Source: Klebsiella variicola
GTDB taxonomy: Bacteria; Pseudomonadota; Gammaproteobacteria; Enterobacterales; Enterobacteriaceae
DNA: 64,000 nucleotides
Direction: 5' to 3'
Assembly (NCBI RefSeq): GCF_000828055.2
Contig: NZ_CP010523.2
Span: 4,278,001 to 4,342,000, forward strand
Shown: one piece after another, positions 1-64,000 of the stretch
Layout of the letters: every line of letters starts with the position of its first letter
How positions within the stretch are numbered: the first letter of the stretch is position 1
Notes under the pieces: generated by a model
Told to the model about the DNA's origin: nothing
Seen by the model: only the letters and a program-made list of their open reading frames with translations
Database searches by the model: none
Program-made: the position numbers and the translations under genes

Positions 1-21
1 GATTTCAAAAAGGAGAGCACC

Positions 22-1200
22 ATGTTAAACGGCCTGAAACCCTTATCCCGCTCCCTGCGTTGGGGCATGGTCGGCGGCGGGGGAACCAGTCAAATCGGCT
101 ACAGCCACCGCTGTGCGGCGCTGCGTGACAATGTTTATACCCTGCTGGCCGGCGCGCTTGACGTCGATGCCGAGCGCGGACGCGCGTTCGGCGAGCAACT
201 GGGCATCGCGCCGGAGCGCTGCTACGCCGACTACCAGACCCTGTTTCGTGAAGAGACGCAGCGCCCTGACGGCATCGAGGTCGTCTCGGTCACCACCCCG
301 AACAATACCCATTTCGCCATCACCAAAGCGGCGCTGGAAGCGGGCCTCCACGTCATCTGTGAAAAGCCCCTCTGCTTTAGCGCCGAAGAAGCACGCGAGC
401 TGGTGGACCTGAGCAAAAAACAGAACAAAATCGTCGGCGTCACCTACGGCTATGCCGGCTATCAGATGATCCAGCAGGCGCGGCAGATGATTGCCGATGG
501 ACTGCTCGGCGAGATCCGCATCGTCAATATGCAGTTCGCCCACGGCTTTCATAACCAGGCCGTCGAGCTGCAGGCTGAATCCACCCGCTGGCGCGTGACG
601 CCGAAGTTTGCCGGGCCCAGCTATGTGTTGGGCGATCTGGCCACCCATCCGCTGTTTGTCGCCGAAACCATGGCGCCGCAGCTCAATATCAAACGGCTGA
701 TGTGCTCCCGCCAGAGCTTTGTCCCCTCCCGCGCGCCGCTGGAAGATAACGCCTTTGTCCTGATGGAATATGACAACGGCGCGGTTGGCTCGATGTGGAC
801 CAGCGCGGTCAACAGCGGCGCCATGCACTCGCAAAAAGTGCGTATCGTCGGCGAAAAAGCGAGTATCGAATGGTGGGATGAGCATCCTAACCAGCTCAGC
901 TATGAGGTGCAGGGCGAGCCGGCGCGGATTCTGGAGCGCGGGATGCCCTACCTGTCGCCGAACGCGCTGGCGGATGACCGCATCGGCGGCGGCCATCCGG
1001 AAGGGCTATTCGAAGCCTGGGCCAACCTCTATCGCCGCTATGCGCAGGCGATTGACGCCACGGACCGTGACGATCGCGCTTTCCTGCAAGACTTCTGGTA
1101 TCCGGACGTTGAAGCCGGGCTGCACGGCGTCTATTGGGTCGAACAGTGCGTCAAATCGGCTGACGCTGGCAGCCAGTGGGTTGACTTTACTTTACCTTAA
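22..1200 (+). CDS. Gfo/Idh/MocA-family NAD(P)-dependent oxidoreductase
   Basis: This 392-residue protein belongs to the Gfo/Idh/MocA family, cytosolic enzymes that oxidise or reduce sugars, inositols and related polyols with NAD(P). A glycine-rich Rossmann start (VGGGG near residues 17-21) is followed by TTPNNTH (91-97) and the family EKP signature (114-116), whose Lys contacts cofactor and substrate. The rest is the C-terminal alpha/beta domain. The start is supported by AGGAG about eight bases upstream of ATG. The substrate cannot be told from sequence. It lies just before yajR, where E. coli K-12 has none, and may be the last gene of an operon entering from the left edge. A hairpin terminator follows. 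Confidence 0.88.
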   Translation: MLNGLKPLSRSLRWGMVGGGGTSQIGYSHRCAALRDNVYTLLAGALDVDAERGRAFGEQLGIAPERCYADYQTLFREETQRPDGIEVVSVTTPNNTHFAITKAALEAGLHVICEKPLCFSAEEARELVDLSKKQNKIVGVTYGYAGYQMIQQARQMIADGLLGEIRIVNMQFAHGFHNQAVELQAESTRWRVTPKFAGPSYVLGDLATHPLFVAETMAPQLNIKRLMCSRQSFVPSRAPLEDNAFVLMEYDNGAVGSMWTSAVNSGAMHSQKVRIVGEKASIEWWDEHPNQLSYEVQGEPARILERGMPYLSPNALADDRIGGGHPEGLFEAWANLYRRYAQAIDATDRDDRAFLQDFWYPDVEAGLHGVYWVEQCVKSADAGSQWVDFTLP

Positions 1201-1212
1201 TTTTTCCCCTCG

Positions 1213-1248
1213 CCAGTGGAGTCCCCCTCCACTGGTTTATTGATTTTT
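1213..1248 (+). terminator. Rho-independent terminator after the oxidoreductase gene
   Basis: A perfect 9-bp stem (1213-1221 with 1227-1235) has a 5-nt loop and is followed by a T-rich stretch ending at 1248. It separates the oxidoreductase gene from yajR. Confidence 0.75.
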
Positions 1249-1358
1249 ACCAACTTGTCTCATCGCGCAACAGCCCCGTAATATCTGTTAAACAAACATT
1301 TATTTACGCTTCTTACCCCCGCCGCTACACTAGGCGCAGTTTTTATATTGAGGTGGTA

Positions 1359-2723
1359 ATGAACGATAACAAAATGACGCCAGGGGAACTGCGCGCGACC
1401 TGGGGTTTGGGGACGGTATTCTCCCTGCGCATGCTTGGCATGTTTATGGTCCTGCCGGTTCTGACCACGTATGGCATGGCGTTGCAGGGCGCCAGTGAAG
1501 CGCTGATTGGCCTGGCGATCGGTATCTACGGCCTGGCGCAGGCGATTTTCCAAATCCCCTTCGGACTGTTATCTGACCGTATTGGCCGTAAGCCGCTGAT
1601 CGTCGGCGGCCTGCTCATCTTTGTACTCGGCAGCGTCATCGCCGCGCTCACCGACTCTATCTGGGGCATCATTCTTGGTCGCGCCCTGCAGGGCTCCGGC
1701 GCTATCGCCGCCGCGGTCATGGCTTTGCTGTCCGATCTCACTCGCGAACAGAACCGCACCAAAGCGATGGCCTTTATCGGCGTCAGCTTTGGCGTCACCT
1801 TCGCCATCGCCATGGTGCTGGGGCCGATTGTCACCCACCAGCTGGGTCTGCACGCCCTGTTCTGGATGATCGCCATTCTGGCGACCATCGGCATCCTGCT
1901 CACCCTGTGGGTGGTGCCCAACAGCCATAACCACGTGCTCAACCGCGAATCCGGGATGGTGAAGGGCTGCTTTAGCAAAGTACTGGTGGAACCACGCCTG
2001 CTGAAGCTCAACTTTGGCATCATGTGCCTGCACATCATGCTGATGTCGACCTTTGTCGCGCTGCCCGGCCAACTGGAGGCTGCTGGCTTTCCGGCCGCCG
2101 AGCACTGGAAGATTTACCTGGTCACCATGGTTATCTCGTTCATCTCGGTGGTGCCGTTTATCATCTATGCCGAAGTGAAGCGCAAAATGAAGCGCGTCTT
2201 CCTGCTCTGCGTCGCCATCCTGCTGATTGCGGAAATTGTCCTCTGGGGCGCTGGAGGCTACTTCTGGGAACTGGTGGCGGGCGTCCAGCTCTTCTTCCTG
2301 GCGTTTAACCTGCTGGAAGCGCTGCTGCCATCGTTAATTAGCAAGGAGTCGCCGGCGGGCTATAAAGGCACCGCAATGGGCGTCTACTCCACCAGCCAGT
2401 TCCTCGGCGTGGCGATTGGCGGCGCGCTTGGCGGCTGGGTCGATGGTTTCTTTGATTCGCAAACCGTGTTCTTGCTGGGCGCCCTGCTGGCAATGCTGTG
2501 GCTGCTGGTGGCCAGTACCATGAGCGAGCCGCCGTACGTCAGCAGCCTGCGGGTGGAGGTGCCGGATGGCGTGGTGGTCGACAGCGCGCTACAGACGCGT
2601 CTGCTGAACGCCAACGGGGTTCATCAGGCGCTGGTGGTGCCTGAGGAGCGCTCGGTGTATATCAAAATCGACAGCAAGGTCACCAACCGCTTCGAGATCG
2701 AGCAGCTCATCAAAGGGGTATAA
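1359..2723 (+). CDS. yajR: MFS transporter YajR
   Basis: This is the YajR orthologue, a 12-helix major facilitator superfamily inner-membrane protein of 454 residues, as in E. coli. The loop 2-3 signature SDRIGRKPL is present, and after the last helix comes a soluble ferredoxin-like YAM domain (about residues 388-454) that is the family hallmark. Its substrate is unknown; drug/proton antiport is presumed from the fold. ATG 1359 is chosen over the in-frame GTG at 1353 because GAGG lies five bases before the ATG and the protein then begins MNDNKMTPGE, like E. coli. It converges on yajQ across a shared terminator. Confidence 0.95.
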   Translation: MNDNKMTPGELRATWGLGTVFSLRMLGMFMVLPVLTTYGMALQGASEALIGLAIGIYGLAQAIFQIPFGLLSDRIGRKPLIVGGLLIFVLGSVIAALTDSIWGIILGRALQGSGAIAAAVMALLSDLTREQNRTKAMAFIGVSFGVTFAIAMVLGPIVTHQLGLHALFWMIAILATIGILLTLWVVPNSHNHVLNRESGMVKGCFSKVLVEPRLLKLNFGIMCLHIMLMSTFVALPGQLEAAGFPAAEHWKIYLVTMVISFISVVPFIIYAEVKRKMKRVFLLCVAILLIAEIVLWGAGGYFWELVAGVQLFFLAFNLLEALLPSLISKESPAGYKGTAMGVYSTSQFLGVAIGGALGGWVDGFFDSQTVFLLGALLAMLWLLVASTMSEPPYVSSLRVEVPDGVVVDSALQTRLLNANGVHQALVVPEERSVYIKIDSKVTNRFEIEQLIKGV

Positions 2724-2725
2724 AA

Positions 2726-2750
2726 AAAGCGGGGAATTCCCCGCTTTTTG
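2726..2750. terminator. Bidirectional terminator between yajR and yajQ
   Basis: A GC-rich stem with an AATT loop (2735-2738) is flanked by A and T runs on both sides, so it can end transcription of yajR rightward and yajQ leftward. Confidence 0.85.
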
Positions 2751-2765
2751 CTGTCTGCCGCCGCG

Positions 2766-3257
2766 TTAGTCGCGGAAGTTTTTGAACTGGAACGGCTGCC
2801 CCAGATCGCCGCCGCGCACCAGCGCCATCACCGACTGCAGATCGTCGCGGGACTTACCGGTCACGCGGATCTCTTCGCCCTGAATCTGCGCCTGCACTTT
2901 CAGCTTGCTGTCTTTGATCAGTTTGACGATCTTCTTCTGCACCGCGCTTTCAATGCCCTGCTTCAGCTTCGCTTCAACAAACCAGGTTTTACCGCTGTGC
3001 ACGATATCTTCCGGCACGTCGAGGGAGGTACCTTCAATGCCGCGCTTAAGCAGCTTAGCGCGCAGGATATCCAGCAGCTGGTTCACCTGGAAGTCAGACT
3101 CACTCAGCACCTTAATGGTTTTGTTGGCGTCGTTTAATTCAAAAGTGGCTTCAACGCCACGAAAATCAAAACGCGACTCGACTTCGCGGCTCGCGTTGTC
3201 CACCGCGTTACGGGCTTCCTGAAGATCAACTTCAGAGACAATATCGAAAGATGGCAT
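2766..3257 (-). CDS. yajQ: YajQ-family nucleotide-binding protein
   Basis: This 163-residue protein (UPF0234) is a two-domain ferredoxin-like cytosolic protein. Family members bind nucleotides, and in Xanthomonas and Pseudomonas homologues cyclic-di-GMP is the reported ligand. It begins [13 protein letters not shown] and ends PFQFKNFRD, close to E. coli over its whole length. A GGAGAGG ribosome site precedes the ATG at 3257. The frame stays open for a further 600 bases upstream, but those codons overlap panE on the other strand and are not believed. It is divergent from panE. Confidence 0.95.
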
Positions 3258-3474
3258 CTTTTCCTCTCCTTCCGTTTCTTTTGCGTTGCATAATACCTGC
3301 AACGCGGCATAACTCAACTTGTTATCCCGGAAGCTTAGCTGATTACGCAACGCTCGCGCTATTTCCCCGTGCTGCCCGACGACGCCGAATCCCCCTTTCC
3401 GTCCGACAATGCGAAAAGCGACGAGATAGACTTTAGCCATCAGCGCCTGGGGTAGCGGCAGATGAGGAGGAACA

Positions 3475-4386
3475 ATGAAAGTAACCGTACTGGGATGCGG
3501 TGCACTGGGACAACTATGGCTGACCGCGTTGTGCAAACAGGGACATGAAGTCCAGGGCTGGCTACGCGTACCGCAGCCATTCTGTAGCGTCAATGTCATT
3601 GAAACCGACGGCTCGGTGTTCAACGAGTCACTGACGGCCAACGACCCCGATTTTCTCGCCAGCAGCGAGCTGCTGATCGTCACCTTAAAGGCCTGGCAGG
3701 TGTCGAATGCGGTGAAGCACCTGGCCGGGATCCTGCCGGTCACTACGCCAATTGTGCTGGTGCATAACGGCATGGGCACCGTCGAGGAGCTGCGCGGCGT
3801 GAAACAGCCTTTGCTGCTGGCCTCCACCACCCAGGCAGCGCGTCGCGACGGGAATGTGATCATCCACGTCGCCCAGGGCACCACCCATATCGGTCCGGCG
3901 AAAAGCTACGAGGAGGACTACAGCTATCTCGCGGAAGTCCTGCAAAGCGTACTGCCGGATGTCGCCTGGCACAACCATATCTACTCGGCCACCTGGCGCA
4001 AGCTGGCGGTAAACTGCGTCATTAATCCTCTGACCGCCCTCAAAGGATGTAAAAACGGCGATTTGCGCCACTATCCGCAGGAGGTTGCCGCCATTTGCCA
4101 GGAAGTGGCGGCGGTGATGGAGCGCGAAGGTATTCATACCTCGGCGGAAAACCTGCTATTTTATGTCGAACAGGTGATTGAAAGTACGGCAGAAAATATC
4201 TCATCCATGCTGCAGGACATCCGCGCCCAGCGGCACACGGAGATCGACTATATCACCGGTTTTCTGCTCAACCGCGCCCGCGCCCACGGCGTTGCCGTAC
4301 CGGAAAACGCCCGCTTATTTGAATTGATCAAGCGTAAGGAGAATGAATATGAGCGCGTCGGCACTGATTTGCCTCGCCCCTGGTAG
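3475..4386 (+). CDS. panE: 2-dehydropantoate 2-reductase
   Basis: PanE reduces ketopantoate to pantoate with NADPH in pantothenate/CoA synthesis. The 303-residue protein has the nucleotide-binding GCGALG at 7-12, the catalytic Lys176 in a WRKLAVN context with Asn180, and Glu256 near the C-terminus, the numbering known from E. coli. AGGAGG lies just before the ATG. The downstream yajL start lies inside panE (38-bp overlap), so the two are co-transcribed and probably translationally coupled. Confidence 0.97.
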
Positions 4387-4942
4387 CGAAGAGACCGAAG
4401 CGGTCACCACTATCGATCTGCTGGTCCGCGGCGGAGTGAAGGTAACCACCGCCAGCGTCGCCAGCGACGGCGGCCTGACCATCGTCTGCTCGCGCGGCGT
4501 CAAACTGCTGGCGGATGCGCCGCTGGTCGAGGTGGCCGATGGTGATTTCGATATCATCGTCCTCCCGGGCGGCATCAAGGGCGCAGAGTGCTTCCGCGAC
4601 AGCCCGCTGTTGGTGGAAACCGTCCGACAGTTCCACCTCTCAGGCCGCATTGTGGCCGCCATCTGCGCCGCCCCGGCGACCGTGCTGGTGCCCCATCAGC
4701 TGTTCCCAATCGGTAACATGACCGGTTTTCCGGCGCTGAAGGAACATATCCCCGCCGATCAGTGGCAGGATAAACGGGTGGTCTGGGATCCACGGGTGAA
4801 TCTGTTAACCAGCCAGGGACCGGGGACATCAATTGATTTCGCCCTGAAAATGATTGACCTGTTGGTGGGTCGCGAGAAAGCGTATGAGGTCGCCTCGCAG
4901 CTGGTAATGGCCGCCGGCATCTATAATTACTACGAAGCCTGA
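4349..4942 (+). CDS. yajL: Protein deglycase / chaperone YajL (DJ-1 family)
   Basis: YajL is the bacterial DJ-1/PfpI-family protein linked to oxidative-stress protection, with chaperone and deglycase activity reported for E. coli. The nucleophile elbow AAICAAPA places the reactive cysteine at residue 106, the E. coli position. Two ATGs are close: at 4343 the AAGGAG is one base away, while at 4349 it is seven bases away and gives [15 protein letters not shown] like E. coli, so 4349 is used (197 aa). It overlaps the end of panE. Confidence 0.95.
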
Positions 4943-4992
4943 TAGCCGGTCCGCGCCGCGGACTGGCTCCCCTTTTCCTGAGGAGTCGTAGC

Positions 4993-5469
4993 ATGTCCCG
5001 TAGCGCAACCGATTCTCGCGATCTTGTCATCAGCCGCCTGCTCAGCGCGCCAGCCTCTGCCCTGTGGCGCGCGTGGGCCGACCCGGCATTACTCAAAACC
5101 TGGTGGTGCCCGAAGCCCTGGTCTACTGAGGTGCTGGCCTTTGATTTTCGCTCTGGCGGGGCTTTTCATACCGTGATGCACGGCCCTGACGGTGAACGCA
5201 GCGATAATCCCGGCTGTTTTCTTGCGGTCATCCCGCAACAAAAAATCGTCATGACCTCGATGCTGACGGCGGATTATCGCCCTGCGGTTTCTCCCTTCGC
5301 CATGACGGCCATCATCACCTTTGCCGACGAAAAAGACGGATGTCGCTATACGGCCACGGTGCTGCATGCGGATGATGAAACTCGCGAGCAGCATGAGCAG
5401 ATGGGATTTTTTGAGGGCTGGAATATCGTCATCGATCAGCTGAATGACCTGGCGATGACCCTGCGCTAA
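4993..5469 (+). CDS. SRPBCC (AHSA1-like) domain protein
   Basis: This 158-residue single-domain protein has the START/AHSA1 helix-grip fold. N-terminal RLLSAPASALWRAWADPALLKTW is the typical helix and WW-containing entry, and FFEGWNIVIDQL is the typical C-terminal long helix. Such proteins bind small hydrophobic ligands; no specific role can be read here. GAGGAG precedes the ATG by about eight bases. It sits 50 bases after yajL and before a terminator, so it may be read through from panE-yajL. E. coli K-12 has no gene here. Confidence 0.85.
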   Translation: MSRSATDSRDLVISRLLSAPASALWRAWADPALLKTWWCPKPWSTEVLAFDFRSGGAFHTVMHGPDGERSDNPGCFLAVIPQQKIVMTSMLTADYRPAVSPFAMTAIITFADEKDGCRYTATVLHADDETREQHEQMGFFEGWNIVIDQLNDLAMTLR

Positions 5470-5489
5470 TGCGCTGGCCCGGAGATGAC

Positions 5490-5520
5490 AAAAGGCCTTC
5501 CATCGGGGAAGGCCTTTTTC
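5490..5520. terminator. Bidirectional terminator between the SRPBCC gene and thiI
   Basis: The arms AAAAGGCCTTCC and GGAAGGCCTTTTT form a strong stem with a short loop, flanked by A and T runs. It serves the rightward SRPBCC gene and the leftward thiI. Confidence 0.85.
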
Positions 5521-5538
5521 AATATGGATGGCAACCCG

Positions 5539-6987
5539 TTACGGGCGATAAACTTTCACGTTGCTGAAGCCCTGCTCGCGCAGATAGAGCGCCTGCAGAC
5601 GGCTCATCACCCCGCGCTCGCACCACAGCAGCCAGGTTTTGCTCTGATCAAGATCGCCAAATTTGGTGCTCAGCTTGTAGAACGGCAGCGAAACGACCTC
5701 AACGCCCTCGACCTTCAGCGGCTTGTCTTCCTGCTCGTCAATGGAGCGGATGTCAAGGATCGCGTCGTTAGCGCCAAAGCCGGTCACGGTTTCCACTTCA
5801 ACCACGGCGGCTTCCGTCTGCTGGGCAATATCGCGAATGTCGATATTGCTCGCCTCTTCCACCACTTTATCGAGGATGCTGAAATCGAAGTGTTCTTCCT
5901 CCGCTTCAATCTTCGCCTTCACCGCCTTCACGGTCGGGCTCTTCGAGATCACGCCACAGTATTCCGGCATGGTGCGGGCGAAATCTTCCGTGCCGATCTC
6001 ACGCGCCAGGTCGATGATGTGCTCTTTATCGTGCGAAATCAGCGGACGCAGGATCAGAGTATCGGAGACGTTGTCGATCAGGCGCAGGTTAGTGAGGGTC
6101 TGACTGGAAACCTGGCCCAGCGCTTCGCCGGTGACCAGCGCCTGCACGCCGTAGCGTTCCGCGACTTTTGACGCAGCGCGGACCATCATGCGCTTGAGCA
6201 CGACACCCATCTGACCATCGTCCACTTTTTCAAGGATTTCGCCGACCACGGGCTCAAAGTTAATCGCCACAAAGCGAACGCGGTGCGAACTGCCGAAGCG
6301 GTTCCACAGGTAATGTGCGACCTGGCGAACGCCAATCTCGTGGGCGGCGCCGCCAAGGTTAAAGAAGCAGTAGTGCACGCGGCAGCCGCGGCGCATCAGC
6401 ATATAGCTGGAAACGCCGGAGTCAAAGCCGCCGGAGATCAGCGACAGCACATCTTCCTGGGTGCCGATCGGGAAGCCGCCGATGCCTTCATAGCGGCCTT
6501 TCACCAGCAGCAGGCGATCGTTTTCAATCTCGAGATTGACGGTGACGTCCGGGTCGGTCAGCTTCACGCGCGCCGTTTCAATATGCTGATTCAGACCGCC
6601 GCCGACGTAGCGTTCCACCTCAATGGAGGTGAATTCATGTTTGCCGCGACGCTTCACACGCACGCAGAAGGTTTTGCCTTCCAGCGCCTCGCGCCACAGC
6701 GGCAGCGTCTTTTCAAAAATATCGTGCAGCGAGGTGAACGGTACGTCTTCGACTTCCAGAATATGGTGGATGCCGGGGATACGGGTCAGCGCATCGCGAA
6801 TAGCCGGGCGCTGATTTTCATCTTTCGCGCGAACTTCGATATGATCCCAATGACGGACGACGGCCAGCGTCTCGTCATAGTTTTTGAGAACGTTACGAAT
6901 GTTCCCGGTTAAGATTTTAATGAAGCGCAACCGCACAGATTGGCTTTTGATGGTGATTTCCGGGAACAATTTAATGATAAACTTCAT
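5539..6987 (-). CDS. thiI: tRNA uracil 4-sulfurtransferase / thiamin thiazole sulfur carrier ThiI
   Basis: ThiI transfers persulfide sulfur from IscS to make 4-thiouridine at tRNA position 8, and to ThiS for the thiamin thiazole. The 482-residue protein has the N-terminal ferredoxin-like and THUMP domains, the PP-loop SGGFDS at 185-190, and a C-terminal rhodanese domain with the persulfide cysteine at 456 (LLWCERG). Cys in MPEYCGVIS (near 344) is the disulfide partner. All functional residues are intact. No strong Shine-Dalgarno precedes the ATG. Confidence 0.97.
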
Positions 6988-7097
6988 GGCGACAATAGTT
7001 CGTTGGCAAGCCCGACGGGGCTATAAGCAAAAGTTGTAAAGCAGCGCACACCGGTGCCTGCATCCTGGGCGCGGAGTATATCACCATTGCGCGTTAT

Positions 7098-7125
7098 TTG
7101 CTTACACGCGTGACTTCGTTACCAT
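7098..7125 (+). promoter_or_regulatory. Possible promoter for xseB-ispA-dxs
   Basis: TTGCTT (7098-7103) and TACCAT (7120-7125) are 16 bp apart, 43 bases before the xseB start. The match is only moderate. Confidence 0.3.
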
Positions 7126-7168
7126 ACCCGGTATTGCCGTCGCGACATAACAAGAGTCTACATTCACT

Positions 7169-7411
7169 ATGCCAAAGAAAAATGAGGCCCCGGCCAGCTT
7201 TGAAACTGCTCTGGGCGAACTGGAGCAGATCGTTAACCGTCTGGAAAGCGGCGATTTGCCGTTAGAGGAAGCGCTAAGCGAATTTGAGCGCGGCGTACAG
7301 CTGGCGCGCCAGGGGCAAAGTCAGCTGCAGAAGGCCGAACAGCGCGTGCAGATCCTGCTGGCGGATAGTGAAGATTCCCCGACCACGCCTTTTACGCCGG
7401 ACGCTGAATAA
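7169..7411 (+). CDS. xseB: Exodeoxyribonuclease VII small subunit
   Basis: This 80-residue protein is the small subunit of exonuclease VII, which with XseA degrades single-stranded DNA. The conserved core [34 protein letters not shown] is seen over residues 10-43, followed by a short acidic tail. The ispA start is two bases after its stop, so xseB-ispA-dxs form one operon, as in E. coli. Confidence 0.97.
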
Positions 7412-7412
7412 A

Positions 7413-8312
7413 ATGGATTTCCCGCAACAATTGCAGGCCTGTGTGGAACAGGCTAATGGGGCATTGCGCCGTTTTATCGCGCCGCAGCCCTTTCAGAACA
7501 CTCCGCTGGTGGAAGCGATGCATTATGGCGCACTCTTAGGCGGTAAACGCCTGCGCCCCTTCCTTGTCTATGCCACCGGCGCGATGTTCGGCGTCAGCCG
7601 CGCCACGCTCGATGCCCCCGCCGCGGCGGTCGAATGTATTCATGCTTATTCCCTGATGCATGATGATTTGCCGGCGATGGATGATGACGATCTGCGTCGC
7701 GGACTGCCGACCTGTCATATTAAATTTGGCGAAGCCAACGCAATTCTTGCGGGAGATGCCCTGCAAACGCTGGCGTTCTCTATACTGAGTGATGCGCCGA
7801 TGGCCGACGTCTCTGATCGGGACCGGCTGGCGATGGTCTCCGAACTGGCGCAGGCCAGCGGCGTGGCGGGTATGTGCGGCGGCCAGGCGCTGGATCTGGA
7901 GGCGGAAGGACAGCAGGTGGATCTGCAGGCGCTGGAGCGTATCCATCGCCACAAAACGGGGGCGTTGATCCGCGCCGCCGTCCGGATGGGGGCGCTGAGC
8001 GCCGGCGAACGCGGCCGCGCTGCCCTGCCCGCGCTGGATCGCTATGCGGAAAATATCGGTCTTGCCTTCCAGGTCCAGGATGACATTCTCGACGTGGTAG
8101 GGGATACTGCGACCCTTGGCAAACGTCAGGGTGCCGACCAGCAATTGGGTAAAAGCACCTATCCCGCCCTCCTGGGTCTTGAGCAAGCCCGGAAGAAAGC
8201 GCACGACCTGATCGCTGATGCCCGCCGGTCGTTAGATGAGCTGGCCGCACAATCTCTGGATACTTCGGCACTGGAAGCGCTCGCGAATTACATTATTCAG
8301 CGCGATAAATAA
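7413..8312 (+). CDS. ispA: (2E,6E)-farnesyl diphosphate synthase
   Basis: IspA condenses DMAPP/GPP with IPP to make farnesyl diphosphate for quinones, undecaprenyl phosphate and heme O. The protein has 299 residues, as in E. coli. The first aspartate-rich motif is HDDLPAMDDDD (residues 83-93), the second DDILD near 225, and GGKRLRP (43-49) binds diphosphate. The in-frame reading continues upstream through xseB, but ATG 7413 directly after the xseB stop gives the family N-terminus. It is the middle gene of xseB-ispA-dxs. Confidence 0.97.
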   Translation: MDFPQQLQACVEQANGALRRFIAPQPFQNTPLVEAMHYGALLGGKRLRPFLVYATGAMFGVSRATLDAPAAAVECIHAYSLMHDDLPAMDDDDLRRGLPTCHIKFGEANAILAGDALQTLAFSILSDAPMADVSDRDRLAMVSELAQASGVAGMCGGQALDLEAEGQQVDLQALERIHRHKTGALIRAAVRMGALSAGERGRAALPALDRYAENIGLAFQVQDDILDVVGDTATLGKRQGADQQLGKSTYPALLGLEQARKKAHDLIADARRSLDELAAQSLDTSALEALANYIIQRDK

Positions 8313-8330
8313 ACAATAAATGAGTCTCTG

Positions 8331-10193
8331 ATGAGTTTTGATATTGCCAAATACCCGACCCTGGCGCTGGTAGATTCCACCCAGGAGTTGCGCCTGTTGC
8401 CAAAAGAGAGCCTGCCGAAGCTGTGTGATGAGCTGCGGCGCTATCTGCTGGACAGCGTCAGCCGCTCCAGCGGTCACTTTGCCTCTGGCCTCGGCACGGT
8501 GGAACTGACCGTGGCGCTGCACTACGTGTATAACACGCCGTTCGATCGCCTGATCTGGGACGTCGGCCATCAGGCCTACCCGCATAAAATTCTGACCGGC
8601 CGCCGGGACAAAATCGGCACCATTCGCCAGAAAGGCGGCCTGCACCCCTTCCCGTGGCGCGGTGAAAGCGAGTATGACGTGCTGAGCGTCGGCCACTCCT
8701 CGACCTCCATTTCAGCCGGTATCGGGGTGGCTATCGCCGCCGCGAAAGAGGATAAGCAGCGGCGCGCAGTGTGCGTGATTGGCGACGGGGCGATCACCGC
8801 CGGCATGGCGTTTGAAGCGATGAACCACGCCGGGGATATCAAACCCGACCTGCTGGTGGTGCTGAATGACAATGAAATGTCGATTTCCGAGAACGTTGGC
8901 GCGCTGAACAATCATCTGGCGCAGCTGCTCTCCGGCAAGCTCTACTCCACCCTGCGCGAAGGGGGTAAAAAGGTCTTCTCCGGGGTGCCGCCGATTAAAG
9001 AGCTGCTTAAACGAACCGAAGAACATATCAAAGGGATGGTGGTGCCGGGCACGCTGTTTGAAGAGCTGGGCTTTAACTACATCGGGCCGGTCGATGGCCA
9101 CGATGTGCTCGGTCTGGTCAGCACGCTGAAGAACATGCGCGACCTGAAAGGCCCGCAGTTCCTGCATATTATGACCAAAAAGGGCCGCGGCTATGAGCCT
9201 GCCGAGAAAGACCCGATCACCTTCCATGCGGTGCCAAAATTCGACCATACCAGCGGCGTACTGCCCAAAAGCAGCGGCGGTCTCCCTTCCTACTCGAAAA
9301 TCTTCGGCGACTGGCTGTGCGAAACGGCGGCCAAAGACAGCAAGCTGATGGCGATCACGCCGGCGATGCGCGAAGGTTCAGGGATGGTGGAGTTTTCGAA
9401 GAAATTCCCCGATCAGTACTTTGACGTCGCCATTGCCGAGCAGCATGCGGTCACCTTCGCCGCCGGGCTGGCGATTGGCGACTACAAGCCGGTGGTGGCG
9501 ATCTACTCCACCTTCCTGCAGCGAGCCTACGATCAGGTGATCCACGATGTGGCTATCCAGAAGCTGCCGGTGCTGTTTGCTATCGACCGCGCCGGGATTG
9601 TCGGCGCAGACGGCCAGACGCATCAGGGAGCGTTCGATCTCTCCTTCCTGCGCTGTATTCCGGATATGGTGGTGATGACCCCGAGCGATGAAAATGAATG
9701 TCGCCAGATGCTGCATACCGGCTACCATTACAGCGACGGCCCCTGCGCCGTGCGCTATCCGCGCGGTAGCGGCACCGGCGCGACGCTCGAGCCGCTGGCA
9801 TCGCTGCCGATCGGCAAAGGGATGGTGAAACGTCAGGGCGAGAAAATAGCGATCCTCAACTTTGGCACCCTGCTGCCGGAAGCCGCGGCGGTAGCGGATA
9901 AACTCAACGCGACCCTCGTGGATATGCGCTTTGTGAAGCCGCTGGATACGGCGCTGATCCTGCAGCTGGCCGGCGAACACGACGCGCTGGTGACGCTGGA
10001 AGAGAACGCCATCATGGGCGGCGCCGGCAGCGGCGTGAACGAAGTGCTGATGGCCCATCGCCGGGCGGTACCGGTGCTCAATATTGGCCTGCCGGATTAT
10101 TTTATTCCTCAGGGCACTCAGGAAGAGATCCGCGCCGACCTCGGCCTTGATGCCGCCGGTATTGAAGCCAAAATCCGCGACTGGCTGGCATAA
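8331..10193 (+). CDS. dxs: 1-deoxy-D-xylulose-5-phosphate synthase
   Basis: DXS joins pyruvate and glyceraldehyde-3-phosphate in a thiamin-diphosphate reaction, the first step of the MEP isoprenoid pathway and the source of DXP for thiamin and pyridoxal. The 620-residue length equals E. coli. The ThDP motif GDGAITAG (151-158) through LNDNEMS (178-184) is intact, as are the DRAG and [11 protein letters not shown] segments of the pyrimidine domain. It is the last gene of xseB-ispA-dxs, with an 18-base gap after ispA. Confidence 0.98.
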
Positions 10194-10203
10194 TTGCCCC
10201 TTC

Positions 10204-10249
10204 CGCTCCTGCTATGCTTAAGGGATACCCTTGATGAATAGCAGGAGCG
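10204..10249 (+). promoter_or_regulatory. Hairpin covering the yajO ribosome binding site
   Basis: A perfect 12-bp inverted repeat (10204-10215 with 10238-10249) encloses a second small hairpin (AAGGG at 10220-10224, CCCTT at 10228-10232). The right arm contains the AGGAG that would be the yajO Shine-Dalgarno. There is no T run, so it is not a standard dxs terminator; control of yajO translation is an inference. Confidence 0.5.
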
Positions 10250-10253
10250 CACT

Positions 10254-11228
10254 ATGCACTATATCCCCCTCGGTGATACTGCCTTACGGGTTTCCCGACT
10301 CTGCCTCGGCTGCATGACCTTCGGCGAGCCGGACCGCGGCAGACACGCCTGGACGCTTCCGGAAGAGAGCAGCCGCCCGCTTATCCAGCACGCTATTGAA
10401 GGCGGCATCAACTTCTTCGATACCGCAAACAGCTACTCCGACGGCAGCAGTGAAGAGATCGTTGGCCGCGCCCTGCGCGACTTTGCCCGCCGTGATGAGG
10501 TGGTTGTCGCCACCAAAGTGTATCACCAGGTCGGCGATCTGGCGGAAGGGCTTTCCCGGGCGCAGATCCTGCGCTCCATCGACGACAGCCTGCGCCGTCT
10601 TGGGATGGACTATGTCGACCTGCTGCAGATCCACCGCTGGGACTATACCACCCCGATTGAAGAGACCCTCGAAGCGCTGGACGAGGTGGTGAAAGCCGGC
10701 AAAGCGCGCTATATCGGCGCCTCGTCCATGCATGCCCGACAGTTTGCCCAGGCGCTGACGCTCCAGCAGCAGAACGGCTGGGCGCGCTTTGTTACCATGC
10801 AGGATCACTACAATCTGATTTACCGGGAAGAAGAGAATGAGATGCTGCCACTGTGTCAGCACAACGGCGTGGCGGTGATCCCGTGGAGCCCGCTGGCGCG
10901 CGGCAGACTGACCCGCCCCTGGGGAGAGACCACCGCCCGGCTGGTTTCGGATGAGTTCGGCAAAACGCTGTACAGCGCCAGCGAAGAAAACGACGCGCAG
11001 ATCGCCGGGAATCTCGCGGACGTGGCGGAAGAACTCGACGCCAGCCGCGCCCAGGTCGCCCTCGCCTGGCTGTTAAGTAAACCTGGCGTTGCCGCGCCGA
11101 TTATCGGTCCCTCGCGTCAGGAACAGCTCGACGACCTGCTGCAGGCGGTGGATTTGACGCTTTCTCCGGAACAGATCGACAAGCTGGAGGCGCCGTATCA
11201 GCCGCATCCGGTGGTGGGATTTAAGTAA
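10254..11228 (+). CDS. yajO: Aldo/keto reductase YajO
   Basis: YajO is a 324-residue NADPH-dependent aldo/keto reductase, equal in length to E. coli, where it has been implicated in 1-deoxyxylulose-5-phosphate metabolism related to thiamin synthesis. The AKR tetrad is visible: NFFDTANSYSDG with Asp and Tyr, ATKVYH with Lys, and QIHRWD with His. The C-terminal NADPH-binding segment is AAPIIGPSRQEQLDDLL. It follows dxs, which makes DXP, by 60 bases. Its ribosome site lies in a hairpin arm. Confidence 0.95.
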   Translation: MHYIPLGDTALRVSRLCLGCMTFGEPDRGRHAWTLPEESSRPLIQHAIEGGINFFDTANSYSDGSSEEIVGRALRDFARRDEVVVATKVYHQVGDLAEGLSRAQILRSIDDSLRRLGMDYVDLLQIHRWDYTTPIEETLEALDEVVKAGKARYIGASSMHARQFAQALTLQQQNGWARFVTMQDHYNLIYREEENEMLPLCQHNGVAVIPWSPLARGRLTRPWGETTARLVSDEFGKTLYSASEENDAQIAGNLADVAEELDASRAQVALAWLLSKPGVAAPIIGPSRQEQLDDLLQAVDLTLSPEQIDKLEAPYQPHPVVGFK

Positions 11229-11273
11229 CAGGTGTGGTCTCCCCGGCAGCATGATGCTACCGGGGAGAGACGA

Positions 11274-11777
11274 TTAAAGCAGACCGATGGGCCAGTGATG
11301 GCCAATGACATACAGCACGCCGGCCGAGATCACGCCGGCGACGATATCGTCGACCATAATCCCCATTCCGCCGTGGATATTGCGGTCAAACCAGCGAATC
11401 GGCCACGGCTTCCACATATCGAAGATACGGAAAATCACGAAGCCAGCGGCCACCCACTGCCAATCCAGGGTCGGCAACGCCATCAGGGTGATCCACATCC
11501 CGACAAACTCATCCCAGACTATACTGCCGTGGTCATGGGTGCCCATATCTTTGGCCGTGCGATGGCACAGATAGACGCCAATACAGATGCTCATCATCAC
11601 CACCAGCGAGTAGAGCTGCCAGGGGAGAAAGGTCATCAGATACCAGAACGGGATCGCCGCCAGCGACCCCATCGTCCCCGGTACCACCGGGCTTAAGCCG
11701 CTGCCAAAGCCAGTCGCCAGCAGATGCCACGGGTTACGCATGCTCAGGCGGCGTAACGCCTCGTCTCGACTACGCAA
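11274..11777 (-). CDS. pgpA: Phosphatidylglycerophosphatase A
   Basis: PgpA dephosphorylates phosphatidylglycerophosphate to phosphatidylglycerol at the inner membrane. The product is 167 residues with the family segments [20 protein letters not shown] and [13 protein letters not shown] and several membrane helices. The start is uncertain: the only usual start before the conserved core is TTG at 11777, with AAAGGGA about ten bases upstream, overlapping the thiL stop by eight bases; ATG at residue 13 would give a shorter form. The E. coli protein is slightly longer. It is coupled to thiL. Confidence 0.93.
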
Positions 11778-12741
11778 AGTGATCGTATCCCTTTAAATCA
11801 AGCGCGACCGGCTTACCATCGCGGATAAATTGCAGCCCTTCGCTCTCCGGCGCAATCTGTCCGATACAGGTAAAACGCGCGCCAAGATGGCCAAGGGCCA
11901 CGTCCAGCGCCCCGCGGTTCAGCTCCGGTACGGTAAAGCACAGTTCGTAATCTTCCCCGCCAGCGAGCGCCCAGCGCAGCGCCTGCTCGGGCTCCACCTG
12001 GCGCAGTATCGCGTCGGAATACGGCATGGCATCGAGATCGATGCGCGCGCCGCAGCCGCTGGCTTTAAGAATATGGCCCAGATCGGAGATCAGGCCGTCG
12101 GAAAGATCGATAGCCGATGTCGCCAGGTCACGCAGCGCCTGGCCCTGCAGCACGCGCGGCATCGGGCGCAGATGACGAGCCAGCAGGTAGTCGGCGTCAG
12201 ACGGTTCATCCACCGTCAGCCGGTTCTGCAGCACCGCCAGGCCGGCGGCGCTGTCTCCCGGGGTGCCGGTGACATAGATCCAGTCTCCTGGCTTCGCGCC
12301 AGCGCGTTTCATGGCGCGCCCTGGCGGCACAAAGCCGTGAATACCCAGCGTCATGGCGAGCGGGCCACGGGTGGTATCACCGCCAATCAGCTGCATATCG
12401 TAATAGTCCAGCTGGACAAACAGGCTGTCGCTAAAGGCTTCCAGCCAGGTTTCATCCACCTCTGGCAAAGTCAGCGCCAGCGTGAGCCACGCCGGTTCCG
12501 CGCCCATCGCCGCGAGGTCGCTCAGGTTCACCGCCAGCGCTTTATAAGCGAGGTCGGCAGGGTCGATATCGGGTAAGAAGTGATTGCCCGCCACCAGGGT
12601 GTCGGTGCTGATTGCCAGCGTTTTTTTCTCGGGGATATTCAGGAGCGCGCAGTCATCGCCGATGCCGGTTTCAACATCAAGGCGGGCGCTTTTAACGCGA
12701 TCAAAATAACGGGCAATCAGGGAAAATTCGCCGCATGCCAT
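11770..12741 (-). CDS. thiL: Thiamine-monophosphate kinase
   Basis: ThiL phosphorylates thiamin monophosphate to thiamin diphosphate with ATP. The 323-residue AIR synthase-like protein shows the metal-binding GIGDDCALL near residue 26, [13 protein letters not shown], the [10 protein letters not shown] segment and GGEDYEL. ATG 12741 has TGAGG about eight bases upstream. It overlaps pgpA at its 3' end. A terminator hairpin separates it from nusB, so thiL-pgpA may rely on read-through or their own promoter. Confidence 0.96.
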
Positions 12742-12760
12742 ACGTTATGCCTCAGCAAAG

Positions 12761-12809
12761 AAAAAAATAAGGCCGGGTTCGCGGGATCAGATCCTGCAAA
12801 GCCCGGCCT
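12761..12809 (-). terminator. Terminator downstream of nusB
   Basis: Read leftward, AGGCCGGG (12802-12809) pairs with CCCGGCCT (12770-12777), with an inner GGATC/GATCC stem, and is followed by a T run (A run 12761-12767 on the plus strand). It lies between nusB and thiL. Confidence 0.8.
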
Positions 12810-12814
12810 GGCGT

Positions 12815-13234
12815 TTACTTTTTGCGGGGACGAATTACCGGAGCCGCTTTGTCCAGCACGCCGTTGACGAACTTATGGCTATCTTCAGCGCCGAAGGTTT
12901 TCGCCAGTTCGATAGCTTCATTGATGGCCACTTTATACGGTACGTCATCACGTTTGGACAGCTCAAACAGCGCGATACGCAGCACCGCTTTTTCCACCTG
13001 GCCCAGCTCTTCCAGCTGACGGGACAGGTAGGGCTTCATCAGGCCGTCGAGGTACGCGCTGTTAGTCGCCACTCCGGACAGCAGTTCACGGAAATACAGA
13101 ACATCTACATCTTTTACGTCCTGTTCCGCCAGGAACTGGTATTCGACATCAGCGATGTCGTTGTGGGACAACTGCCAGGAGTAGAGCGCCTGGACGGCAC
13201 ACTCACGGGCGCGGCGACGAGCAGCAGGTTTCAC
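12815..13234 (-). CDS. nusB: Transcription antitermination factor NusB
   Basis: NusB (139 aa) is the all-helical protein that binds boxA RNA with S10 (NusE) and supports antitermination in rRNA operons. The arginine-rich start [20 protein letters not shown] and the ending [16 protein letters not shown] helix (here [16 protein letters not shown]) are family hallmarks. It follows ribE by 19 bases in nrdR-ribD-ribE-nusB, the E. coli order, and is followed by a terminator. Confidence 0.97.
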
Positions 13235-13253
13235 GGAATTCCCCTTACAAAAA

Positions 13254-13724
13254 TCAGGCCTTGATGGCTTTCAATACGTTAATCATTTCCAGCGCGGTCA
13301 GCGCAGCTTCTGCGCCTTTGTTACCGGCTTTGGTGCCAGCGCGCTCGATGGCTTGTTCAATACTTTCAGTGGTCAGAACACCAAAGGCTACCGGGATTTC
13401 GCTGTCCTGAGCGACATGCGCCAGGCCATTGCTGGCACCGCCAGCCACATATTCAAAGTGGGCAGTACCGCCGCGGATCACCGTACCCAGCGCGATCACC
13501 GCGTCATATTTACCGGTTTTCGCCAGTGCGCCAGCCGCCAGCGGCAGCTCATACGCGCCTGGAACCCAAACAACGGTGATGTTTTCATCTTTTACCTGAC
13601 CAATGCGTTTCAGGGCGTCAATCGCACCTTCCAGCAGGCTGTCATTGATAAAGTTGTTGAAACGCGCAATGGTGATGGCGACGCGAGCGTCCGGGGTAGC
13701 AACGTTAGCTTCAATAATGTTCAT
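13254..13724 (-). CDS. ribE: 6,7-dimethyl-8-ribityllumazine synthase
   Basis: Lumazine synthase (also called ribH) condenses 5-amino-6-ribitylaminouracil with dihydroxybutanone phosphate in riboflavin synthesis and forms icosahedral shells. The 156-residue protein shows [38 protein letters not shown] (with the catalytic His) and [20 protein letters not shown] precedes the ATG. The 87-base gap to ribD contains a GC-rich hairpin (about 13746-13761) in the leader, with no clear terminator T run. Confidence 0.97.
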
Positions 13725-13811
13725 ACTCTTCCTTCGGGTTCATGTGCCCCGCAAGGGGGGCGGATTTTATCATATTATTCTGAGCGCTGCTTCCTAATAA
13801 TCAGGAAAGCC

Positions 13812-14915
13812 TCACGCAGTGGTTAAATGCAGGCAGACATCCGGGCCAACCTGACGTATCTCATTGAATTTGAAATGGGGTGCCTGGCTCAGTTCTTCAA
13901 GCCCCGGCAGCGCGCATAATCCACGCGCCGCATTGCCTAACAGTTTAGGCGCAATATAGACGATAAGCTCGTCGACAAGGCCAGCCTGCAGCAGCGCCCC
14001 GGCGAGCGTCGCTCCCGCCTCCACCCAGACGCTGTTCACCTGCTGTTTGCCAAGCAGCATCATCAGCAACACCAGATCGAGATGGCCGTTATATTCCGGC
14101 ACCAGCAGCGTACGAACGCTTTCCGGCCACTGGCGCTCATCCGCACGCAGGCGAGCAAACAGCGTTTCTCCTGCCTGCTGCACAATGCGGTGCTCAGGCG
14201 TGACGCGGTTCTGACTGTCGATGACGACGCGCAGCGGTTGGCGCAAATTCTCTTCGGGATACAGCGCCTGAGTATCCGCGCTCAGCTCCTGCCAGCGCAC
14301 GGTCAGCGCCGGATCGTCCGCCAGCACGGTGGCGCTGCTGGTGAGGATGGCATGACTTTGGGCGCGCAGACGCTGCACGTCGCGTCGCGCCTGCGGGGAG
14401 GTGATCCACTGGCTTTCACCGCTGGCCATCGCCGTGCGGCCGTCCAGCGAGGCGCCCAGCTTCAGCTGCACCCAGGGAAAACCGGTGCGCATCCGCTTCA
14501 GGAAGCCCTTATTCAGCGCTTCCGCTTCGTTCATCATCAGCCCGTGGCTGACGTCAATACCGGCCTGCTGCAGACGATACAGACCGCGCCCCGCCACCTG
14601 CGGGTTTGGGTCTTGCATCGCAGCGACCACGCGGCTAACGCCGGCGGCGATCAACGCATCGCAGCACGGCGGCGTACGGCCATGGTGGCTGCAGGGCTCA
14701 AGGGTGACGTAGGCGGTGGCGCCCTGCGCCTTTTCGCCGGCCATGCGGAGCGCGTGCACTTCAGCATGCGGCTCGCCGGCGCGATAGTGAAAGCCCTCGC
14801 CGACGATTTCGCCGTCTTTCACAATGACGCAGCCGACATTAGGGTTAGGATGGGTGGTAAAGCGTCCGCGCGTGGCAAGCTTCAGCGCTCGCGCCATGTA
14901 CATTTCGTCCTGCAT
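13812..14915 (-). CDS. ribD: Bifunctional riboflavin deaminase/reductase RibD
   Basis: RibD performs the second and third steps of riboflavin synthesis: deamination of the pyrimidine, then NADPH reduction of the ribosyl side chain. The N-terminal deaminase has the zinc site HAE (His50, Glu52) with PCSHHGRTPPCC (Cys75, Cys84). The C-terminal reductase domain starts near residue 145 (LKLGASLDGRTA). The 367-residue length equals E. coli. It is three bases downstream of nrdR, indicating one transcript. Confidence 0.97.
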   Translation of the reverse strand: MQDEMYMARALKLATRGRFTTHPNPNVGCVIVKDGEIVGEGFHYRAGEPHAEVHALRMAGEKAQGATAYVTLEPCSHHGRTPPCCDALIAAGVSRVVAAMQDPNPQVAGRGLYRLQQAGIDVSHGLMMNEAEALNKGFLKRMRTGFPWVQLKLGASLDGRTAMASGESQWITSPQARRDVQRLRAQSHAILTSSATVLADDPALTVRWQELSADTQALYPEENLRQPLRVVIDSQNRVTPEHRIVQQAGETLFARLRADERQWPESVRTLLVPEYNGHLDLVLLMMLLGKQQVNSVWVEAGATLAGALLQAGLVDELIVYIAPKLLGNAARGLCALPGLEELSQAPHFKFNEIRQVGPDVCLHLTTA

Positions 14916-14918
14916 GGC

Positions 14919-15404
<486 letters not shown>

Positions 15405-15515
15405 TTACCGCGAAGTGACCTGACTACAAAGAAAGAGCTTTTGAGACAAAGGATCTATGAGAGAGGCAGGCGGTTTGGCTACCATTAAGCATCCTCTGCA
15501 AACGGAATCCTGACC

Positions 15516-16055
15516 ATGACAAGACGTTACCTGAAACTCGCCATCGCGGGCAGCCTGTTTACCCTGACCGCCTGCGCCCAGCAAAGCGAAATCCGCCAGA
15601 TGCACCAGAGCGTGAGTACCCTGAGCCAGGAGATGACCCAGCTCAATCAGCAAACGATCAAAATCACCCAACAAAACGCGCTGAACGCCAAATCCACCCG
15701 CGGCGTCTATCTGCTGCCGGAGGCCAAAACCCCGGCGCGGCTGGAGAGCCAGATCGGCACCCTGCGCATGTCGGTGGGCAGCATTACGCCGGACGGCGAC
15801 GGGTCACGCCTGACTTTACGCATTCAGGGTGAATCCAACGATCCGCTGCCGGCCTTTACCGCCACCGTCGCCTCCGGGCAGATCACCGGCACCACCCACA
15901 GCTATCAGGAAGTCAATGTTCAGGATCAGCTGATTAGCGCCCCGGCCAGCATCCTCGCCCCCAGCGATGTGGATATCCCGTTGCGTCTGAAAGTGACGCC
16001 CGACAAAGTCGGTTTTATTCGCGTCCACGATATCCAGCCCGCCGCCGCACAGTAA
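15516..16055 (+). CDS. yajI: DUF3251 lipoprotein YajI
   Basis: This 179-residue lipoprotein carries a signal peptide ending in the lipobox LTAC (Cys20); residue +2 is Ala, so outer-membrane sorting is expected. Residues 24-60 look like a coiled coil (many Gln and hydrophobic heptads), followed by a beta-rich DUF3251 domain that is nearly identical to E. coli YajI in LLPEAKTPARLESQIGTLRMSV and ASILAPSDVDIPLRLK. Function is unknown. It stands alone between nrdR and tsx. Confidence 0.9.
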   Translation: MTRRYLKLAIAGSLFTLTACAQQSEIRQMHQSVSTLSQEMTQLNQQTIKITQQNALNAKSTRGVYLLPEAKTPARLESQIGTLRMSVGSITPDGDGSRLTLRIQGESNDPLPAFTATVASGQITGTTHSYQEVNVQDQLISAPASILAPSDVDIPLRLKVTPDKVGFIRVHDIQPAAAQ

Positions 16056-16063
16056 ATCTTCAC

Positions 16064-16085
16064 GCCGGGCCCTGCCCCGCCCGGC
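16064..16085 (+). terminator. GC-rich hairpin after yajI
   Basis: A 7-bp stem GCCGGGC/GCCCGGC with an 8-nt loop lies just after the yajI stop. It lacks a T run, so termination is possible but not certain. Confidence 0.4.
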
Positions 16086-16200
16086 CTACCTCCAGCCCCG
16101 TCTTTCTTATCCACTTACAACTTTTCACAAGAGTTCATTAGAAATCGTTCTGTATGGCGATTTTCAGTAGCATTTTGTCAAGAAATGCATAGAATCGTGA

Positions 16201-16270
16201 ACGCAATCGATTACGCATGTTCTGGTTATGTGAAACAACACGTATTTTTGTGAGCAATGATTCCTATAAT
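16201..16270 (+). promoter_or_regulatory. tsx promoter region with LacI-family-type operator
   Basis: A consensus -10 TATAAT is at 16265-16270 with no good -35, as expected for an activator-dependent promoter. A 16-bp near-palindrome at 16201-16216 resembles PurR/CytR-type operators, and TGTGA half sites at 16229 and near 16250 resemble CRP sites. In E. coli tsx is controlled by CRP, CytR and DeoR; assignment here is by resemblance only. The rest of 16086-16356 shows nothing else clear. Confidence 0.45.
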
Positions 16271-16356
16271 AGACCCCCACAGAAAGACGAAATATTTAGA
16301 AACGCTTCGGCACTTCTTTTAACGCCTTCAGGCTCAATTTAAACAGTGGCATTACT

Positions 16357-17241
16357 ATGAAAAAAACATTACTGGCAGCGGGTGCGGTTGTGGCGCTCTC
16401 CACTTCTTTTACTGCGGGCGCGGCAGAAAACGATAAACCGCAGTACCTGTCTGACTGGTGGCACCAGAGTGTTAACGTGGTGGGCAGCTACCACACCCGT
16501 TTTGGACCGCAGATCCGTAACGATACCTACCTTGAATATGAAGCGTTCGCCAAAAAAGACTGGTTTGATTTCTACGGCTATATCGATGCCCCGGTATTCT
16601 TCGGCGGCAACAGCACGGCAAAAGGTATCTGGAACAACGGCTCGCCGCTGTTTATGGAGATCGAACCGCGTTTCTCTATCGATAAGCTGACCAATACCGA
16701 TCTGAGCTTCGGGCCGTTCAAAGAGTGGTACTTCGCGAACAACTATATCTACGATATGGGCCGTAACGACTCTCAGGAGCAGAGCACCTGGTATATGGGT
16801 CTGGGTACCGATATCGATACCGGCCTGCCGATGAGCCTGTCACTGAACGTCTACGCCAAATACCAGTGGCAGAACTACGGCGCGTCCAACGAAAACGAGT
16901 GGGACGGCTACCGCTTCAAAGTGAAATACTTCGTGCCGCTGACCGACCTGTGGGGCGGCTCGCTGAGCTACATCGGTTTCACCAACTTCGACTGGGGTTC
17001 TGACCTCGGCGATGACAACTTCTACGATCTGAACGGGAAGCACGCGCGCACCAGCAACTCCATCGCCTCCAGCCACATCCTGGCGCTGAACTACGCGCAC
17101 TGGCACTACTCGGTGGTGGCCCGTTACTTCCATAACGGCGGCCAGTGGGCTGACGATGCCAAGCTGAACTTCGGCGATGGCGATTTCAGCGTCCGCTCGA
17201 CCGGCTGGGGTGGTTACTTCGTGGTCGGTTACAACTTCTAA
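16357..17241 (+). CDS. tsx: Nucleoside-specific outer-membrane channel Tsx
   Basis: Tsx is a 12-stranded outer-membrane channel for nucleosides and a receptor for phage T6 and colicin K in E. coli. The 294-residue precursor has a signal peptide (cleavage probably after Ala22, before AENDKPQY), many aromatic beta-strands and a C-terminal Phe (VVGYNF) typical of BAM substrates. Its control region carries a strong -10 and LacI-family-like and CRP-like sites. Confidence 0.96.
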
Positions 17242-17261
17242 TTGCTGATACAGCAAGACAG

Positions 17262-17289
17262 CGCCCGGGCCAGCCGGGCGTTTTTATTT
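17262..17289 (+). terminator. tsx terminator
   Basis: A 7-bp stem CGCCCGG/CCGGGCG with a 5-nt loop is followed by TTTTTATTT (17281-17289). Confidence 0.85.
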
Positions 17290-17979
17290 CTCCCACACGT
17301 CGCACCGCACTTTGCGCAGAAAATCGCTTAACGAGCGATCGGCACACTCGCTGAATCGACGCTCGGTCGCCCTGACCGCCAGACAACGGTCGAGGCGAAA
17401 GTTACGATAATCATTACGCAGCTCGCACCAGGCCACCAGCAGCCAGCGCTCCCCCCAGAAAAACAGCCCCAGCGGCAGCACGTCGCGCTCGGTTACCCGG
17501 CCAGACTCATCCTGATAGCGCAACTGCAGCACCTGCTGGCCGGAGACCGCCTGATGAATGACGTCAAAATAGGTTTTGGCATAACGATGGGCACCGAGAT
17601 CGGGGGCAAACAGGCGGGTCTGCTCCGCCTGGCGCCGGCGCGCCTCCGGCAGGATCGCCAGCATCTTCTCCTGGGCGGATTCCAGCGATTGCGACAGCGC
17701 CTCACCGCCCCAGGTTTTCAGCAACCGAATCGCGGCGATCAGCGCTTCGGATTCTTTGGTGGTCAGCATCAGCGGCGGCAGATCGTAGCCCGCCAGCAGG
17801 CGATAACCACTCCCCGCCTCGCCCTCCACCGGCACGCCGGAGAGGGAGAGATCGCGAATATCGCGATACACGGTGCGCTCCGACACGCCCAACCGCTCCG
17901 CCAGCAGCGCGGCGGTAGTGAGCCGCCTGCCGCGCAGGATCTGCACAATCTGAAATAAACGGTCGGCGCGTCGGGTCAT
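17284..17979 (-). CDS. HTH/WYL-domain transcriptional regulator (YafY-like)
   Basis: This 231-residue regulator has an N-terminal DeoR-type winged helix (residues about 4-58, with the recognition helix in GVSERTVYRDIRDL) and a WYL domain (about 130-210) that usually senses a ligand. It resembles YafY/YobV-type regulators. It begins 24 bases after the VOC gene on the same strand, so it is probably co-transcribed with and regulates it, through the palindrome found upstream of the VOC gene. K-12 has yajD here instead. Confidence 0.88.
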   Translation of the reverse strand: MTRRADRLFQIVQILRGRRLTTAALLAERLGVSERTVYRDIRDLSLSGVPVEGEAGSGYRLLAGYDLPPLMLTTKESEALIAAIRLLKTWGGEALSQSLESAQEKMLAILPEARRRQAEQTRLFAPDLGAHRYAKTYFDVIHQAVSGQQVLQLRYQDESGRVTERDVLPLGLFFWGERWLLVAWCELRNDYRNFRLDRCLAVRATERRFSECADRSLSDFLRKVRCDVWEK

Positions 17980-18003
17980 GTCTCACTTCACAAAACGTTT
18001 AGG

Positions 18004-18369
18004 TTAAGCCGGCTGGTGCAGGCCGACGCGGTTGCCCTCGCTGTCAGTAAACAGCGCGATGGTGCCAATATCATTCGGCAGCGTCAGCGGCCCGAAAACA
18101 CACGCCCCACCCGCCGAGGCAATGCGGTCCAGGGTGGCGGCAAGATGGTCTGTATGCAGGTAAATAATAGCGCCCTGCGCTGAAGGGGCGATACCCTCAA
18201 ATTTGGCCAACGCGCCGCCAGGGGCCGGATCCTGATGCGGGAACACCGCCAGCTCGGCGCAGTCCATGGTTTCGCGACGCAGCGTCACCTGCATCACCGG
18301 CTCATAAAACGCGACGGCGCGATCCATATCGGCGACCGGAATTTCAAACCAGTTAATCACGTTATTCAT
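18004..18369 (-). CDS. VOC-family (glyoxalase/bleomycin-resistance fold) protein
   Basis: This 121-residue single-domain protein has the VOC beta-alpha-beta-beta-beta fold: NWFEIPVADMDRAVAFYEPVM at the start, and ALFTDSEGNRVGLHQP at the end. Family members are glyoxalases, dioxygenases or ligand-binding resistance proteins; the substrate is not recognisable. CAGGAGGAAG gives a strong ribosome site at ATG 18369. It is transcribed ahead of the WYL regulator. Confidence 0.87.
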   Translation of the reverse strand: MNNVINWFEIPVADMDRAVAFYEPVMQVTLRRETMDCAELAVFPHQDPAPGGALAKFEGIAPSAQGAIIYLHTDHLAATLDRIASAGGACVFGPLTLPNDIGTIALFTDSEGNRVGLHQPA

Positions 18370-18418
18370 ACTTCCTCCTGCTCGTTAGTGAGTTCAGAAG
18401 GAGTGTATGGGAGGGCTC

Positions 18419-18436
18419 CTGACAGCATACTGTCAG
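18419..18436. promoter_or_regulatory. Palindromic operator candidate upstream of the VOC gene
   Basis: CTGACAG (18419-18425) and CTGTCAG (18430-18436) form a perfect 7-bp inverted repeat separated by CATA, 50 bases before the VOC start. The size and placement fit the binding site of the adjacent WYL regulator; this is an inference. Confidence 0.55.
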
Positions 18437-18453
18437 CAGGTTTTATCGCGGAC

Positions 18454-18483
18454 AAAAAAAATCCCGGCCGCCTGGGCCGGGAT
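18454..18483 (-). terminator. Terminator of the yajC-secD-secF operon
   Basis: Leftward reading gives a 9-bp stem ATCCCGGCC/GGCCGGGAT followed by a run of T (A run at 18454-18461 on the plus strand), just after the secF stop. Confidence 0.9.
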
Positions 18484-18506
18484 GGCTTTATCTCAACTGA
18501 ACCGGA

Positions 18507-19478
18507 TTACGGCAGAATAGACGGCTGGTCCGCCCCTTCTTTTTCGACCTTCTGCTGCAGCAGATGCTCGCGCTTCATACCCAGTTTCAACGCCAGCGCA
18601 GAGGCGACGTAGATAGAGGAAGCCGTACCGATGGAGACACCGATCAGCATGGTCAGCGAGAAGCCTTCCAGAATCGGGCCGCCGAACAGGAACAGCATCA
18701 GGATCACCATCAGGGTGGTCCCGGAGGTGATCAAGGTACGGTGCAGCGTCTGGGTCAACGACACGTTGAAGATCTCGTACGGCGTACCGCGGCGGATCTT
18801 ACGGAAGTTTTCACGGATACGGTCCGATACCACAATACTGTCGTTCAGCGAGTAGCCGATAACCGACATCAACGAGGCCACAATGGTCAGGTCGATCTCG
18901 ATATGGAACAGCGACAGTACGCCCATGGTGATCACCACATCGTGCGCCAGGGCGATAACCACCCCGGCAGCCAGACGCCATTCGAAGCGGAAGCCGACGT
19001 AGATCAGGATACAGACCAGCGCGGCAATCAGCGCCAGGGCGCCAGTTTGCGCGAGGTCCGCGCCGACGCTCGGGCCGACAAACTCAATTCGCTTCACCGC
19101 CGCATTCTGGCTGGTCGATTCGTTAATCACCGTCACGACCTTGCTGCCCAGTTCCTGGCTGACGTTGGCGTCATGCACCGGCGGCATACGTACCATGATG
19201 TCGCGGCTGCTGCCAAAGTTCTGCACCTGCGGCTCTTCAAAGCCCGCTTTCTGCAGGGAGTCGCGCATCTGGTCCAGATCGACCGGCTTCTCAAGGGTAA
19301 TCTCGATCACCGTACCGCCGGTGAAATCGAGCCCCCAGTTAAAGCCGCGGACGCCGATGATGGCGATCGACACAATCAGCAGAAAACCTGAAATGCCGAA
19401 GGCCCAGTAGTCCCAGCGCATAAAGTCCCAGACTTTACGGCCGTGGTTCAATTGTTCAACAGTATATTCCTGTGCCAC
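18507..19478 (-). CDS. secF: Protein translocase subunit SecF
   Basis: SecF (323 aa) pairs with SecD and YajC to drive late steps of Sec export using the proton-motive force. An N-terminal helix (about 30-50) precedes a periplasmic domain, then five more helices with the VGFRFEWR and [17 protein letters not shown] segments of RND-type translocase subunits. It is 10 bases downstream of secD. Confidence 0.97.
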
Positions 19479-19488
19479 AACGCACTCC

Positions 19489-21336
19489 TCAGATAGACAG
19501 CTTTTTAACGCGCTTGCCGCCGTACAGCAGGTTCACGATGGCACGGGTGCCGACGATAGCGGTAAACATTGAGGTCGCGATACCGATACCGGTGGTAATC
19601 GCAAACCCTTTAATGGCACCGGTACCGACCGCGTACAGGATGATCACTTTGATAAGCGTCGTCACGTTGGCGTCGAAGATCGAGCTGAACGCGCCGCGAT
19701 AACCTTCGTCAATCGCCTGCTGAACGGTACGCCCGTTGCTCAGCTCTTCTTTGATACGCTCGTTGATCAGAACGTTAGCATCGACCGCCACCGCAAGGGT
19801 TAACACGATACCCGCGATGCCCGGCATGGTCAGCGTCGCCCCCGGGATCAGGGACATAATGCCGACAATCAGCACCAGGTTGGCAATCAGCGCCGAGGTC
19901 GCAATCAGACCGAACTTCTTATAGAAGAGGATCATGAACAGGATAGAGACCACCAGGCCGGCCAGACAGGCTTCCAGACCCTGCTTGATGTTCTGCATAC
20001 CAAGGGTTGGGCCGATAGTCCGCTCTTCGACGATCTGAATCGGGGCAATCAGCGCACCGGCACGCAGCAGCAGCGACAGCTGGCGTGCTTCGTTCGGGTT
20101 GCTGATACCGGTGATACGGAAGCTGTTACCCAGACGCGACTGGATGTTGGCGATGTTAATCACCTCTTCCTCTTTCGCCAGGATAGCGCGACCGTTAGCG
20201 TCTTTCTTACCGCTGTCTTTATACTCCACGAACAGGGTCGCCATCGGCTTACCGATATTGTCCTTGGTGAAGTTAGACATGATATTACCGCCCGCGCTGT
20301 CCAGCGAGATGTTGACCTGCGGCTGGTTGTACTCATCCATGCTGGAGGTCGAGTCGGTGATATGGTCACCGGTCAGGATCACTCGCTTGTACAGCACCAC
20401 CGGCTGGCCTTCACGCGTCTCTTTCACTTCCGAGTCGCCCGGCACGCGGCCAGAGGCAGCGGCGGACTGGTCCACGTTGGTATTGACCAGACGGAACTCG
20501 AGGGTCGCGGTTGCGCCAAGGATCTCTTTCGCCCGCGCGGTATCCTGGATACCCGGCAGCTCAACCACGATGCGGTCAGCACCCTGACGCTGAACCAGCG
20601 GTTCGGCGACGCCCAGCTGGTTCACACGGTTACGCAGAATGTTAATGTTCTGCTGAACCGCGTACTCACGGGCTTCTTTCAGACGCTCATCGGTCATCAC
20701 CGCTTTCAGGCTGTTGTCACCCTGAGAGGAAATCACCAGATCGCGATGGCGAGGGCTGAGATAAGAGATAGCCTGGTCGCGCGCCGCGCTGTCGCGGAAG
20801 ACGATGCTCAGACCATAGTTGTCTTCCTTGCGCACGGTCGCGTAAGGAATGCCTTTGTCACGCAGTTCGCTGCGCAGGCTGTCGATGTTCTGTTCCTGCA
20901 GTTTGCCTAACGCGGTGTCCATGTCGACTTCCATCAGGAAGTGCACGCCGCCGCGCAGATCAAGACCCAGCTTCATTGGCTCGGCATAGAGTGCCGCCAG
21001 CCAGCGTGGGGTTGCCGGAGCAAGGTTTAGCGCCACGACGTATTTGTCACCCAGCACGGTAAGCAGCGCTTCACGCGCACGCAGCTGGGTATCAGTGGTG
21101 TCGAAGCGCGCAAGAATAGCGCCCTCTTCCAGTGCCACAGACTTCGCGGTTATTTTTTCTTCTTGTAAAGTTTTCTGGACCTGGATCAGCGTTTGCTCAC
21201 TGGCGGCGACGCCGCGCGCGCCAGTGATTTGAACAGCCGGATCCTCACCATACAGGTTGGGAAGCGCATAGATCAGGCCGACGACAATGACGACGACCAG
21301 CATGACGTACTTCCACAAAGGATAACGGTTTAACAC
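19489..21336 (-). CDS. secD: Protein translocase subunit SecD
   Basis: SecD (615 aa, the E. coli length) is the large RND-type subunit. The first helix (8-26) is followed by the big periplasmic P1 domain including [16 protein letters not shown], and the C-terminal half has the remaining helices with [16 protein letters not shown], the conserved aspartate helix used in proton transport. Its start lies 26 bases after the yajC stop. Confidence 0.97.
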
Positions 21337-21362
21337 GGCAGTTCCCTTTGGGAAAAGTTAGA

Positions 21363-21695
21363 TTACAGCGCCTTCATGGTGCCTTTCGGCAGAACGGCAG
21401 CAACGAAGTCACGTTTGATAACCACTTCAGTGGTATCGTTCAGCGCGATAGCAATGTAGCCAGTTTCCGCTACTTTGGTCACGCGACCGACCAGACCGCC
21501 GTTGGTCAGCACTTCATCACCTTTGGCGATGGAGTTCATCAGGTTCTTGTGTTCCTTGGTGCGCTTCTGCTGTGGACGCAGGATCATGAAGTAAAAAATC
21601 AGACCGAACACCACCAGCATCAGAATCAGAGACATCGGGCTGCCCTGCGCCGGTGCACCCGTTGCCGCTACCGCATCAGAAATAAAAAAGCTCAT
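21363..21695 (-). CDS. yajC: Sec translocon accessory protein YajC
   Basis: YajC is a small single-pass inner-membrane protein of the SecDF-YajC complex. The 110-residue protein has its helix at about residues 20-38 (MSLILMLVVFGLIFYFMILRP region) and a cytosolic domain with KNLMNSIAKGDEVLTNGG. ATG 21695 with GAGGGA upstream gives MSFFISDAVAATG as in E. coli, so the longer in-frame start is not used. Confidence 0.97.
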   Translation of the reverse strand: MSFFISDAVAATGAPAQGSPMSLILMLVVFGLIFYFMILRPQQKRTKEHKNLMNSIAKGDEVLTNGGLVGRVTKVAETGYIAIALNDTTEVVIKRDFVAAVLPKGTMKAL

Positions 21696-21717
21696 TGAAA
21701 TTCCCTCATTATTAAAA

Positions 21718-22909
<1,192 letters not shown>

Positions 22910-22954
22910 TAAAAAATGCGTCATGGCGTCCAAAACGCCGGCGGGCCGGCCTTG

Positions 22955-24019
22955 TCAGGGACGCTCAGAAATAGCCTGCGGATTGTACGTGATAAACATC
23001 GCATCCCCGTAGCTAAAAAAGCGATATTTCTGCTCCACCGCCACCTTATAGGCGTTCATGGTGTGCTGATAACCCGCAAACGCCGACACCAGCATAATCA
23101 GTGTGGATTCAGGGAGATGGAAGTTGGTTACCAGCGCATCGATCACCTGGTACTGATAACCCGGGTAGATGAAAATCTGCGTATCGTCGAAGAACGGCGC
23201 GATCAGGGCGTCTTTCGCCGCCTGCGCCGCGCTCTCCAGCGAGCGTACCGAGGTGGTGCCTACCGCAATCACGCGGTTGCCGCGCGCTTTCGCCGCCAGC
23301 ACCGCATCGACCACCTCCTGTGGCACTTCCGCATATTCAGAGTGCATGGTGTGCTCTTCAATGCTGTCGACGCGCACCGGCTGGAAAGTCCCCGCCCCCA
23401 CGTGCAGGGTGACAAACGCCATCTCAACGCCTTTAGCGCGCAGTTTGTCCAGCAGCGGTTCGTCGAAGTGCAGACCGGCGGTCGGGGCGGCTACCGCGCC
23501 CGGCCTGGTGCCGTAGACGGTTTGATAGAGTTCGCGATCAGCGTCTTCGTCCGGGCGGTCAATGTAGGGCGGCAGCGGCATATGGCCGATCCCGTTGAGG
23601 ATCTCCAGCACCGGACGCTCGTCGTTAAATTCCACTTCAAACAGCGCGCCATGACGCGCCAGCATCGTGGCCTTAATGCTCTCATCATCGCCCAGCAGCA
23701 GCTCGGCGCCCGGCTTCGGCGCTTTTGAGGCGCGAATATGGGCCAGGATGCGCTTATCATCCAGCATCCGCTCCACCAGCACTTCAATCTTGCCGCCGCT
23801 GGCCTTACGGCCGAACAGACGCGCCGGGATCACCCGGGTGTTGTTAAACACCAGCAGATCGCCGGGATTGAGCTTATCGAGGATGTCGGTGAAGGTGCCA
23901 TGCGTCAGCGCGCCCGTCGGCCCGTCCAGGGAGAGCAGGCGGCAGCTGCTGCGCTCAGGCATCGGATAGTGGGCGATCAGAGATTCGGGTAGTTCAAAAG
24001 CAAAATCGGTAACGCGCAT
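22955..24019 (-). CDS. queA: S-adenosylmethionine:tRNA ribosyltransferase-isomerase
   Basis: QueA transfers the ribosyl part of SAM onto preQ1-modified tRNA to form epoxyqueuosine. The 354-residue protein carries the family segments [45 protein letters not shown] and [19 protein letters not shown]. It begins the leftward queA-tgt-yajC-secD-secF cluster and is divergent from acpH. Confidence 0.97.
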
Positions 24020-24274
24020 GACGGTAACTCAGACTGAATAAAGAGGCGGGTAGTCTAGTGCCGGGGCGTTCCGCCTGCAACCTTTACCCCTCCGGATGAA
24101 TGACATAATCTATATTCCAAATCATTCCGAATGCCGCCATGCGGCAACCGAATGCCTTACCGGTGGCAAAGGTGCCGCGCGCAGCCAGGCAGCATGCCAT
24201 GCGGACACCGAGGCGCCGTTCAGCGCAACATCGGTGATTCCACCTGCCCGCTCGTATTTAAAGGATGTCGTTTT

Positions 24275-24856
24275 ATGAATTTTCTCGCCCACCTGCACCT
24301 CGCCCATCTCGCCGACAGTTCGCTGCCCGGCAACCTGATGGCCGATTTTGTGCGCGGCAACCCGCAGGGCGACTATCCGGCGGAGATCATCGACGGCATC
24401 TATATGCATCGCCGGATTGACGTGATGACTGACAACCTGGCGGAAGTCAAAGAGGCGCGGGAGTGGTTTCGCCCGCAAACCCGTCGCGTCGCCCCCATCA
24501 CCCTCGATGTCATGTGGGATCATTTCCTGTCGCAGCACTGGGCGCAGCTCTCCCCTGACCTGCCGCTGGACGAGTTCGTGCGCTACGCCGAGCAGCAGAT
24601 CGTCCCCATCCTGCCTGACTCGCCGCCACGCTTCGTCAATCTGAATCAGTACCTGTGGTCGGAGCGCTGGCTGGAGCGCTATCAGGAGATGGATTTTATT
24701 CAGCGCGTGCTTAACGGCATGGCCAGCCGCCGTCCGCGTCTCGACGCCCTACGCGATTCCTGGCAGGATCTGGATACCCACTACGACCAGCTGGAGGGGC
24801 AGTTCTGGCGCTTTTATCCGCAAATGATGCGCCTGGCAGAAAACAAACAGCTGTAA
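24275..24856 (+). CDS. acpH: ACP phosphodiesterase AcpH
   Basis: AcpH removes the 4'-phosphopantetheine prosthetic group from acyl carrier protein. The 193-residue protein begins [12 protein letters not shown] and contains [21 protein letters not shown] and [12 protein letters not shown], the HD-like metal-binding segments. ATG 24275 with AAAGGA upstream matches the E. coli start; a longer open frame upstream is ignored. In K-12 its neighbour is malZ, whereas here about 9.6 kb of accessory genes intervene. Confidence 0.95.
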
Positions 24857-24870
24857 TAGCCACGTGATTG

Positions 24871-24907
24871 ATAGGTAAAAGCTGGCTGAACGATTGTCAG
24901 CGCCTCT
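24871..24907 (+). promoter_or_regulatory. OxyR-like binding site upstream of the peroxiredoxin gene
   Basis: Two 15-bp units (24871-24885 and 24893-24907), 7 bp apart, follow the OxyR pattern ATAG-N-T-NNN-A-N-CTAT: by eye the first matches 8 of 10 defined positions and the second 6 of 10. The site ends directly at the -35 hexamer, the usual place for an OxyR activator. Confidence 0.6.
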
Positions 24908-24936
24908 TTGTGTTATTAGCGGCCAGGCTCTATACT
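24908..24936 (+). promoter_or_regulatory. Promoter of the peroxiredoxin gene
   Basis: TTGTGT (24908-24913) and TATACT (24931-24936) are separated by 17 bp, about 48 bases before the start codon. The weak -35 fits activation. Confidence 0.6.
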
Positions 24937-24983
24937 TGCCCGCGTTGCGTTCCAAATAACCTTAGTAATTACAGGAGAATCAA

Positions 24984-25586
24984 ATGGTTCTGGTCACTCG
25001 TCAAGCGCCGGATTTTACTGCAGCCGCTGTGCTGGGTAATGGTGAGATCGTTGAGAAATTCAATTTCAAACAGCACACCAACGGTAAACCTACCGTTCTG
25101 TTCTTCTGGCCGATGGACTTCACCTTCGTGTGCCCGTCTGAGCTGATCGCGTTCGACAAACGTTACGAAGAATTCCAGAAACGCGGCGTGGAAGTGGTTG
25201 GCGTTTCCTTCGACTCCGAGTTCGTTCACAACGCATGGCGTAACACCCCGGTAGACCAGGGCGGTATAGGCCCGGTTAAATACGCGATGGTTGCTGACAT
25301 CAAACGTGAAATCCAGAAAGCTTACGGTATCGAGCATCCGGACGAAGGCGTAGCGCTGCGCGGCTCTTTCCTGATCGACGCTAACGGCGTGGTACGCCAC
25401 CAGGTGGTTAACGACCTGCCGCTGGGCCGTAACATCGACGAAATGCTGCGTATGGTTGACGCGCTGCAGTTCCACGAAGAGCACGGCGAAGTCTGCCCGG
25501 CGCAGTGGGAAAAAGGAAAAGAAGGTATGGCTGCTTCTCCGGAAGGCGTAGCAAAATACCTGACCGAAAACGTCTCCAGCCTGTAA
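24984..25586 (+). CDS. Typical 2-Cys peroxiredoxin (AhpC/TsaA type)
   Basis: This 200-residue cytosolic thiol peroxidase reduces hydrogen peroxide and organic hydroperoxides. The peroxidatic cysteine is Cys50 in FTFVCPSE with the Pro/Thr active-site loop, and the resolving cysteine is Cys171 in HGEVCPAQW. GGIG at 93-96 and a C-terminal tail resemble eukaryotic Prx1-type enzymes rather than E. coli AhpC. Codon choice is that of a highly expressed gene. Salmonella tsaA lies next to the same neighbour acpH, so it is probably the orthologue. CAGGAG precedes the ATG, and an OxyR-like site lies upstream. Confidence 0.93.
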   Translation: MVLVTRQAPDFTAAAVLGNGEIVEKFNFKQHTNGKPTVLFFWPMDFTFVCPSELIAFDKRYEEFQKRGVEVVGVSFDSEFVHNAWRNTPVDQGGIGPVKYAMVADIKREIQKAYGIEHPDEGVALRGSFLIDANGVVRHQVVNDLPLGRNIDEMLRMVDALQFHEEHGEVCPAQWEKGKEGMAASPEGVAKYLTENVSSL

Positions 25587-25603
25587 TCGGCAGGCGTTTT
25601 AAT

Positions 25604-25632
25604 AAAAGGCTCGCTCAGGCGGGCCTTTTTTG
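25604..25632 (+). terminator. Peroxiredoxin terminator
   Basis: AAAAGGC-TCGC pairs with GCGG-GCCTTTTT around a short loop, and the descending arm runs into six T residues ending near 25631. Confidence 0.85.
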
Positions 25633-25932
25633 TTAGCGGTGTCAAAATTTAAGAAAATGACCCGCCGATATTTGTGACCAGAGATACACTTCTGCCAAAA
25701 AAATTCGCCCTACCTCTCACTTTTTCTCTGTCAAATTTCAGCATCAAAATACAAAGCCTTCATAACCCACTGAAAAATACATAAATTATTTATATCGTTT
25801 TCTGCCGGTACTTTGCCGTCGATGTGATCCCCATCAATATTTAAAACCCCGGATGTGATCTCATCCATCATTTTCATCAATGTATTTAGTCATGATTTTA
25901 CTCAGGAACAGGAATACGTTCAGGAGCTGAGG
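25633..25932 (+). promoter_or_regulatory. AT-rich control region of the PTS operon
   Basis: This 300-base stretch has no credible gene. It is much richer in A and T than its surroundings and holds two 9-bp direct copies of GATGTGATC (25821-25829 and 25852-25860), 31 bp apart. Each contains the CRP half site TGTGA, and the first has a partial right half (TCAAT, 25834-25838). Catabolite control through CRP is therefore likely; the promoter itself cannot be placed with confidence. Confidence 0.45.
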
Positions 25933-26376
25933 ATGGAAATTATTTTTGACCCGTCGTTAATCGCCCTTAAGCAGAATATTTCCCGTGCGGAAGAGGCCAT
26001 CGAACTGGCGGGTTTATTACTCGCCAGGCGTCAGATTTGCAGCGCCGAATATGTCAACGAGATGCTGACGGTATATGAAGATTTCGGCGCCGCTATCGTC
26101 ATAGACGACGGGATTGCCATGCCGCACGCCCGGCCGGAAAAAGGGGCATTGCAGACCGGATTTTCGCTTGTCACCACCGCCACCCCAATCTCCTTCGGCC
26201 ACGATGAGTTCGATCCGGTTACCGTGATCATCGCTATCGCCGGCGCGGACGCTGACAGTCATATCAAAATGATCCAACTGATAGCCTCGCTGATCGAGTC
26301 AGATATTGTGACCTTCCTTCAGCAGGAAAATGACGTGAATTCAGTCTTACATTTCATCCAAAAACAAATGGAGTAG
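25933..26376 (+). CDS. PTS sugar transporter subunit IIA (fructose/mannitol/ascorbate type)
   Basis: EIIA passes phosphate from HPr to EIIB. The 147-residue domain (PTS_EIIA_2) has the phosphorylated His65 in GIAMPHARPE. ATG 25933 is chosen because AGGAG lies six bases upstream and the family begins there; the open frame extends 26 codons further. It is followed five bases later by the EIIB gene, and the two end genes of the operon, PfkB kinase and aldolase, point to full catabolism of the imported sugar. The substrate is unknown. Confidence 0.93.
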   Translation: MEIIFDPSLIALKQNISRAEEAIELAGLLLARRQICSAEYVNEMLTVYEDFGAAIVIDDGIAMPHARPEKGALQTGFSLVTTATPISFGHDEFDPVTVIIAIAGADADSHIKMIQLIASLIESDIVTFLQQENDVNSVLHFIQKQME

Positions 26377-26381
26377 TCATT

Positions 26382-26669
26382 ATGTTAGTTATCAGAACGG
26401 TTTGTGGTAACGGTATTGGCAGTTCATTGATGGCTGCGAATAATGTCAAAAAGATCTGTGAAGAATTAGGTATCAAAGCGGACGTCGCCTCGGTCGATTT
26501 TGCTAACGCCGTCGGCGAAAAAGCCGATCTTTACATCACGATCAAAGAACTGGCAAATCAATTTCCAACCCACTGTCATGTCGCCATCATTCGCAGCTAC
26601 GTCCATAAAGCGAAAATCGCCGAGGATATTACCGACGCGCTGACCAAAATTGCGGCGAATCACTCTTAA
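26382..26669 (+). CDS. PTS sugar transporter subunit IIB (ascorbate/SgaB type)
   Basis: This 95-residue lactate/ascorbate-type EIIB carries the phosphocysteine at position 8 in RTVCGNGIGSSLM, the P-loop-like motif of the UlaB/SgaB group. It takes phosphate from the EIIA encoded immediately upstream and hands it to the sugar held by EIIC encoded 20 bases downstream. The family is defined on L-ascorbate in E. coli, but relatives take other substrates. Confidence 0.93.
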   Translation: MLVIRTVCGNGIGSSLMAANNVKKICEELGIKADVASVDFANAVGEKADLYITIKELANQFPTHCHVAIIRSYVHKAKIAEDITDALTKIAANHS

Positions 26670-26689
26670 TTAACATAGAGGGAACGACC

Positions 26690-28081
26690 ATGCAGGCTAT
26701 TCTTAGTTTCTTAGCGGAAATATTCAGTCAACCTGCTTTTTTAATGGGGCTGATTGCTTTTGTCGGTTTAGTGGCGCTGCGCTCCCCCGGTAACAAACTC
26801 CTTACCGGCACATTAAAACCGATTCTAGGCTATTTAATGTTGAGCGCTGGCGCAGGCGTTATCGTTGCCAATCTCAACCCGCTGGGCGGTATTATCGAGG
26901 CCGGGTTTAATATCCGCGGCGTTATTCCAAACAATGAAGCCATTGTCTCCGTCGCCCAGAAGATGCTGGGCGTGGAAACCATGAGTATTTTGCTGTTAGG
27001 CTTTATTTTCAACCTGATTATCGCCCGCTGTACCAAGTATAAATATATCTTTCTGACCGGCCATCACTCGTTCTTCCTCGCCTGCCTGTTTTCCGCTGTC
27101 CTGCAGGCGGCGGAGTTCCATGGCTGGATGTTGATCCTGATCGGCGGATTCCTGCTGGGGTCATGGTCGGCCATCTCCCCCGCGATTGGTCAGCGTTACA
27201 CCAAGCAGGTCACGGAAGACGGTGGGATCGCCATGGGTCATTTCGGCTCCCTCGGCTACTACCTCTCGGCATGGATCGCCAGCCGGACCGGCAATCCGGC
27301 AAATTCCTTCGCGGATACCGAAATTTCAGAAAAGTGGGGCTTTCTGCGCGATACCACCGTCACCACCGGTATCGTGATGTTTGTTATCTACTTTATCTGC
27401 AGCGCTGTCGCCGGGTCGGCATACCTGAGCACCATCACCGACCAAAACATGCTGATCTTCTCGGTGCTGACCGGCCTGCAGTTCGCCGTTGGCGTGGCCA
27501 TTGTGTACAACGGTGTGCGGCTGATCCTCGGCGATCTGGTGCCGGCATTCCAGGGCATCAGCCAGAAGCTGATCCCGGACTCCATCCCGGCCGTTGACTG
27601 CGCGGTATTCTTCACCTTTAGCCCCACCGCCGTGGTGGTGGGATTCATCAGTTCCTTCGTGGGCGGGCTGGTCGGGATGCTCTTGCTCGGCGGGCTGGGC
27701 ATGGCGCTGATTATTCCCGGCATGGTGCCGCACTTCTTCTGCGGCGGCACGTCCGGCGTCTTCGCCGACAAGCTGGGCGGCAAGCGCGGATGTATCATCG
27801 CCTCCTTTATCGGGGGGATCTTCCTCGCCTTCCTGCCGGCGATGCTGCTGCCGGCGCTCGGCAACCTCGGGTTTGAAAACAGCACCTTCGCCGATTTCGA
27901 CTTCGCGGTATGGGGCATCATTATCGGTAACGCCTTCACCCAGTTTGGCCAGGTCACTATCTACCTGATTTGTCTGGTGCTGCTCGTCGCGCTGCTGGCG
28001 CCTTTCTGTTTCCGTCACGTACGGGTGGTTGGCGATACGCTCAGCTATGAGGAGCTCACGGCGAAGCAGAAAAATGAATAA
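26690..28081 (+). CDS. PTS sugar transporter subunit IIC (UlaA/SgaT type)
   Basis: This 463-residue integral membrane protein is the sugar-translocating EIIC of the ascorbate-galactitol superfamily. About eleven hydrophobic segments are seen, with PILGYLMLSAGAGVIVANL near the start and GMVPHFFCGGTSGVFADKLGG in the second half, characteristic of SgaT/UlaA. GAGGGAACG is upstream of the ATG. A hairpin separates it from the kinase gene. It is clearly related to UlaA but the operon lacks all other ula genes, so ascorbate itself is doubtful. Confidence 0.92.
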   Translation: MQAILSFLAEIFSQPAFLMGLIAFVGLVALRSPGNKLLTGTLKPILGYLMLSAGAGVIVANLNPLGGIIEAGFNIRGVIPNNEAIVSVAQKMLGVETMSILLLGFIFNLIIARCTKYKYIFLTGHHSFFLACLFSAVLQAAEFHGWMLILIGGFLLGSWSAISPAIGQRYTKQVTEDGGIAMGHFGSLGYYLSAWIASRTGNPANSFADTEISEKWGFLRDTTVTTGIVMFVIYFICSAVAGSAYLSTITDQNMLIFSVLTGLQFAVGVAIVYNGVRLILGDLVPAFQGISQKLIPDSIPAVDCAVFFTFSPTAVVVGFISSFVGGLVGMLLLGGLGMALIIPGMVPHFFCGGTSGVFADKLGGKRGCIIASFIGGIFLAFLPAMLLPALGNLGFENSTFADFDFAVWGIIIGNAFTQFGQVTIYLICLVLLVALLAPFCFRHVRVVGDTLSYEELTAKQKNE

Positions 28082-28097
28082 GCGACGTCATTTTTCC

Positions 28098-28123
28098 CGG
28101 CGGGGAGGTCAGGCTTCCCGCCG
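28098..28123 (+). other. Intercistronic hairpin between EIIC and kinase genes
   Basis: CGGCGGG (28098-28104) pairs with CCCGCCG (28117-28123), extendable by two pairs. There is no T run; it may stabilise the PTS part of the mRNA or reduce downstream expression. Confidence 0.45.
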
Positions 28124-28146
28124 CTGACCAATAATCAGGAGTGGTT

Positions 28147-29109
28147 ATGGCTATTTTGTCCATTGGATTTGCTTGTTTCGATCAGTTTTTCTTTCTCAAT
28201 GAATGGCCTCAGGAGAATACCAAAAACTTTTGTCATGATTTTATAGAAAGCGGCGGCGGCCCAGCGGCCAATGCGGCATGGCTGCTGGGATTATGGGGTG
28301 AGGAAGTCTATTACATTGGTCATCTGCATCAGGACCTTTACGGTCAGCGCATTATCGATGAGTTTGCCGAAGCGGGCGTGGATACCAGCCAGGTGGTTTT
28401 TTCCGATGACATGATCACTCCGCTGGCCTCGGTGCTGGTCAATCGCTTAACGGGTTCGCGGACGATTATTACCCGCAAGATGCAAACGCCACCTTCCCTG
28501 ACCTACGATCAAAAGCTCAAACTGGACGACCTCGCCGAGCGGCTGATTGCCAGCGAGGAGCCGGTCACCATTTTAATTGACGGCCATGAGGCAGAAATCA
28601 GTGAATATTTAATCAAGAAACTGCCCCACGCCAAAGTCGTGATGGACGGGGGTTCACTGCGTGCCAGCAATATTAAACTGGCGGCCTGGACTGACTATTT
28701 TGTCGTAAGCGAACATTTTGCCCGCGATTATATGAGCTATCGTTCACTGAGCACCGAAGCAGACATTAAAGCGGCCCTGATTGAACTGAATAAAATTTGC
28801 CGCGGCGAGGCGTTTATCACCCTTGGCGAAAAAGGCTGCGCCTTCTTAAAGAGCGGTATGCTGCAGATCGTCCCGTCCTGGCTGTGCAATGCCGTTGATA
28901 CCACCGGCGCCGGGGATGTTTTTCACGGTGCCTTTACCTATGGCGTTCATTATTCGTGGCATATAGATAATATTATTTTATTTGCCAGCCTGACCGCCGC
29001 TATTTCTATTGAGAAAAAAGGGGTACGGGAATCGATGCCGGATCTGGCGCTCGTCCACCACTCGCTAAATAGCTACGAGAGAAATTTAAAGCAATATTTT
29101 GAAGAATAA
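28147..29109 (+). CDS. PfkB-family sugar (phosphate) kinase
   Basis: This 320-residue ribokinase-like enzyme phosphorylates a sugar or sugar phosphate with ATP. The N-terminal GGGPAANAA (36-44) binds substrate, and the C-terminal DTTGAGD (251-257) holds the anion hole and catalytic Asp257. ATG 28147 has AGGAG five bases upstream; the GTG two codons earlier overlaps that ribosome site. Placed after a PTS and before a class II aldolase, it most simply makes a ketohexose bisphosphate from the imported sugar phosphate. That substrate is inferred, not shown. Confidence 0.9.
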   Translation: MAILSIGFACFDQFFFLNEWPQENTKNFCHDFIESGGGPAANAAWLLGLWGEEVYYIGHLHQDLYGQRIIDEFAEAGVDTSQVVFSDDMITPLASVLVNRLTGSRTIITRKMQTPPSLTYDQKLKLDDLAERLIASEEPVTILIDGHEAEISEYLIKKLPHAKVVMDGGSLRASNIKLAAWTDYFVVSEHFARDYMSYRSLSTEADIKAALIELNKICRGEAFITLGEKGCAFLKSGMLQIVPSWLCNAVDTTGAGDVFHGAFTYGVHYSWHIDNIILFASLTAAISIEKKGVRESMPDLALVHHSLNSYERNLKQYFEE

Positions 29110-29138
29110 CTGCGTTTAATAAATATCAAGAGGTGAAT

Positions 29139-29999
29139 ATGTTAGTGTCGATGAAGGACATGCTTCAGCATGCCCTAAAGAACGGTTACGCCGTCGGTCA
29201 GTTCAACATTAATAATCTGGAATGGGTCGGCGCCGTATTAAGCACCGCCCAGCAGTGCCGCTCACCGGTTATTCTGGGCGTGTCCGGCGGCACGGTTAAG
29301 CATATGCTCGGGCTAAAATGTATTCATGATATTGTGGTTAATGCCATAGATTATTTACATATTGATATTCCGGTGGCTCTGCATCTGGATCACGGCACTA
29401 CCCAGGAGGCCTGCGAAGCCGCGATCGCTGCCGGCTTCAGTTCCATTATGTTTGATGGTTCACATCTGCCGTTCAGGGAAAACCTGACCATCACCCGCCA
29501 CCTGGTGGCGCTGGCGCACAGCAAGGGCATCTCCGTGGAAGCCGAACTGGGGACCATCGCCGGCAGTGAAGATGGTATCGTTAACTCCGAGGTCATTTAC
29601 GCCGATCCTGAAGAGTGCTACACCCTGGTGACAGAAACGCATGTGGATTGCCTCGCCGCCGCGCTGGGTTCCACCCATGGTCTGTATAAAGGTAAAGCCC
29701 GGCTGGGATTTACTGAGATGGAAGCCATTGCCGAGCGCGTGAAGGTCCCGCTGGTGCTGCATGGCGGCACCGGTATTGCCGATGAGGATATGCGCCGGGC
29801 GATTGCCTGCGGCACCGCCAAGATTAACGTCAATACCGAAAACATGTACGCCTGGTGCCAGCAGGTGAAAGCGATCTTTGCCGCCGATACCGGGCACGAT
29901 GTGAACGATCCGCGGAAAGTCATCACCCAGGGACTGCAGCCGGTACGTGAGATGATTGCCCGCCGCATGGCGCTTTTTGGCTCACAGCAGCGCTATTGA
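29139..29999 (+). CDS. Class II ketose-bisphosphate aldolase (GatY/KbaY/FbaA-like)
   Basis: This 286-residue zinc aldolase cleaves a ketose bisphosphate into dihydroxyacetone phosphate and an aldehyde. The catalytic Asp84 and zinc His85 are in ALHLDHGTT, and further zinc ligands are His180 (GSTHGLY) and His208 (LVLHGGTG). Its length and these motifs match tagatose-bisphosphate aldolases GatY and KbaY, also 284-286 residues. AAGAGG lies five bases before ATG 29139. It is the last gene of the PTS operon and ends at a strong hairpin. Confidence 0.92.
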   Translation: MLVSMKDMLQHALKNGYAVGQFNINNLEWVGAVLSTAQQCRSPVILGVSGGTVKHMLGLKCIHDIVVNAIDYLHIDIPVALHLDHGTTQEACEAAIAAGFSSIMFDGSHLPFRENLTITRHLVALAHSKGISVEAELGTIAGSEDGIVNSEVIYADPEECYTLVTETHVDCLAAALGSTHGLYKGKARLGFTEMEAIAERVKVPLVLHGGTGIADEDMRRAIACGTAKINVNTENMYAWCQQVKAIFAADTGHDVNDPRKVITQGLQPVREMIARRMALFGSQQRY

Positions 30000-30019
30000 C
30001 GCCGGGCCTGCGGCTGAAA

Positions 30020-30048
30020 CCTCCGCCCCGAAGCTGCCGGGGCGGAGG
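30020..30048. terminator. Hairpin between the aldolase and amidohydrolase genes
   Basis: A perfect 11-bp stem (30020-30030 with 30038-30048) has a 7-nt loop between convergent genes. No T run is present, so intrinsic termination is only probable. Confidence 0.55.
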
Positions 30049-30058
30049 CGTCAAGGTA

Positions 30059-31927
30059 TCAGAAGGCAAAGCAGGAGCAGCCCAGCACGCCCCAGAAAGC
30101 TTGCTCATCGGAGACCGGAATCGACGACCTGCGCGCAATATCATGTTGGTGGCCGTGAACGCCGCAGCTGCCACAGCACTGGTGCATCTGCACCATGGCG
30201 CCGATTTTAGCCGCCGCCGACGGAGCGGAACGGTAATGGCCCGGGACCTTCACCACCGGTGACCACTCCGGTAGCACCGGAATGGGCGGCGGCGCCAGCG
30301 GCGAAAAGTGACCGGCAGCGTACACCACTTTGCCATCAACCACCGTTAGCACGGACTCAATGCCTTTGATCTCCTCCTCCGCGACGCCGAAGTAGTCTTT
30401 CGACAGCACCACCAGATCGGCAAGCTGACCGGCGGCCAGACGGCCTTTCTTGCCCTGCTCGCTGGAGAACCAGGCGCTGCCCGCCGTCCACAGCTCCAGC
30501 GCGACATCGCGCGGCAGGCGGTTGTCGTCGTCATACATCGCCATCCCGCCAACGGTGCGCCCGGAGACCAGCCAGTACAGCGCAGTCCACGGGTTATAGC
30601 TGGCGACGCGGGTGGCATCGGTGCCCAGCCCCACCGGCACGTCCAGTTCCAGCATTTTCGCTACCGGCGGGGTATGTTTCACCGCCTCTTTACCGTAGCG
30701 ATCGACAAAATATTCGCCCTGGAAGGCCATCCGGTGCTGCACCGCAATACCGCCCCCCAGCGCCTTCACCCGCTCAATGTTACGCTCGGTAATGGTCTCG
30801 GCATGATCGAAGAACCAGTGCAGACCATTAAACGGGATATCGCGGTTCACCTTCTCAAACACGTCCAGCATCCGGCTGATGGACTCGTCGTAGGTGGCAT
30901 GCAGGCGGAACGGCCAGCGATGCTCCACCAGATGGCGCACCACCCGCTCCAGCTCATCCTCCATGCCTTGCGGCAGATCCGGCCGCGGCTGCAGGAAATC
31001 TTCAAAATCCGCCGCCGAGAACACCAGCATCTCGCCGGCGCCGTTGGCGCGATAGAAGTCGGTCCCCTGCCCCGGCTTCAGCATATCGGTCCAGCGTTCG
31101 AAATCCTCCAGCTCCTGCTTCGGCCGCTGGGTAAACAGGTTGTAGGCGATGCGCACGGTCATCTGATCTTTCGCGTGCAGCTGTTCGATAATTTCGTAAT
31201 CTTCCGGATAGTTCTGGAAGCCGCCCCCGGCGTCGATGGCGCTGGTCAGCCCCAGTCGGTTCAGCTCGCGCATAAACTGACGGGTAGAGTTCACCTGCAG
31301 ATCCAGCGGCAGCTTCGGCCCTTTGGCCAGCGTAGCGTAAAGGATCATGGCGTTCGGTTTGGCGATCAGCATCCCGGTCGGGTTGCCGCGGCTATCGCGG
31401 ACGATCTCTCCGCCCACCGGATCCGGCGTCTCTTTGGTATACCCCACGGCTTTCAGCGCCGCGCGGTTCAGCAGCGCGCGATCGTAGAGATGCAGCACAA
31501 ACACCGGCGTATCGGGCGCCGCGTCGTTCAGCTCTTCCAGGGTCGGCATCCGCCGCTCAGCGAACTGAAATTCGCTCCAGCCGCCGACCACCCGCACCCA
31601 CTGCGGAGACGGTGTGCGATCCGCCTGATCCTTAAGCATTCGCAGGGCATCGGCCAGCGAGGGAACGCCCTCCCAGCGGAGCTCAAGGTTGTAGTTCAAC
31701 CCGCCGCGGATCAGGTGCAGGTGAGAATCGTTGAGGCCCGGGATCACCGTATGCCCTTTGAGATCGACGATTTGCGTCCCCTCGGCGGCAAAGCTCATGA
31801 TCCGATCGTGGCTTCCGGTAGCAACAATTTTTCCGTCGGCGATGGCCACGGCTTCCGCCAGGGGATTCGCGCGATCGAGGGTATGAATCTGACCGTGGGT
31901 CAGAATCAGTGTGGCAGTTTGCGACAT
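30059..31927 (-). CDS. Amidohydrolase family 3 protein (YtcJ-like) with Cys/His-rich tail
   Basis: This 622-residue metal-dependent hydrolase has the composite N-terminal beta domain and the amidohydrolase barrel: HLH at 69-71 (NDSHLHL), later His in FRLHAT and FDHAET, and the Asp in GLGTDATRV. YtcJ relatives act on amides or N-acyl compounds; the substrate is unknown. Odd is the last 45 residues, with MHQCCGSCGVHGHQH and a terminal GCSCFAF, which look like a metal-binding tail and are not part of the usual fold. No signal peptide is seen. AAGGAG precedes ATG 31927. It is last in a leftward cluster. Confidence 0.88.
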   Translation of the reverse strand: MSQTATLILTHGQIHTLDRANPLAEAVAIADGKIVATGSHDRIMSFAAEGTQIVDLKGHTVIPGLNDSHLHLIRGGLNYNLELRWEGVPSLADALRMLKDQADRTPSPQWVRVVGGWSEFQFAERRMPTLEELNDAAPDTPVFVLHLYDRALLNRAALKAVGYTKETPDPVGGEIVRDSRGNPTGMLIAKPNAMILYATLAKGPKLPLDLQVNSTRQFMRELNRLGLTSAIDAGGGFQNYPEDYEIIEQLHAKDQMTVRIAYNLFTQRPKQELEDFERWTDMLKPGQGTDFYRANGAGEMLVFSAADFEDFLQPRPDLPQGMEDELERVVRHLVEHRWPFRLHATYDESISRMLDVFEKVNRDIPFNGLHWFFDHAETITERNIERVKALGGGIAVQHRMAFQGEYFVDRYGKEAVKHTPPVAKMLELDVPVGLGTDATRVASYNPWTALYWLVSGRTVGGMAMYDDDNRLPRDVALELWTAGSAWFSSEQGKKGRLAAGQLADLVVLSKDYFGVAEEEIKGIESVLTVVDGKVVYAAGHFSPLAPPPIPVLPEWSPVVKVPGHYRSAPSAAAKIGAMVQMHQCCGSCGVHGHQHDIARRSSIPVSDEQAFWGVLGCSCFAF

Positions 31928-31951
31928 AACGCACTCCTTGAGGAGGCTGAC

Positions 31952-32497
31952 TCAGTTTTTCTTTAACCAGCCAGCAAACAGGCGGGTCACGATGGGCATC
32001 CAGAACCAGACCACCAGCGCAACCACGCAGGCATCATTGATCAGGTGCAGCAGCAGGCTCCCTTTGAGCGACGGCAACAGCATACCGGTGACCGCAGGCA
32101 CCAGGTTGGTGCTGGGAAAAATCACCAGCAGGGTGATCAGAAACTGTTTCCAGCGCCGCGGCTGGCGCACGTTCGCCGTCGGCGGGGTAAACCAGAAGGC
32201 CGGCTCGGTCCGCACCTCCGTCCGATCGCCTTCCGTCAGCAGCGGTGCAATCTCTGCCACCAGCTGCCGACGGGTTTCCGACTGCGTCCAGGCGTAGAGG
32301 TGCTCCAGGGTATCGAAGCGGATTATGACGCTCCACAGATTCTGCCCTGCGGCGGGCCGGATCACATTCGCGCCGAGATGGCCGGGAAACTCGGCCGCAA
32401 TGGGCATAATTTTACCGAGCCACTCCTCGTAGCGCTGGCCGTGTTGCGGATCGAGCAGATGGCTGATGACTAGGGTCACCGATTTTTGCTGCGCCAT
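31952..32497 (-). CDS. ABM-domain (antibiotic biosynthesis monooxygenase-like) membrane protein
   Basis: This 181-residue protein has an N-terminal ABM ferredoxin-like domain (about residues 6-95, with the typical HRLDP/QGQRYEEW-like start and LWSVIIRFDTLEHLYAWTQS) and two C-terminal membrane helices (about 116-136 and 146-170). The domain occurs in small cofactor-free monooxygenases and heme oxygenases, but membrane-anchored forms are of unknown function. AAGGAA precedes the ATG. It starts 24 bases before the amidohydrolase gene, so the two are co-transcribed. Confidence 0.85.
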   Translation of the reverse strand: MAQQKSVTLVISHLLDPQHGQRYEEWLGKIMPIAAEFPGHLGANVIRPAAGQNLWSVIIRFDTLEHLYAWTQSETRRQLVAEIAPLLTEGDRTEVRTEPAFWFTPPTANVRQPRRWKQFLITLLVIFPSTNLVPAVTGMLLPSLKGSLLLHLINDACVVALVVWFWMPIVTRLFAGWLKKN

Positions 32498-32682
32498 AGA
32501 GAGTTCCTTGCTTCAGGGGAATGGCGGGATTGTTCCCGCCATTAGCCACAGATGACCATACACAACATCATTCATGCTACGTCGAGGCGGCAAGCCGGCA
32601 CGTCCCCCTGAGCGGAGATAAGTCAGCGACCGGGGACGGGTAAACGCAGCCGAAGATCAGGCAGCCTGAAGGATGAAGTGAT

Positions 32683-33324
32683 TTACGCTTTACGCTCCGG
32701 CGCGCCATGCACCATGGTATAAGCGTAATCCACGCCCATCCCGTAGGCGCCGCTGTGTTCGCGTACGAGGTCCATCACCGCATCGTAGGTCGCTTTGCGC
32801 GACCAGTCGCGCTGGTACTCCAGCAGCACCTGTTGCCAGGTCACCGGCACCGCCCCCGCCTGCACCATCCGATCAATAGACCGCTCATGGGCGTCGACAG
32901 AGGTGCCGCCGGAGGTATCCGTCACCACATAGACCTCGTAGCCCGCCTCCAGCGCCATCAACGCCGGGAAGGTCAGGCAGACTTCGGTCCACAGGGCGGA
33001 AATCACCAGCTTTTTACGGCCGGTCGCTTTCACCGCCGCCACAAACGCGTCGTCTTCCCAGGAGTTCATTGAGGTACGTTCAATCGGCTTGACGTCAGGA
33101 TGCACGGCCAATAATTCCGGCCAGATATAACCGCTGAAGCTTTTGGTCTCTACGGAGGTATAAATCACCGGCACATTAAAAATTTTGCCCGCTTTCGCCA
33201 GCGCCACGGTGTTATTTTTCAGGGTCTGGCGATCGATATTCGCCACGCCAAATGACATCTGCGGCTGGTGGTCAATAAAGATAAGTGCGGAATTAGTGGG
33301 ATCGAGCAGTTCACGAATAGACAT
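32683..33324 (-). CDS. Isochorismatase-family hydrolase (YcaC-like)
   Basis: This 213-residue cysteine hydrolase resembles E. coli YcaC. The active-site set is Asp18 (FIDHQPQM) and Cys116 (WTEVCLTFPAL), with Arg83 where most isochorismatases have Lys, as YcaC also has. The natural substrate of the family branch is unknown; amide or N-carbamoyl hydrolysis is likely. AAGAAGG precedes ATG 33324. It is first of a three-gene leftward cluster, with 185 bases to the next gene, and divergent from a LysR regulator that probably controls it. Confidence 0.88.
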   Translation of the reverse strand: MSIRELLDPTNSALIFIDHQPQMSFGVANIDRQTLKNNTVALAKAGKIFNVPVIYTSVETKSFSGYIWPELLAVHPDVKPIERTSMNSWEDDAFVAAVKATGRKKLVISALWTEVCLTFPALMALEAGYEVYVVTDTSGGTSVDAHERSIDRMVQAGAVPVTWQQVLLEYQRDWSRKATYDAVMDLVREHSGAYGMGVDYAYTMVHGAPERKA

Positions 33325-33543
33325 TAAATACCTTCTTAATCAATTAGTTAAAAAGATGACATGATGGTTAATGCGTCGTGTGGATCCTGACTGATAAAGC
33401 ATGGTGAGTATAGCCAGTTATTTCTAACAAGTTATTAAAGTTTTTTTGTGGTTTATTTTTTGCCCGTAGCAAGGATTTGCTCGCATCCGCATTAATCAAA
33501 TTTTTACGCCAAACTGTTCTGATTTATTCACTGGCATTGATTA

Positions 33544-33559
33544 TTGTGCTTAGGTACAA
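33544..33559. promoter_or_regulatory. Possible LysR-type operator before the LysR gene
   Basis: TTGTGC and GTACAA form an imperfect inverted repeat around TTAG, containing a T-N11-A pattern, 17 bases before the regulator start. In this 252-base divergent region (33325-33576) it is the clearest dyad; autoregulation is inferred. Confidence 0.35.
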
Positions 33560-33576
33560 CAAGGGAAAATAAATTA

Positions 33577-34494
33577 ATGGATAGCTCCCCCATGCGTGTG
33601 AATTTTGATGTACTCATGATCCTTGATGCCCTGGACAGACACGGGTCCTTCGCCACCGCCGCGGAGTCGCTGTATAAAACCCCCGCCGCCCTGAGCTATA
33701 TGATCCAGAAGCTGGAGAGCGATCTGGATATTGTGCTGTTGGATCGCTCTGGCCACCGGGCGAAGTTTACCGATACCGGTAGGCTGATGCTGGAGAAGGG
33801 ACGGCAGCTGTTGAGCGCCGCCAGAGATCTGGAAAAGCAGGCGCAGCAGCTGAGCGCGGGCTGGGAGCGAGAGCTGGCGATCGCTCTCGATGCTTCGTTT
33901 CCCTTTTCTGCCCTGCTACCGCTGATCGCCGAATTTTATGCGCAAAACCCGCAGACGCGGCTGAACTTCAGTCATCACACCCTCGCCGGTTCGTGGGAAG
34001 AGCTGACCCACCATGGCGCGGATATTATCCTCGGCGCCATCAATGAACCCCCGACCTCTGCAGAGTGGTCATGGCAAACCCTCGGCGCACTGGATAATAT
34101 TTTCGTGGTTGCCCCCGCCCACCCGCTGGCTCAGGCGAAGGAGCCACTGACCAATAAACAGCTCAGCCAACATCGGGCCATCGTGATCCGCGACAGCGCC
34201 CGTTATTGCCATCCGCTAAACAGCAATCTCCTCGACGAGCAGCCGCAAATCGGCGTCGATGATTTCGCCAGTAAAGTCGAACTGCTGTGCGCCGGGTTGG
34301 GCTGCGGCTTTCTGCCGCGCCATATCGCTCGCCCATGGCTGGAAAAAGGCAGTCTGGTGGAGAAAAGCGTCGCCTGCTGGCGGGAAAAAGATATCACCTA
34401 CATGGCCTGGCGCAGCGGGAATGACGGGCTGGCTCAGCGCTGGTGGCGGGAGGCGCTCCTCCGCGGCGACCTGCTGAGCCAGCTCTACCGTTAA
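33577..34494 (+). CDS. LysR-family transcriptional regulator (YhaJ-like)
   Basis: This 305-residue regulator has a LysR winged helix at residues about 6-65 ([34 protein letters not shown]) and a periplasmic-binding-like effector domain. Its features [16 protein letters not shown] and SALSY-like recognition helix are of the YhaJ/DsdC-like branch. ATG 33577 has AAGGGA about ten bases upstream; an earlier in-frame ATG lacks one. It is divergent from the YcaC-like cluster, which it probably regulates. Its TAA shares four bases with the malZ stop on the other strand. Confidence 0.9.
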
Positions 34495-36308
34495 CGGCCG
34501 GACCAGACGCTGGCGGAGATGGCCGGGAGGGTCAGCACCCCGTCCTGAAAGGCGCCGGCGCCTTCCAGCAGCGTCCACCCGGCCACGTTCAGCAGCGGCG
34601 AATCCTCGATAACCACCTCGCAGGCTTCCCCGCGGTTAATCGCCACCAGCACGCGCTGCTGTTTGTAGACCCGGACAAACACCACCACGTTATCCTCGGC
34701 GTAAATCACCTGACAGCCGCCGTAGCGCAGCGCCTGCTGGGCCTTACGCAGTTTCGCCATCCGCTGATACAGCGCCAGCAACTGGGTATCCTGCAGCGCC
34801 GGATCCCACGGGAACGGTTTGCGGCAGAACGGATCGTTGTTGCCATCCACGCCCACCTCGTCGCCGTAGTAGATGCACGGTACGCCCGGCCAGCTAAACA
34901 GCCACACCACCGCCAGCGGCAGGCGCGCTACGTCTTTACCAAGGAGAGATTTAAAGCGCGCCGTATCATGGCTGTCGAGCTGGTTGAACATCCTCAGCTG
35001 CTGCTGATGCGACAGCCCGGCGCGATAATTATCCATCCACGCCATGCAGGTCTGGGCGTCTATCTTCTGCGGATCGTAAGAGATATCGGTATTGGCGAGG
35101 AATCCCCAGATCGGGAAGGTAAAGCCGCGATAGTTCATCGCCGCATCTTCGGCATCCGCCTGCAGCCATTGTCGCGCATCGCCAAAATGTTCGCCAAAGA
35201 CAAAGGCTTCCGGCTGCGTTTGTTTTGCCGCCTGAGTGATGCCGGCGATATGCTGCAGGTTATTCCGCGCCCCGCCGCCTTCGCCCAGCATATGCACCAC
35301 GTCCAGACGCCAGCCGTCCATGCTCCACGGCGCTTTCAGCCAGTGGCGTACGATACTGTCCTCGCCGGCATAGATCTCGTTGACCAGGCTGGTCGAGCGA
35401 TAGTCGAGCTTCGGCAGACTGGCATAGCCCAGCCAGTTGTGCGCCTGCCCCTCCTCTGAGAAGGTAAACCAGTCGCGCCACGGAGAATCCGGGTAATGGC
35501 CGGCGCCGCCGCTGCCCTGCTGGTGTCGGTCGAACCAGGGATGGGAATCGCCGGTATGGTTGAACACCCCGTCGAGGATCATACGCATCCCCGCCCGCTG
35601 CGTATTATGGCGCAGCCGGAGCAGCGCCGCGTCGCCGCCAAACTGCGGATCGACGCGCCGATAATCCTCGGTATCGTATTTATGCACGCTGGGGGCGGCG
35701 AAAACCGGGTTCAGATAGAGGGCGGTGACGCCGAGTTGCTTCAGGTAGGGAAGTTTTTCGCTGATGCCGTCGAGATCGCCGCCGTAGAACGTCGACCCGC
35801 CCGCCTCACCGGTTAGCGGTTCGTCCCATGCCTTGCGCACAATCTCCCGTCCCGCCGCGTGATGGTAATAGACCGCATCCTGGTCGGCGTCACGCGCGGC
35901 GCTGCGGGCAAAGCGATCGGGGAAAATCTGATAGAACACCTGATCGGCCACCCACTGCGGGCCGGCGTCCGGCAGGTCAATGGCAAACTGTTCCAGCCTG
36001 GCCGGCGGGAAACGGGTGAAACCTTGTGGCGTAAACCAGCGCTGATGGTCGGCCCACAGCAGCTTAAAGCTGTAGCGGCGGCGCGGCTGGCCGCTGGCGA
36101 GAGAGATTTCACCGCGCCATGCCACCACGCCTGGCTGCGGCGCCTGACGGAGCCGCTGCATCGGCAGCGACAGCTCTTCGTTATCCTCTTCCGCGCGCAG
36201 CGTGATCCGCTGCGGCAGCGACTCACCGCTTAACCACAGGGTAATAAACAGTCGGTCCTGTTGCACCTTGATAAAGGGTGCAACCGGAAGGTGCCATGCC
36301 TTCAACAT
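34491..36308 (-). CDS. malZ: Maltodextrin glucosidase
   Basis: MalZ removes glucose from the reducing end of maltodextrins in the cytosol. The 605-residue GH13 enzyme has a beta-rich N-terminal domain, then catalytic regions [19 protein letters not shown] with the nucleophile Asp, FGEHFGDA with the acid Glu, and [14 protein letters not shown] precedes ATG 36308. MalT-box-like repeats upstream fit maltose regulation known for E. coli. Its stop overlaps the LysR stop tail to tail. Confidence 0.96.
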
Positions 36309-36365
36309 CGTGAATCCTCATTGTGCAGAATGGGCACACCTTGCCATAGCCGTCAGGCGCAGAAC

Positions 36366-36409
36366 TCATCATCACAGGATTTTTTGGGGGAGGATAACGG
36401 GGGAGGACG
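36366..36409 (-). promoter_or_regulatory. MalT-box-like sites upstream of malZ
   Basis: Two direct copies of GGGGAGGA (at 36387-36394 and 36400-36407) contain the MalT core GGA(T/G)GA, and a weaker opposite-strand copy, TGATGATGAG, lies at 36366-36375. This last lies about 17 bp before a TATGGC -10 (36343-36348 on the plus strand), the position of a MalT activator site. Confidence 0.5.
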
Positions 36410-36421
36410 CGGGACTGCAAG

Positions 36422-36453
36422 CCGCCCCGGTCGCGTGATGCTGACCGGGGCGG
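36422..36453 (-). terminator. Hairpin after proY
   Basis: An 11-bp perfect stem (36422-36432 with 36443-36453) lies just after the proY stop. It lacks a T run, so it may be a 3'-end stabiliser rather than a full terminator. Confidence 0.5.
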
Positions 36454-36458
36454 TGCAT

Positions 36459-37832
36459 TTACTGTGCCTGCGCCAGGCGGCGATCGCGACGGGTCTTAAA
36501 GACCCAGCCCAGCAGCAGCAGGCCGATCCACGCCATACCGACATACAGCGAGATACGGGTATCCGGATGATAGCCGATCAGGGCGATAATAAAGGCCAGG
36601 AACACCAGGCCGACTACCGTGGTCACCACTCCGCCGGGCACTTTGAATTTCAGCGCCTTGACCTCTTCGGGCGACAGACGGCGGCGGAAGGCAATCTGTG
36701 ACAACAGGATCATAATCCACACCCACACCGTGGCGAAGGTGGCCAGGGAGGCGATCACCAGGAAGACGTTTTCCGGCATGATGTAATTGAGATACACCGC
36801 AAACAACAGCGCAATAGTCATCACTATCACCGTCACCCACGGAATACCGCGGCGCGACGTTTTAGCGAACACCTTCGGCGCGCTGCCCTGCTCAGCCATA
36901 CCGTGCAGCATACGGCCCACGCCGAACACGTCGGAGTTAATCGCCGACAGGGAGGCTGTCAGGACCACGAAGTTAAGAATACTGGCCGCGAAGGTAATGC
37001 CCAGATGCTGGAAGGTCAGGACAAAGGGGCTGCCGTCGGTTCCCACCTGATTCCACGGATAGATGGACATAATGACGAACAGTGTGCCGACGTAGAACAC
37101 CAGAATACGCATCGGCACCGAGTTGATCGCGCGCGGAATGGATTTCTCCGGGTCTTTCGCCTCACCGGCGGTAATACCGATGATTTCGATGCCGCCGTAG
37201 GCGAACATCACCATCTGCAGCGACATCACCATCCCCAGCCAGCCGTTGCTGAAGAAGCCGCCGTTGCTCCACAGGTTATGAATGCCGGTCGGCTGGCCGC
37301 CGTTGCCGATCCCCCAGATAATAATGCCGAACCCGGCGAGGATCATGATGATAATGGTGGCCACTTTGAAGAACGAGAACCAGAACTCCAGCTCACCAAA
37401 CACCTTGACGCTCATCAGGTTGACGGCGCAGATGATCAGTACCACGCTGAGCACCCAGATCCAGTGCGGCACCGTCGGGAACCAGACGCCCATGTAGATA
37501 CCGAAGGCGGTGACGTCGGCGATGGCGACGATCAGGATTTCGAAGCAGTAGGTCCAGCCGGTGATATAGCCCGCCAGTCCGCCGAGGTTTTCCTGGGCAT
37601 AGCGGGAAAATGAGCTGGCGGCAGGGTTATGCACCGACATCTCACCGAGCGCCCGCATAATGATATATGCCGCGACGCCACCGATAATGTAGGCCAACAG
37701 CACGCTGGGTCCGGCCATCTTAATGGCGTCGGCTGAGCCGTAAAAAAGCCCGGTGCCGATGGCGGAACCCAGGGCCATAAAGCGGATATGCCGGGTGCTT
37801 AGCCCGCGCTTAAGCTTGTTACTACTTTCCAT
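36459..37832 (-). CDS. proY: Amino-acid permease ProY
   Basis: ProY is an APC-superfamily amino-acid permease, 457 residues with about twelve membrane helices and the consensus start [27 protein letters not shown]. In Salmonella it behaves as a cryptic proline transporter, and histidine transport has been suggested in other bacteria. No good Shine-Dalgarno is visible before ATG 37832. It lies 86 bases after brnQ, beyond a strong terminator, so its expression needs read-through or a separate promoter. Confidence 0.95.
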
Positions 37833-37896
37833 CGTGGTTTTTCAATGCCGTTTAACACAAAAAATAAAAAACCACGGAACCCGAAGTCCCGTGGTT
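37833..37896 (-). promoter_or_regulatory. brnQ terminator with alternative pairing across the proY start
   Basis: Reading leftward, CCACGG and CCGTGG form the brnQ terminator stem (37889-37895 with 37871-37877), followed by T runs (37860-37870 on the plus strand as A). The descending arm CGTGGTTTTT can instead pair perfectly over 10 bp with AAAAACCACG (37833-37842), which directly abuts the proY ATG. Confidence 0.7.
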
Positions 37897-37918
37897 AAAC
37901 GCTTTTCCTTAACGCCTG

Positions 37919-39238
37919 TTAATGGGCGCTGGAGGTCACCTGGCGTCCGGCTGCGCGATCCCAGATCACCGCGAGGAACACCATCACGGCGGTGGGCATC
38001 AGCCAGGCCAGGCCCTGCTCCGCCAGCGGCAGACGCGCGGTCCAGGCCGGCAGAATCGCGGCAAACGCCGATGACTTAATCCCGTCAATGATACCAAACA
38101 TCAGACTGATAAACATGGCCGGCGCGATAACGCGGGACGAATTATGCCACCAACTGCGGGTAAAGCTTAATACAACCAGTGCGATACACGGCGGATAGAT
38201 AGCGGTCAGCACCGGAATTGACACCTGAATCAGATGGCTCAGCCCCAGATTGGAGACCGCCATCGAGAACAGGCCAAGGATAAAGACCAGCGTGCGATAG
38301 GAGAACGGCAGATACTGGGCAAAGAACTCGGCGCAGGCGCAGGTCAGGCCCACCGCCGTCACCAGACAAGCGATGAAGATCAGCGCCGCCAGCAGGAAGC
38401 TGCCCGCCCCGCCGAAGGTGTGCTGCACGTAGGAGTGCAGAATGGCCGCGCCGTTGGCGGACTGGTCCACGAGAGTGGCGCTGTCAGAACCCAGACGGAA
38501 CAACGCCAGGTACAGCAGCGTCAGGCCAACGCCTGCCATCAGGCCAGCCCAGACGGTGTAGCGGGTCAACAGACGCGCTTCGCTGACGCCGCGGGAGCGT
38601 GCCGCATTGACAATCACGATCCCGAACACCATCGCCCCGAGGGTATCCATGGTCAGGTAGCCGTTGACGAAGCCATTGGAGAATGGCGCCGTACGATACG
38701 CTTCCAGCGCGTCGCTGATCGGGCCCGCTGGCCAGATGATGGCCGCGACCGCCAGCACAATCAGGGCGATAATTTTCAGCGGCGCAAGGAAGTTGCCCAC
38801 GGTGTCCAGCAGTTTGCCCGGATAGAGGGAGACCAGAATCACCAGCGCGAAATAGATAACGCTGTAGATCAGCAGCGGCAGCGGGCCGTCGCCGGTCAGC
38901 GGCGCAATACCGACCTCAAAGGAGACGGTCGCGGTGCGCGGGGTCGCGAACAGCGGTCCCACCGCGAGATAACACACCACCGCCAGCAGGATACCCGCCA
39001 CTTTACCAATCGGGGTGCTCAGGCTTTCAACGCCGCCGCCGACTTTCGCCAGCGCCACCACCGTCAGCACCGGCAGACCCACCGCAGTGATCAGGAAGCC
39101 GATCGCCGCTGTCCAGACGTGCTCGCCCGCCTGTAAGCCAACCATCGGAGGGAAAATTATGTTGCCTGCGCCAACAAACAACGCGAAGGTCATAAAGCCC
39201 AACGCTATGATGTCGCGAGATTTTAACTGATGGGTCAT
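37919..39238 (-). CDS. brnQ: Branched-chain amino-acid transporter BrnQ
   Basis: BrnQ is the LIV-II sodium/proton-coupled carrier for leucine, isoleucine and valine. The 439-residue protein with about twelve helices begins [31 protein letters not shown] as in E. coli. ATG 39238 is used although the frame is open for 56 more codons upstream, because that extension has no membrane or signal character and no family support. The Shine-Dalgarno is weak. A strong terminator follows. Confidence 0.96.
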
Positions 39239-39651
39239 AAATTCATTACTGCCTGTGGATGTGGTGTTGTAAAAAATGGAAAAATACCGCGCTCCCCTCT
39301 CAGGGACGATACAGCGGCCATTGCCGGTAAACTCAGCGAGATATGCTCCCGAAGCGGCGTGGGAAAGAATTGTTTTTGGTATTACCACGCAAAAGCAGTC
39401 TGTCATCGACTGCGCAGGCGCAATTTAAACGCTTATAACGTTTTAAAGCAAGGCACGATCGCAAAAGCAGATGATTATGCTGGTTATCAGTTCCACACCA
39501 GAATCATTTACCATATTGATGGAAAACCCGTGGCTTATCATGCGAACAAAAAAGCAGCACGCGTTCATTAAATAGGCGAGGAAAAAAGGGATGCCAACGA
39601 AAATGACCAGCCGGGGCTGGTCATTGGCAAGATAAGCTGACAGCACGCCGA
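39239..39651. other. Long intergenic region between brnQ and phoR
   Basis: This 413-base region has no established gene. It must contain the brnQ promoter (leftward), which I cannot place firmly. Rightward, codons from about 39350 to 39571 read as a 74-residue basic peptide that starts with GTG (weak ribosome site) and ends YHANKKAARVH; this is not trusted as a gene but is noted. A TGACCAGCC/GGCTGGTCA hairpin at 39605-39624 with TTTT on the leftward side can act as a weak phoR terminator. Confidence 0.5.
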
Positions 39652-40947
39652 TCAGGCGTCGTTTCTGGCAATTAATCGTTCCGGGAGCAGGAAACTAAAA
39701 CGGGTTCCCTTGCCCACCGTGCTGTCGATCTCCAGCCGGCTGTCATGATGGTTGACCGCGTGTTTGACGATCGCCAGTCCCAGGCCGCTGCCCCCCGTTT
39801 GCCGGGAGCGAGCTTTATCCACCCGATAAAAACGCTCGGTCAAACGGGGAATATGCTCTGGCGCAATGCCTGGCCCATTATCCTCGACGCTGAACAGCGC
39901 CCCCTGCGGGGTCCGCTGCCAGCTGACGCGAATTTCGGTCCCCGGCGGGGTGTGGTTCACCGCGTTATAGACCAGATTGGAAATGGCGCTGCGCAGTTGC
40001 TCCTCATTACCCAGCACCTTGAGCTGCTCGTCAACGGTGAAGATCAGCGTCTGTTTCTCCTGGCTGAGAGTTTGCGCCTCGCGCTCCACCACCCGCAGCA
40101 TCATCGGCACGTCGATGCGGTCATTCATCGCCAGCGCCGGCGCGGCTTCAATGCGCGACAGCGTCAGCAACTGCTTCACCAGCCCTTCCATACGCTGAGT
40201 TTGCTCTCGCATGGTGTGCAGGGCTTTTTCCCGCGTCGCCCCCTCCAGTACCTGCTCCTGCATCATCTCCAGATAGCCCTGCAGCACCGTCAGCGGGGTG
40301 CGCAGTTCATGGCTGACGTTGGCGAAAAAGTTCCGCCGCGCCCCTTCCAGCTGATGCATCTGCGTCACGTCGCGCGCCACCATCAGCCACTGCTTATCGG
40401 TGTAAGGCATCACGCGAATTTCCAGATGGCGAGCGTTATTCAGCACCAGGTTGAGTGGCTTAGAAAAATCACGCTGTTTCAGATAGTTGGCGAACTCGGG
40501 ATAACGCAGGAGGTTGAGAATATTTTGGCCACTGTCGTCCGGCCAGCGCAGGTTTAAAATCTGCTGCGCCAGGCCATTACACCAGAAAATGGCCCCCTCT
40601 TCCGTGGTCAGTACAACCGCATCCGGCAGCGATTCCGCCCCGCTGCGAAAGCGTTTAATCAGGCTTCCCAGCTCGCGTCGACGCTTTTTATTACGCATCT
40701 GCATCTGATGCAGACCATACAGCAGCGGCTCCCAGCTGCCGCGTCCAGGCGGAGGAGTCATGCTCCGATCCACCCACAACCACCACGACAGGCGCATCAA
40801 ATTCCAGAAATGCCAGATCAGCAAACCGGTCACTGCCGCCAGTAAAAACCACGGCAGATGACCCACAAACGCCCCCAGAATCAGGGCCGGAATACACGCT
40901 AAAAAGAGCTCCAGCGCCAGCCTTTTCCATGACAGCCGTTCCAGCAC
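39652..40947 (-). CDS. phoR: Phosphate regulon sensor kinase PhoR
   Basis: PhoR (431 aa) is the membrane histidine kinase that phosphorylates PhoB under phosphate limitation, with sensing through PstSCAB-PhoU. Two N-terminal helices (about 10-60) are followed by a charged region, a PAS domain (about 95-190), the phospho-acceptor His213 in [10 protein letters not shown], and an HATPase domain with the N, G1 and G2 boxes ([32 protein letters not shown]). It lies 21 bases after phoB. Confidence 0.97.
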
Positions 40948-40968
40948 GGGTCACACTCCTGTCAAAAT

Positions 40969-41658
40969 TCAGAAACGGGCGGAGAAACGATACCCCGTGC
41001 CGCGAACCGTTTGCACCATGCGATCATGGCCACTGTGTTCCAGCGCTTTGCGCAGGCGGCGAATATGGACGTCCACCGTGCGGTCTTCCACATAGACGTT
41101 GGTTCCCCAGACGTGGTTCAGCAGCTGCTCGCGGCTGTACACTCGCTCAGGATGGGTCATAAAGAAGTGCAATAATTTAAATTCCGTCGGCCCCATGTCC
41201 AGCGGACTGTCGCCGGTCATCACCCGATGCGACGAAGGGTCGAGGCTCAGACCCTGCATTTCGATCACCTCTTCCACCGCCATCGGCGAAATACGGCGCA
41301 TCACCGCTTTAATCCGCGCCACCAGTTCTTTCGGTGAGAAAGGCTTGGTAATGTAGTCGTCCGCGCCGGTCTCCAGGCCGCGAACACGATCCTCTTCTTC
41401 TCCACGCGCGGTCAGCATCACAACCGGGATATCCCGCGTCATCGCCTCGCGCTTGAGCAACTTAATAAACTGCAGCCCCGAACCACCCGGCAGCATCCAG
41501 TCAAGGAGAATCAAATCAGGCCAGGGTTCATTGAGTTGATTCACCGCGCTGTCATAATCTTCCGCCTCAACGGGCTGAAAGCCATTTTGCTCCAGAACAA
41601 AGCAGACCATTTCGCGGATTGGAGCTTCATCTTCAACGACCAGAATTCTTCTCGCCAT
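40969..41658 (-). CDS. phoB: Phosphate regulon response regulator PhoB
   Basis: PhoB (229 aa) is an OmpR-family response regulator that activates Pho-box genes, including phoA and psiF in this window. The receiver domain has Asp53 (LLDWMLPG) as phosphorylation site, with acidic Glu9/Asp10 and Lys105-type residues. The C-terminal winged helix (about 130-225) includes [18 protein letters not shown] Pho box lies upstream for autoregulation. Confidence 0.98.
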
Positions 41659-41684
41659 TATTTACCCTGTGTTTTTTAGCCATC

Positions 41685-41737
41685 AGTATAGAAGTGCGGC
41701 GTCATTATGCGTCACTTTTGTGACAGATTTATGAAAA
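41685..41737 (-). promoter_or_regulatory. phoB promoter with Pho box
   Basis: On the minus strand two 7-bp Pho repeats, TTTTCAT and CTGTCAC, are 4 bp apart (41720-41737), with a further GTGACGC unit in 11-bp phase, upstream of a TATACT -10 (41685-41690). This resembles the known E. coli phoB control region. Confidence 0.75.
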
Positions 41738-41840
41738 AAATGACGGTCTGATGATCGGGTAATTTGAAGCATGACGCGGACTTACCCCGCGCCGACAAAT
41801 GATATACTGCCGCCCATGCTTTTTTCGCTAGGGAAGATTT

Positions 41841-43046
41841 ATGCGCCTCCTTCACACCTCCGACTGGCATTTGGGCCAGAATTTTTACAGCAAAAGCCGC
41901 GCGGCAGAACACGACGCTTTTCTTACCTGGCTGCTGGCCCGCGCGCAGGAGCATGAAGTCGACGCCATTATCGTGGCTGGCGATATTTTTGATACCGGCT
42001 CGCCGCCGAGCTATGCCCGCGAGCTGTATAACCGTTTTGTCGTCCAGTTGCAGCAGACCGGCTGTCGCCTGGTGGTGCTGGCGGGCAATCACGATTCAGT
42101 GGCGATGCTCAATGAGTCCCGCGATATTCTCGCCTTTTTGCACACCACCGTGGTGGCGAACGCCGGCTACGCGCCCATTGAGCTGCCGTTGCGCGACGGC
42201 ACCCCTGGCGCCATCTTTTGCCCGGTGCCGTTTTTACGCCCCCGCGAGCTGGTTACCAGTCAGGCCGGCCACTCCGGTCGGGAAAAACAGCAACAGCTAC
42301 TGCAGGCCATCAGCGACTATTATCAGGAGCAGTATCAGCAGGCCTGCGCGCTGCGCGGCGATCGGCCGCTGCCCATCATTGCCAGCGGCCACCTGACCAC
42401 CGTCGGCGCCAGCAAAAGCGATGCCGTCCGCGACATTTACATCGGCACGCTGGATGCCTTTCCGGCGCAACACTTCCCGCCTGCCGACTACATTGCGCTG
42501 GGCCATATTCATCGGGCGCAGGTGGTCGGTGGCTGCGAGCACATCCGCTACAGCGGCTCGCCGCTGCCGCTGAGCTTCGATGAAACCGGCAAAGCCAAAT
42601 CGGTGCACCTGGTGAGTTTTAACGACGGGCGCCTCAGCGCCGTGGAAACCCTGGAGGTGCCCGTGACCCAGCCGCTGGCAGTGATCAAAGGCGATCTGGC
42701 CGCCATCACCGCCCAGCTGGAGCAGTGGCGCGGCGTCGAGCAGGACCCGCCGGTGTGGCTGGATATCGAAATTACCACCGAGGACTACCTGCACGATATT
42801 CAGCGTCATATTCAGGCGCTGACGGAGGATCTGCCGGTGGAAGTGTTGCTGGTACGACGCAGCCGCGAGCAGCGCGAGAAAATATTGCTCAACGCCCAGC
42901 GGGAGACCCTTAGCGAACTGAAGGTGGAAGAGGTGTTCGAGCGCCGGCTGGCGCTGACCGAGATTGACGATGACAAGCGCGCCCGGCTGCACGAGCTGTT
43001 CACCCATACGCTGCATACGCTCACCGCGGAGGACGAAAACGCATGA
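41841..43046 (+). CDS. sbcD: DNA double-strand break nuclease SbcD (Mre11)
   Basis: SbcD is the Mre11-like nuclease of SbcCD, which cleaves hairpins and protein-blocked DNA ends. The 401-residue protein has the phosphoesterase motifs HTSDWHLG (near 5-12), [16 protein letters not shown] and ALGHIHRAQ. The next gene, sbcC, overlaps it by four bases (ATGA), showing coupled translation. It is divergent from phoB. Confidence 0.97.
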
Positions 43047-46000
43047 AAATCCTCAGTCTGCGTCTGAAAAACCTCAACTCCCTGAAGGGTGAATGGAAGA
43101 TAGACTTTACCGCCGAGCCGTTCGTCAGCAACGGCCTGTTCGCCATTACCGGCGCCACCGGCGCCGGCAAAACCACCCTGCTCGATGCCATTTGCCTGGC
43201 GCTTTATCACGAGACGCCGCGCCTGAATAAAGTTTCCCAGTCGCAAAATGACCTGATGACCCGCGATACCGCCGAATGTCTGGCGGAAGTCGAGTTTGAA
43301 GTCAAAGGCACCGCCTACCGCGCTTTCTGGAGCCAGAACCGGGCACGCAACCAACCGGATGGCAATCTGCAGGCGCCCCGCGTCGAGCTGGCACGCTGCG
43401 CCGACGGCAAAATCCTCGCCGATAAGGTCTCGGACAAACTGGAGCAAACCGCGACGCTCACCGGGCTCGACTATGGCCGTTTCACCCGCTCGATGCTGCT
43501 TTCCCAGGGACAATTTGCCGCCTTCCTGAACGCGAAGCCGAGCGATCGCGCGGAGCTGCTGGAGGAGCTGACCGGCACGGAAATCTACGGCCAGATTTCG
43601 GCCATGGTCTACGAACAGCACAAAGCCGCTCGCCACGCGCTGGAGAAGTTCGAAGCCCAGGCGGCGGGCATCGTTCTGCTGACGGAAGCGCAGCAGCAGG
43701 CGCTGCAGGAAAGTTTGCAGGTACTCACTGACGAAGAAAAAACCCTGCTAACGCAGCAGCAAAACCAGCAACAGCAGCTTCAGTGGCTGACGCGCTGCGA
43801 CGAGCTGGCGCAGCAGCACCAGCAGGCGGTTAGCCGGCAACAGCAGGCCCGCCAGGCGCTGACCGACGCCGCCCCGGCGCTGGCGAAGCTTGAGCTGGCG
43901 CAGCCGGCCGCCCAGCTGCGCCCCCTGTGGGAGCGTCAGCAGGAACAGGTGGCAGGTCTGGCGCAAACCCGGCAACGGATCAACGAAGTAAATGCTCGCT
44001 TACTTGCCTGCACCGCGCAGCGCGCGCGCATCCGCCGCAGCGCCCTGCACGCTCAGCAGCAGCGTCAGGCTGAACTGACGGACCTGGCGCAGTGGCTGGC
44101 GGCCCATGACCGATTCCGCTTATGGGGCCAGGAGATTGCCGGCTGGCGGGCGCAATTCTCGCAACTGGCGCGCGATAAACAGCAGTTAACGGCTCAGACC
44201 ACCCGCCTGGCCGCGCTGCGCCAGAAACTCAGCGCTCTGCCGGCCAGCTCCCTGTCATTGTCCGCAGAGGAAGTCGCGGCGGCGATGGCGCAGCAAACGC
44301 AATCGCGGCCGCTGCGCCAGCGGCTGCTCTCCCTGCATGAACAGCATCAGCAGTTGCACAAACGCCTGCGGCAGAGCGCCGAGAACATCCAGCAGGCGCA
44401 AACGGAGCAGGCAAAACTCAATGCCACCCTGACGCAACGTCGGGAGCAATATAAAGACAAAAACCAGCACTATCTCGACCTGAAGGCGCTCTGCCAGCGG
44501 GAAGAAACGATTAAAGATCTGGAAGGTTACCGCGCCCGGCTTGAGGCGGGGAAGCCCTGCCCGCTGTGCGGATCCTGTGAACATCCGGCGATTGAGCAAT
44601 ACGCCTCCCTAACGGTCACGGATAATCAGCGCCGCCGCGACGCGCTGGAAAAAGAGGTCGCCGCGCTGAAAGAAGAAGGTCTGCTGGTCCTCGGGCAGGT
44701 CAACGCCCTGACGCAGCAGCTCCAGCGTGAGACCGAAGCGGCCCGGCGGCTCACAGAGGAAGAGCAAGCGCTCACTAAAGCGTGGCAGGAAACCTGCGCC
44801 GCTCTGCAGGTCACGCGGGATATTGCGCAAGAGATAAACAACTGGATGCAGGAGCAGGAGCGCTACGAGCAGCAGCTCTATCAGCTCAGCCAGCGTCTGA
44901 TGTTACAGAGCCAGCTCAACGACCAGCAAGCGCTGGAGCGCCAGGCTCACCAGCAGCTGGAGACCACGCGCCAGGGGCTGGAGAACGCCCTGCAGACGCT
45001 GTCGCTCAGCCTGCCGGAAGAAGGCGCAGAAGCCGCCTGGCTGCACGCTCGCGAAAGCGAATTTGCCCGGTGGCAGGCGCAACAGACGCGGCATGGCGTG
45101 CTCCAGGAGCAGATCGCCGCCCTGAAACCGCTGCTCGATACGCTGCCGCCCGGCGATGAGGATGACGCGGAGGCTGAGCCGGTGATCCCGGACAACTGGC
45201 GCGAAATCCACGAGGAATGCCTGTCGCTGCACAGCCAGCTTGTCGCCCAGCAGCAACTGGAGACCGAAGAAACGGCGCGCGTACATCAGTCACAGACGCA
45301 ATTCACGACTGCCCTGGCCGCCAGCCGCTTCAACGATCGGGAGGCGTTCCTCGCCGCGCTGCTGGATGACGAGACCGCCCAGCGGCTGACGCAGTTAAAA
45401 CAGTCGCTTGAGCAGCAGCTTCAGCAAGCGACGGTGCTCTGCGAGCAGGCGACTCAGCAGCAACAGGCGCATCTGGCGCTGCGGCCGCAAGGATCAGACG
45501 CGGACGGCCCCACCCTGCAAACGCAGCTGCACGCCCTGGCCCAGCGGCTGCGGGACAACACGACCCGTCAGGGTGAGATCCGCCAGCAGCTCAGGCAGGA
45601 TAATGAAAGCCGCCAGCAGCAGCAGGCGCTGGGGCAGCAGATTGCAGAGGCGGCGCAGCTGGCGGACGACTGGGGCTATCTGAATTCGCTGATCGGCTCC
45701 AGCACCGGCGACCGGTTCCGCAAATTCGCCCAGGGGCTGACGCTGGATAATCTGGTCTGGCTGGCAAACCAGCAGCTCAACCGCCTGCACGGCCGCTATC
45801 TGCTGCAACGCAAGGCCAGCGAGGCGCTGGAGCTGGAGGTGGTCGATACCTGGCAGGCCGACGCCGTGCGCGACACCCGCACTCTCTCCGGCGGCGAAAG
45901 TTTCCTCGTCAGCCTGGCGCTGGCCCTGGCGCTGTCAGACCTGGTGAGCCATAAGACACGGATTGACTCCCTGTTTCTCGATGAAGGCTTTGGCACCCTC

Positions 46001-46180
46001 GACAGCGAAACGCTGGATACGGCGCTGGACGCCCTGGATGCCCTTAACGCCAGCGGCAAAATTATCGGGGTGATCAGCCACGTGGAGGCAATGAAGGAAC
46101 GTATTCCGGTGCAGATCAAAGTGAAGAAGATAAATGGCCTGGGCTACAGTCGGCTGGACAGAGTGTTTGCGGTGGAGTGA
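43043..46180 (+). CDS. sbcC: DNA double-strand break repair ATPase SbcC (Rad50)
   Basis: SbcC (1045 aa) is the Rad50-like SMC-type ATPase partner of SbcD. Walker A is GATGAGKTT (37-45), the zinc hook is CPLC (Cys506, Cys509) between two long Gln-rich coiled coils, the ABC signature LSGGES is near residue 947 and Walker B is LFLDEGFG near 976. Length is close to E. coli (1048). In K-12 araJ follows; here a REPIN-like repeat and mak come next. Confidence 0.97.
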
Positions 46181-46200
46181 GGTCTGAATTATGGCGATGT

Positions 46201-46380
46201 CCCCTCACCCTAACCCTCTCCCGGAGGGAGAGGGAACCGTCCGGCGCCGGTCTGTAATTTCGCACGCTATTGCGATTCCCCCTCTCCCTGCAGGGTGAGG
46301 GGTTCCCGGCCACTGCCTCAACCACCCGCACCGTACCGCTTTTCTCCCTCTCCCTGCGGGGAGAGGGCCGGGGTGAGGGG
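46201..46380. repeat. REPIN-like palindromic repeat element
   Basis: The first 22 bases (46201-46222) and the last 22 (46359-46380) are inverted repeats matching at 20 of 22 positions. Each end has its own internal stem (CCCTCTCC/GGAGAGGG). A third, degenerate unit (about 46278-46302) lies in the middle. This is the arrangement of two REP sequences in opposite orientation. The motif is common between genes in gamma-proteobacteria. It fills the sbcC-mak gap. Confidence 0.8.
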
Positions 46381-46386
46381 AGCGGT

Positions 46387-47301
46387 TCAGGTCCCCTGGA
46401 GCGGCCATAGCCAGGCCGCGCCGCGTACTCCGCTGGAGTCACCGTGCAACGCTTTGCGGATCGGCGTTTCACACTCGCCGCCGAAGACCCACTGCTTCAC
46501 CAGGTCCGGTACCGTTTGATACAGACGCTCGACGTTGCTCATCCCGCCGCCCAGCACGATAACGTCCGGGTCGAGGATATTCACCACGTGGGCCAGCGAT
46601 TTCGCCAGCCGCTGTTCATAGCGGCTCAGCGCCAGTTCGGCCTTTTCGTCACCTTCGCCCACCAGACGCATAATCTCGCTGCCAGTTAACCCCTTGCCGC
46701 TCAGCCGCTGGTAGTCGGTGGCAAAGCCGGTGCCGGAGATAAAGGTTTCGATACATCCCTGTTTACCGCAGTAGCAGGGCACTTCGGCGCGATAGCGCAG
46801 CTCATCGTCGTTCATCCACGGCAGCGGGTTATGCCCCCACTCGCCGGCGTTACCGTTGCCGCCGATATGCGCCCGCCCGTTGAGCGACACCCCGGCGCCG
46901 CAGCCGGTGCCGATAATCACCGCAAACACCGTTTGCGCCCCCGCCGCCGCGCCGTCCACCGCCTCCGACACCGCCAGACAGTTGGCGTCGTTGGCCAGCC
47001 GGACTTCACGCTCAAGGCGCAGGCTGAGATCCTTATCAAAGGGCTGGCCGTTGAGCCAGGTCGAGTTGGCGTTTTTCACCACCCCGGTATAGGGCGAAAT
47101 TGTGCCAGGAATGCCCATCCCCACGGTACCCTGCTGCCCGGTCGCCTGCTCGGCCATCGCTACCAGGGTGGCGATAGTCTCGATGGTTTGCCGGTAGTCC
47201 TCACGCGGCGTGGGTAACCGGTGGCGAAACAGCTGCTCTCCCTGGTCGCTCAGGGCTATCACTTCGGTTTTTGTTCCACCTAAATCAATACCAATACGCA
47301 C
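46387..47301 (-). CDS. mak: Fructokinase Mak (ROK family)
   Basis: Mak phosphorylates fructose (and weakly mannose) with ATP. The 304-residue ROK protein has the phosphate loop [10 protein letters not shown] near its start, the [10 protein letters not shown] catalytic Asp segment, and the zinc motif with GHNPLPW...[10 protein letters not shown]. The start is GTG at 47301: GAGGAG stands 7 bases upstream and the protein then begins as in E. coli; the longer open frame is not used. It is divergent from rdgC. Confidence 0.95.
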
Positions 47302-47392
47302 GCTCAGCTCCTCACCCCGATTAACAATGCAAGCATAGCGACAATTCGCTATCATGCCCGCCTGATTTAACGACAAAGCCGTGGAAATTATC

Positions 47393-48304
47393 ATGCTGTG
47401 GTTCAAAAATTTAATGGTTTACCGTCTCAGCCGCGATATCGAATTGCGCGCCGAGGAGATGGAAAAACAGCTGGCCGAGCTGACATTTACCCCGTGTGGC
47501 AGCCAGGATATGGCGAAAACCGGTTGGGTGTCGCCGATGGGATCGCACAGCGACGCGCTGACGCATACGGCAAACGGCCAGATCATTATCTGCGCGCGTA
47601 AAGAAGAAAAGATCCTGCCGTCGCCGGTGATCAAGCAGGCGCTGGAGGCGAAGATCCAGAAGCTGGAAGCCGATCAGGGCCGCAAGCTGAAGAAGACCGA
47701 GAAAGATTCCCTGAAAGATGAAGTGTTGCACTCGCTGCTGCCGCGCGCCTTCAGCCGCTTCAGCCAGACGATGATGTGGATCGATACCGTTAACGGCCTG
47801 ATCATGGTGGACTGCGCCAGCGCGAAGAAAGCGGAAGACACGCTGGCCCTGCTGCGTAAAACCCTCGGTTCACTGCCGGTGGTGCCGCTGACCCTGGAGA
47901 ATCCGATTGAGCTGACGCTGACCGAGTGGGTCCGCTCCGGCACCGTGGCGCAGGGCTTCCAGCTGCTGGATGAAGCCGAGCTGAAAGCGATGCTGGAAGA
48001 TGGCGGCGTGATCCGCGCCAAGAAACAGGATCTGGTAAGTGACGAAATCGCCGTGCACATTGAGGCCGGGAAGGTCGTCACCAAGCTGGCGCTGGACTGG
48101 CAGCAGCGTATTCAGTTTGTGATCTGCGACGATGCGTCAATTAAGCGCCTCAAGTTCTGCGATGAATTACGTGACCAAAACGAAGATATCGATCGGGAAG
48201 ATTTCGCCCAGCGCTTTGACGCCGACTTTATCTTAATGACCGGCGAGCTGGCTGCCCTGATCCAAAGCCTGGTAGAAGGGCTCGGCGGCGAAGCGCAGCG
48301 CTAA
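47393..48304 (+). CDS. rdgC: Recombination-associated protein RdgC
   Basis: RdgC (303 aa) is a ring-shaped, non-specific DNA-binding protein that inhibits RecA-driven recombination. It begins [18 protein letters not shown] and includes [12 protein letters not shown] and [36 protein letters not shown], as in E. coli. ATG 47393 is chosen over the in-frame ATG four codons upstream on similarity. The Shine-Dalgarno (GTGGAA) is weak, as in E. coli. Confidence 0.96.
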
Positions 48305-48311
48305 GCGCCGC

Positions 48312-48364
48312 TTTCCTTCCTGCCAGGCAGGAAGGAAAAAACAACCCGGCGGCAGGCGCCGGGT
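48312..48364. terminator. Palindrome and terminator hairpin between rdgC and ppnP
   Basis: A 27-bp near-perfect palindrome (48312-48338) lies just after rdgC, followed by an 8-bp stem ACCCGGCG/CGCCGGGT (48344-48364) with a T run on its leftward side (A run 48336-48341 on the plus strand). The second is a good ppnP terminator. Confidence 0.7.
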
Positions 48365-48375
48365 GTCACTCTGGC

Positions 48376-48729
<354 letters not shown>

Positions 48730-48737
48730 TTAACACA

Positions 48738-49418
48738 TTAGACCAATAGTTCTGCCGCCAGTCGGGAAACCAGCACATTCGACAGCAAAACCGGGACGTC
48801 CAGGGCTTTTTGTAACACATCGCGGTGATGCTGATAGTAACCGAGACAGTCGAGGACCAGCACGTCGGCGCCCTGCTCCAGCAGCGTTTTGCCGGCGCTT
48901 AATAACTCACTGTCGCTGCCGGTAAAAGGGTTGGCCAGCGCGTAGTACGGCGACTTTTCCAGCGAGAGCCACTTTTGCCGCTGCATAGGCATGATCTCTT
49001 CCACCGGCACGATCACCCCCACCTGATGCCCATCGACGATCGACGCCACCAGCGGCGGGATGATCCGCTGCGGCTCAAGAAGGATCGCATGGTGGGTGGT
49101 AAAACCGCTTAACTGTTCGGAGCTAAGCAACAGGATCACATCATAGTTCTGCCGATCCAGCATCGCGATCACGCTGCGGATATCGCGTTCAATTTTCTGC
49201 CGCGATACCATCACCAGCTGGTTATCATTGAGCAAGGTCAGCAGGCCCTGCTCGCCGTCACCCACCGCGTACTCTTTGGTTACCTCAGCATGTGTCATAT
49301 CGCCCAGCAAACTAATGTGGGTGATCTGTTCTTCCCTGATATGTTCGGTCAGGAGCGGCAACACTCCCGCCAGCGGCACAACGCCGATGGTCAAAATTGC
49401 CATCGTTGCACTACTCAT
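48738..49418 (-). CDS. aroM: AroM family protein
   Basis: AroM (226 aa) is a conserved protein in the aroL region whose function is unknown. Sequence from [10 protein letters not shown] to [20 protein letters not shown] follows E. coli AroM. In E. coli it belongs to the TyrR-controlled aroL-yaiA-aroM transcript. Here 249 bases and a hairpin with a downstream T run separate it from yaiA, so separate expression is possible. Confidence 0.93.
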
Positions 49419-49604
49419 ATCATGTACCTTTTCACTACCACTGCTTCAAGACAGACTTACCACACACGGCATCCGCCCCCCTGGTGAGTAAAAATCAACC
49501 GTCGAGAAGCGTAGCAGTTCCGCGCCGCGGTTGAATGTAAAGATTGCCGGGCGACAGCGGCGTGCCTGAAAAATCCGTGTGTTAGATATTCATTAGTACG
49601 ACTG

Positions 49605-49660
49605 ATAAATAAAAAATGTGAGATACGCCCGATATTGCCAGTATGGCCGGCAATCCGGGC
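49605..49660 (-). terminator. Imperfect terminator-like hairpin after yaiA
   Basis: Leftward, an imperfect stem starting GCCCG-ATTGCC (49627-49660) is followed about ten bases later by a T-rich run. It could partly end the aroL-yaiA transcript before aroM. Confidence 0.45.
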
Positions 49661-49667
49661 TCAGGGG

Positions 49668-49859
49668 TTACGACTTATCAGGATCTTCATAGCGCCGCTT
49701 GGCATCCACGGCTTCCTGCTCGGTAGGATGTTCGCTGATCAGCGAATTGGGTTCAGGATAATCCGCGCGGAGTTGATACCAGGTGACGGTCTGACCCTGC
49801 GGGCCTTTCTCTACCGCAACCACGCGCGCTTCTCTCGGATATGGGGGCCTGTTTGGCAT
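49668..49859 (-). CDS. yaiA: Small protein YaiA
   Basis: YaiA is a 63-residue soluble protein of unknown function encoded in the aroL operon. KPPYPREA-like start (here [14 protein letters not shown]), [27 protein letters not shown] and the ending RYEDPDKS follow E. coli. GAAGGAAG gives the ribosome site at ATG 49859; the in-frame ATG eleven codons upstream is not used. Confidence 0.94.
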
Positions 49860-49930
49860 AGTTCTTCCTTCTTCTGGTATCAGAACTATCAAGTATAGGC
49901 GCCCCTCGCCGCCTTAATGTAAGTAAATTC

Positions 49931-50464
49931 TTAACTTACCGGGGTTGCCGTCGCGCCGCACAGCATGGTCATAATCTGCTCCACCACCCGATCCGGGGAG
50001 GCCGTGGCATCGACAATATGATGGGCGGCATCACGGTATAAGGCTTCGCGCTGCGCCAACACCTCGCCCACTTCCTCACGTACCGGCTTACCGGTAAGCG
50101 TCGGCCGCTGTTCGGCTTTTGGGTAGGCCTCCAGACGATCAATGAGCGCCGACACCGAGGCCTGCAGATAGATCACCACGCCGTTCTCCCGCATAAACTG
50201 GCGATTACCTTCCGCCAGCACAATACCGCCGCCGGTGGCGATCACCGTATTCGGCAGAGTCACGGCCTTCAGCGACAGGGTCTCCAGTTCGCGAAAACGC
50301 GCCCACCCTTCTGCCTGCACGATCTCGGCCACCGTCCGCTGCTCATGGGCCTGCAGCCGATGATCGGTATCGGAGAACTGAAAATGCCGCGCTCGCGCCA
50401 GCGCATGACCGACGGTGGTTTTACCGCAGCCGCGTGGCCCGATGAGAAAGATTGGCTGTGTCAT
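49931..50464 (-). CDS. aroL: Shikimate kinase AroL
   Basis: AroL (shikimate kinase II) phosphorylates shikimate in aromatic amino-acid synthesis. The 177-residue P-loop protein has [11 protein letters not shown] (9-19), FSDTDHRL (about 29-36), FRELE and ATGGGIVL. E. coli AroL is 174 residues. Upstream are TyrR-box-like sequences, matching known TyrR control. Confidence 0.96.
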
Positions 50465-50545
50465 GACCGAAGACCCCCTGGTTCCGCCTGTCGTAAAATA
50501 TGAAAACGAAAGAACGTATTATCGCTGTTTGTTCCGTAACGTAGT

Positions 50546-50650
50546 CGTAAACAAAACGTTACACAACTTCTTTACACCCCATCACCACAGTGACAAAAGG
50601 GGCTCTTGATGTAAACTTATCATTGCATTAAGTGTTTAACCAGCTTTACT
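50546..50650. promoter_or_regulatory. TyrR-box-like sites between aroL and the DUF2076 gene
   Basis: Three matches to TGTAAA-N6-TTTACA are seen: 50546-50563 (CGTAAA/GTTACA), 50610-50627 (TGTAAA/ATTGCA) and 50633-50650 (TGTTTA/TTTACT). The last two are 23 bp apart centre to centre, a spacing known for cooperating TyrR boxes. The 327-base divergent region serves aroL leftward and possibly the DUF2076 gene rightward. Confidence 0.6.
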
Positions 50651-50791
50651 TTCGGCTGGGCGTTATTTTTTATCCAACGCTGGCGTAAACGGTAACACAT
50701 TTATGCATAGCTTTACGAAGCAACATATTTACAACATCGTGTTTCAGACGCACCCTGATGCCTATTCGACAGTGTGACAGAGGAATGTAAC

Positions 50792-51487
50792 ATGCAATCT
50801 GAAGAACAACGCCTTATTGATGGACTGTTTTCCCGGCTAAAAGAGGCTGAGGCGCACAGTGCATCGCGCGATACCAGCGCCGAGGAGCGGATTGCCCAAC
50901 ATGTGAGCGCGCAGCCGGCGGCCCCCTACTATATGGCGCAAACCATTCTTATCCAGGAAGCCGCGATTAAACAGCTTAACGATCGCATCCAGGCGCTGGA
51001 GAGCCAGGTCAGCCAGCTGCAGGCGGCGAAGCCCAGCAGCGGCGGATTCCTCTCCGGCCTGTTTGGCGGTGGCGGCTCGTCACGCGGCTCTGACCCCATC
51101 CCGGGCGCGGAGCAATACGGTCGCCCGCAGGCCAGCGCCCAGCCGCAGTATGCCTCGCCGCAACAGCAACCGAACTATGCCCCGCAGGCAGCGGCACGCG
51201 GCGGCGGCTTTATGGCGGGCGCGCTGCAAACGGCCGCAGGCGTAGCGGGCGGCGTGGTGCTGGGCAATATGCTGACCAACATGTTCAGCGGCTCGCACCC
51301 GCAGGAGATCGTTAATATCATCGAAGAGCAGCCGCAGCCTGATGCCGCCGCGCAGGACGCCACCGCGGGTGACGATCCGTTCCGCCAGGGAGACGATCAG
51401 TTCCTTGCCGACAACACCTGGAACGACGACTTCGACGCCGGCTTTGGCGACGATGATATTGGCAGCGACGACGATAGCTGGGTTTAA
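50792..51487 (+). CDS. DUF2076 domain-containing protein
   Basis: This 231-residue protein of unknown function has a conserved N-terminal part (residues 1-70: [19 protein letters not shown] and a helix [27 protein letters not shown] that looks coiled-coil), a low-complexity Gly/Ser/Gln/Pro middle with [10 protein letters not shown] and [25 protein letters not shown], and an acidic tail rich in Asp. ATG 50792 has GAGGAA upstream. It is not present beside aroL in K-12. Its end overlaps the yaiI end by four bases. Confidence 0.88.
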
Positions 51488-51942
51488 CCCTGCTGACGCT
51501 TAACCGCCAGCAACCACTTCTCCAGCTCGGCGGCAAACTGTTGCCGGTCGCGCTGCGATAAACTATCCGGGCCGCCGGTCTGCACGCCGCTGGCCCGTAA
51601 TGTCTCCATAAAATCCCGCATCGTCAGGCGCTCGCGGATCGTCGCCTCGCTGTAACGTTCCCCGCGCGGATTCAGCGCCGCCCCGCCCTTCGCCAGCACC
51701 TCTGCCGCCAGCGGGATGTCGGCGGTGATGACTAAATCTCCCGCCGCGCACTGGCGAACGATTTCGTTATCCGCCACGTCAAAACCTTGTTCAACCCGCA
51801 GAGTGCGGATGAAACGCGACGACGGTACGCGCAGCGGCTGATTCGCCACCAGCGTCACCGGGATCTGGGTTCGCTCTGCCGCGCGGAACAAAATCTCTTT
51901 AATCACGTTCGGACACGCGTCCGCATCTACCCAAATAGCCAT
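51484..51942 (-). CDS. yaiI: UPF0178 family protein YaiI
   Basis: YaiI (152 aa) is a PIN-like/NYN-type small protein of unknown function. It begins [18 protein letters not shown] with the acidic pocket Asp residues, then [23 protein letters not shown] and [23 protein letters not shown] 51942 with CAGGAG upstream gives this start. The open frame seven codons longer is not used. Its stop is convergent with the DUF2076 gene. Confidence 0.95.
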
Positions 51943-52058
51943 GCCAGCTCCTGTTACCTGCAATAAGTGACGCCAATGTTACCTGCTTTTCTCCCCCATG
52001 AAAGCGCCAGGATGGTAAGCTAATCAGATCGTAACGAAAAAAGCAGAGGGGAATGGTG

Positions 52059-52868
52059 ATGGATAAGAAAATTGGCTTTATCGGCTGCGGCAATATGGGT
52101 AAGGCCATTCTGGGTGGACTGATCGCCAGCGGCCAGGTACAGCCGGGACAAATCTGGGTCTATACCCCGTCGCCGGATAAGGTTGCGGCTCTGCGCGACC
52201 AGTATGGCATCAACGCCGCCGGGAGCGCTCAGGAAGTGGCGCAGATTGCCGATATCGTCTTCGGCGCGGTTAAGCCGGGGATCATGACCAAAGTGCTGGG
52301 CGACGTCGCCTCAAGCCTGAATAAAGAGTCGCTGGTGGTCTCCATCGCCGCCGGGGTCACGCTTGAGCAACTGGCGCGCGCCCTCGGTCACGATCGCAAA
52401 ATTATTCGCGCGATGCCCAATACGCCGTCACTGGTCAACGCCGGTATGACCTCCGTCACGCCTAACGCGCTGGTAAGCAGCGAAGACGTGGCCGAAGTGC
52501 TGACCATGTTCCGCTGCTTTGGCCAGGCGGAACAAATTGCCGAGCCGATGATCCATCCGGTGGTGGGCGTGAGCGGCTCCGCGCCGGCCTATGTCTTTAT
52601 GTTTATCGAAGCGATGGCCGATGCCGCCGTCCTCGGCGGCATGCCGCGCGCCCAGGCCTATAAATTCGCCGCCCAGGCGGTAATGGGCTCCGCCAAAATG
52701 GTGCTGGAGAGCGGCGAGCATCCGGGGGCGCTGAAAGATATGGTCTGCTCGCCTGGCGGGACCACCATCGAAGCCGTCCGCGTACTGGAAGAGAAAGGGT
52801 TCCGCTCCGCGGTGATCGAAGCCATCACCCAGTGTATGGAGAAATCAGAGAAACTGAGCCGCTCCTGA
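52059..52868 (+). CDS. proC: Pyrroline-5-carboxylate reductase
   Basis: ProC reduces pyrroline-5-carboxylate to proline with NADPH. The 269-residue protein begins MDKKIGFIGCGNMGKAIL with the Rossmann GxGxxG motif, and shows VSGSAPAYVFMFIEAMADAAV and CSPGGTTIEAV, the signature. Of three close starts, ATG 52059 has GAGGGG six bases upstream and matches E. coli. K-12 has dgcC next, which is missing here. Confidence 0.97.
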   Translation: MDKKIGFIGCGNMGKAILGGLIASGQVQPGQIWVYTPSPDKVAALRDQYGINAAGSAQEVAQIADIVFGAVKPGIMTKVLGDVASSLNKESLVVSIAAGVTLEQLARALGHDRKIIRAMPNTPSLVNAGMTSVTPNALVSSEDVAEVLTMFRCFGQAEQIAEPMIHPVVGVSGSAPAYVFMFIEAMADAAVLGGMPRAQAYKFAAQAVMGSAKMVLESGEHPGALKDMVCSPGGTTIEAVRVLEEKGFRSAVIEAITQCMEKSEKLSRS

Positions 52869-52912
52869 GCCTGAGAGGGTAGGCAGCAATGCCCTGAGTG
52901 TTCAAAGAAGAA

Positions 52913-52940
52913 GGGAGCGGATAAGCGCTCCCTTTTTTTC
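52913..52940. terminator. Terminator between proC and psiF
   Basis: GGGAGCG (52913-52919) pairs with CGCTCCC (52926-52932), followed by TTTTTTT rightward. Its end touches the psiF stop codon. Confidence 0.88.
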
Positions 52941-53256
52941 AGGCTTTCTTCAGGCAGGTACTCATGAAGGTACTGCGTTCATCACCCTTCAACGATTTTG
53001 CCGAGGCCGCTTTGTTGCAGTCGCTCATCTTCTGCTGCTGAGGGGTGAGCGCTTTTCCTTGCGACGTAGTGGTCTCTTTTTTCAGGCACTGGCTCATAAA
53101 CGTTTTGCGCTCATCTCCTTTCAGCGCTTTGGCTGACGCTTGCTGATTGCAGTCCGTCATCTTTTGCTGCTGTGGAGTGGGCGTTTTTTCTGCCGCGCCA
53201 ACCGCGCTGATAAAGATCAAGCCAAACAGTAGAGTCATTAGTAAGGTTATTTTCAT
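52939..53256 (-). CDS. psiF: Phosphate-starvation-inducible protein PsiF
   Basis: PsiF is a small exported protein of unknown function, induced by phosphate starvation and sharing the phoA region in E. coli. The 105-residue precursor has a signal peptide (cut near GAAEKTP) and two tandem copies of a TPQQQKM-DCN-ASAK-LKGDER-FMS-CLKK repeat, each with two cysteines. AAGGATGG precedes ATG 53256; a longer open frame is not used. It lies after a strong phoA terminator. Confidence 0.95.
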   Translation of the reverse strand: MKITLLMTLLFGLIFISAVGAAEKTPTPQQQKMTDCNQQASAKALKGDERKTFMSQCLKKETTTSQGKALTPQQQKMSDCNKAASAKSLKGDERSTFMSTCLKKA

Positions 53257-53303
53257 CGCACCATCCTTCTGTGAGTGGATCGTTGTAAGTCTGGACGCAG
53301 ATA

Positions 53304-53341
53304 GAAAAAAAACCAGCCGGTGACGCGATTTCGCCACCGGC
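53304..53341 (-). terminator. phoA terminator
   Basis: Leftward, GCCGGTG pairs with CACCGGC (53335-53341 with 53316-53322), with an inner TCGC/GCGA stem, followed by a T run (A run 53304-53312 on the plus strand). It lies between phoA and psiF. Confidence 0.85.
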
Positions 53342-53347
53342 AGCGAC

Positions 53348-54763
53348 TTATTTCAGACTCAGGGCGGCTTTCATGGTCGAGAACAGGTCGGTCTGGTCGG
53401 TCAGGCCGACGACGTTAGCCGCGTGTGGACCGTAGGCCGCAATGCGCAGCTGGGTGCCGGTATGCTCCATCGACTCTTCCTCAGAGTTGCCGTAGCTCAT
53501 GACCATCACTGCGCCATCGTGGGTATTCAGAGCCTGGGTCAGTCCCGGGGCTTTGCTGTCCGCCGGAATGATCTGGCTGGCGTGCGCATGGTCGGCGGTG
53601 ACGATCACCAGGGTATTGCCGTCTTTTCGCGCAAACTCCAGCGCCTTCTGCACCGCTTCGTCGAGGTCTACGGTTTCGCCGATCTGGCCACACGGATTCG
53701 CCGCATGATCCTGTTTATCGATGGAAGCGCCTTCCACCTGCAGGAAGAAACCTTTCTCGTTGCGGCTCAGCAGGTCAATCGCTTTCTCCGTCATCTGCGC
53801 CAGCGTCGGCACCGAGGCGTCGCGTTTCGGGTTTGGCGTACAGGTCACCGGCGCCTTATCGATATTGCCGTGATAAGACGCCTTCGGCCCTTCCCAGCGA
53901 ACCGGCATATTGCCATCGGCGAAGAGACCCAGCAGCGGCTTAGCCTGACTGGCGTCAGTCGCGGCGGCAAGGGAAGCCGCGTCGGTCACAATCTGGTAGC
54001 CGCGCGCTTCCGCCTGCTCGCGCAGGGTTTTGCCCTGCCACTCGCCCGCCGTCGCCGTTTCGGCAAAGGTCTTCGCCCCGCCGCCTAAGGTGACATCCGG
54101 CCGGGCGTTCAGCAGCTGTTCGGTAATGGAGCCTTTGCCCCCTTTCTCCAGCGCATTGCTGGGGCATTTTTCACTGGTGACCGTGGGGCCGTAACATTTA
54201 CGCGATGTCACATGCGCCACCAGCGCTGCGGGGGTGGCGTCCTGCAGCTCGGCGGTGGAAACGTTGCCGGTGGCCAGCCCCGCCGCTTTCGCCAGCTCGA
54301 GGAGGGTCTGATGCGCGTTCTCATGAATATCGACGCCCAGCGCGCCGTTATAGGTCTTGACGCCGGTGGTCCAGGCAGTGGCGGACGCCGCCGAGTCGGT
54401 CACGTAGTCCGGTTTCCCGGTTTTTTTATCCAGCGAATAGTGCGTGTACTGCCCGGTTAACGGCAAGGCGTCAATCCCTTTAAAGAAACCGCCCGCCCCT
54501 TGCGCATAATTTCGCGCAGCGGTAATTTCCGAATCACCCATGCCATCGCCAATCAGCAAAATAACGTTTTTAGCCGGCTTATTGATTAACGAGGCGCGCA
54601 GCGCTTCGGTTTGATCTCCGGTTAAACGACGCGCGCCGCCGGGAGTGGTGATATCTCCCTGCGCAGCGCGATTTTCCAGAACCGGCGCAGCAGTCGTTTC
54701 TGCATGAATAACCGGCGAGCCCAGCAGAGGAACCAGGGCAATAAACAGGGCGCTTAATTTCAC
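53348..54763 (-). CDS. phoA: Alkaline phosphatase PhoA
   Basis: PhoA is the periplasmic zinc/magnesium phosphomonoesterase of the Pho regulon. The 471-residue precursor has a signal peptide (cut after VIHA) and the nucleophile Ser in [10 protein letters not shown], plus [24 protein letters not shown] and TADHAHASQ metal ligands. The start is GTG 54763, as in E. coli: the upstream GGAG lies nine bases away and belongs to an ATGGAG overlapping an in-frame ATG, which is probably not used. A Pho box lies upstream. Confidence 0.97.
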
Positions 54764-54814
54764 TTTTGTCATCTCCATGTAAAAAATACTTAAAAAAAAC
54801 AAAACGAGGGAGAC

Positions 54815-54846
54815 TTTATAAAAGGGAGATGACAGAAAAATGACGG
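54815..54846 (-). promoter_or_regulatory. Pho box and promoter of phoA
   Basis: On the minus strand CCGTCAT and CTGTCAT are 4 bp apart (54829-54846), an excellent Pho box, placed eight bases before a TATAAA -10 (54815-54820), in the -35 position. Confidence 0.85.
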
Positions 54847-54868
54847 CATCCTTGTCGTGTCACAAAGA

Positions 54869-55129
54869 CTAGCTACGAGGATGCCGCAACAGCTTCTTTA
54901 GATATTGCTGCAGCAGCATCGCATCCTGGTCGTTGACCGGCGGACAGGGCGTCACCTGGTCAATCGCCTGTTCTATATCCTGAATCAATGCCTGCTGGGC
55001 ATCATGCTCCATATGGCGCAATAATGCGGTGACCACGATCTCCAGCGCTTCAACCTGCACCGTCAGTTCCTTTGCTTCTTCTTCCTTTTGCGCCAGTTTA
55101 ACCAGTAACTCAGCAATGAGATTCTTCAT
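54869..55129 (-). CDS. iraP: Anti-adapter protein IraP
   Basis: IraP stabilises sigma-S by blocking RssB during phosphate starvation. The 86-residue all-helical protein begins [22 protein letters not shown], a coiled-coil-like start, and ends in KKLLRHPR, as in E. coli. AAGGA stands about nine bases before the ATG. It is next to phoA, fitting phosphate-stress response. Confidence 0.93.
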
Positions 55130-55429
55130 AGCACCAGTTCCTTATGCGAGGCCTGTTTTTGATTGGGATGTCATACCCGATGACGGACCTCAGAATTACT
55201 TAAAATAAGAATCATCGCAACACCCAATATACAGCGAAACGTTTTACCACAACAAAATACCACTATAAATAGTATTGTTTAATCATGGTCGGGGATGGTT
55301 ATAACCAGATGGCGCAGGAAATAATAAAATGGAATAGCGCTCACGGCATGGCGATAACAAAAAGTAATGGTAAATGTACCGACGGTGAATAACGCTGACG
55401 GTATCGCGATAAATACCGTCAGCAGAGGT
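55130..55429. other. Intergenic region between iraP and the MFS gene
   Basis: This 300-base gap carries the iraP promoter region (not clearly placed; an AT-rich part near 55180-55280) and, at 55394-55423, a perfect 11-bp hairpin GCTGACGGTAT/ATACCGTCAGC that lies just after the MFS stop. No gene is credible. The hairpin lacks a long T run. Confidence 0.45.
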
Positions 55430-56629
55430 TCAGGCGTTAGCCCGGCGGGTGCGGCGCAGCATCCATGCCAGCTGCCAGAGGTTAATGAAAACGATAATGG
55501 CGGTAGCAATAAACACCCAGCGGAAGCCGGCCATCGCCGATACAGAGGCGCCAATCAGCGGCCCGGCGACGTTGCCCAGATACATAAACGACTGGTTATA
55601 GCCAAAGATGCGTCCGGTGACGCTGTCGCTGCTGTATTTCAGCAATAAAGTCTGCACCGCCGGGAGCATCGCGCCATCGGCAAAGCCGAGCAGGAAACGC
55701 AGCGTACCCAATTGCAGCGGGGTGGTGACAAAAGACATGGCGAAAAACATCACCACTGCGCAGCAGAGCGTCGCGAGCAGGATCCGCGAGGTACCGATGC
55801 GATCGCCTAACTTACCCAGCCGTGGCGCAGAAATCAGCGCCGACACGCCAGGCACCGCGGCGATCATCCCGGCCAGAAAGGCGATATTGTTGCTGTCCGG
55901 CGCCATCGATTTGATAAACAGCGCCAGGATCGGGCCAATTGAGCCGTTGCACAACTGGATCACCAGGGTGGTGAAGAACAGGCTGATCACCAGCCCCGGA
56001 TAGGGTAAAGAGGCAAGGACTTGTTTTCCGGTGAGGCGCTCGCTTTTACTGACCTGAGGGCGCCCTCCCTCTTTGATCAGAAACAGGGTCACCAGAAAAC
56101 TGATGGTCAGCAGGATCGCCGTAATAAAAAAGACCATCCGCAGCCCGACGTGGTCCGCCAGGAAGCCGCCCAGCAGCGGGCCGCCGATCACGCCGCTGAT
56201 TTGCGCGGTTGATAGCGTGCTCAGCGCCCAGCCGCTGCGCTCGCGCGGCACCTGGGAGGCCACCAGCGCCATGGCGTTGGGGATATAACCGGAGGTTAAG
56301 CCCATGATCGCCCGCAGGATAAACAGCTGCCAGACGTTAGTGGCGAAGGCCTGCAGTAAAATAGCAATCGCCATCCCCAGCGAGGCACGCAGCAGCATCA
56401 GCTTGCGGCCTTTGCGGTCTGCCAGGCTCCCCCACATCGGCGAGACGATCGCCGAGACAAGAAAAGTCACGCTGAAGGTCAGCCCCGACCACATCGACAG
56501 CGCTTCATGCGAGGTAACGCCCAGCTGGGAGACGTAGAGGGGCAAAAAAGGGAGAATTTGACTGATCGCCAGGCCGGTAAAAAAGCAACCAAACCAGACG
56601 GAGATGAGATTAACCTTCCAGGATTCCAT
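55430..56629 (-). CDS. MFS transporter (MdtG-like)
   Basis: This 399-residue MFS protein resembles E. coli MdtG. Shared segments include [42 protein letters not shown] and [15 protein letters not shown]. Twelve helices are expected; drug efflux is the known role of MdtG and would be inferred here. The ATG has no clear Shine-Dalgarno. It is the last gene of the leftward group after the extensin-like gene, 169 bases apart. Confidence 0.88.
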
Positions 56630-56798
56630 AACTACGCGTATTCATTAATGATTTGCCAATTATTACCTAGCTTAGCAATTTCATTCCACTGGTGTACTAC
56701 CATAGATGCGCTGGCGGTGAGTTTGGTGTTTTATGAGTGCGGATGAGAACCTGACGAAGCATTTTCTGGTCATTTAGGCTGCTCACAGCGCTTTATGC

Positions 56799-57482
56799 TC
56801 AAAAGCAGAAGCCCTGCCCGCGCATCCCCAGATGAAAATGATTGGCGTGAGCCGCATTGTACTCTGGCCCCAGCGCGTTGCCGAAGTAGTGGCAGCTGTT
56901 GTTCAACAGCGCCGCCAGCCAGGGATGCGAGGTCTCGCTCCGCCAGCCCTGCAGGACGCTGACGCGTCGGCCGTCCGCCAGGCGGAAACCGCTGACGTCC
57001 AGCGCGTCCGCCGTGGCGTGTTCACTGCGCCGCGCCTGTTGCCGATGGTAGATATTGCGACAGGCGAAGCTGCCGAGATGATCGATCTGGCGCAGATCGC
57101 TCGCCATCAGTTGACGGGTCAGCGGTTTCGCCTGCTGCTCGACATACAGCGCACTGCTCAGCGCCAGCGGGCAGCTGGCGAGGAAACTGCTGCTCAGCGT
57201 CACGCTGCCAAAATTCGCTACCCGCACCACGTTATGCAGCGGGCAGCTTCCCTCGCTGTCCGCCACCGGCTGGCTGGCGATAAGCCGGCGGCGATTGGCT
57301 TCCGCCAGCAGGGAGGCGCACTGGTCTGCCGTCAGCCTGCGCAGCTTGAATGACGTCAACCAGCCCGGGGGATCGTCAAGCGCCAGCGGCGCCAGCGGAT
57401 TCAGGTGCGGCGGCAGATAGCGGTATCCTAACAGGCCCGCGCCGAGCAGCCCGGCCAGCACCAGCAGCGTCTTTCCTCTCAC
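56799..57482 (-). CDS. Extensin-family protein (extensin-like C-terminal domain)
   Basis: This 227-residue protein has an N-terminal hydrophobic anchor (about 5-20) and an extensin-like domain (COG3921-type). SEHATADALDVSGF and HANHFHLGM carry the His/Asp residues of M15-type metallopeptidases, so a peptidoglycan or peptide hydrolase is possible. A GTG at 57482 with GGGAG five bases upstream is a better start than the TTG five codons earlier. It is divergent from ddlA, with a cell-wall role inferred from context. Confidence 0.8.
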   Translation of the reverse strand: MRGKTLLVLAGLLGAGLLGYRYLPPHLNPLAPLALDDPPGWLTSFKLRRLTADQCASLLAEANRRRLIASQPVADSEGSCPLHNVVRVANFGSVTLSSSFLASCPLALSSALYVEQQAKPLTRQLMASDLRQIDHLGSFACRNIYHRQQARRSEHATADALDVSGFRLADGRRVSVLQGWRSETSHPWLAALLNNSCHYFGNALGPEYNAAHANHFHLGMRGQGFCF

Positions 57483-57581
57483 GCCCACTCCCGTCAATTG
57501 ATCAGGTAAATATTATGGCAGGCAGGCAGCGGTTTCACATGGTATGTTATGCCCTTTGATGTTATCTGGATGGAAGTTGAA

Positions 57582-58679
57582 ATGGCAAAGATGAGGGTTG
57601 GGATCGTTTTTGGCGGCAAGTCGGCGGAGCATGAAGTGTCGCTGCAGTCAGCGAAGAATATCGTGGAAGCGATTGATAAATCGCGCTTCGATGTGGTTCT
57701 GTTGGGTATTGATAAACAGGGGCTATGGCACATCAACGACGCCGGCAACTACCTGCTCAATGCTCAGGATCCTGCCCGCATTGCCCTGCGTCCTTCCACG
57801 GTGACCCTGGCGCAGATCCCGGGCCGCGAAGCACAGCAGCTGATTAACGCCGACAGCGGCCAGCCGCTGGCGGCTATCGATGTGATTTTCCCCATCGTCC
57901 ACGGCACGCTGGGCGAGGATGGCTCCCTGCAGGGGATGCTGCGCATGGCGAATCTGCCTTTCGTGGGTTCCGATGTGCTGGGCTCCGCGGCCTGTATGGA
58001 CAAAGACGTGACCAAACGTCTGCTGCGCGATGCCGGGCTCGCCGTCGCCCCGTTTATCACCCTGACCCGCGCCAACCGCGCGCAGTTCAGCTTTGCCGAT
58101 GTTGAAGCAAAGCTGGGGCTGCCGCTGTTCGTGAAGCCGGCCAACCAGGGATCATCGGTTGGCGTCAGCAAAGTTAAAAACGAAGAGCAGTACCATCAGG
58201 CGGTGGCCCTGGCCTTTGAATTTGATCATAAAGTCGTGGTGGAACAAGGCATTAAAGGGCGGGAAATTGAGTGTGCGGTGCTGGGTAACGACCACCCGCA
58301 GGCCAGCACCTGCGGTGAAATTGTCCTCAACAGCGAGTTTTACGCCTACGACACCAAATATATCGATGACCAGGGCGCGCAGGTGGTGGTCCCGGCCGCC
58401 ATCGCCCCTGAGATCAACGACAAGATCCGCGCGATTGCAGTGCAGGCCTACCAGACCCTGGGCTGCAGCGGCATGGCCCGCGTCGACGTCTTCCTCACCG
58501 CCGAGAACGAGGTGGTGATCAACGAGATCAACACCCTGCCGGGCTTTACCAACATCAGCATGTATCCGAAGCTGTGGCAGGCCAGCGGCCTCGACTACAC
58601 CAGTCTGATCACCCGGCTGATTGAGCTGGCGCTGGAGCGCCATGCCGCGGACCGGGCGCTGAAAACCTCCATGAACTAA
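57582..58679 (+). CDS. ddlA: D-alanine--D-alanine ligase A
   Basis: DdlA joins two D-alanines for peptidoglycan precursors with ATP-grasp chemistry. The 365-residue protein has [46 protein letters not shown] and [17 protein letters not shown]. coli DdlA has 364 residues. ATG 57582 matches the family; the ATG four codons earlier is an alternative. Confidence 0.97.
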
Positions 58680-58710
58680 AACGCGTTTATCGCGCCTGGC
58701 AGCAGGGGTC

Positions 58711-58914
58711 TCAGGCCTCTTCTGCCGGGCGGCGGCGGATCACCAGGCCCGCGGCCCAGAAGCTAATGACCCAGGTGACCAGACCGACGGCGTAGGGTTG
58801 CCAGCCTTGTGTTTCAAACCCCAGCAGCCCCACCACCCCATTGAGAATAAAAATTAGCCCCAGCGCCACCGCGTAGTAGTGCCAGTCGCGGCGAATTTTA
58901 TCTGTGAGCTTCAT
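58711..58914 (-). CDS. yaiZ: Small membrane protein YaiZ
   Basis: This 67-residue inner-membrane protein has two helices (about 12-32 and 39-58) and follows E. coli YaiZ, with RRDWHYYAVALGLIFILNGVVGLLGFE. GGAGG stands before ATG 58914. Function is unknown. A longer open frame upstream is not used. Confidence 0.9.
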   Translation of the reverse strand: MKLTDKIRRDWHYYAVALGLIFILNGVVGLLGFETQGWQPYAVGLVTWVISFWAAGLVIRRRPAEEA

Positions 58915-59167
58915 GCGACCTCCAACAGCAAAAAAACGCATCTTCGCATAGCCGCCCGCGGCGGTCTGTAGCGCGGGAGAGAATGTTGCTGGATTGCGAC
59001 GCCGCTCTCCCTTTTCCATTCCTGTGGCGCGGTTAACACACCAGCGAAAACAGGATTATTCCTGGACGGCAATTACCAGCAATCTGATACTGACAATGGC
59101 CCCTCACTGCCAGAATACCTGCCATAGAGCTGGAGAAAAAACCAGCAGTACAGAGGTGGGAGGGCCT

Positions 59168-59470
59168 ATGGCTGAATTCAGTTTTTCAAAATCGCTTTTG
59201 GGAAATAAAAAAAGAGGGGCGTTGACCGGCAGCCATGTCGCCTACGGCCTGTTCGTGCTAGTCTGCTGCTGGGCCGGCGCGCAGATGCTCAGCATGCTGA
59301 TCCACGCTCCGGGGGTATTTGAACGCTTGATGCAAACGCAGGACGCCAGCCGTCCGCAAGTCGACATCAGTCTCGCCGTTGGCACCCTCTTTGGCCTGAT
59401 CCCTTTCCTGATCGGCTGCTCGTTCATCGGGCTGCTGGCGCTCATTGTGCGCTGGCGTCAGCGCCGTTAA
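59168..59470 (+). CDS. yaiY: Small membrane protein YaiY
   Basis: This 100-residue protein has two membrane helices (about 22-45 and 68-92), similar to E. coli YaiY (AYGLFVLVCCWAGAQML, LIHAPGVFERLMQTQ). Unknown function. GGGAGG precedes ATG 59168. Its stop overlaps the yaiW stop by four bases on the other strand. Confidence 0.92.
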   Translation: MAEFSFSKSLLGNKKRGALTGSHVAYGLFVLVCCWAGAQMLSMLIHAPGVFERLMQTQDASRPQVDISLAVGTLFGLIPFLIGCSFIGLLALIVRWRQRR

Positions 59471-60573
59471 CGCCGCGCCATACAATTTGCCCGCCGCTCA
59501 TCAACCCGTTTTGCAAACCACGCCGTCGTCAGATTACGGGTAATTTTCGGACTCTCAAGCTGGATCCCTGGCAACATCTCCCGCGGCAGAGTCTTGCCCG
59601 CCCTTTTCTCGGCGAGGCGGAAAACCTGCTGATAAAGGTCGGTCTTCTCAAACGCCAGGCTGTCGCCCTTTTTCAACTGGCTGTGGATCTCGCTGTCGCT
59701 CATTCCCAACTGGCCCGCCAGACGACGCACCGCCAGCTCGGTGCTGCCCGGTTCCTCGCTGTCGTAGCGGATAAGGTCGCCGTCGAGCGCCAGTTTCACC
59801 CCGCTGGCTTTCACCACCGCGTTCTGGAAGGCGGCGTTACGGCTGGCATACCAGCCGGCGTTGAAGTCGGCAAAGCGGTACAGCGGCACGCTGTAGCTGG
59901 CCGGGTAATTCAACAGATGATAGGTGCCAAACCACAGGCCGCCGCGCAGGCTGAAGACCTCCTGGCGCACCGTCCCGTTCATTTTCCACGGGTAGCCGGA
60001 GGTGTGCTGCTCGGCAAAGGCAATGCTGACCTGCATCGGCCCCCCGGTGTGCACCGGGTTAAGTGAACCGAACAGCTTCTGCCCCATCGGCACCATCCCG
60101 ATAAAGTCATCAAAAATGGCGCTCAGCTGCTTTTCCGTCTTCACATTGTCCAGACGGTCGCTATAGCTTTTACCGTTTGGCGAGGTGATCTTCAGCGCGG
60201 TATGGACCAGAAACGGCGGAATGTGCATTTTTTCCGCCCGGCGGTCAATTTCCTGCCAGGCGATTTTATTCAACCCCGGCACCACCGGATCGGACTGATA
60301 GTTAGACTCCTGCTGCGCGACCGCCAGCACCGAGCAGACATTCTCTTCCGTCGGCGCCAGCTTCTGGCTGTCAAACGCGGTGGCGATGGCTTGCGCCCAG
60401 GCCTCCCGATCCTTGACGCTGGCCGGCATTTTCTGCCGCACCACCGACGCCACGTCAACGGGCTTCTCGCCCTTTTTCAGCGTCGGGGCCTGCTGGCTGG
60501 TGCAGGCGCTCAGCACCATGGCCGCCAACAGCGTCGATGAACCGGGAATAATGCGCGATAAACGTGCGGCCAT
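59467..60573 (-). CDS. yaiW: Lipoprotein YaiW
   Basis: YaiW is an outer-membrane lipoprotein that helps SbmA in uptake of proline-rich antimicrobial peptides in E. coli and Salmonella. The 368-residue precursor has a lipobox LSAC (Cys24 from this start). The rest, with AVAQQESNYQSDPVVPGL and GTYHLLNYPASY, is close to E. coli. Two ATGs adjoin; the second is six bases after AAGGA and is used. It begins 19 bases after sbmA, forming an sbmA-yaiW operon. Confidence 0.94.
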   Translation of the reverse strand: MAARLSRIIPGSSTLLAAMVLSACTSQQAPTLKKGEKPVDVASVVRQKMPASVKDREAWAQAIATAFDSQKLAPTEENVCSVLAVAQQESNYQSDPVVPGLNKIAWQEIDRRAEKMHIPPFLVHTALKITSPNGKSYSDRLDNVKTEKQLSAIFDDFIGMVPMGQKLFGSLNPVHTGGPMQVSIAFAEQHTSGYPWKMNGTVRQEVFSLRGGLWFGTYHLLNYPASYSVPLYRFADFNAGWYASRNAAFQNAVVKASGVKLALDGDLIRYDSEEPGSTELAVRRLAGQLGMSDSEIHSQLKKGDSLAFEKTDLYQQVFRLAEKRAGKTLPREMLPGIQLESPKITRNLTTAWFAKRVDERRANCMARR

Positions 60574-60591
60574 CATGCTTCCTTGTCTTAA

Positions 60592-61812
60592 TTAACGTAA
60601 TGTCGGGATCGCTTCCTGCAGCGGCTTGCCGTCCAGCTCGCGTTCAAAACTGCGCAGACGTTTGTAGATGGACATCAGTTCCACCAGCGTCGTCCACGAG
60701 CTAATCAGGTACTGGAACGAGCCGCGCACCTGGCCGAAGACGTTGGTAATTTGCGTCATCAGCCCGAGGGTAATCGTACCGGCAACGATCGACGGAAACA
60801 GCAGGAAAAGGCCGAAAACGTTATCCACCTGCAGGTAGAGAATGCGGGCGATATTGAAATACATATAGTGGAAATAGAGACGGAAATAGTTGCGACGCAC
60901 CGCGCTGAACAGCTCGCGCACCGTCGGCGGCGTGGCGCGGGTTTCATCGTCCTCACCGTAGACCAGCTCTTTACGATAGGCGGCTTCCACGCGCTGGTTT
61001 TTAAACTCCAGGCCCGGCAGCTTAATCCCCACCACCGCCAGCAGGCCGGTCCCCATCAGCGACCAGACGATAGCGGCAATCACCAGACCATACGGCAAAT
61101 GGCCGACGATAGGCAGGTCGGGAACGTGTTCGGAGAGCGTCACCAGCACCGGCAGGAAGGCGATCAAGGTCATCACCGCGTTGATAAAGCTTACCCCCAT
61201 ATCTTCCAGGGTGGAGGCAAAGCGCATGGTATCTTCCTGCACACGCTGCGCGGCGCCTTCGATATGGCGCAGATGCTGCCAGTGGGCCATATAGTGTTCG
61301 TTCATCGCCGTGCGCCAGCGGAAGACGTAGTGGCTGACGAAGAAGTTGTTCATCACGCCAATGATCACCGCGATGAGCGCGATGCCGAGAAAGATGCCGA
61401 TCTCATGATAAAACTGGTTGATGCTGACCTTATGCGGGGTGGCCAGCGCGCTCTGGATCAGGTCGTAGAACGGCGCATACCAGGCGTTGATCGCCACCCC
61501 GACTTCCACCAGAAACCAGGTGACGAAGATGATGAGCGACGTGCCGAGAATCGACCAGTACTGCCAGCGATGCGGGCAGTAGACAAACCAGAAGAGTGCA
61601 AACACGCCGACGCAAAACAGATAGTAAGCGTAGAACACCAGATAGTTGAGCGACCAGAAGCGCGCCGCGCTGATCGCCACATTTTGCGATGCTCCGGTGA
61701 CCCGCAGCAGCCAGTCGCCGCCGCCCGCCTGCCAAAAGATCACGGCCAGCAGCGACCAGATAAAGGCAGAAATAAAAAACGGCCCCGGTTTGGGGAAAAA
61801 AGATTTAAACAT
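60592..61812 (-). CDS. sbmA: Peptide antibiotic transporter SbmA
   Basis: SbmA is an inner-membrane, proton-driven importer of peptide antibiotics such as microcins B17 and J25, Bac7 and bleomycin. The 406-residue protein has about eight helices and is highly similar to E. coli ([51 protein letters not shown]). Two ATGs adjoin; the second has AGGAG at better distance and gives the E. coli start. It is followed by yaiW. Confidence 0.96.
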
Positions 61813-61929
61813 CATTGTCTCCTGCTAACTTCTTATCGTTCTGCTATTGCTGTGTACGACGCATACGTCGGCCGCCACGTGGATGCGCTCTCGCGGGGCA
61901 GACGAATGATAAGACCGGATATCAACAGC

Positions 61930-62463
61930 TTAGTTCTGCTGCCAGGCGTGCAGAATTGTTTCTGTGGGTTTCACCTGTAAAGGATTGCCAGGAACGGTCA
62001 GCGTACGCCACACCTCATTGTAGTGGGCGATAAGCGTCGCGGCCTGCGCGGCGGGGCGGTCGGCGGTGGTATGGGCATCTTCCGCGATCACAATACCGTA
62101 CCCGCGGCTGGCGCCGTTTTTAATGGTGGTGTCGAGGCAGTAGTCGGTGGCGCAGCCGCAGATGACGAACTGCTGAATGTCGTGTTCGTCCAGCACCTGC
62201 GCCAGCGAGGTGTGGTAGAAGGCGTCGCAGGCGGTTTTGGTGACAAACAGCGCGCCAGCTGGCTGTTCCAGCTCGGGAAGCAGGGCGAAGCCTTCGCTGC
62301 CGGCTTCGAGGCCGCCGGCCTCATCATGCTGAATGAAAATAACCTTGTCCGCCGCGCGCACCAGACGATTAATTTGCGCGACGCAGCGCTCGCGCGCCAG
62401 ACGCGGCGTGGCGAACACGCCGTTTTGCATATCCACGACCATCACTACCCGTTGAGCCGTCAT
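61930..62463 (-). CDS. Cysteine hydrolase (isochorismatase family)
   Basis: This 177-residue hydrolase has the full triad Asp11 (VVDMQNG), Lys76 (TKTACDAF) and Cys109 (GCATDYCLDTT). Related enzymes are nicotinamidases, N-carbamoyl amidases and isochorismatases; the substrate is not known. GGGAGAG precedes ATG 62463. It lies 117 bases upstream of sbmA on the same strand and may share its transcript. K-12 lacks it here. Confidence 0.9.
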   Translation of the reverse strand: MTAQRVVMVVDMQNGVFATPRLARERCVAQINRLVRAADKVIFIQHDEAGGLEAGSEGFALLPELEQPAGALFVTKTACDAFYHTSLAQVLDEHDIQQFVICGCATDYCLDTTIKNGASRGYGIVIAEDAHTTADRPAAQAATLIAHYNEVWRTLTVPGNPLQVKPTETILHAWQQN

Positions 62464-62661
62464 TGTTCTCTCCCACGAACTTTCAGCCAAACGGTCATCA
62501 TACGCGGCAGCGGAAAAAGCCGATATCTGAAAGCGTAAAAAAGTCTTTTTTACGCACCGTTACCTTTTTCCTGCAGGAATGTCGTGAATCCCACTTTGTT
62601 CTGCGCCACTTCGTAGTATAAATACCCTCTTCTTTTTTATTTATTTAATGGATGATCTCCG

Positions 62662-63822
62662 TTGAAACGTAGTTTGCTCATTTTTGCTGCGCTGTGCGCG
62701 GCGTCGTGGACCTCGGTGCAGGCCGCACAGCCTACCGTTGACCCGGTTTTCGCCTCGGATGTGGTCGATCGTTACGCCAATCATATCTACTACGGCAGCG
62801 GCGCCACCGGCATGGCGCTGGTGGTTATCGATGGCAATCAGCGTGTTTTTCGCAGCTTTGGCGAAACCCGCCCGGGGAATAATCAGCACCCGCAGCTCGA
62901 CTCGGTGATCCGTATCGCCTCCCTCAGCAAACTGATGACCAGCGAGATGCTGGTGAAGCTGCTCGACCAGGGGGTGGTGAAACTCAACGATCCGCTGAGC
63001 AAATACGCCCCGCCGGGTACCCGGGTGCCTGACTGGCAGGGAAAACCAATCACCCTGGTTAACCTCGCAACCCATACCAGCGCCCTGCCGCGCGAGCAGC
63101 CTGGCGGCGCCGCTCATCGTCCGGTGTTTGTCTGGCCGACCCGCCAGCAGCGCTGGAACTGGCTCTCTACCGCGACCCTGAAGACCGCGCCGGGCTCACA
63201 GGCAGCCTACTCCAACCTGGCCTTTGATTTACTGGCGGACGCGCTCTCCACCGCTGCCGGCAAACCTTATCCGCAGCTGTTTGAAGAACAGATCACCCGG
63301 CCGCTGGGGATGAAGGACACCACCTTTACCCCGTCACCGGATCAGTGCCAGCGGCTGATGATCCCGGAAAAAGGCGCCAGCCCATGCAACAACACCCTGG
63401 CGGCGATCGGCAGCGGCGGAGTCTACTCGACGCCGGGGGATATGATGCGCTGGATGCAGCAGTTCCTGTCATCCGATTTCTATACCCGCAGCCAGCAGGC
63501 CGATCGGATGCAGACGCTGATTTATCAGCGTAACCAACTGACCCGGGTGATTGGTATGGACGTGCCGGGCCGCGCCGACGCGCTGGGACTTGGCTGGGTG
63601 TATATGAAGCCGAAGAATGGCCATCCGGGGATTATTCAGAAAACCGGCGGCGGCGGCGGGTTTATCACCTATATGGCGATGAATCCGCAGGCTAACGTCG
63701 GCGCCTTTGTGGTGGTAACCCGCTCGCCGTTAACCCGCTTCAACAATATGAGCGATGGCATCAACGACCTGGTCAGCGAGCTGAGCGGCGCGCAGCCCAA
63801 CATGCAGACGGCCAGCCAGTAA
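62662..63822 (+). CDS. ampH: D-alanyl-D-alanine carboxypeptidase/endopeptidase AmpH
   Basis: AmpH is a class C penicillin-binding protein with carboxypeptidase and endopeptidase activity, involved in peptidoglycan recycling. The 386-residue precursor has a signal peptide (cut near VQAA-QPT), SxxK (Ser87, Lys90), YSN near 187 and KTG near 330. The start is TTG at 62662, giving MKRSLLIFAALCAAS as in E. coli; an ATG thirteen bases upstream is out of frame. The Shine-Dalgarno is weak. Confidence 0.94.
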   Translation: MKRSLLIFAALCAASWTSVQAAQPTVDPVFASDVVDRYANHIYYGSGATGMALVVIDGNQRVFRSFGETRPGNNQHPQLDSVIRIASLSKLMTSEMLVKLLDQGVVKLNDPLSKYAPPGTRVPDWQGKPITLVNLATHTSALPREQPGGAAHRPVFVWPTRQQRWNWLSTATLKTAPGSQAAYSNLAFDLLADALSTAAGKPYPQLFEEQITRPLGMKDTTFTPSPDQCQRLMIPEKGASPCNNTLAAIGSGGVYSTPGDMMRWMQQFLSSDFYTRSQQADRMQTLIYQRNQLTRVIGMDVPGRADALGLGWVYMKPKNGHPGIIQKTGGGGGFITYMAMNPQANVGAFVVVTRSPLTRFNNMSDGINDLVSELSGAQPNMQTASQ

Positions 63823-63832
63823 GCTCGCGGGG

Positions 63833-63870
63833 GTTTCGCCGACACGACATAACGATCGTTTTGGCGAAAC
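63833..63870 (+). terminator. Hairpin between ampH and hemB
   Basis: GTTTCGCC (63833-63840) pairs with GGCGAAAC (63863-63870), extendable by flanking G and C runs, around a 22-nt loop. No T run; it may end ampH or structure the hemB leader. Confidence 0.4.
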
Positions 63871-63927
63871 ATCCCCATGCCATTTCAGTTACACTAACGT
63901 CTTTCATTTCACAAAATCAGGCAAACC

Positions 63928-64000
63928 ATGACAGATTTAATCACTCGCCCCCGCCGCCTGCGTCAATCCGCTGCGCTGCGCGCCCTGTTTGAAGAGACAA
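63928..64000 (+). CDS. hemB: Delta-aminolevulinic acid dehydratase (5' end only)
   Basis: The first 24 codons read MTDLITRPRRLRQSAALRAL, closely matching the start of E. coli HemB, the porphobilinogen synthase of heme synthesis. The gene runs off the window. It follows ampH as in E. coli. With so little sequence the call rests on this N-terminus and on gene order. Confidence 0.85.
   Translation, partial: MTDLITRPRRLRQSAALRALFEET

Follow-up and report, generated by a model that had tools for sequence, protein, structure and literature searches.

We analysed a window of 64,000 nucleotides from Klebsiella variicola (contig NZ_CP010523.2, positions 4,278,001 to 4,342,000), in which genes for a complete PTS, a sugar kinase and an aldolase follow one another on the forward strand. 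The features of the locus, in window coordinates, are as follows.

25633-30057, strand not applicable: extent of the insertion, bounded by empty sites in other Klebsiella genomes
25823-25838, + strand: CRP-like site TGTGATCCCCATCAAT upstream of the operon, putative catabolite control
25933-26376, + strand: EIIA (PTS_EIIA_2 family), 147 aa; ORF, Pfam, motif AMPHARP
26382-26669, + strand: EIIB (PTS_IIB), 95 aa; ORF, Pfam, CGNGIG from residue 8
26690-28081, + strand: EIIC of the GAT superfamily, Ula-related but not UlaA, 463 aa; ORF, Pfam EIIC-GAT
28147-29109, + strand: PfkB-family kinase, 320 aa from ATG; own clade near sulfofructose kinase YihV
29139-29999, + strand: class II aldolase, fructose-bisphosphate type, 286 aa; ORF, Pfam F_bP_aldolase
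30020-30048, + strand: G+C-rich perfect 10-bp inverted repeat just past the last stop codon, read from the sequence

The coordinates and frames of five intact, co-directional genes, as originally predicted, were borne out: the intergenic gaps are 5, 20, 65 and 29 nt, there are no internal stops, and all five products score above the Pfam gathering scores (PTS_EIIA_2, PTS_IIB, EIIC-GAT, PfkB and F_bP_aldolase). The motifs which we take to be those of the active sites are present throughout, namely AMPHARP in EIIA, CGNGIG in EIIB, TTGAGD (252-257) in the kinase, and D84/H85, H180 and H208 in the aldolase. Alternative GTG starts upstream would extend the kinase to 322 aa and the aldolase to 288 aa. 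The inverted repeat, which has no T run, is a possible transcript end, and was not called by a terminator scan. Upstream of the operon, the pattern TGTGAT-N5-TCA is conserved in 10 out of 10 aligned regions, from Klebsiella to Yersinia. The CRP-like site is the single match to TGTGA-N6-TCA in the whole window, where 1.31 would be expected by chance, so that its conservation alone counts as support; a putative site of this kind may bring the operon under catabolite control.

The operon block was found in Klebsiella, Raoultella, Kluyvera, Yersinia and further families of Enterobacterales, and nine named loci share the five-gene order, with 78-98% identity in the kinase. Between the window genes and six orthologs, dN/dS ranged from 0.017 to 0.135 (rough values, many with dS above 1; a seventh comparison, with locus L036, had undefined dS), and the operon, as judged from these substitution rates, is under purifying selection. 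Within Klebsiella it is an accessory trait, carried by 8 of 20 genomes, and its site is empty in four of 20. In one of the latter (G399), 39 nt separate the sequence matching the peroxiredoxin side (up to 25632) from that matching the amidohydrolase side (30058 onwards), and in the three others the spacing is 13-201 nt, with ends no more than 8 nt from 25633 or 30057. The P0004 search at 1e-30 gave matches in 17 of 394 genomes of the order, including the K. variicola genome itself and those with YihV-like proteins, while at 1e-50 the K. variicola genome was the sole match among 398 genomes drawn from the phylum. Megablast of window positions 24900-30000 against complete E. coli genomes gave no match. 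EIIC matches were found in 98 plasmid records and kinase matches in 11, with one close match each, to a 5.4-Mb K. pneumoniae entry classed as a plasmid. Near two loci (L050 and L059) no EIIA was found; the f19 genomes are 86-92% complete. A Paenibacillus locus (L039) was removed from the operon set, its kinase being ribokinase-like.

That isomerase and dehydrogenase genes are lacking, as originally stated, is no quirk of the strain: neither enzyme is part of the operon in any of the nine named loci, and none joins it among the selected neighbours of other loci. Two neighbouring genes, each on the opposite strand and outside the operon, resemble shikimate dehydrogenase (beside L042 and L043) and phosphoheptose isomerase (near L045). 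A hexitol derivative, which the original prediction had admitted as substrate, would require a dehydrogenase, which the operon lacks, and this part of it is not supported. The claim that there is no local regulator holds at the window locus, but not everywhere, since in genome G174 a gene for an AlsR-type repressor (442 bits against a cut-off of 400; 54% identity to E. coli AlsR) stands at the head of the orthologous operon. As a common regulator of the operon, AlsR was rejected: it adjoins the operon in G174 only, it is commoner in Klebsiella genomes without the PTS-kinase set (11 of 12) than in genomes with it (8 of 20), and no AlsR was found in the K. variicola genome at 1e-60.

The kinase matches PF00294 with 118 bits and has the GAGD anion hole with its catalytic Asp. 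None of the 13 matching NCBIfam models of named PfkB equivalogs (ribokinase, tagatose kinase, 1-PFK, FrlD and IolC) reaches its cut-off, the best being ribokinase with 114 bits against 299.65. Tagatose kinase (NF049991) was tried and discarded, with 24.6 bits for the operon kinase and none of the 15 matches in the same genome reaching the cut-off; all 14 control genomes have a match. The nearest characterised kinase is the sulfofructose kinase YihV (27% identity in pairwise alignment), which is also the best structural match, with the same fold; beyond that match, nothing about the ligand could be drawn from the kinase model. The aldolase passes the subfamily model TIGR00167 and, narrowly, a single equivalog model, TIGR01859 for fructose-bisphosphate aldolases (356.6 bits, cut-off 343.05), and falls 192 bits short of TIGR01858 for tagatose-bisphosphate aldolases (251.7 bits, cut-off 443.55). 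GatY from the same genome has the reverse pattern, failing TIGR01859 with 319.4 bits and passing TIGR01858 with 502.2. The Zn-site residues D84, H85, H180 and H208 are invariant in 20 rows, and six residues common to 7/7 GatY/KbaY-type rows (H25, T49, P50, A210, S211 and A232) are missing. The description “GatY/KbaY-like” was thus imprecise; model and residues place the enzyme with the fructose-bisphosphate type, and cleavage activity is predicted for it.

We propose that EIIA, EIIB and EIIC would take up a ketose, probably a ketohexose, and phosphorylate it at the terminal CH2OH to yield a ketose 6-phosphate, to which the PfkB kinase would add a second phosphate at C1; the resulting 1,6-bisphosphate would then be cleaved by the FBA-type class II aldolase into DHAP and an aldose phosphate, either glyceraldehyde 3-phosphate or a longer one. 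That the locus is such a self-contained ketose-catabolism operon, combining 6-phosphate import, a C1 kinase and FBA-type cleavage, is in our view probable, if only narrowly so. Double phosphorylation and aldol cleavage of a ketose, as put forward originally, thus survives as a plausible scheme for one operon, but only in part, the hexitol variant having been lost. The operon kinases lie near YihV, whose substrate carries an anion at C6, and the positions of K26 and R105 are kept; R105, however, is not specific for anionic substrates, because YdjH and FrlD also carry it. Among the presumed sulfonate ligands Lys27, Asn109 and Arg138 of YihV, Lys27 is kept, the Asn109 position is Thr in 20 of 21 operon-clade rows, and Arg138 is replaced by His in 19 of 21 rows of the multiple alignment, an unsure assignment since the pairwise alignment pairs that His with a His. 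A 3S,4R (fructose-like) ketose fits the aldolase type best. If the product were plain fructose 1,6-bisphosphate, however, PfkA and FbaA would already suffice, and the operon would look redundant. Among CC-licensed PMC papers, no characterised ortholog of the operon was found; PMC5816610, PMC10989795, PMC13304739 and PMC4012138 had no bearing on its sugar.

The same bisphosphate could be reached in the other order, with the PTS yielding a ketose 1-phosphate and a 6-kinase acting next, as in FruA/FruK and TagH/TagK; this we regard as unlikely. Phosphorylation by the PTS at C1 followed by a 6-kinase is the usual order for the fructose and tagatose PTS in enterobacteria, which speaks for it. It is further favoured by the naming, in PMC10101011, of Klebsiella tagatose transporters and of a D-Tag-1P (or -6P) kinase. 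On the other side, YihV, to which the operon kinase is closest, is a ketose 1-kinase; the operon kinase stands apart from FruK in the tree (FruK being a long branch), and UlaA, which shares the EIIC superfamily, gives a 6-phosphate.

The identity of the ketose invites a different kind of alternative, in which D-allulose (psicose) enters as allulose 6-phosphate and is phosphorylated and cleaved rather than epimerised. The AlsR-type repressor at the head of the G174 operon, an AlsE-type epimerase that follows a related EIIC in G406, and the lack of any AlsE above the cut-off in the K. variicola genome (best 182 against 271 bits) would together point to allulose instead of a fructose-like ketose; without AlsE, the exit to fructose 6-phosphate seems to be missing, so that the route would not be redundant in this genome. 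Against it, the products known for class II FBA/TBA aldolases are 3S whereas allulose is 3R, and the AlsR counts given above, together with its absence from this genome, argue in the same direction. Many K. pneumoniae strains, moreover, use a psicose locus instead (KP1_RS12820 to 12850, with allulose-6-phosphate 3-epimerase), which, according to PMC6020474, is present in 75 of 97 isolates and absent from K. quasipneumoniae and K. variicola. That this locus already covers allulose in the genome under study was rejected, since there is no AlsE above the cut-off, and for this genome the psicose-locus argument falls. All in all, allulose is an unlikely substrate. It is doubtful, too, that a first PTS-dependent pathway for some rare or higher ketose is encoded here and that the operon at the same time belongs to a larger group of GAT-type PTS of a “non-ascorbate” kind, the two being taken jointly; D-sedoheptulose, for example, could be converted to sedoheptulose 1,7-bisphosphate and then to DHAP and erythrose 4-phosphate, or a different 3S,4R ketose could be used.

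A second route for D-tagatose, via tagatose 6-phosphate and tagatose 1,6-bisphosphate, is likewise unlikely. In its favour, tagatose 6-phosphate requires its own kinase and aldolase. The GatY of Bacillus licheniformis, moreover, functions without a Z subunit, according to PMC10101011; the sole PF08013 (GatZ/KbaZ) match of the K. variicola genome lies at 589-590 kb, not near the operon. However, the aldolase has neither the six GatY/KbaY residues nor the TIGR01858 score, and a separate gat/tag locus is already present in the genome, with GatD, GatC, GatZ, GatY and a 1-PFK-type kinase above their cut-offs, plus a fructose-type EIIBC. The claim that the operon is not the gat system stands on this separate locus.

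A pathway for a sulfosugar or another C6-anionic sugar, with the kinase being of sulfofructose type, is highly improbable. In its favour, YihV is the nearest characterised kinase. In the tree, however, the operon kinases and YihV form neighbouring but separate clades (support 95/98 and 100/99), no yih-like gene occurs among the six flanking genes tested, and the operon aldolase keeps Arg259, which the aldolase of a Photobacterium yih-like cluster lacks.

The EIIC matches PF03611 with 425.1 bits over residues 10-404, above the gathering score, and passes NCBIfam NF006919, “PTS ascorbate transporter subunit IIC” (514.3 bits, cut-off 380), a model that seems too broad, since the true UlaA of the same genome scores lower (461.9). 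The label “ascorbate type” is no more than a name, the protein being 27% identical to UlaA and its pocket changed. Eleven ascorbate-pocket residues of UlaA are listed in PMC6048161 (T86, Y87, H135, I136, Q139, H194, Q195, D314, I358, F362 and M410); the UlaA of the same genome has all 11 in the core-domain pocket, and the operon EIIC keeps four, in an alignment unsure near M410 owing to an indel. The result was identical in 17/17 aligned operon EIIC rows (L033, L037, L038, L041, L043, L066-L072 and L093 were left out). The pocket does not serve as a sugar fingerprint: the EII set at L096 has the same 11 residues, yet neither a kinase nor an aldolase of the operon type is encoded in that set. 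An ascorbate system, as the automatic EIIC name would have it, is scarcely credible, since seven of the 11 pocket residues are altered, UlaA, UlaG and UlaR lie elsewhere in the genome, no lactonase, decarboxylase or epimerase (UlaD, UlaE, UlaF or UlaG) occurs among the six flanking genes tested, and a ula-annotated PTS of Proteus mirabilis, which joins two further PTS in contributing to fitness in the urinary tract, likewise fails to support growth on ascorbate (PMC13289894). The pocket and the separate ula locus agree with the original statement that this is not the ula system. As simple answers, then, ascorbate, galactitol and tagatose are weakened by the separate ula and gat/tag loci and by the pocket and aldolase residues.

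This EIIC branch is named ascorbate transporter in databases, and identification of its sugar would help to correct the annotation; the Proteus experiments cast doubt on the same kind of name (PMC13289894). The operon represents a compact, patchily distributed and apparently complete sugar route in Klebsiella, and its sugar, once found, would show what this accessory trait does. Should the rare-ketose reading prove true, the GAT-type PTS family would feed ketose phosphates into a kinase and aldolase, transketolase or AlsE.

Comparison with known systems shows that UlaABC, the L-ascorbate PTS of E. coli, shares the EIIC superfamily and the UlaA core residues H135, H194, D314 and F362, and differs by T86N, Y87E, I136H, Q139F, Q195F, I358V and M410D. 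The Klebsiella gat/tag locus for galactitol and D-tagatose follows the same logic of PTS, kinase and class II aldolase, but with a GatC-type EIIC, a 1-PFK-type kinase, GatY with GatZ, and the GatD dehydrogenase. The TIGR01859-type class II fructose-1,6-bisphosphate aldolase 3q94 is the best PDB match of the operon aldolase (307.9 bits); in contrast to aldolases of that type, the operon enzymes form their own clade (100/100) and are encoded in a sugar operon. Finally, a second operon of the same genome (L061) encodes EIIA, a class II aldolase, EIIC, EIIB and a PfkA-like kinase, and thus likewise joins a GAT-type PTS to a phosphofructokinase-like kinase and a class II aldolase, but its kinase is of PfkA rather than PfkB type, and its EIIC is 38% identical to that of the operon, with a different pocket.

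The five-gene PTS-kinase-aldolase operon of the original prediction was borne out as a run of intact genes at 25933-29999:

25933-26376, + strand, EIIA, intact gene
26382-26669, + strand, EIIB, intact gene
26690-28081, + strand, EIIC, intact gene
28147-29109, + strand, PfkB kinase, intact gene
29139-29999, + strand, class II aldolase, intact gene

The source genome consists of one 5.52-Mb contig, in which the operon lies between a peroxiredoxin and an amidohydrolase gene, and the neighbour order (secD-yajC-tgt-queA-acpH-peroxiredoxin-operon-amidohydrolase-monooxygenase-hydrolase-LysR) is that of an annotated K. pneumoniae record; the closest named EIIC relative, from K. pneumoniae ATCC 13883 (L034), is 98% identical, and such relatives place the genome in Klebsiella. 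No characterised ortholog was found in the CC-licensed PMC literature, outside which most subscription papers fall. The operon is a real, conserved and uncharacterised PTS-kinase-aldolase unit, of a pathway type that is itself already known rather than new.

EIIC (at least 94% identity) was present in 8 of the 20 Klebsiella genomes searched, and the operon start adjoins the peroxiredoxin gene in all eight. Four other genomes have an empty site, with the peroxiredoxin and amidohydrolase sides 13-201 nt apart, and the remaining eight carry another gene downstream of peroxiredoxin. Nine of ten loci returned from named genomes have these five genes in unchanged order (K. oxytoca, K. pneumoniae, K. 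spallanzanii, three Raoultella spp., Kluyvera sichuanensis and two Yersinia spp.); the tenth, from Paenibacillus (L039), was rejected as a copy, being ribokinase-like and devoid of PTS genes of the operon kind. The Kluyvera operon sits between genes resembling those at 34491-36308 and 36459-37832 of the window, which we take to be malZ and proY, and thus occupies a different spot in the same region. Comparison of the window genes with six orthologs yielded dN/dS of 0.017-0.135, rough values because many dS exceed 1, while dS was undefined for a seventh. Overall, the operon is a selected, patchily distributed unit. One K. pneumoniae record of 5.37 Mb, filed as a plasmid (L093, CP125156.1), has split EIIC and kinase frames, possibly sequencing errors.

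Further copies came from a kinase search across the order, in which 17 of 394 genomes matched at 1e-30. Six f27 loci (L040-L045), presumably Pasteurellaceae-like judging by their genes, contain EIIB-EIIC-kinase-aldolase. L042 and L043 also have a complete EIIA, the EIIA of L045 is interrupted by an in-frame stop, and no EIIA was found at L040, L041 and L044. All five genes are present at the f12 locus L055, and the f9 locus L047 (genome G174) has the order regulator-aldolase-EIIA-EIIB-EIIC-kinase. Four f19 loci (L046, L050, L051, L059) combine PTS genes with one or two kinases but lack an aldolase, EIIA not being found at L050 and L059. The operon-type aldolase is missing from all four of these genomes (86-92% complete), each with one PF01116 match of 1,023 bases, and cleavage by a housekeeping fructose-bisphosphate aldolase would fit. 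By reading, the copy in G270 is preceded by a methylglyoxal-synthase-like gene (L045:6774-7232) and followed by a phosphoheptose-isomerase-like gene on the opposite strand (L045:12671-13249), both probably housekeeping neighbours.

Lone relatives of the operon kinase occur in four f27 genomes (L052:10354-11304, L053:9382-10338, L054:10111-11067, L058:9742-10698). Their frames are intact (pairwise dN/dS about 0.13-0.18), TESD or TEND stands in place of the GAGD anion-hole motif, with Asp kept, and K26 and R105 are gone. All four are flanked by shikimate-dehydrogenase-like and YcaO-like genes (81-83% and 84% identical), a pair that brackets the entire operon in L042 and L043, and they may possibly be a conserved pseudokinase remaining after operon loss.

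In agreement with the original prediction, the window has no regulator gene next to the operon; the closest one observed is a LysR gene starting near 33.5 kb, with three other genes in between. A putative CRP-like site at 25823-25838 is conserved across all ten upstream regions aligned, and the pattern matches once in the window vs 1.31 expected, i.e. at chance level. The G174 operon is headed by an AlsR-type repressor that scores 442 bits (cut-off 400) and is 54% identical to E. coli AlsR; an inverted repeat, AACTTCACAAAA...TTTTGTGAAGTT, lies between the repressor and aldolase genes. AlsR was absent from the source genome at 1e-60. Of 20 genomes carrying the PTS-kinase set, 8 have AlsR, and so do 11 of the 12 Klebsiella genomes that lack this set.

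The aldolase is not GatY/KbaY-like in a strict sense, contrary to the original prediction: it narrowly passes the fructose-bisphosphate model and falls far below the tagatose-bisphosphate models, whereas GatY of the same genome does the reverse. Among 28 rows compared, all 12 operon-clade aldolases have S49, G210, T211 and N232, while the seven GatY/KbaY-type rows share H25, T49, P50, A210, S211 and A232. Arg259, which binds the far phosphate, is present in 24 rows and absent from YdjI, L096, L133 and L134. By its stereochemistry, this class II type favours 3S,4R ketoses such as fructose and sedoheptulose. The AlsR and AlsE genes found as neighbours point to the allulose side, and the two clues conflict over the sugar. 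No AlsE exceeds the cut-off in the source genome (best 182 vs 271 bits), so the AlsE route does not cover allulose here; many K. pneumoniae strains have a different psicose locus (PMC6020474).

Similar-pocket EIIC relatives lie beside a D-allulose 6-phosphate 3-epimerase (L089, 8 of 11 pocket residues as in the operon) and two transketolase-like genes (L088, 10 of 11), neighbours from which this EIIC branch seems to serve ketoses. The pocket is insufficient to name the sugar, since L096, which has its own EII set, matches at all 11. L089:7452-10165 (G406) encodes EIIABC followed by the AlsE-type epimerase (373.2 bits vs a cut-off of 271; 53% identity to E. coli AlsE), and is a candidate allulose PTS. 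In L085, L086, L088, L091 and L092, from other Klebsiella genomes, GAT-type EII genes adjoin split transketolase-like genes (assigned by models in L088, by reading in the others), suggesting PTS routes that pass ketose phosphate directly to transketolase. L096, on Photobacterium plasmid pDA100, contains by reading a yih-like sulfosugar cluster (1505-8694) with a YihV-clade kinase and the Arg259-lacking aldolase, possibly a sulfoglycolysis variant using a class II enzyme. The source genome also has a second operon of the same logic (L061:3578-7919; G000:C1 about 5431.6-5435.9 kb), with EIIA, class II aldolase, GAT-type EIIC, EIIB-like (by reading) and PfkA-like kinase genes, the last below curated PFK cut-offs.

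Comparison with known systems makes ascorbate a very unlikely substrate. The operon EIIC, which NCBIfam names "PTS ascorbate transporter subunit IIC" and the original prediction called ascorbate type, is only 27% identical to E. coli UlaA. Of the eleven core-domain UlaA residues around ascorbate (PMC6048161), it keeps four (H135, H194, D314, F362) and differs at seven (T86N, Y87E, I136H, Q139F, Q195F, I358V and M410D, the last in an indel region of the alignment). This pattern is identical in all 17 operon rows aligned, a subset of known copies; R288, outside the eleven, is Lys in five. In contrast, UlaA of the same genome keeps all eleven and adjoins UlaG and UlaR, both of which pass their models, and tagatose and galactitol are served by a separate locus, in line with the earlier view that the operon is neither ula nor gat.
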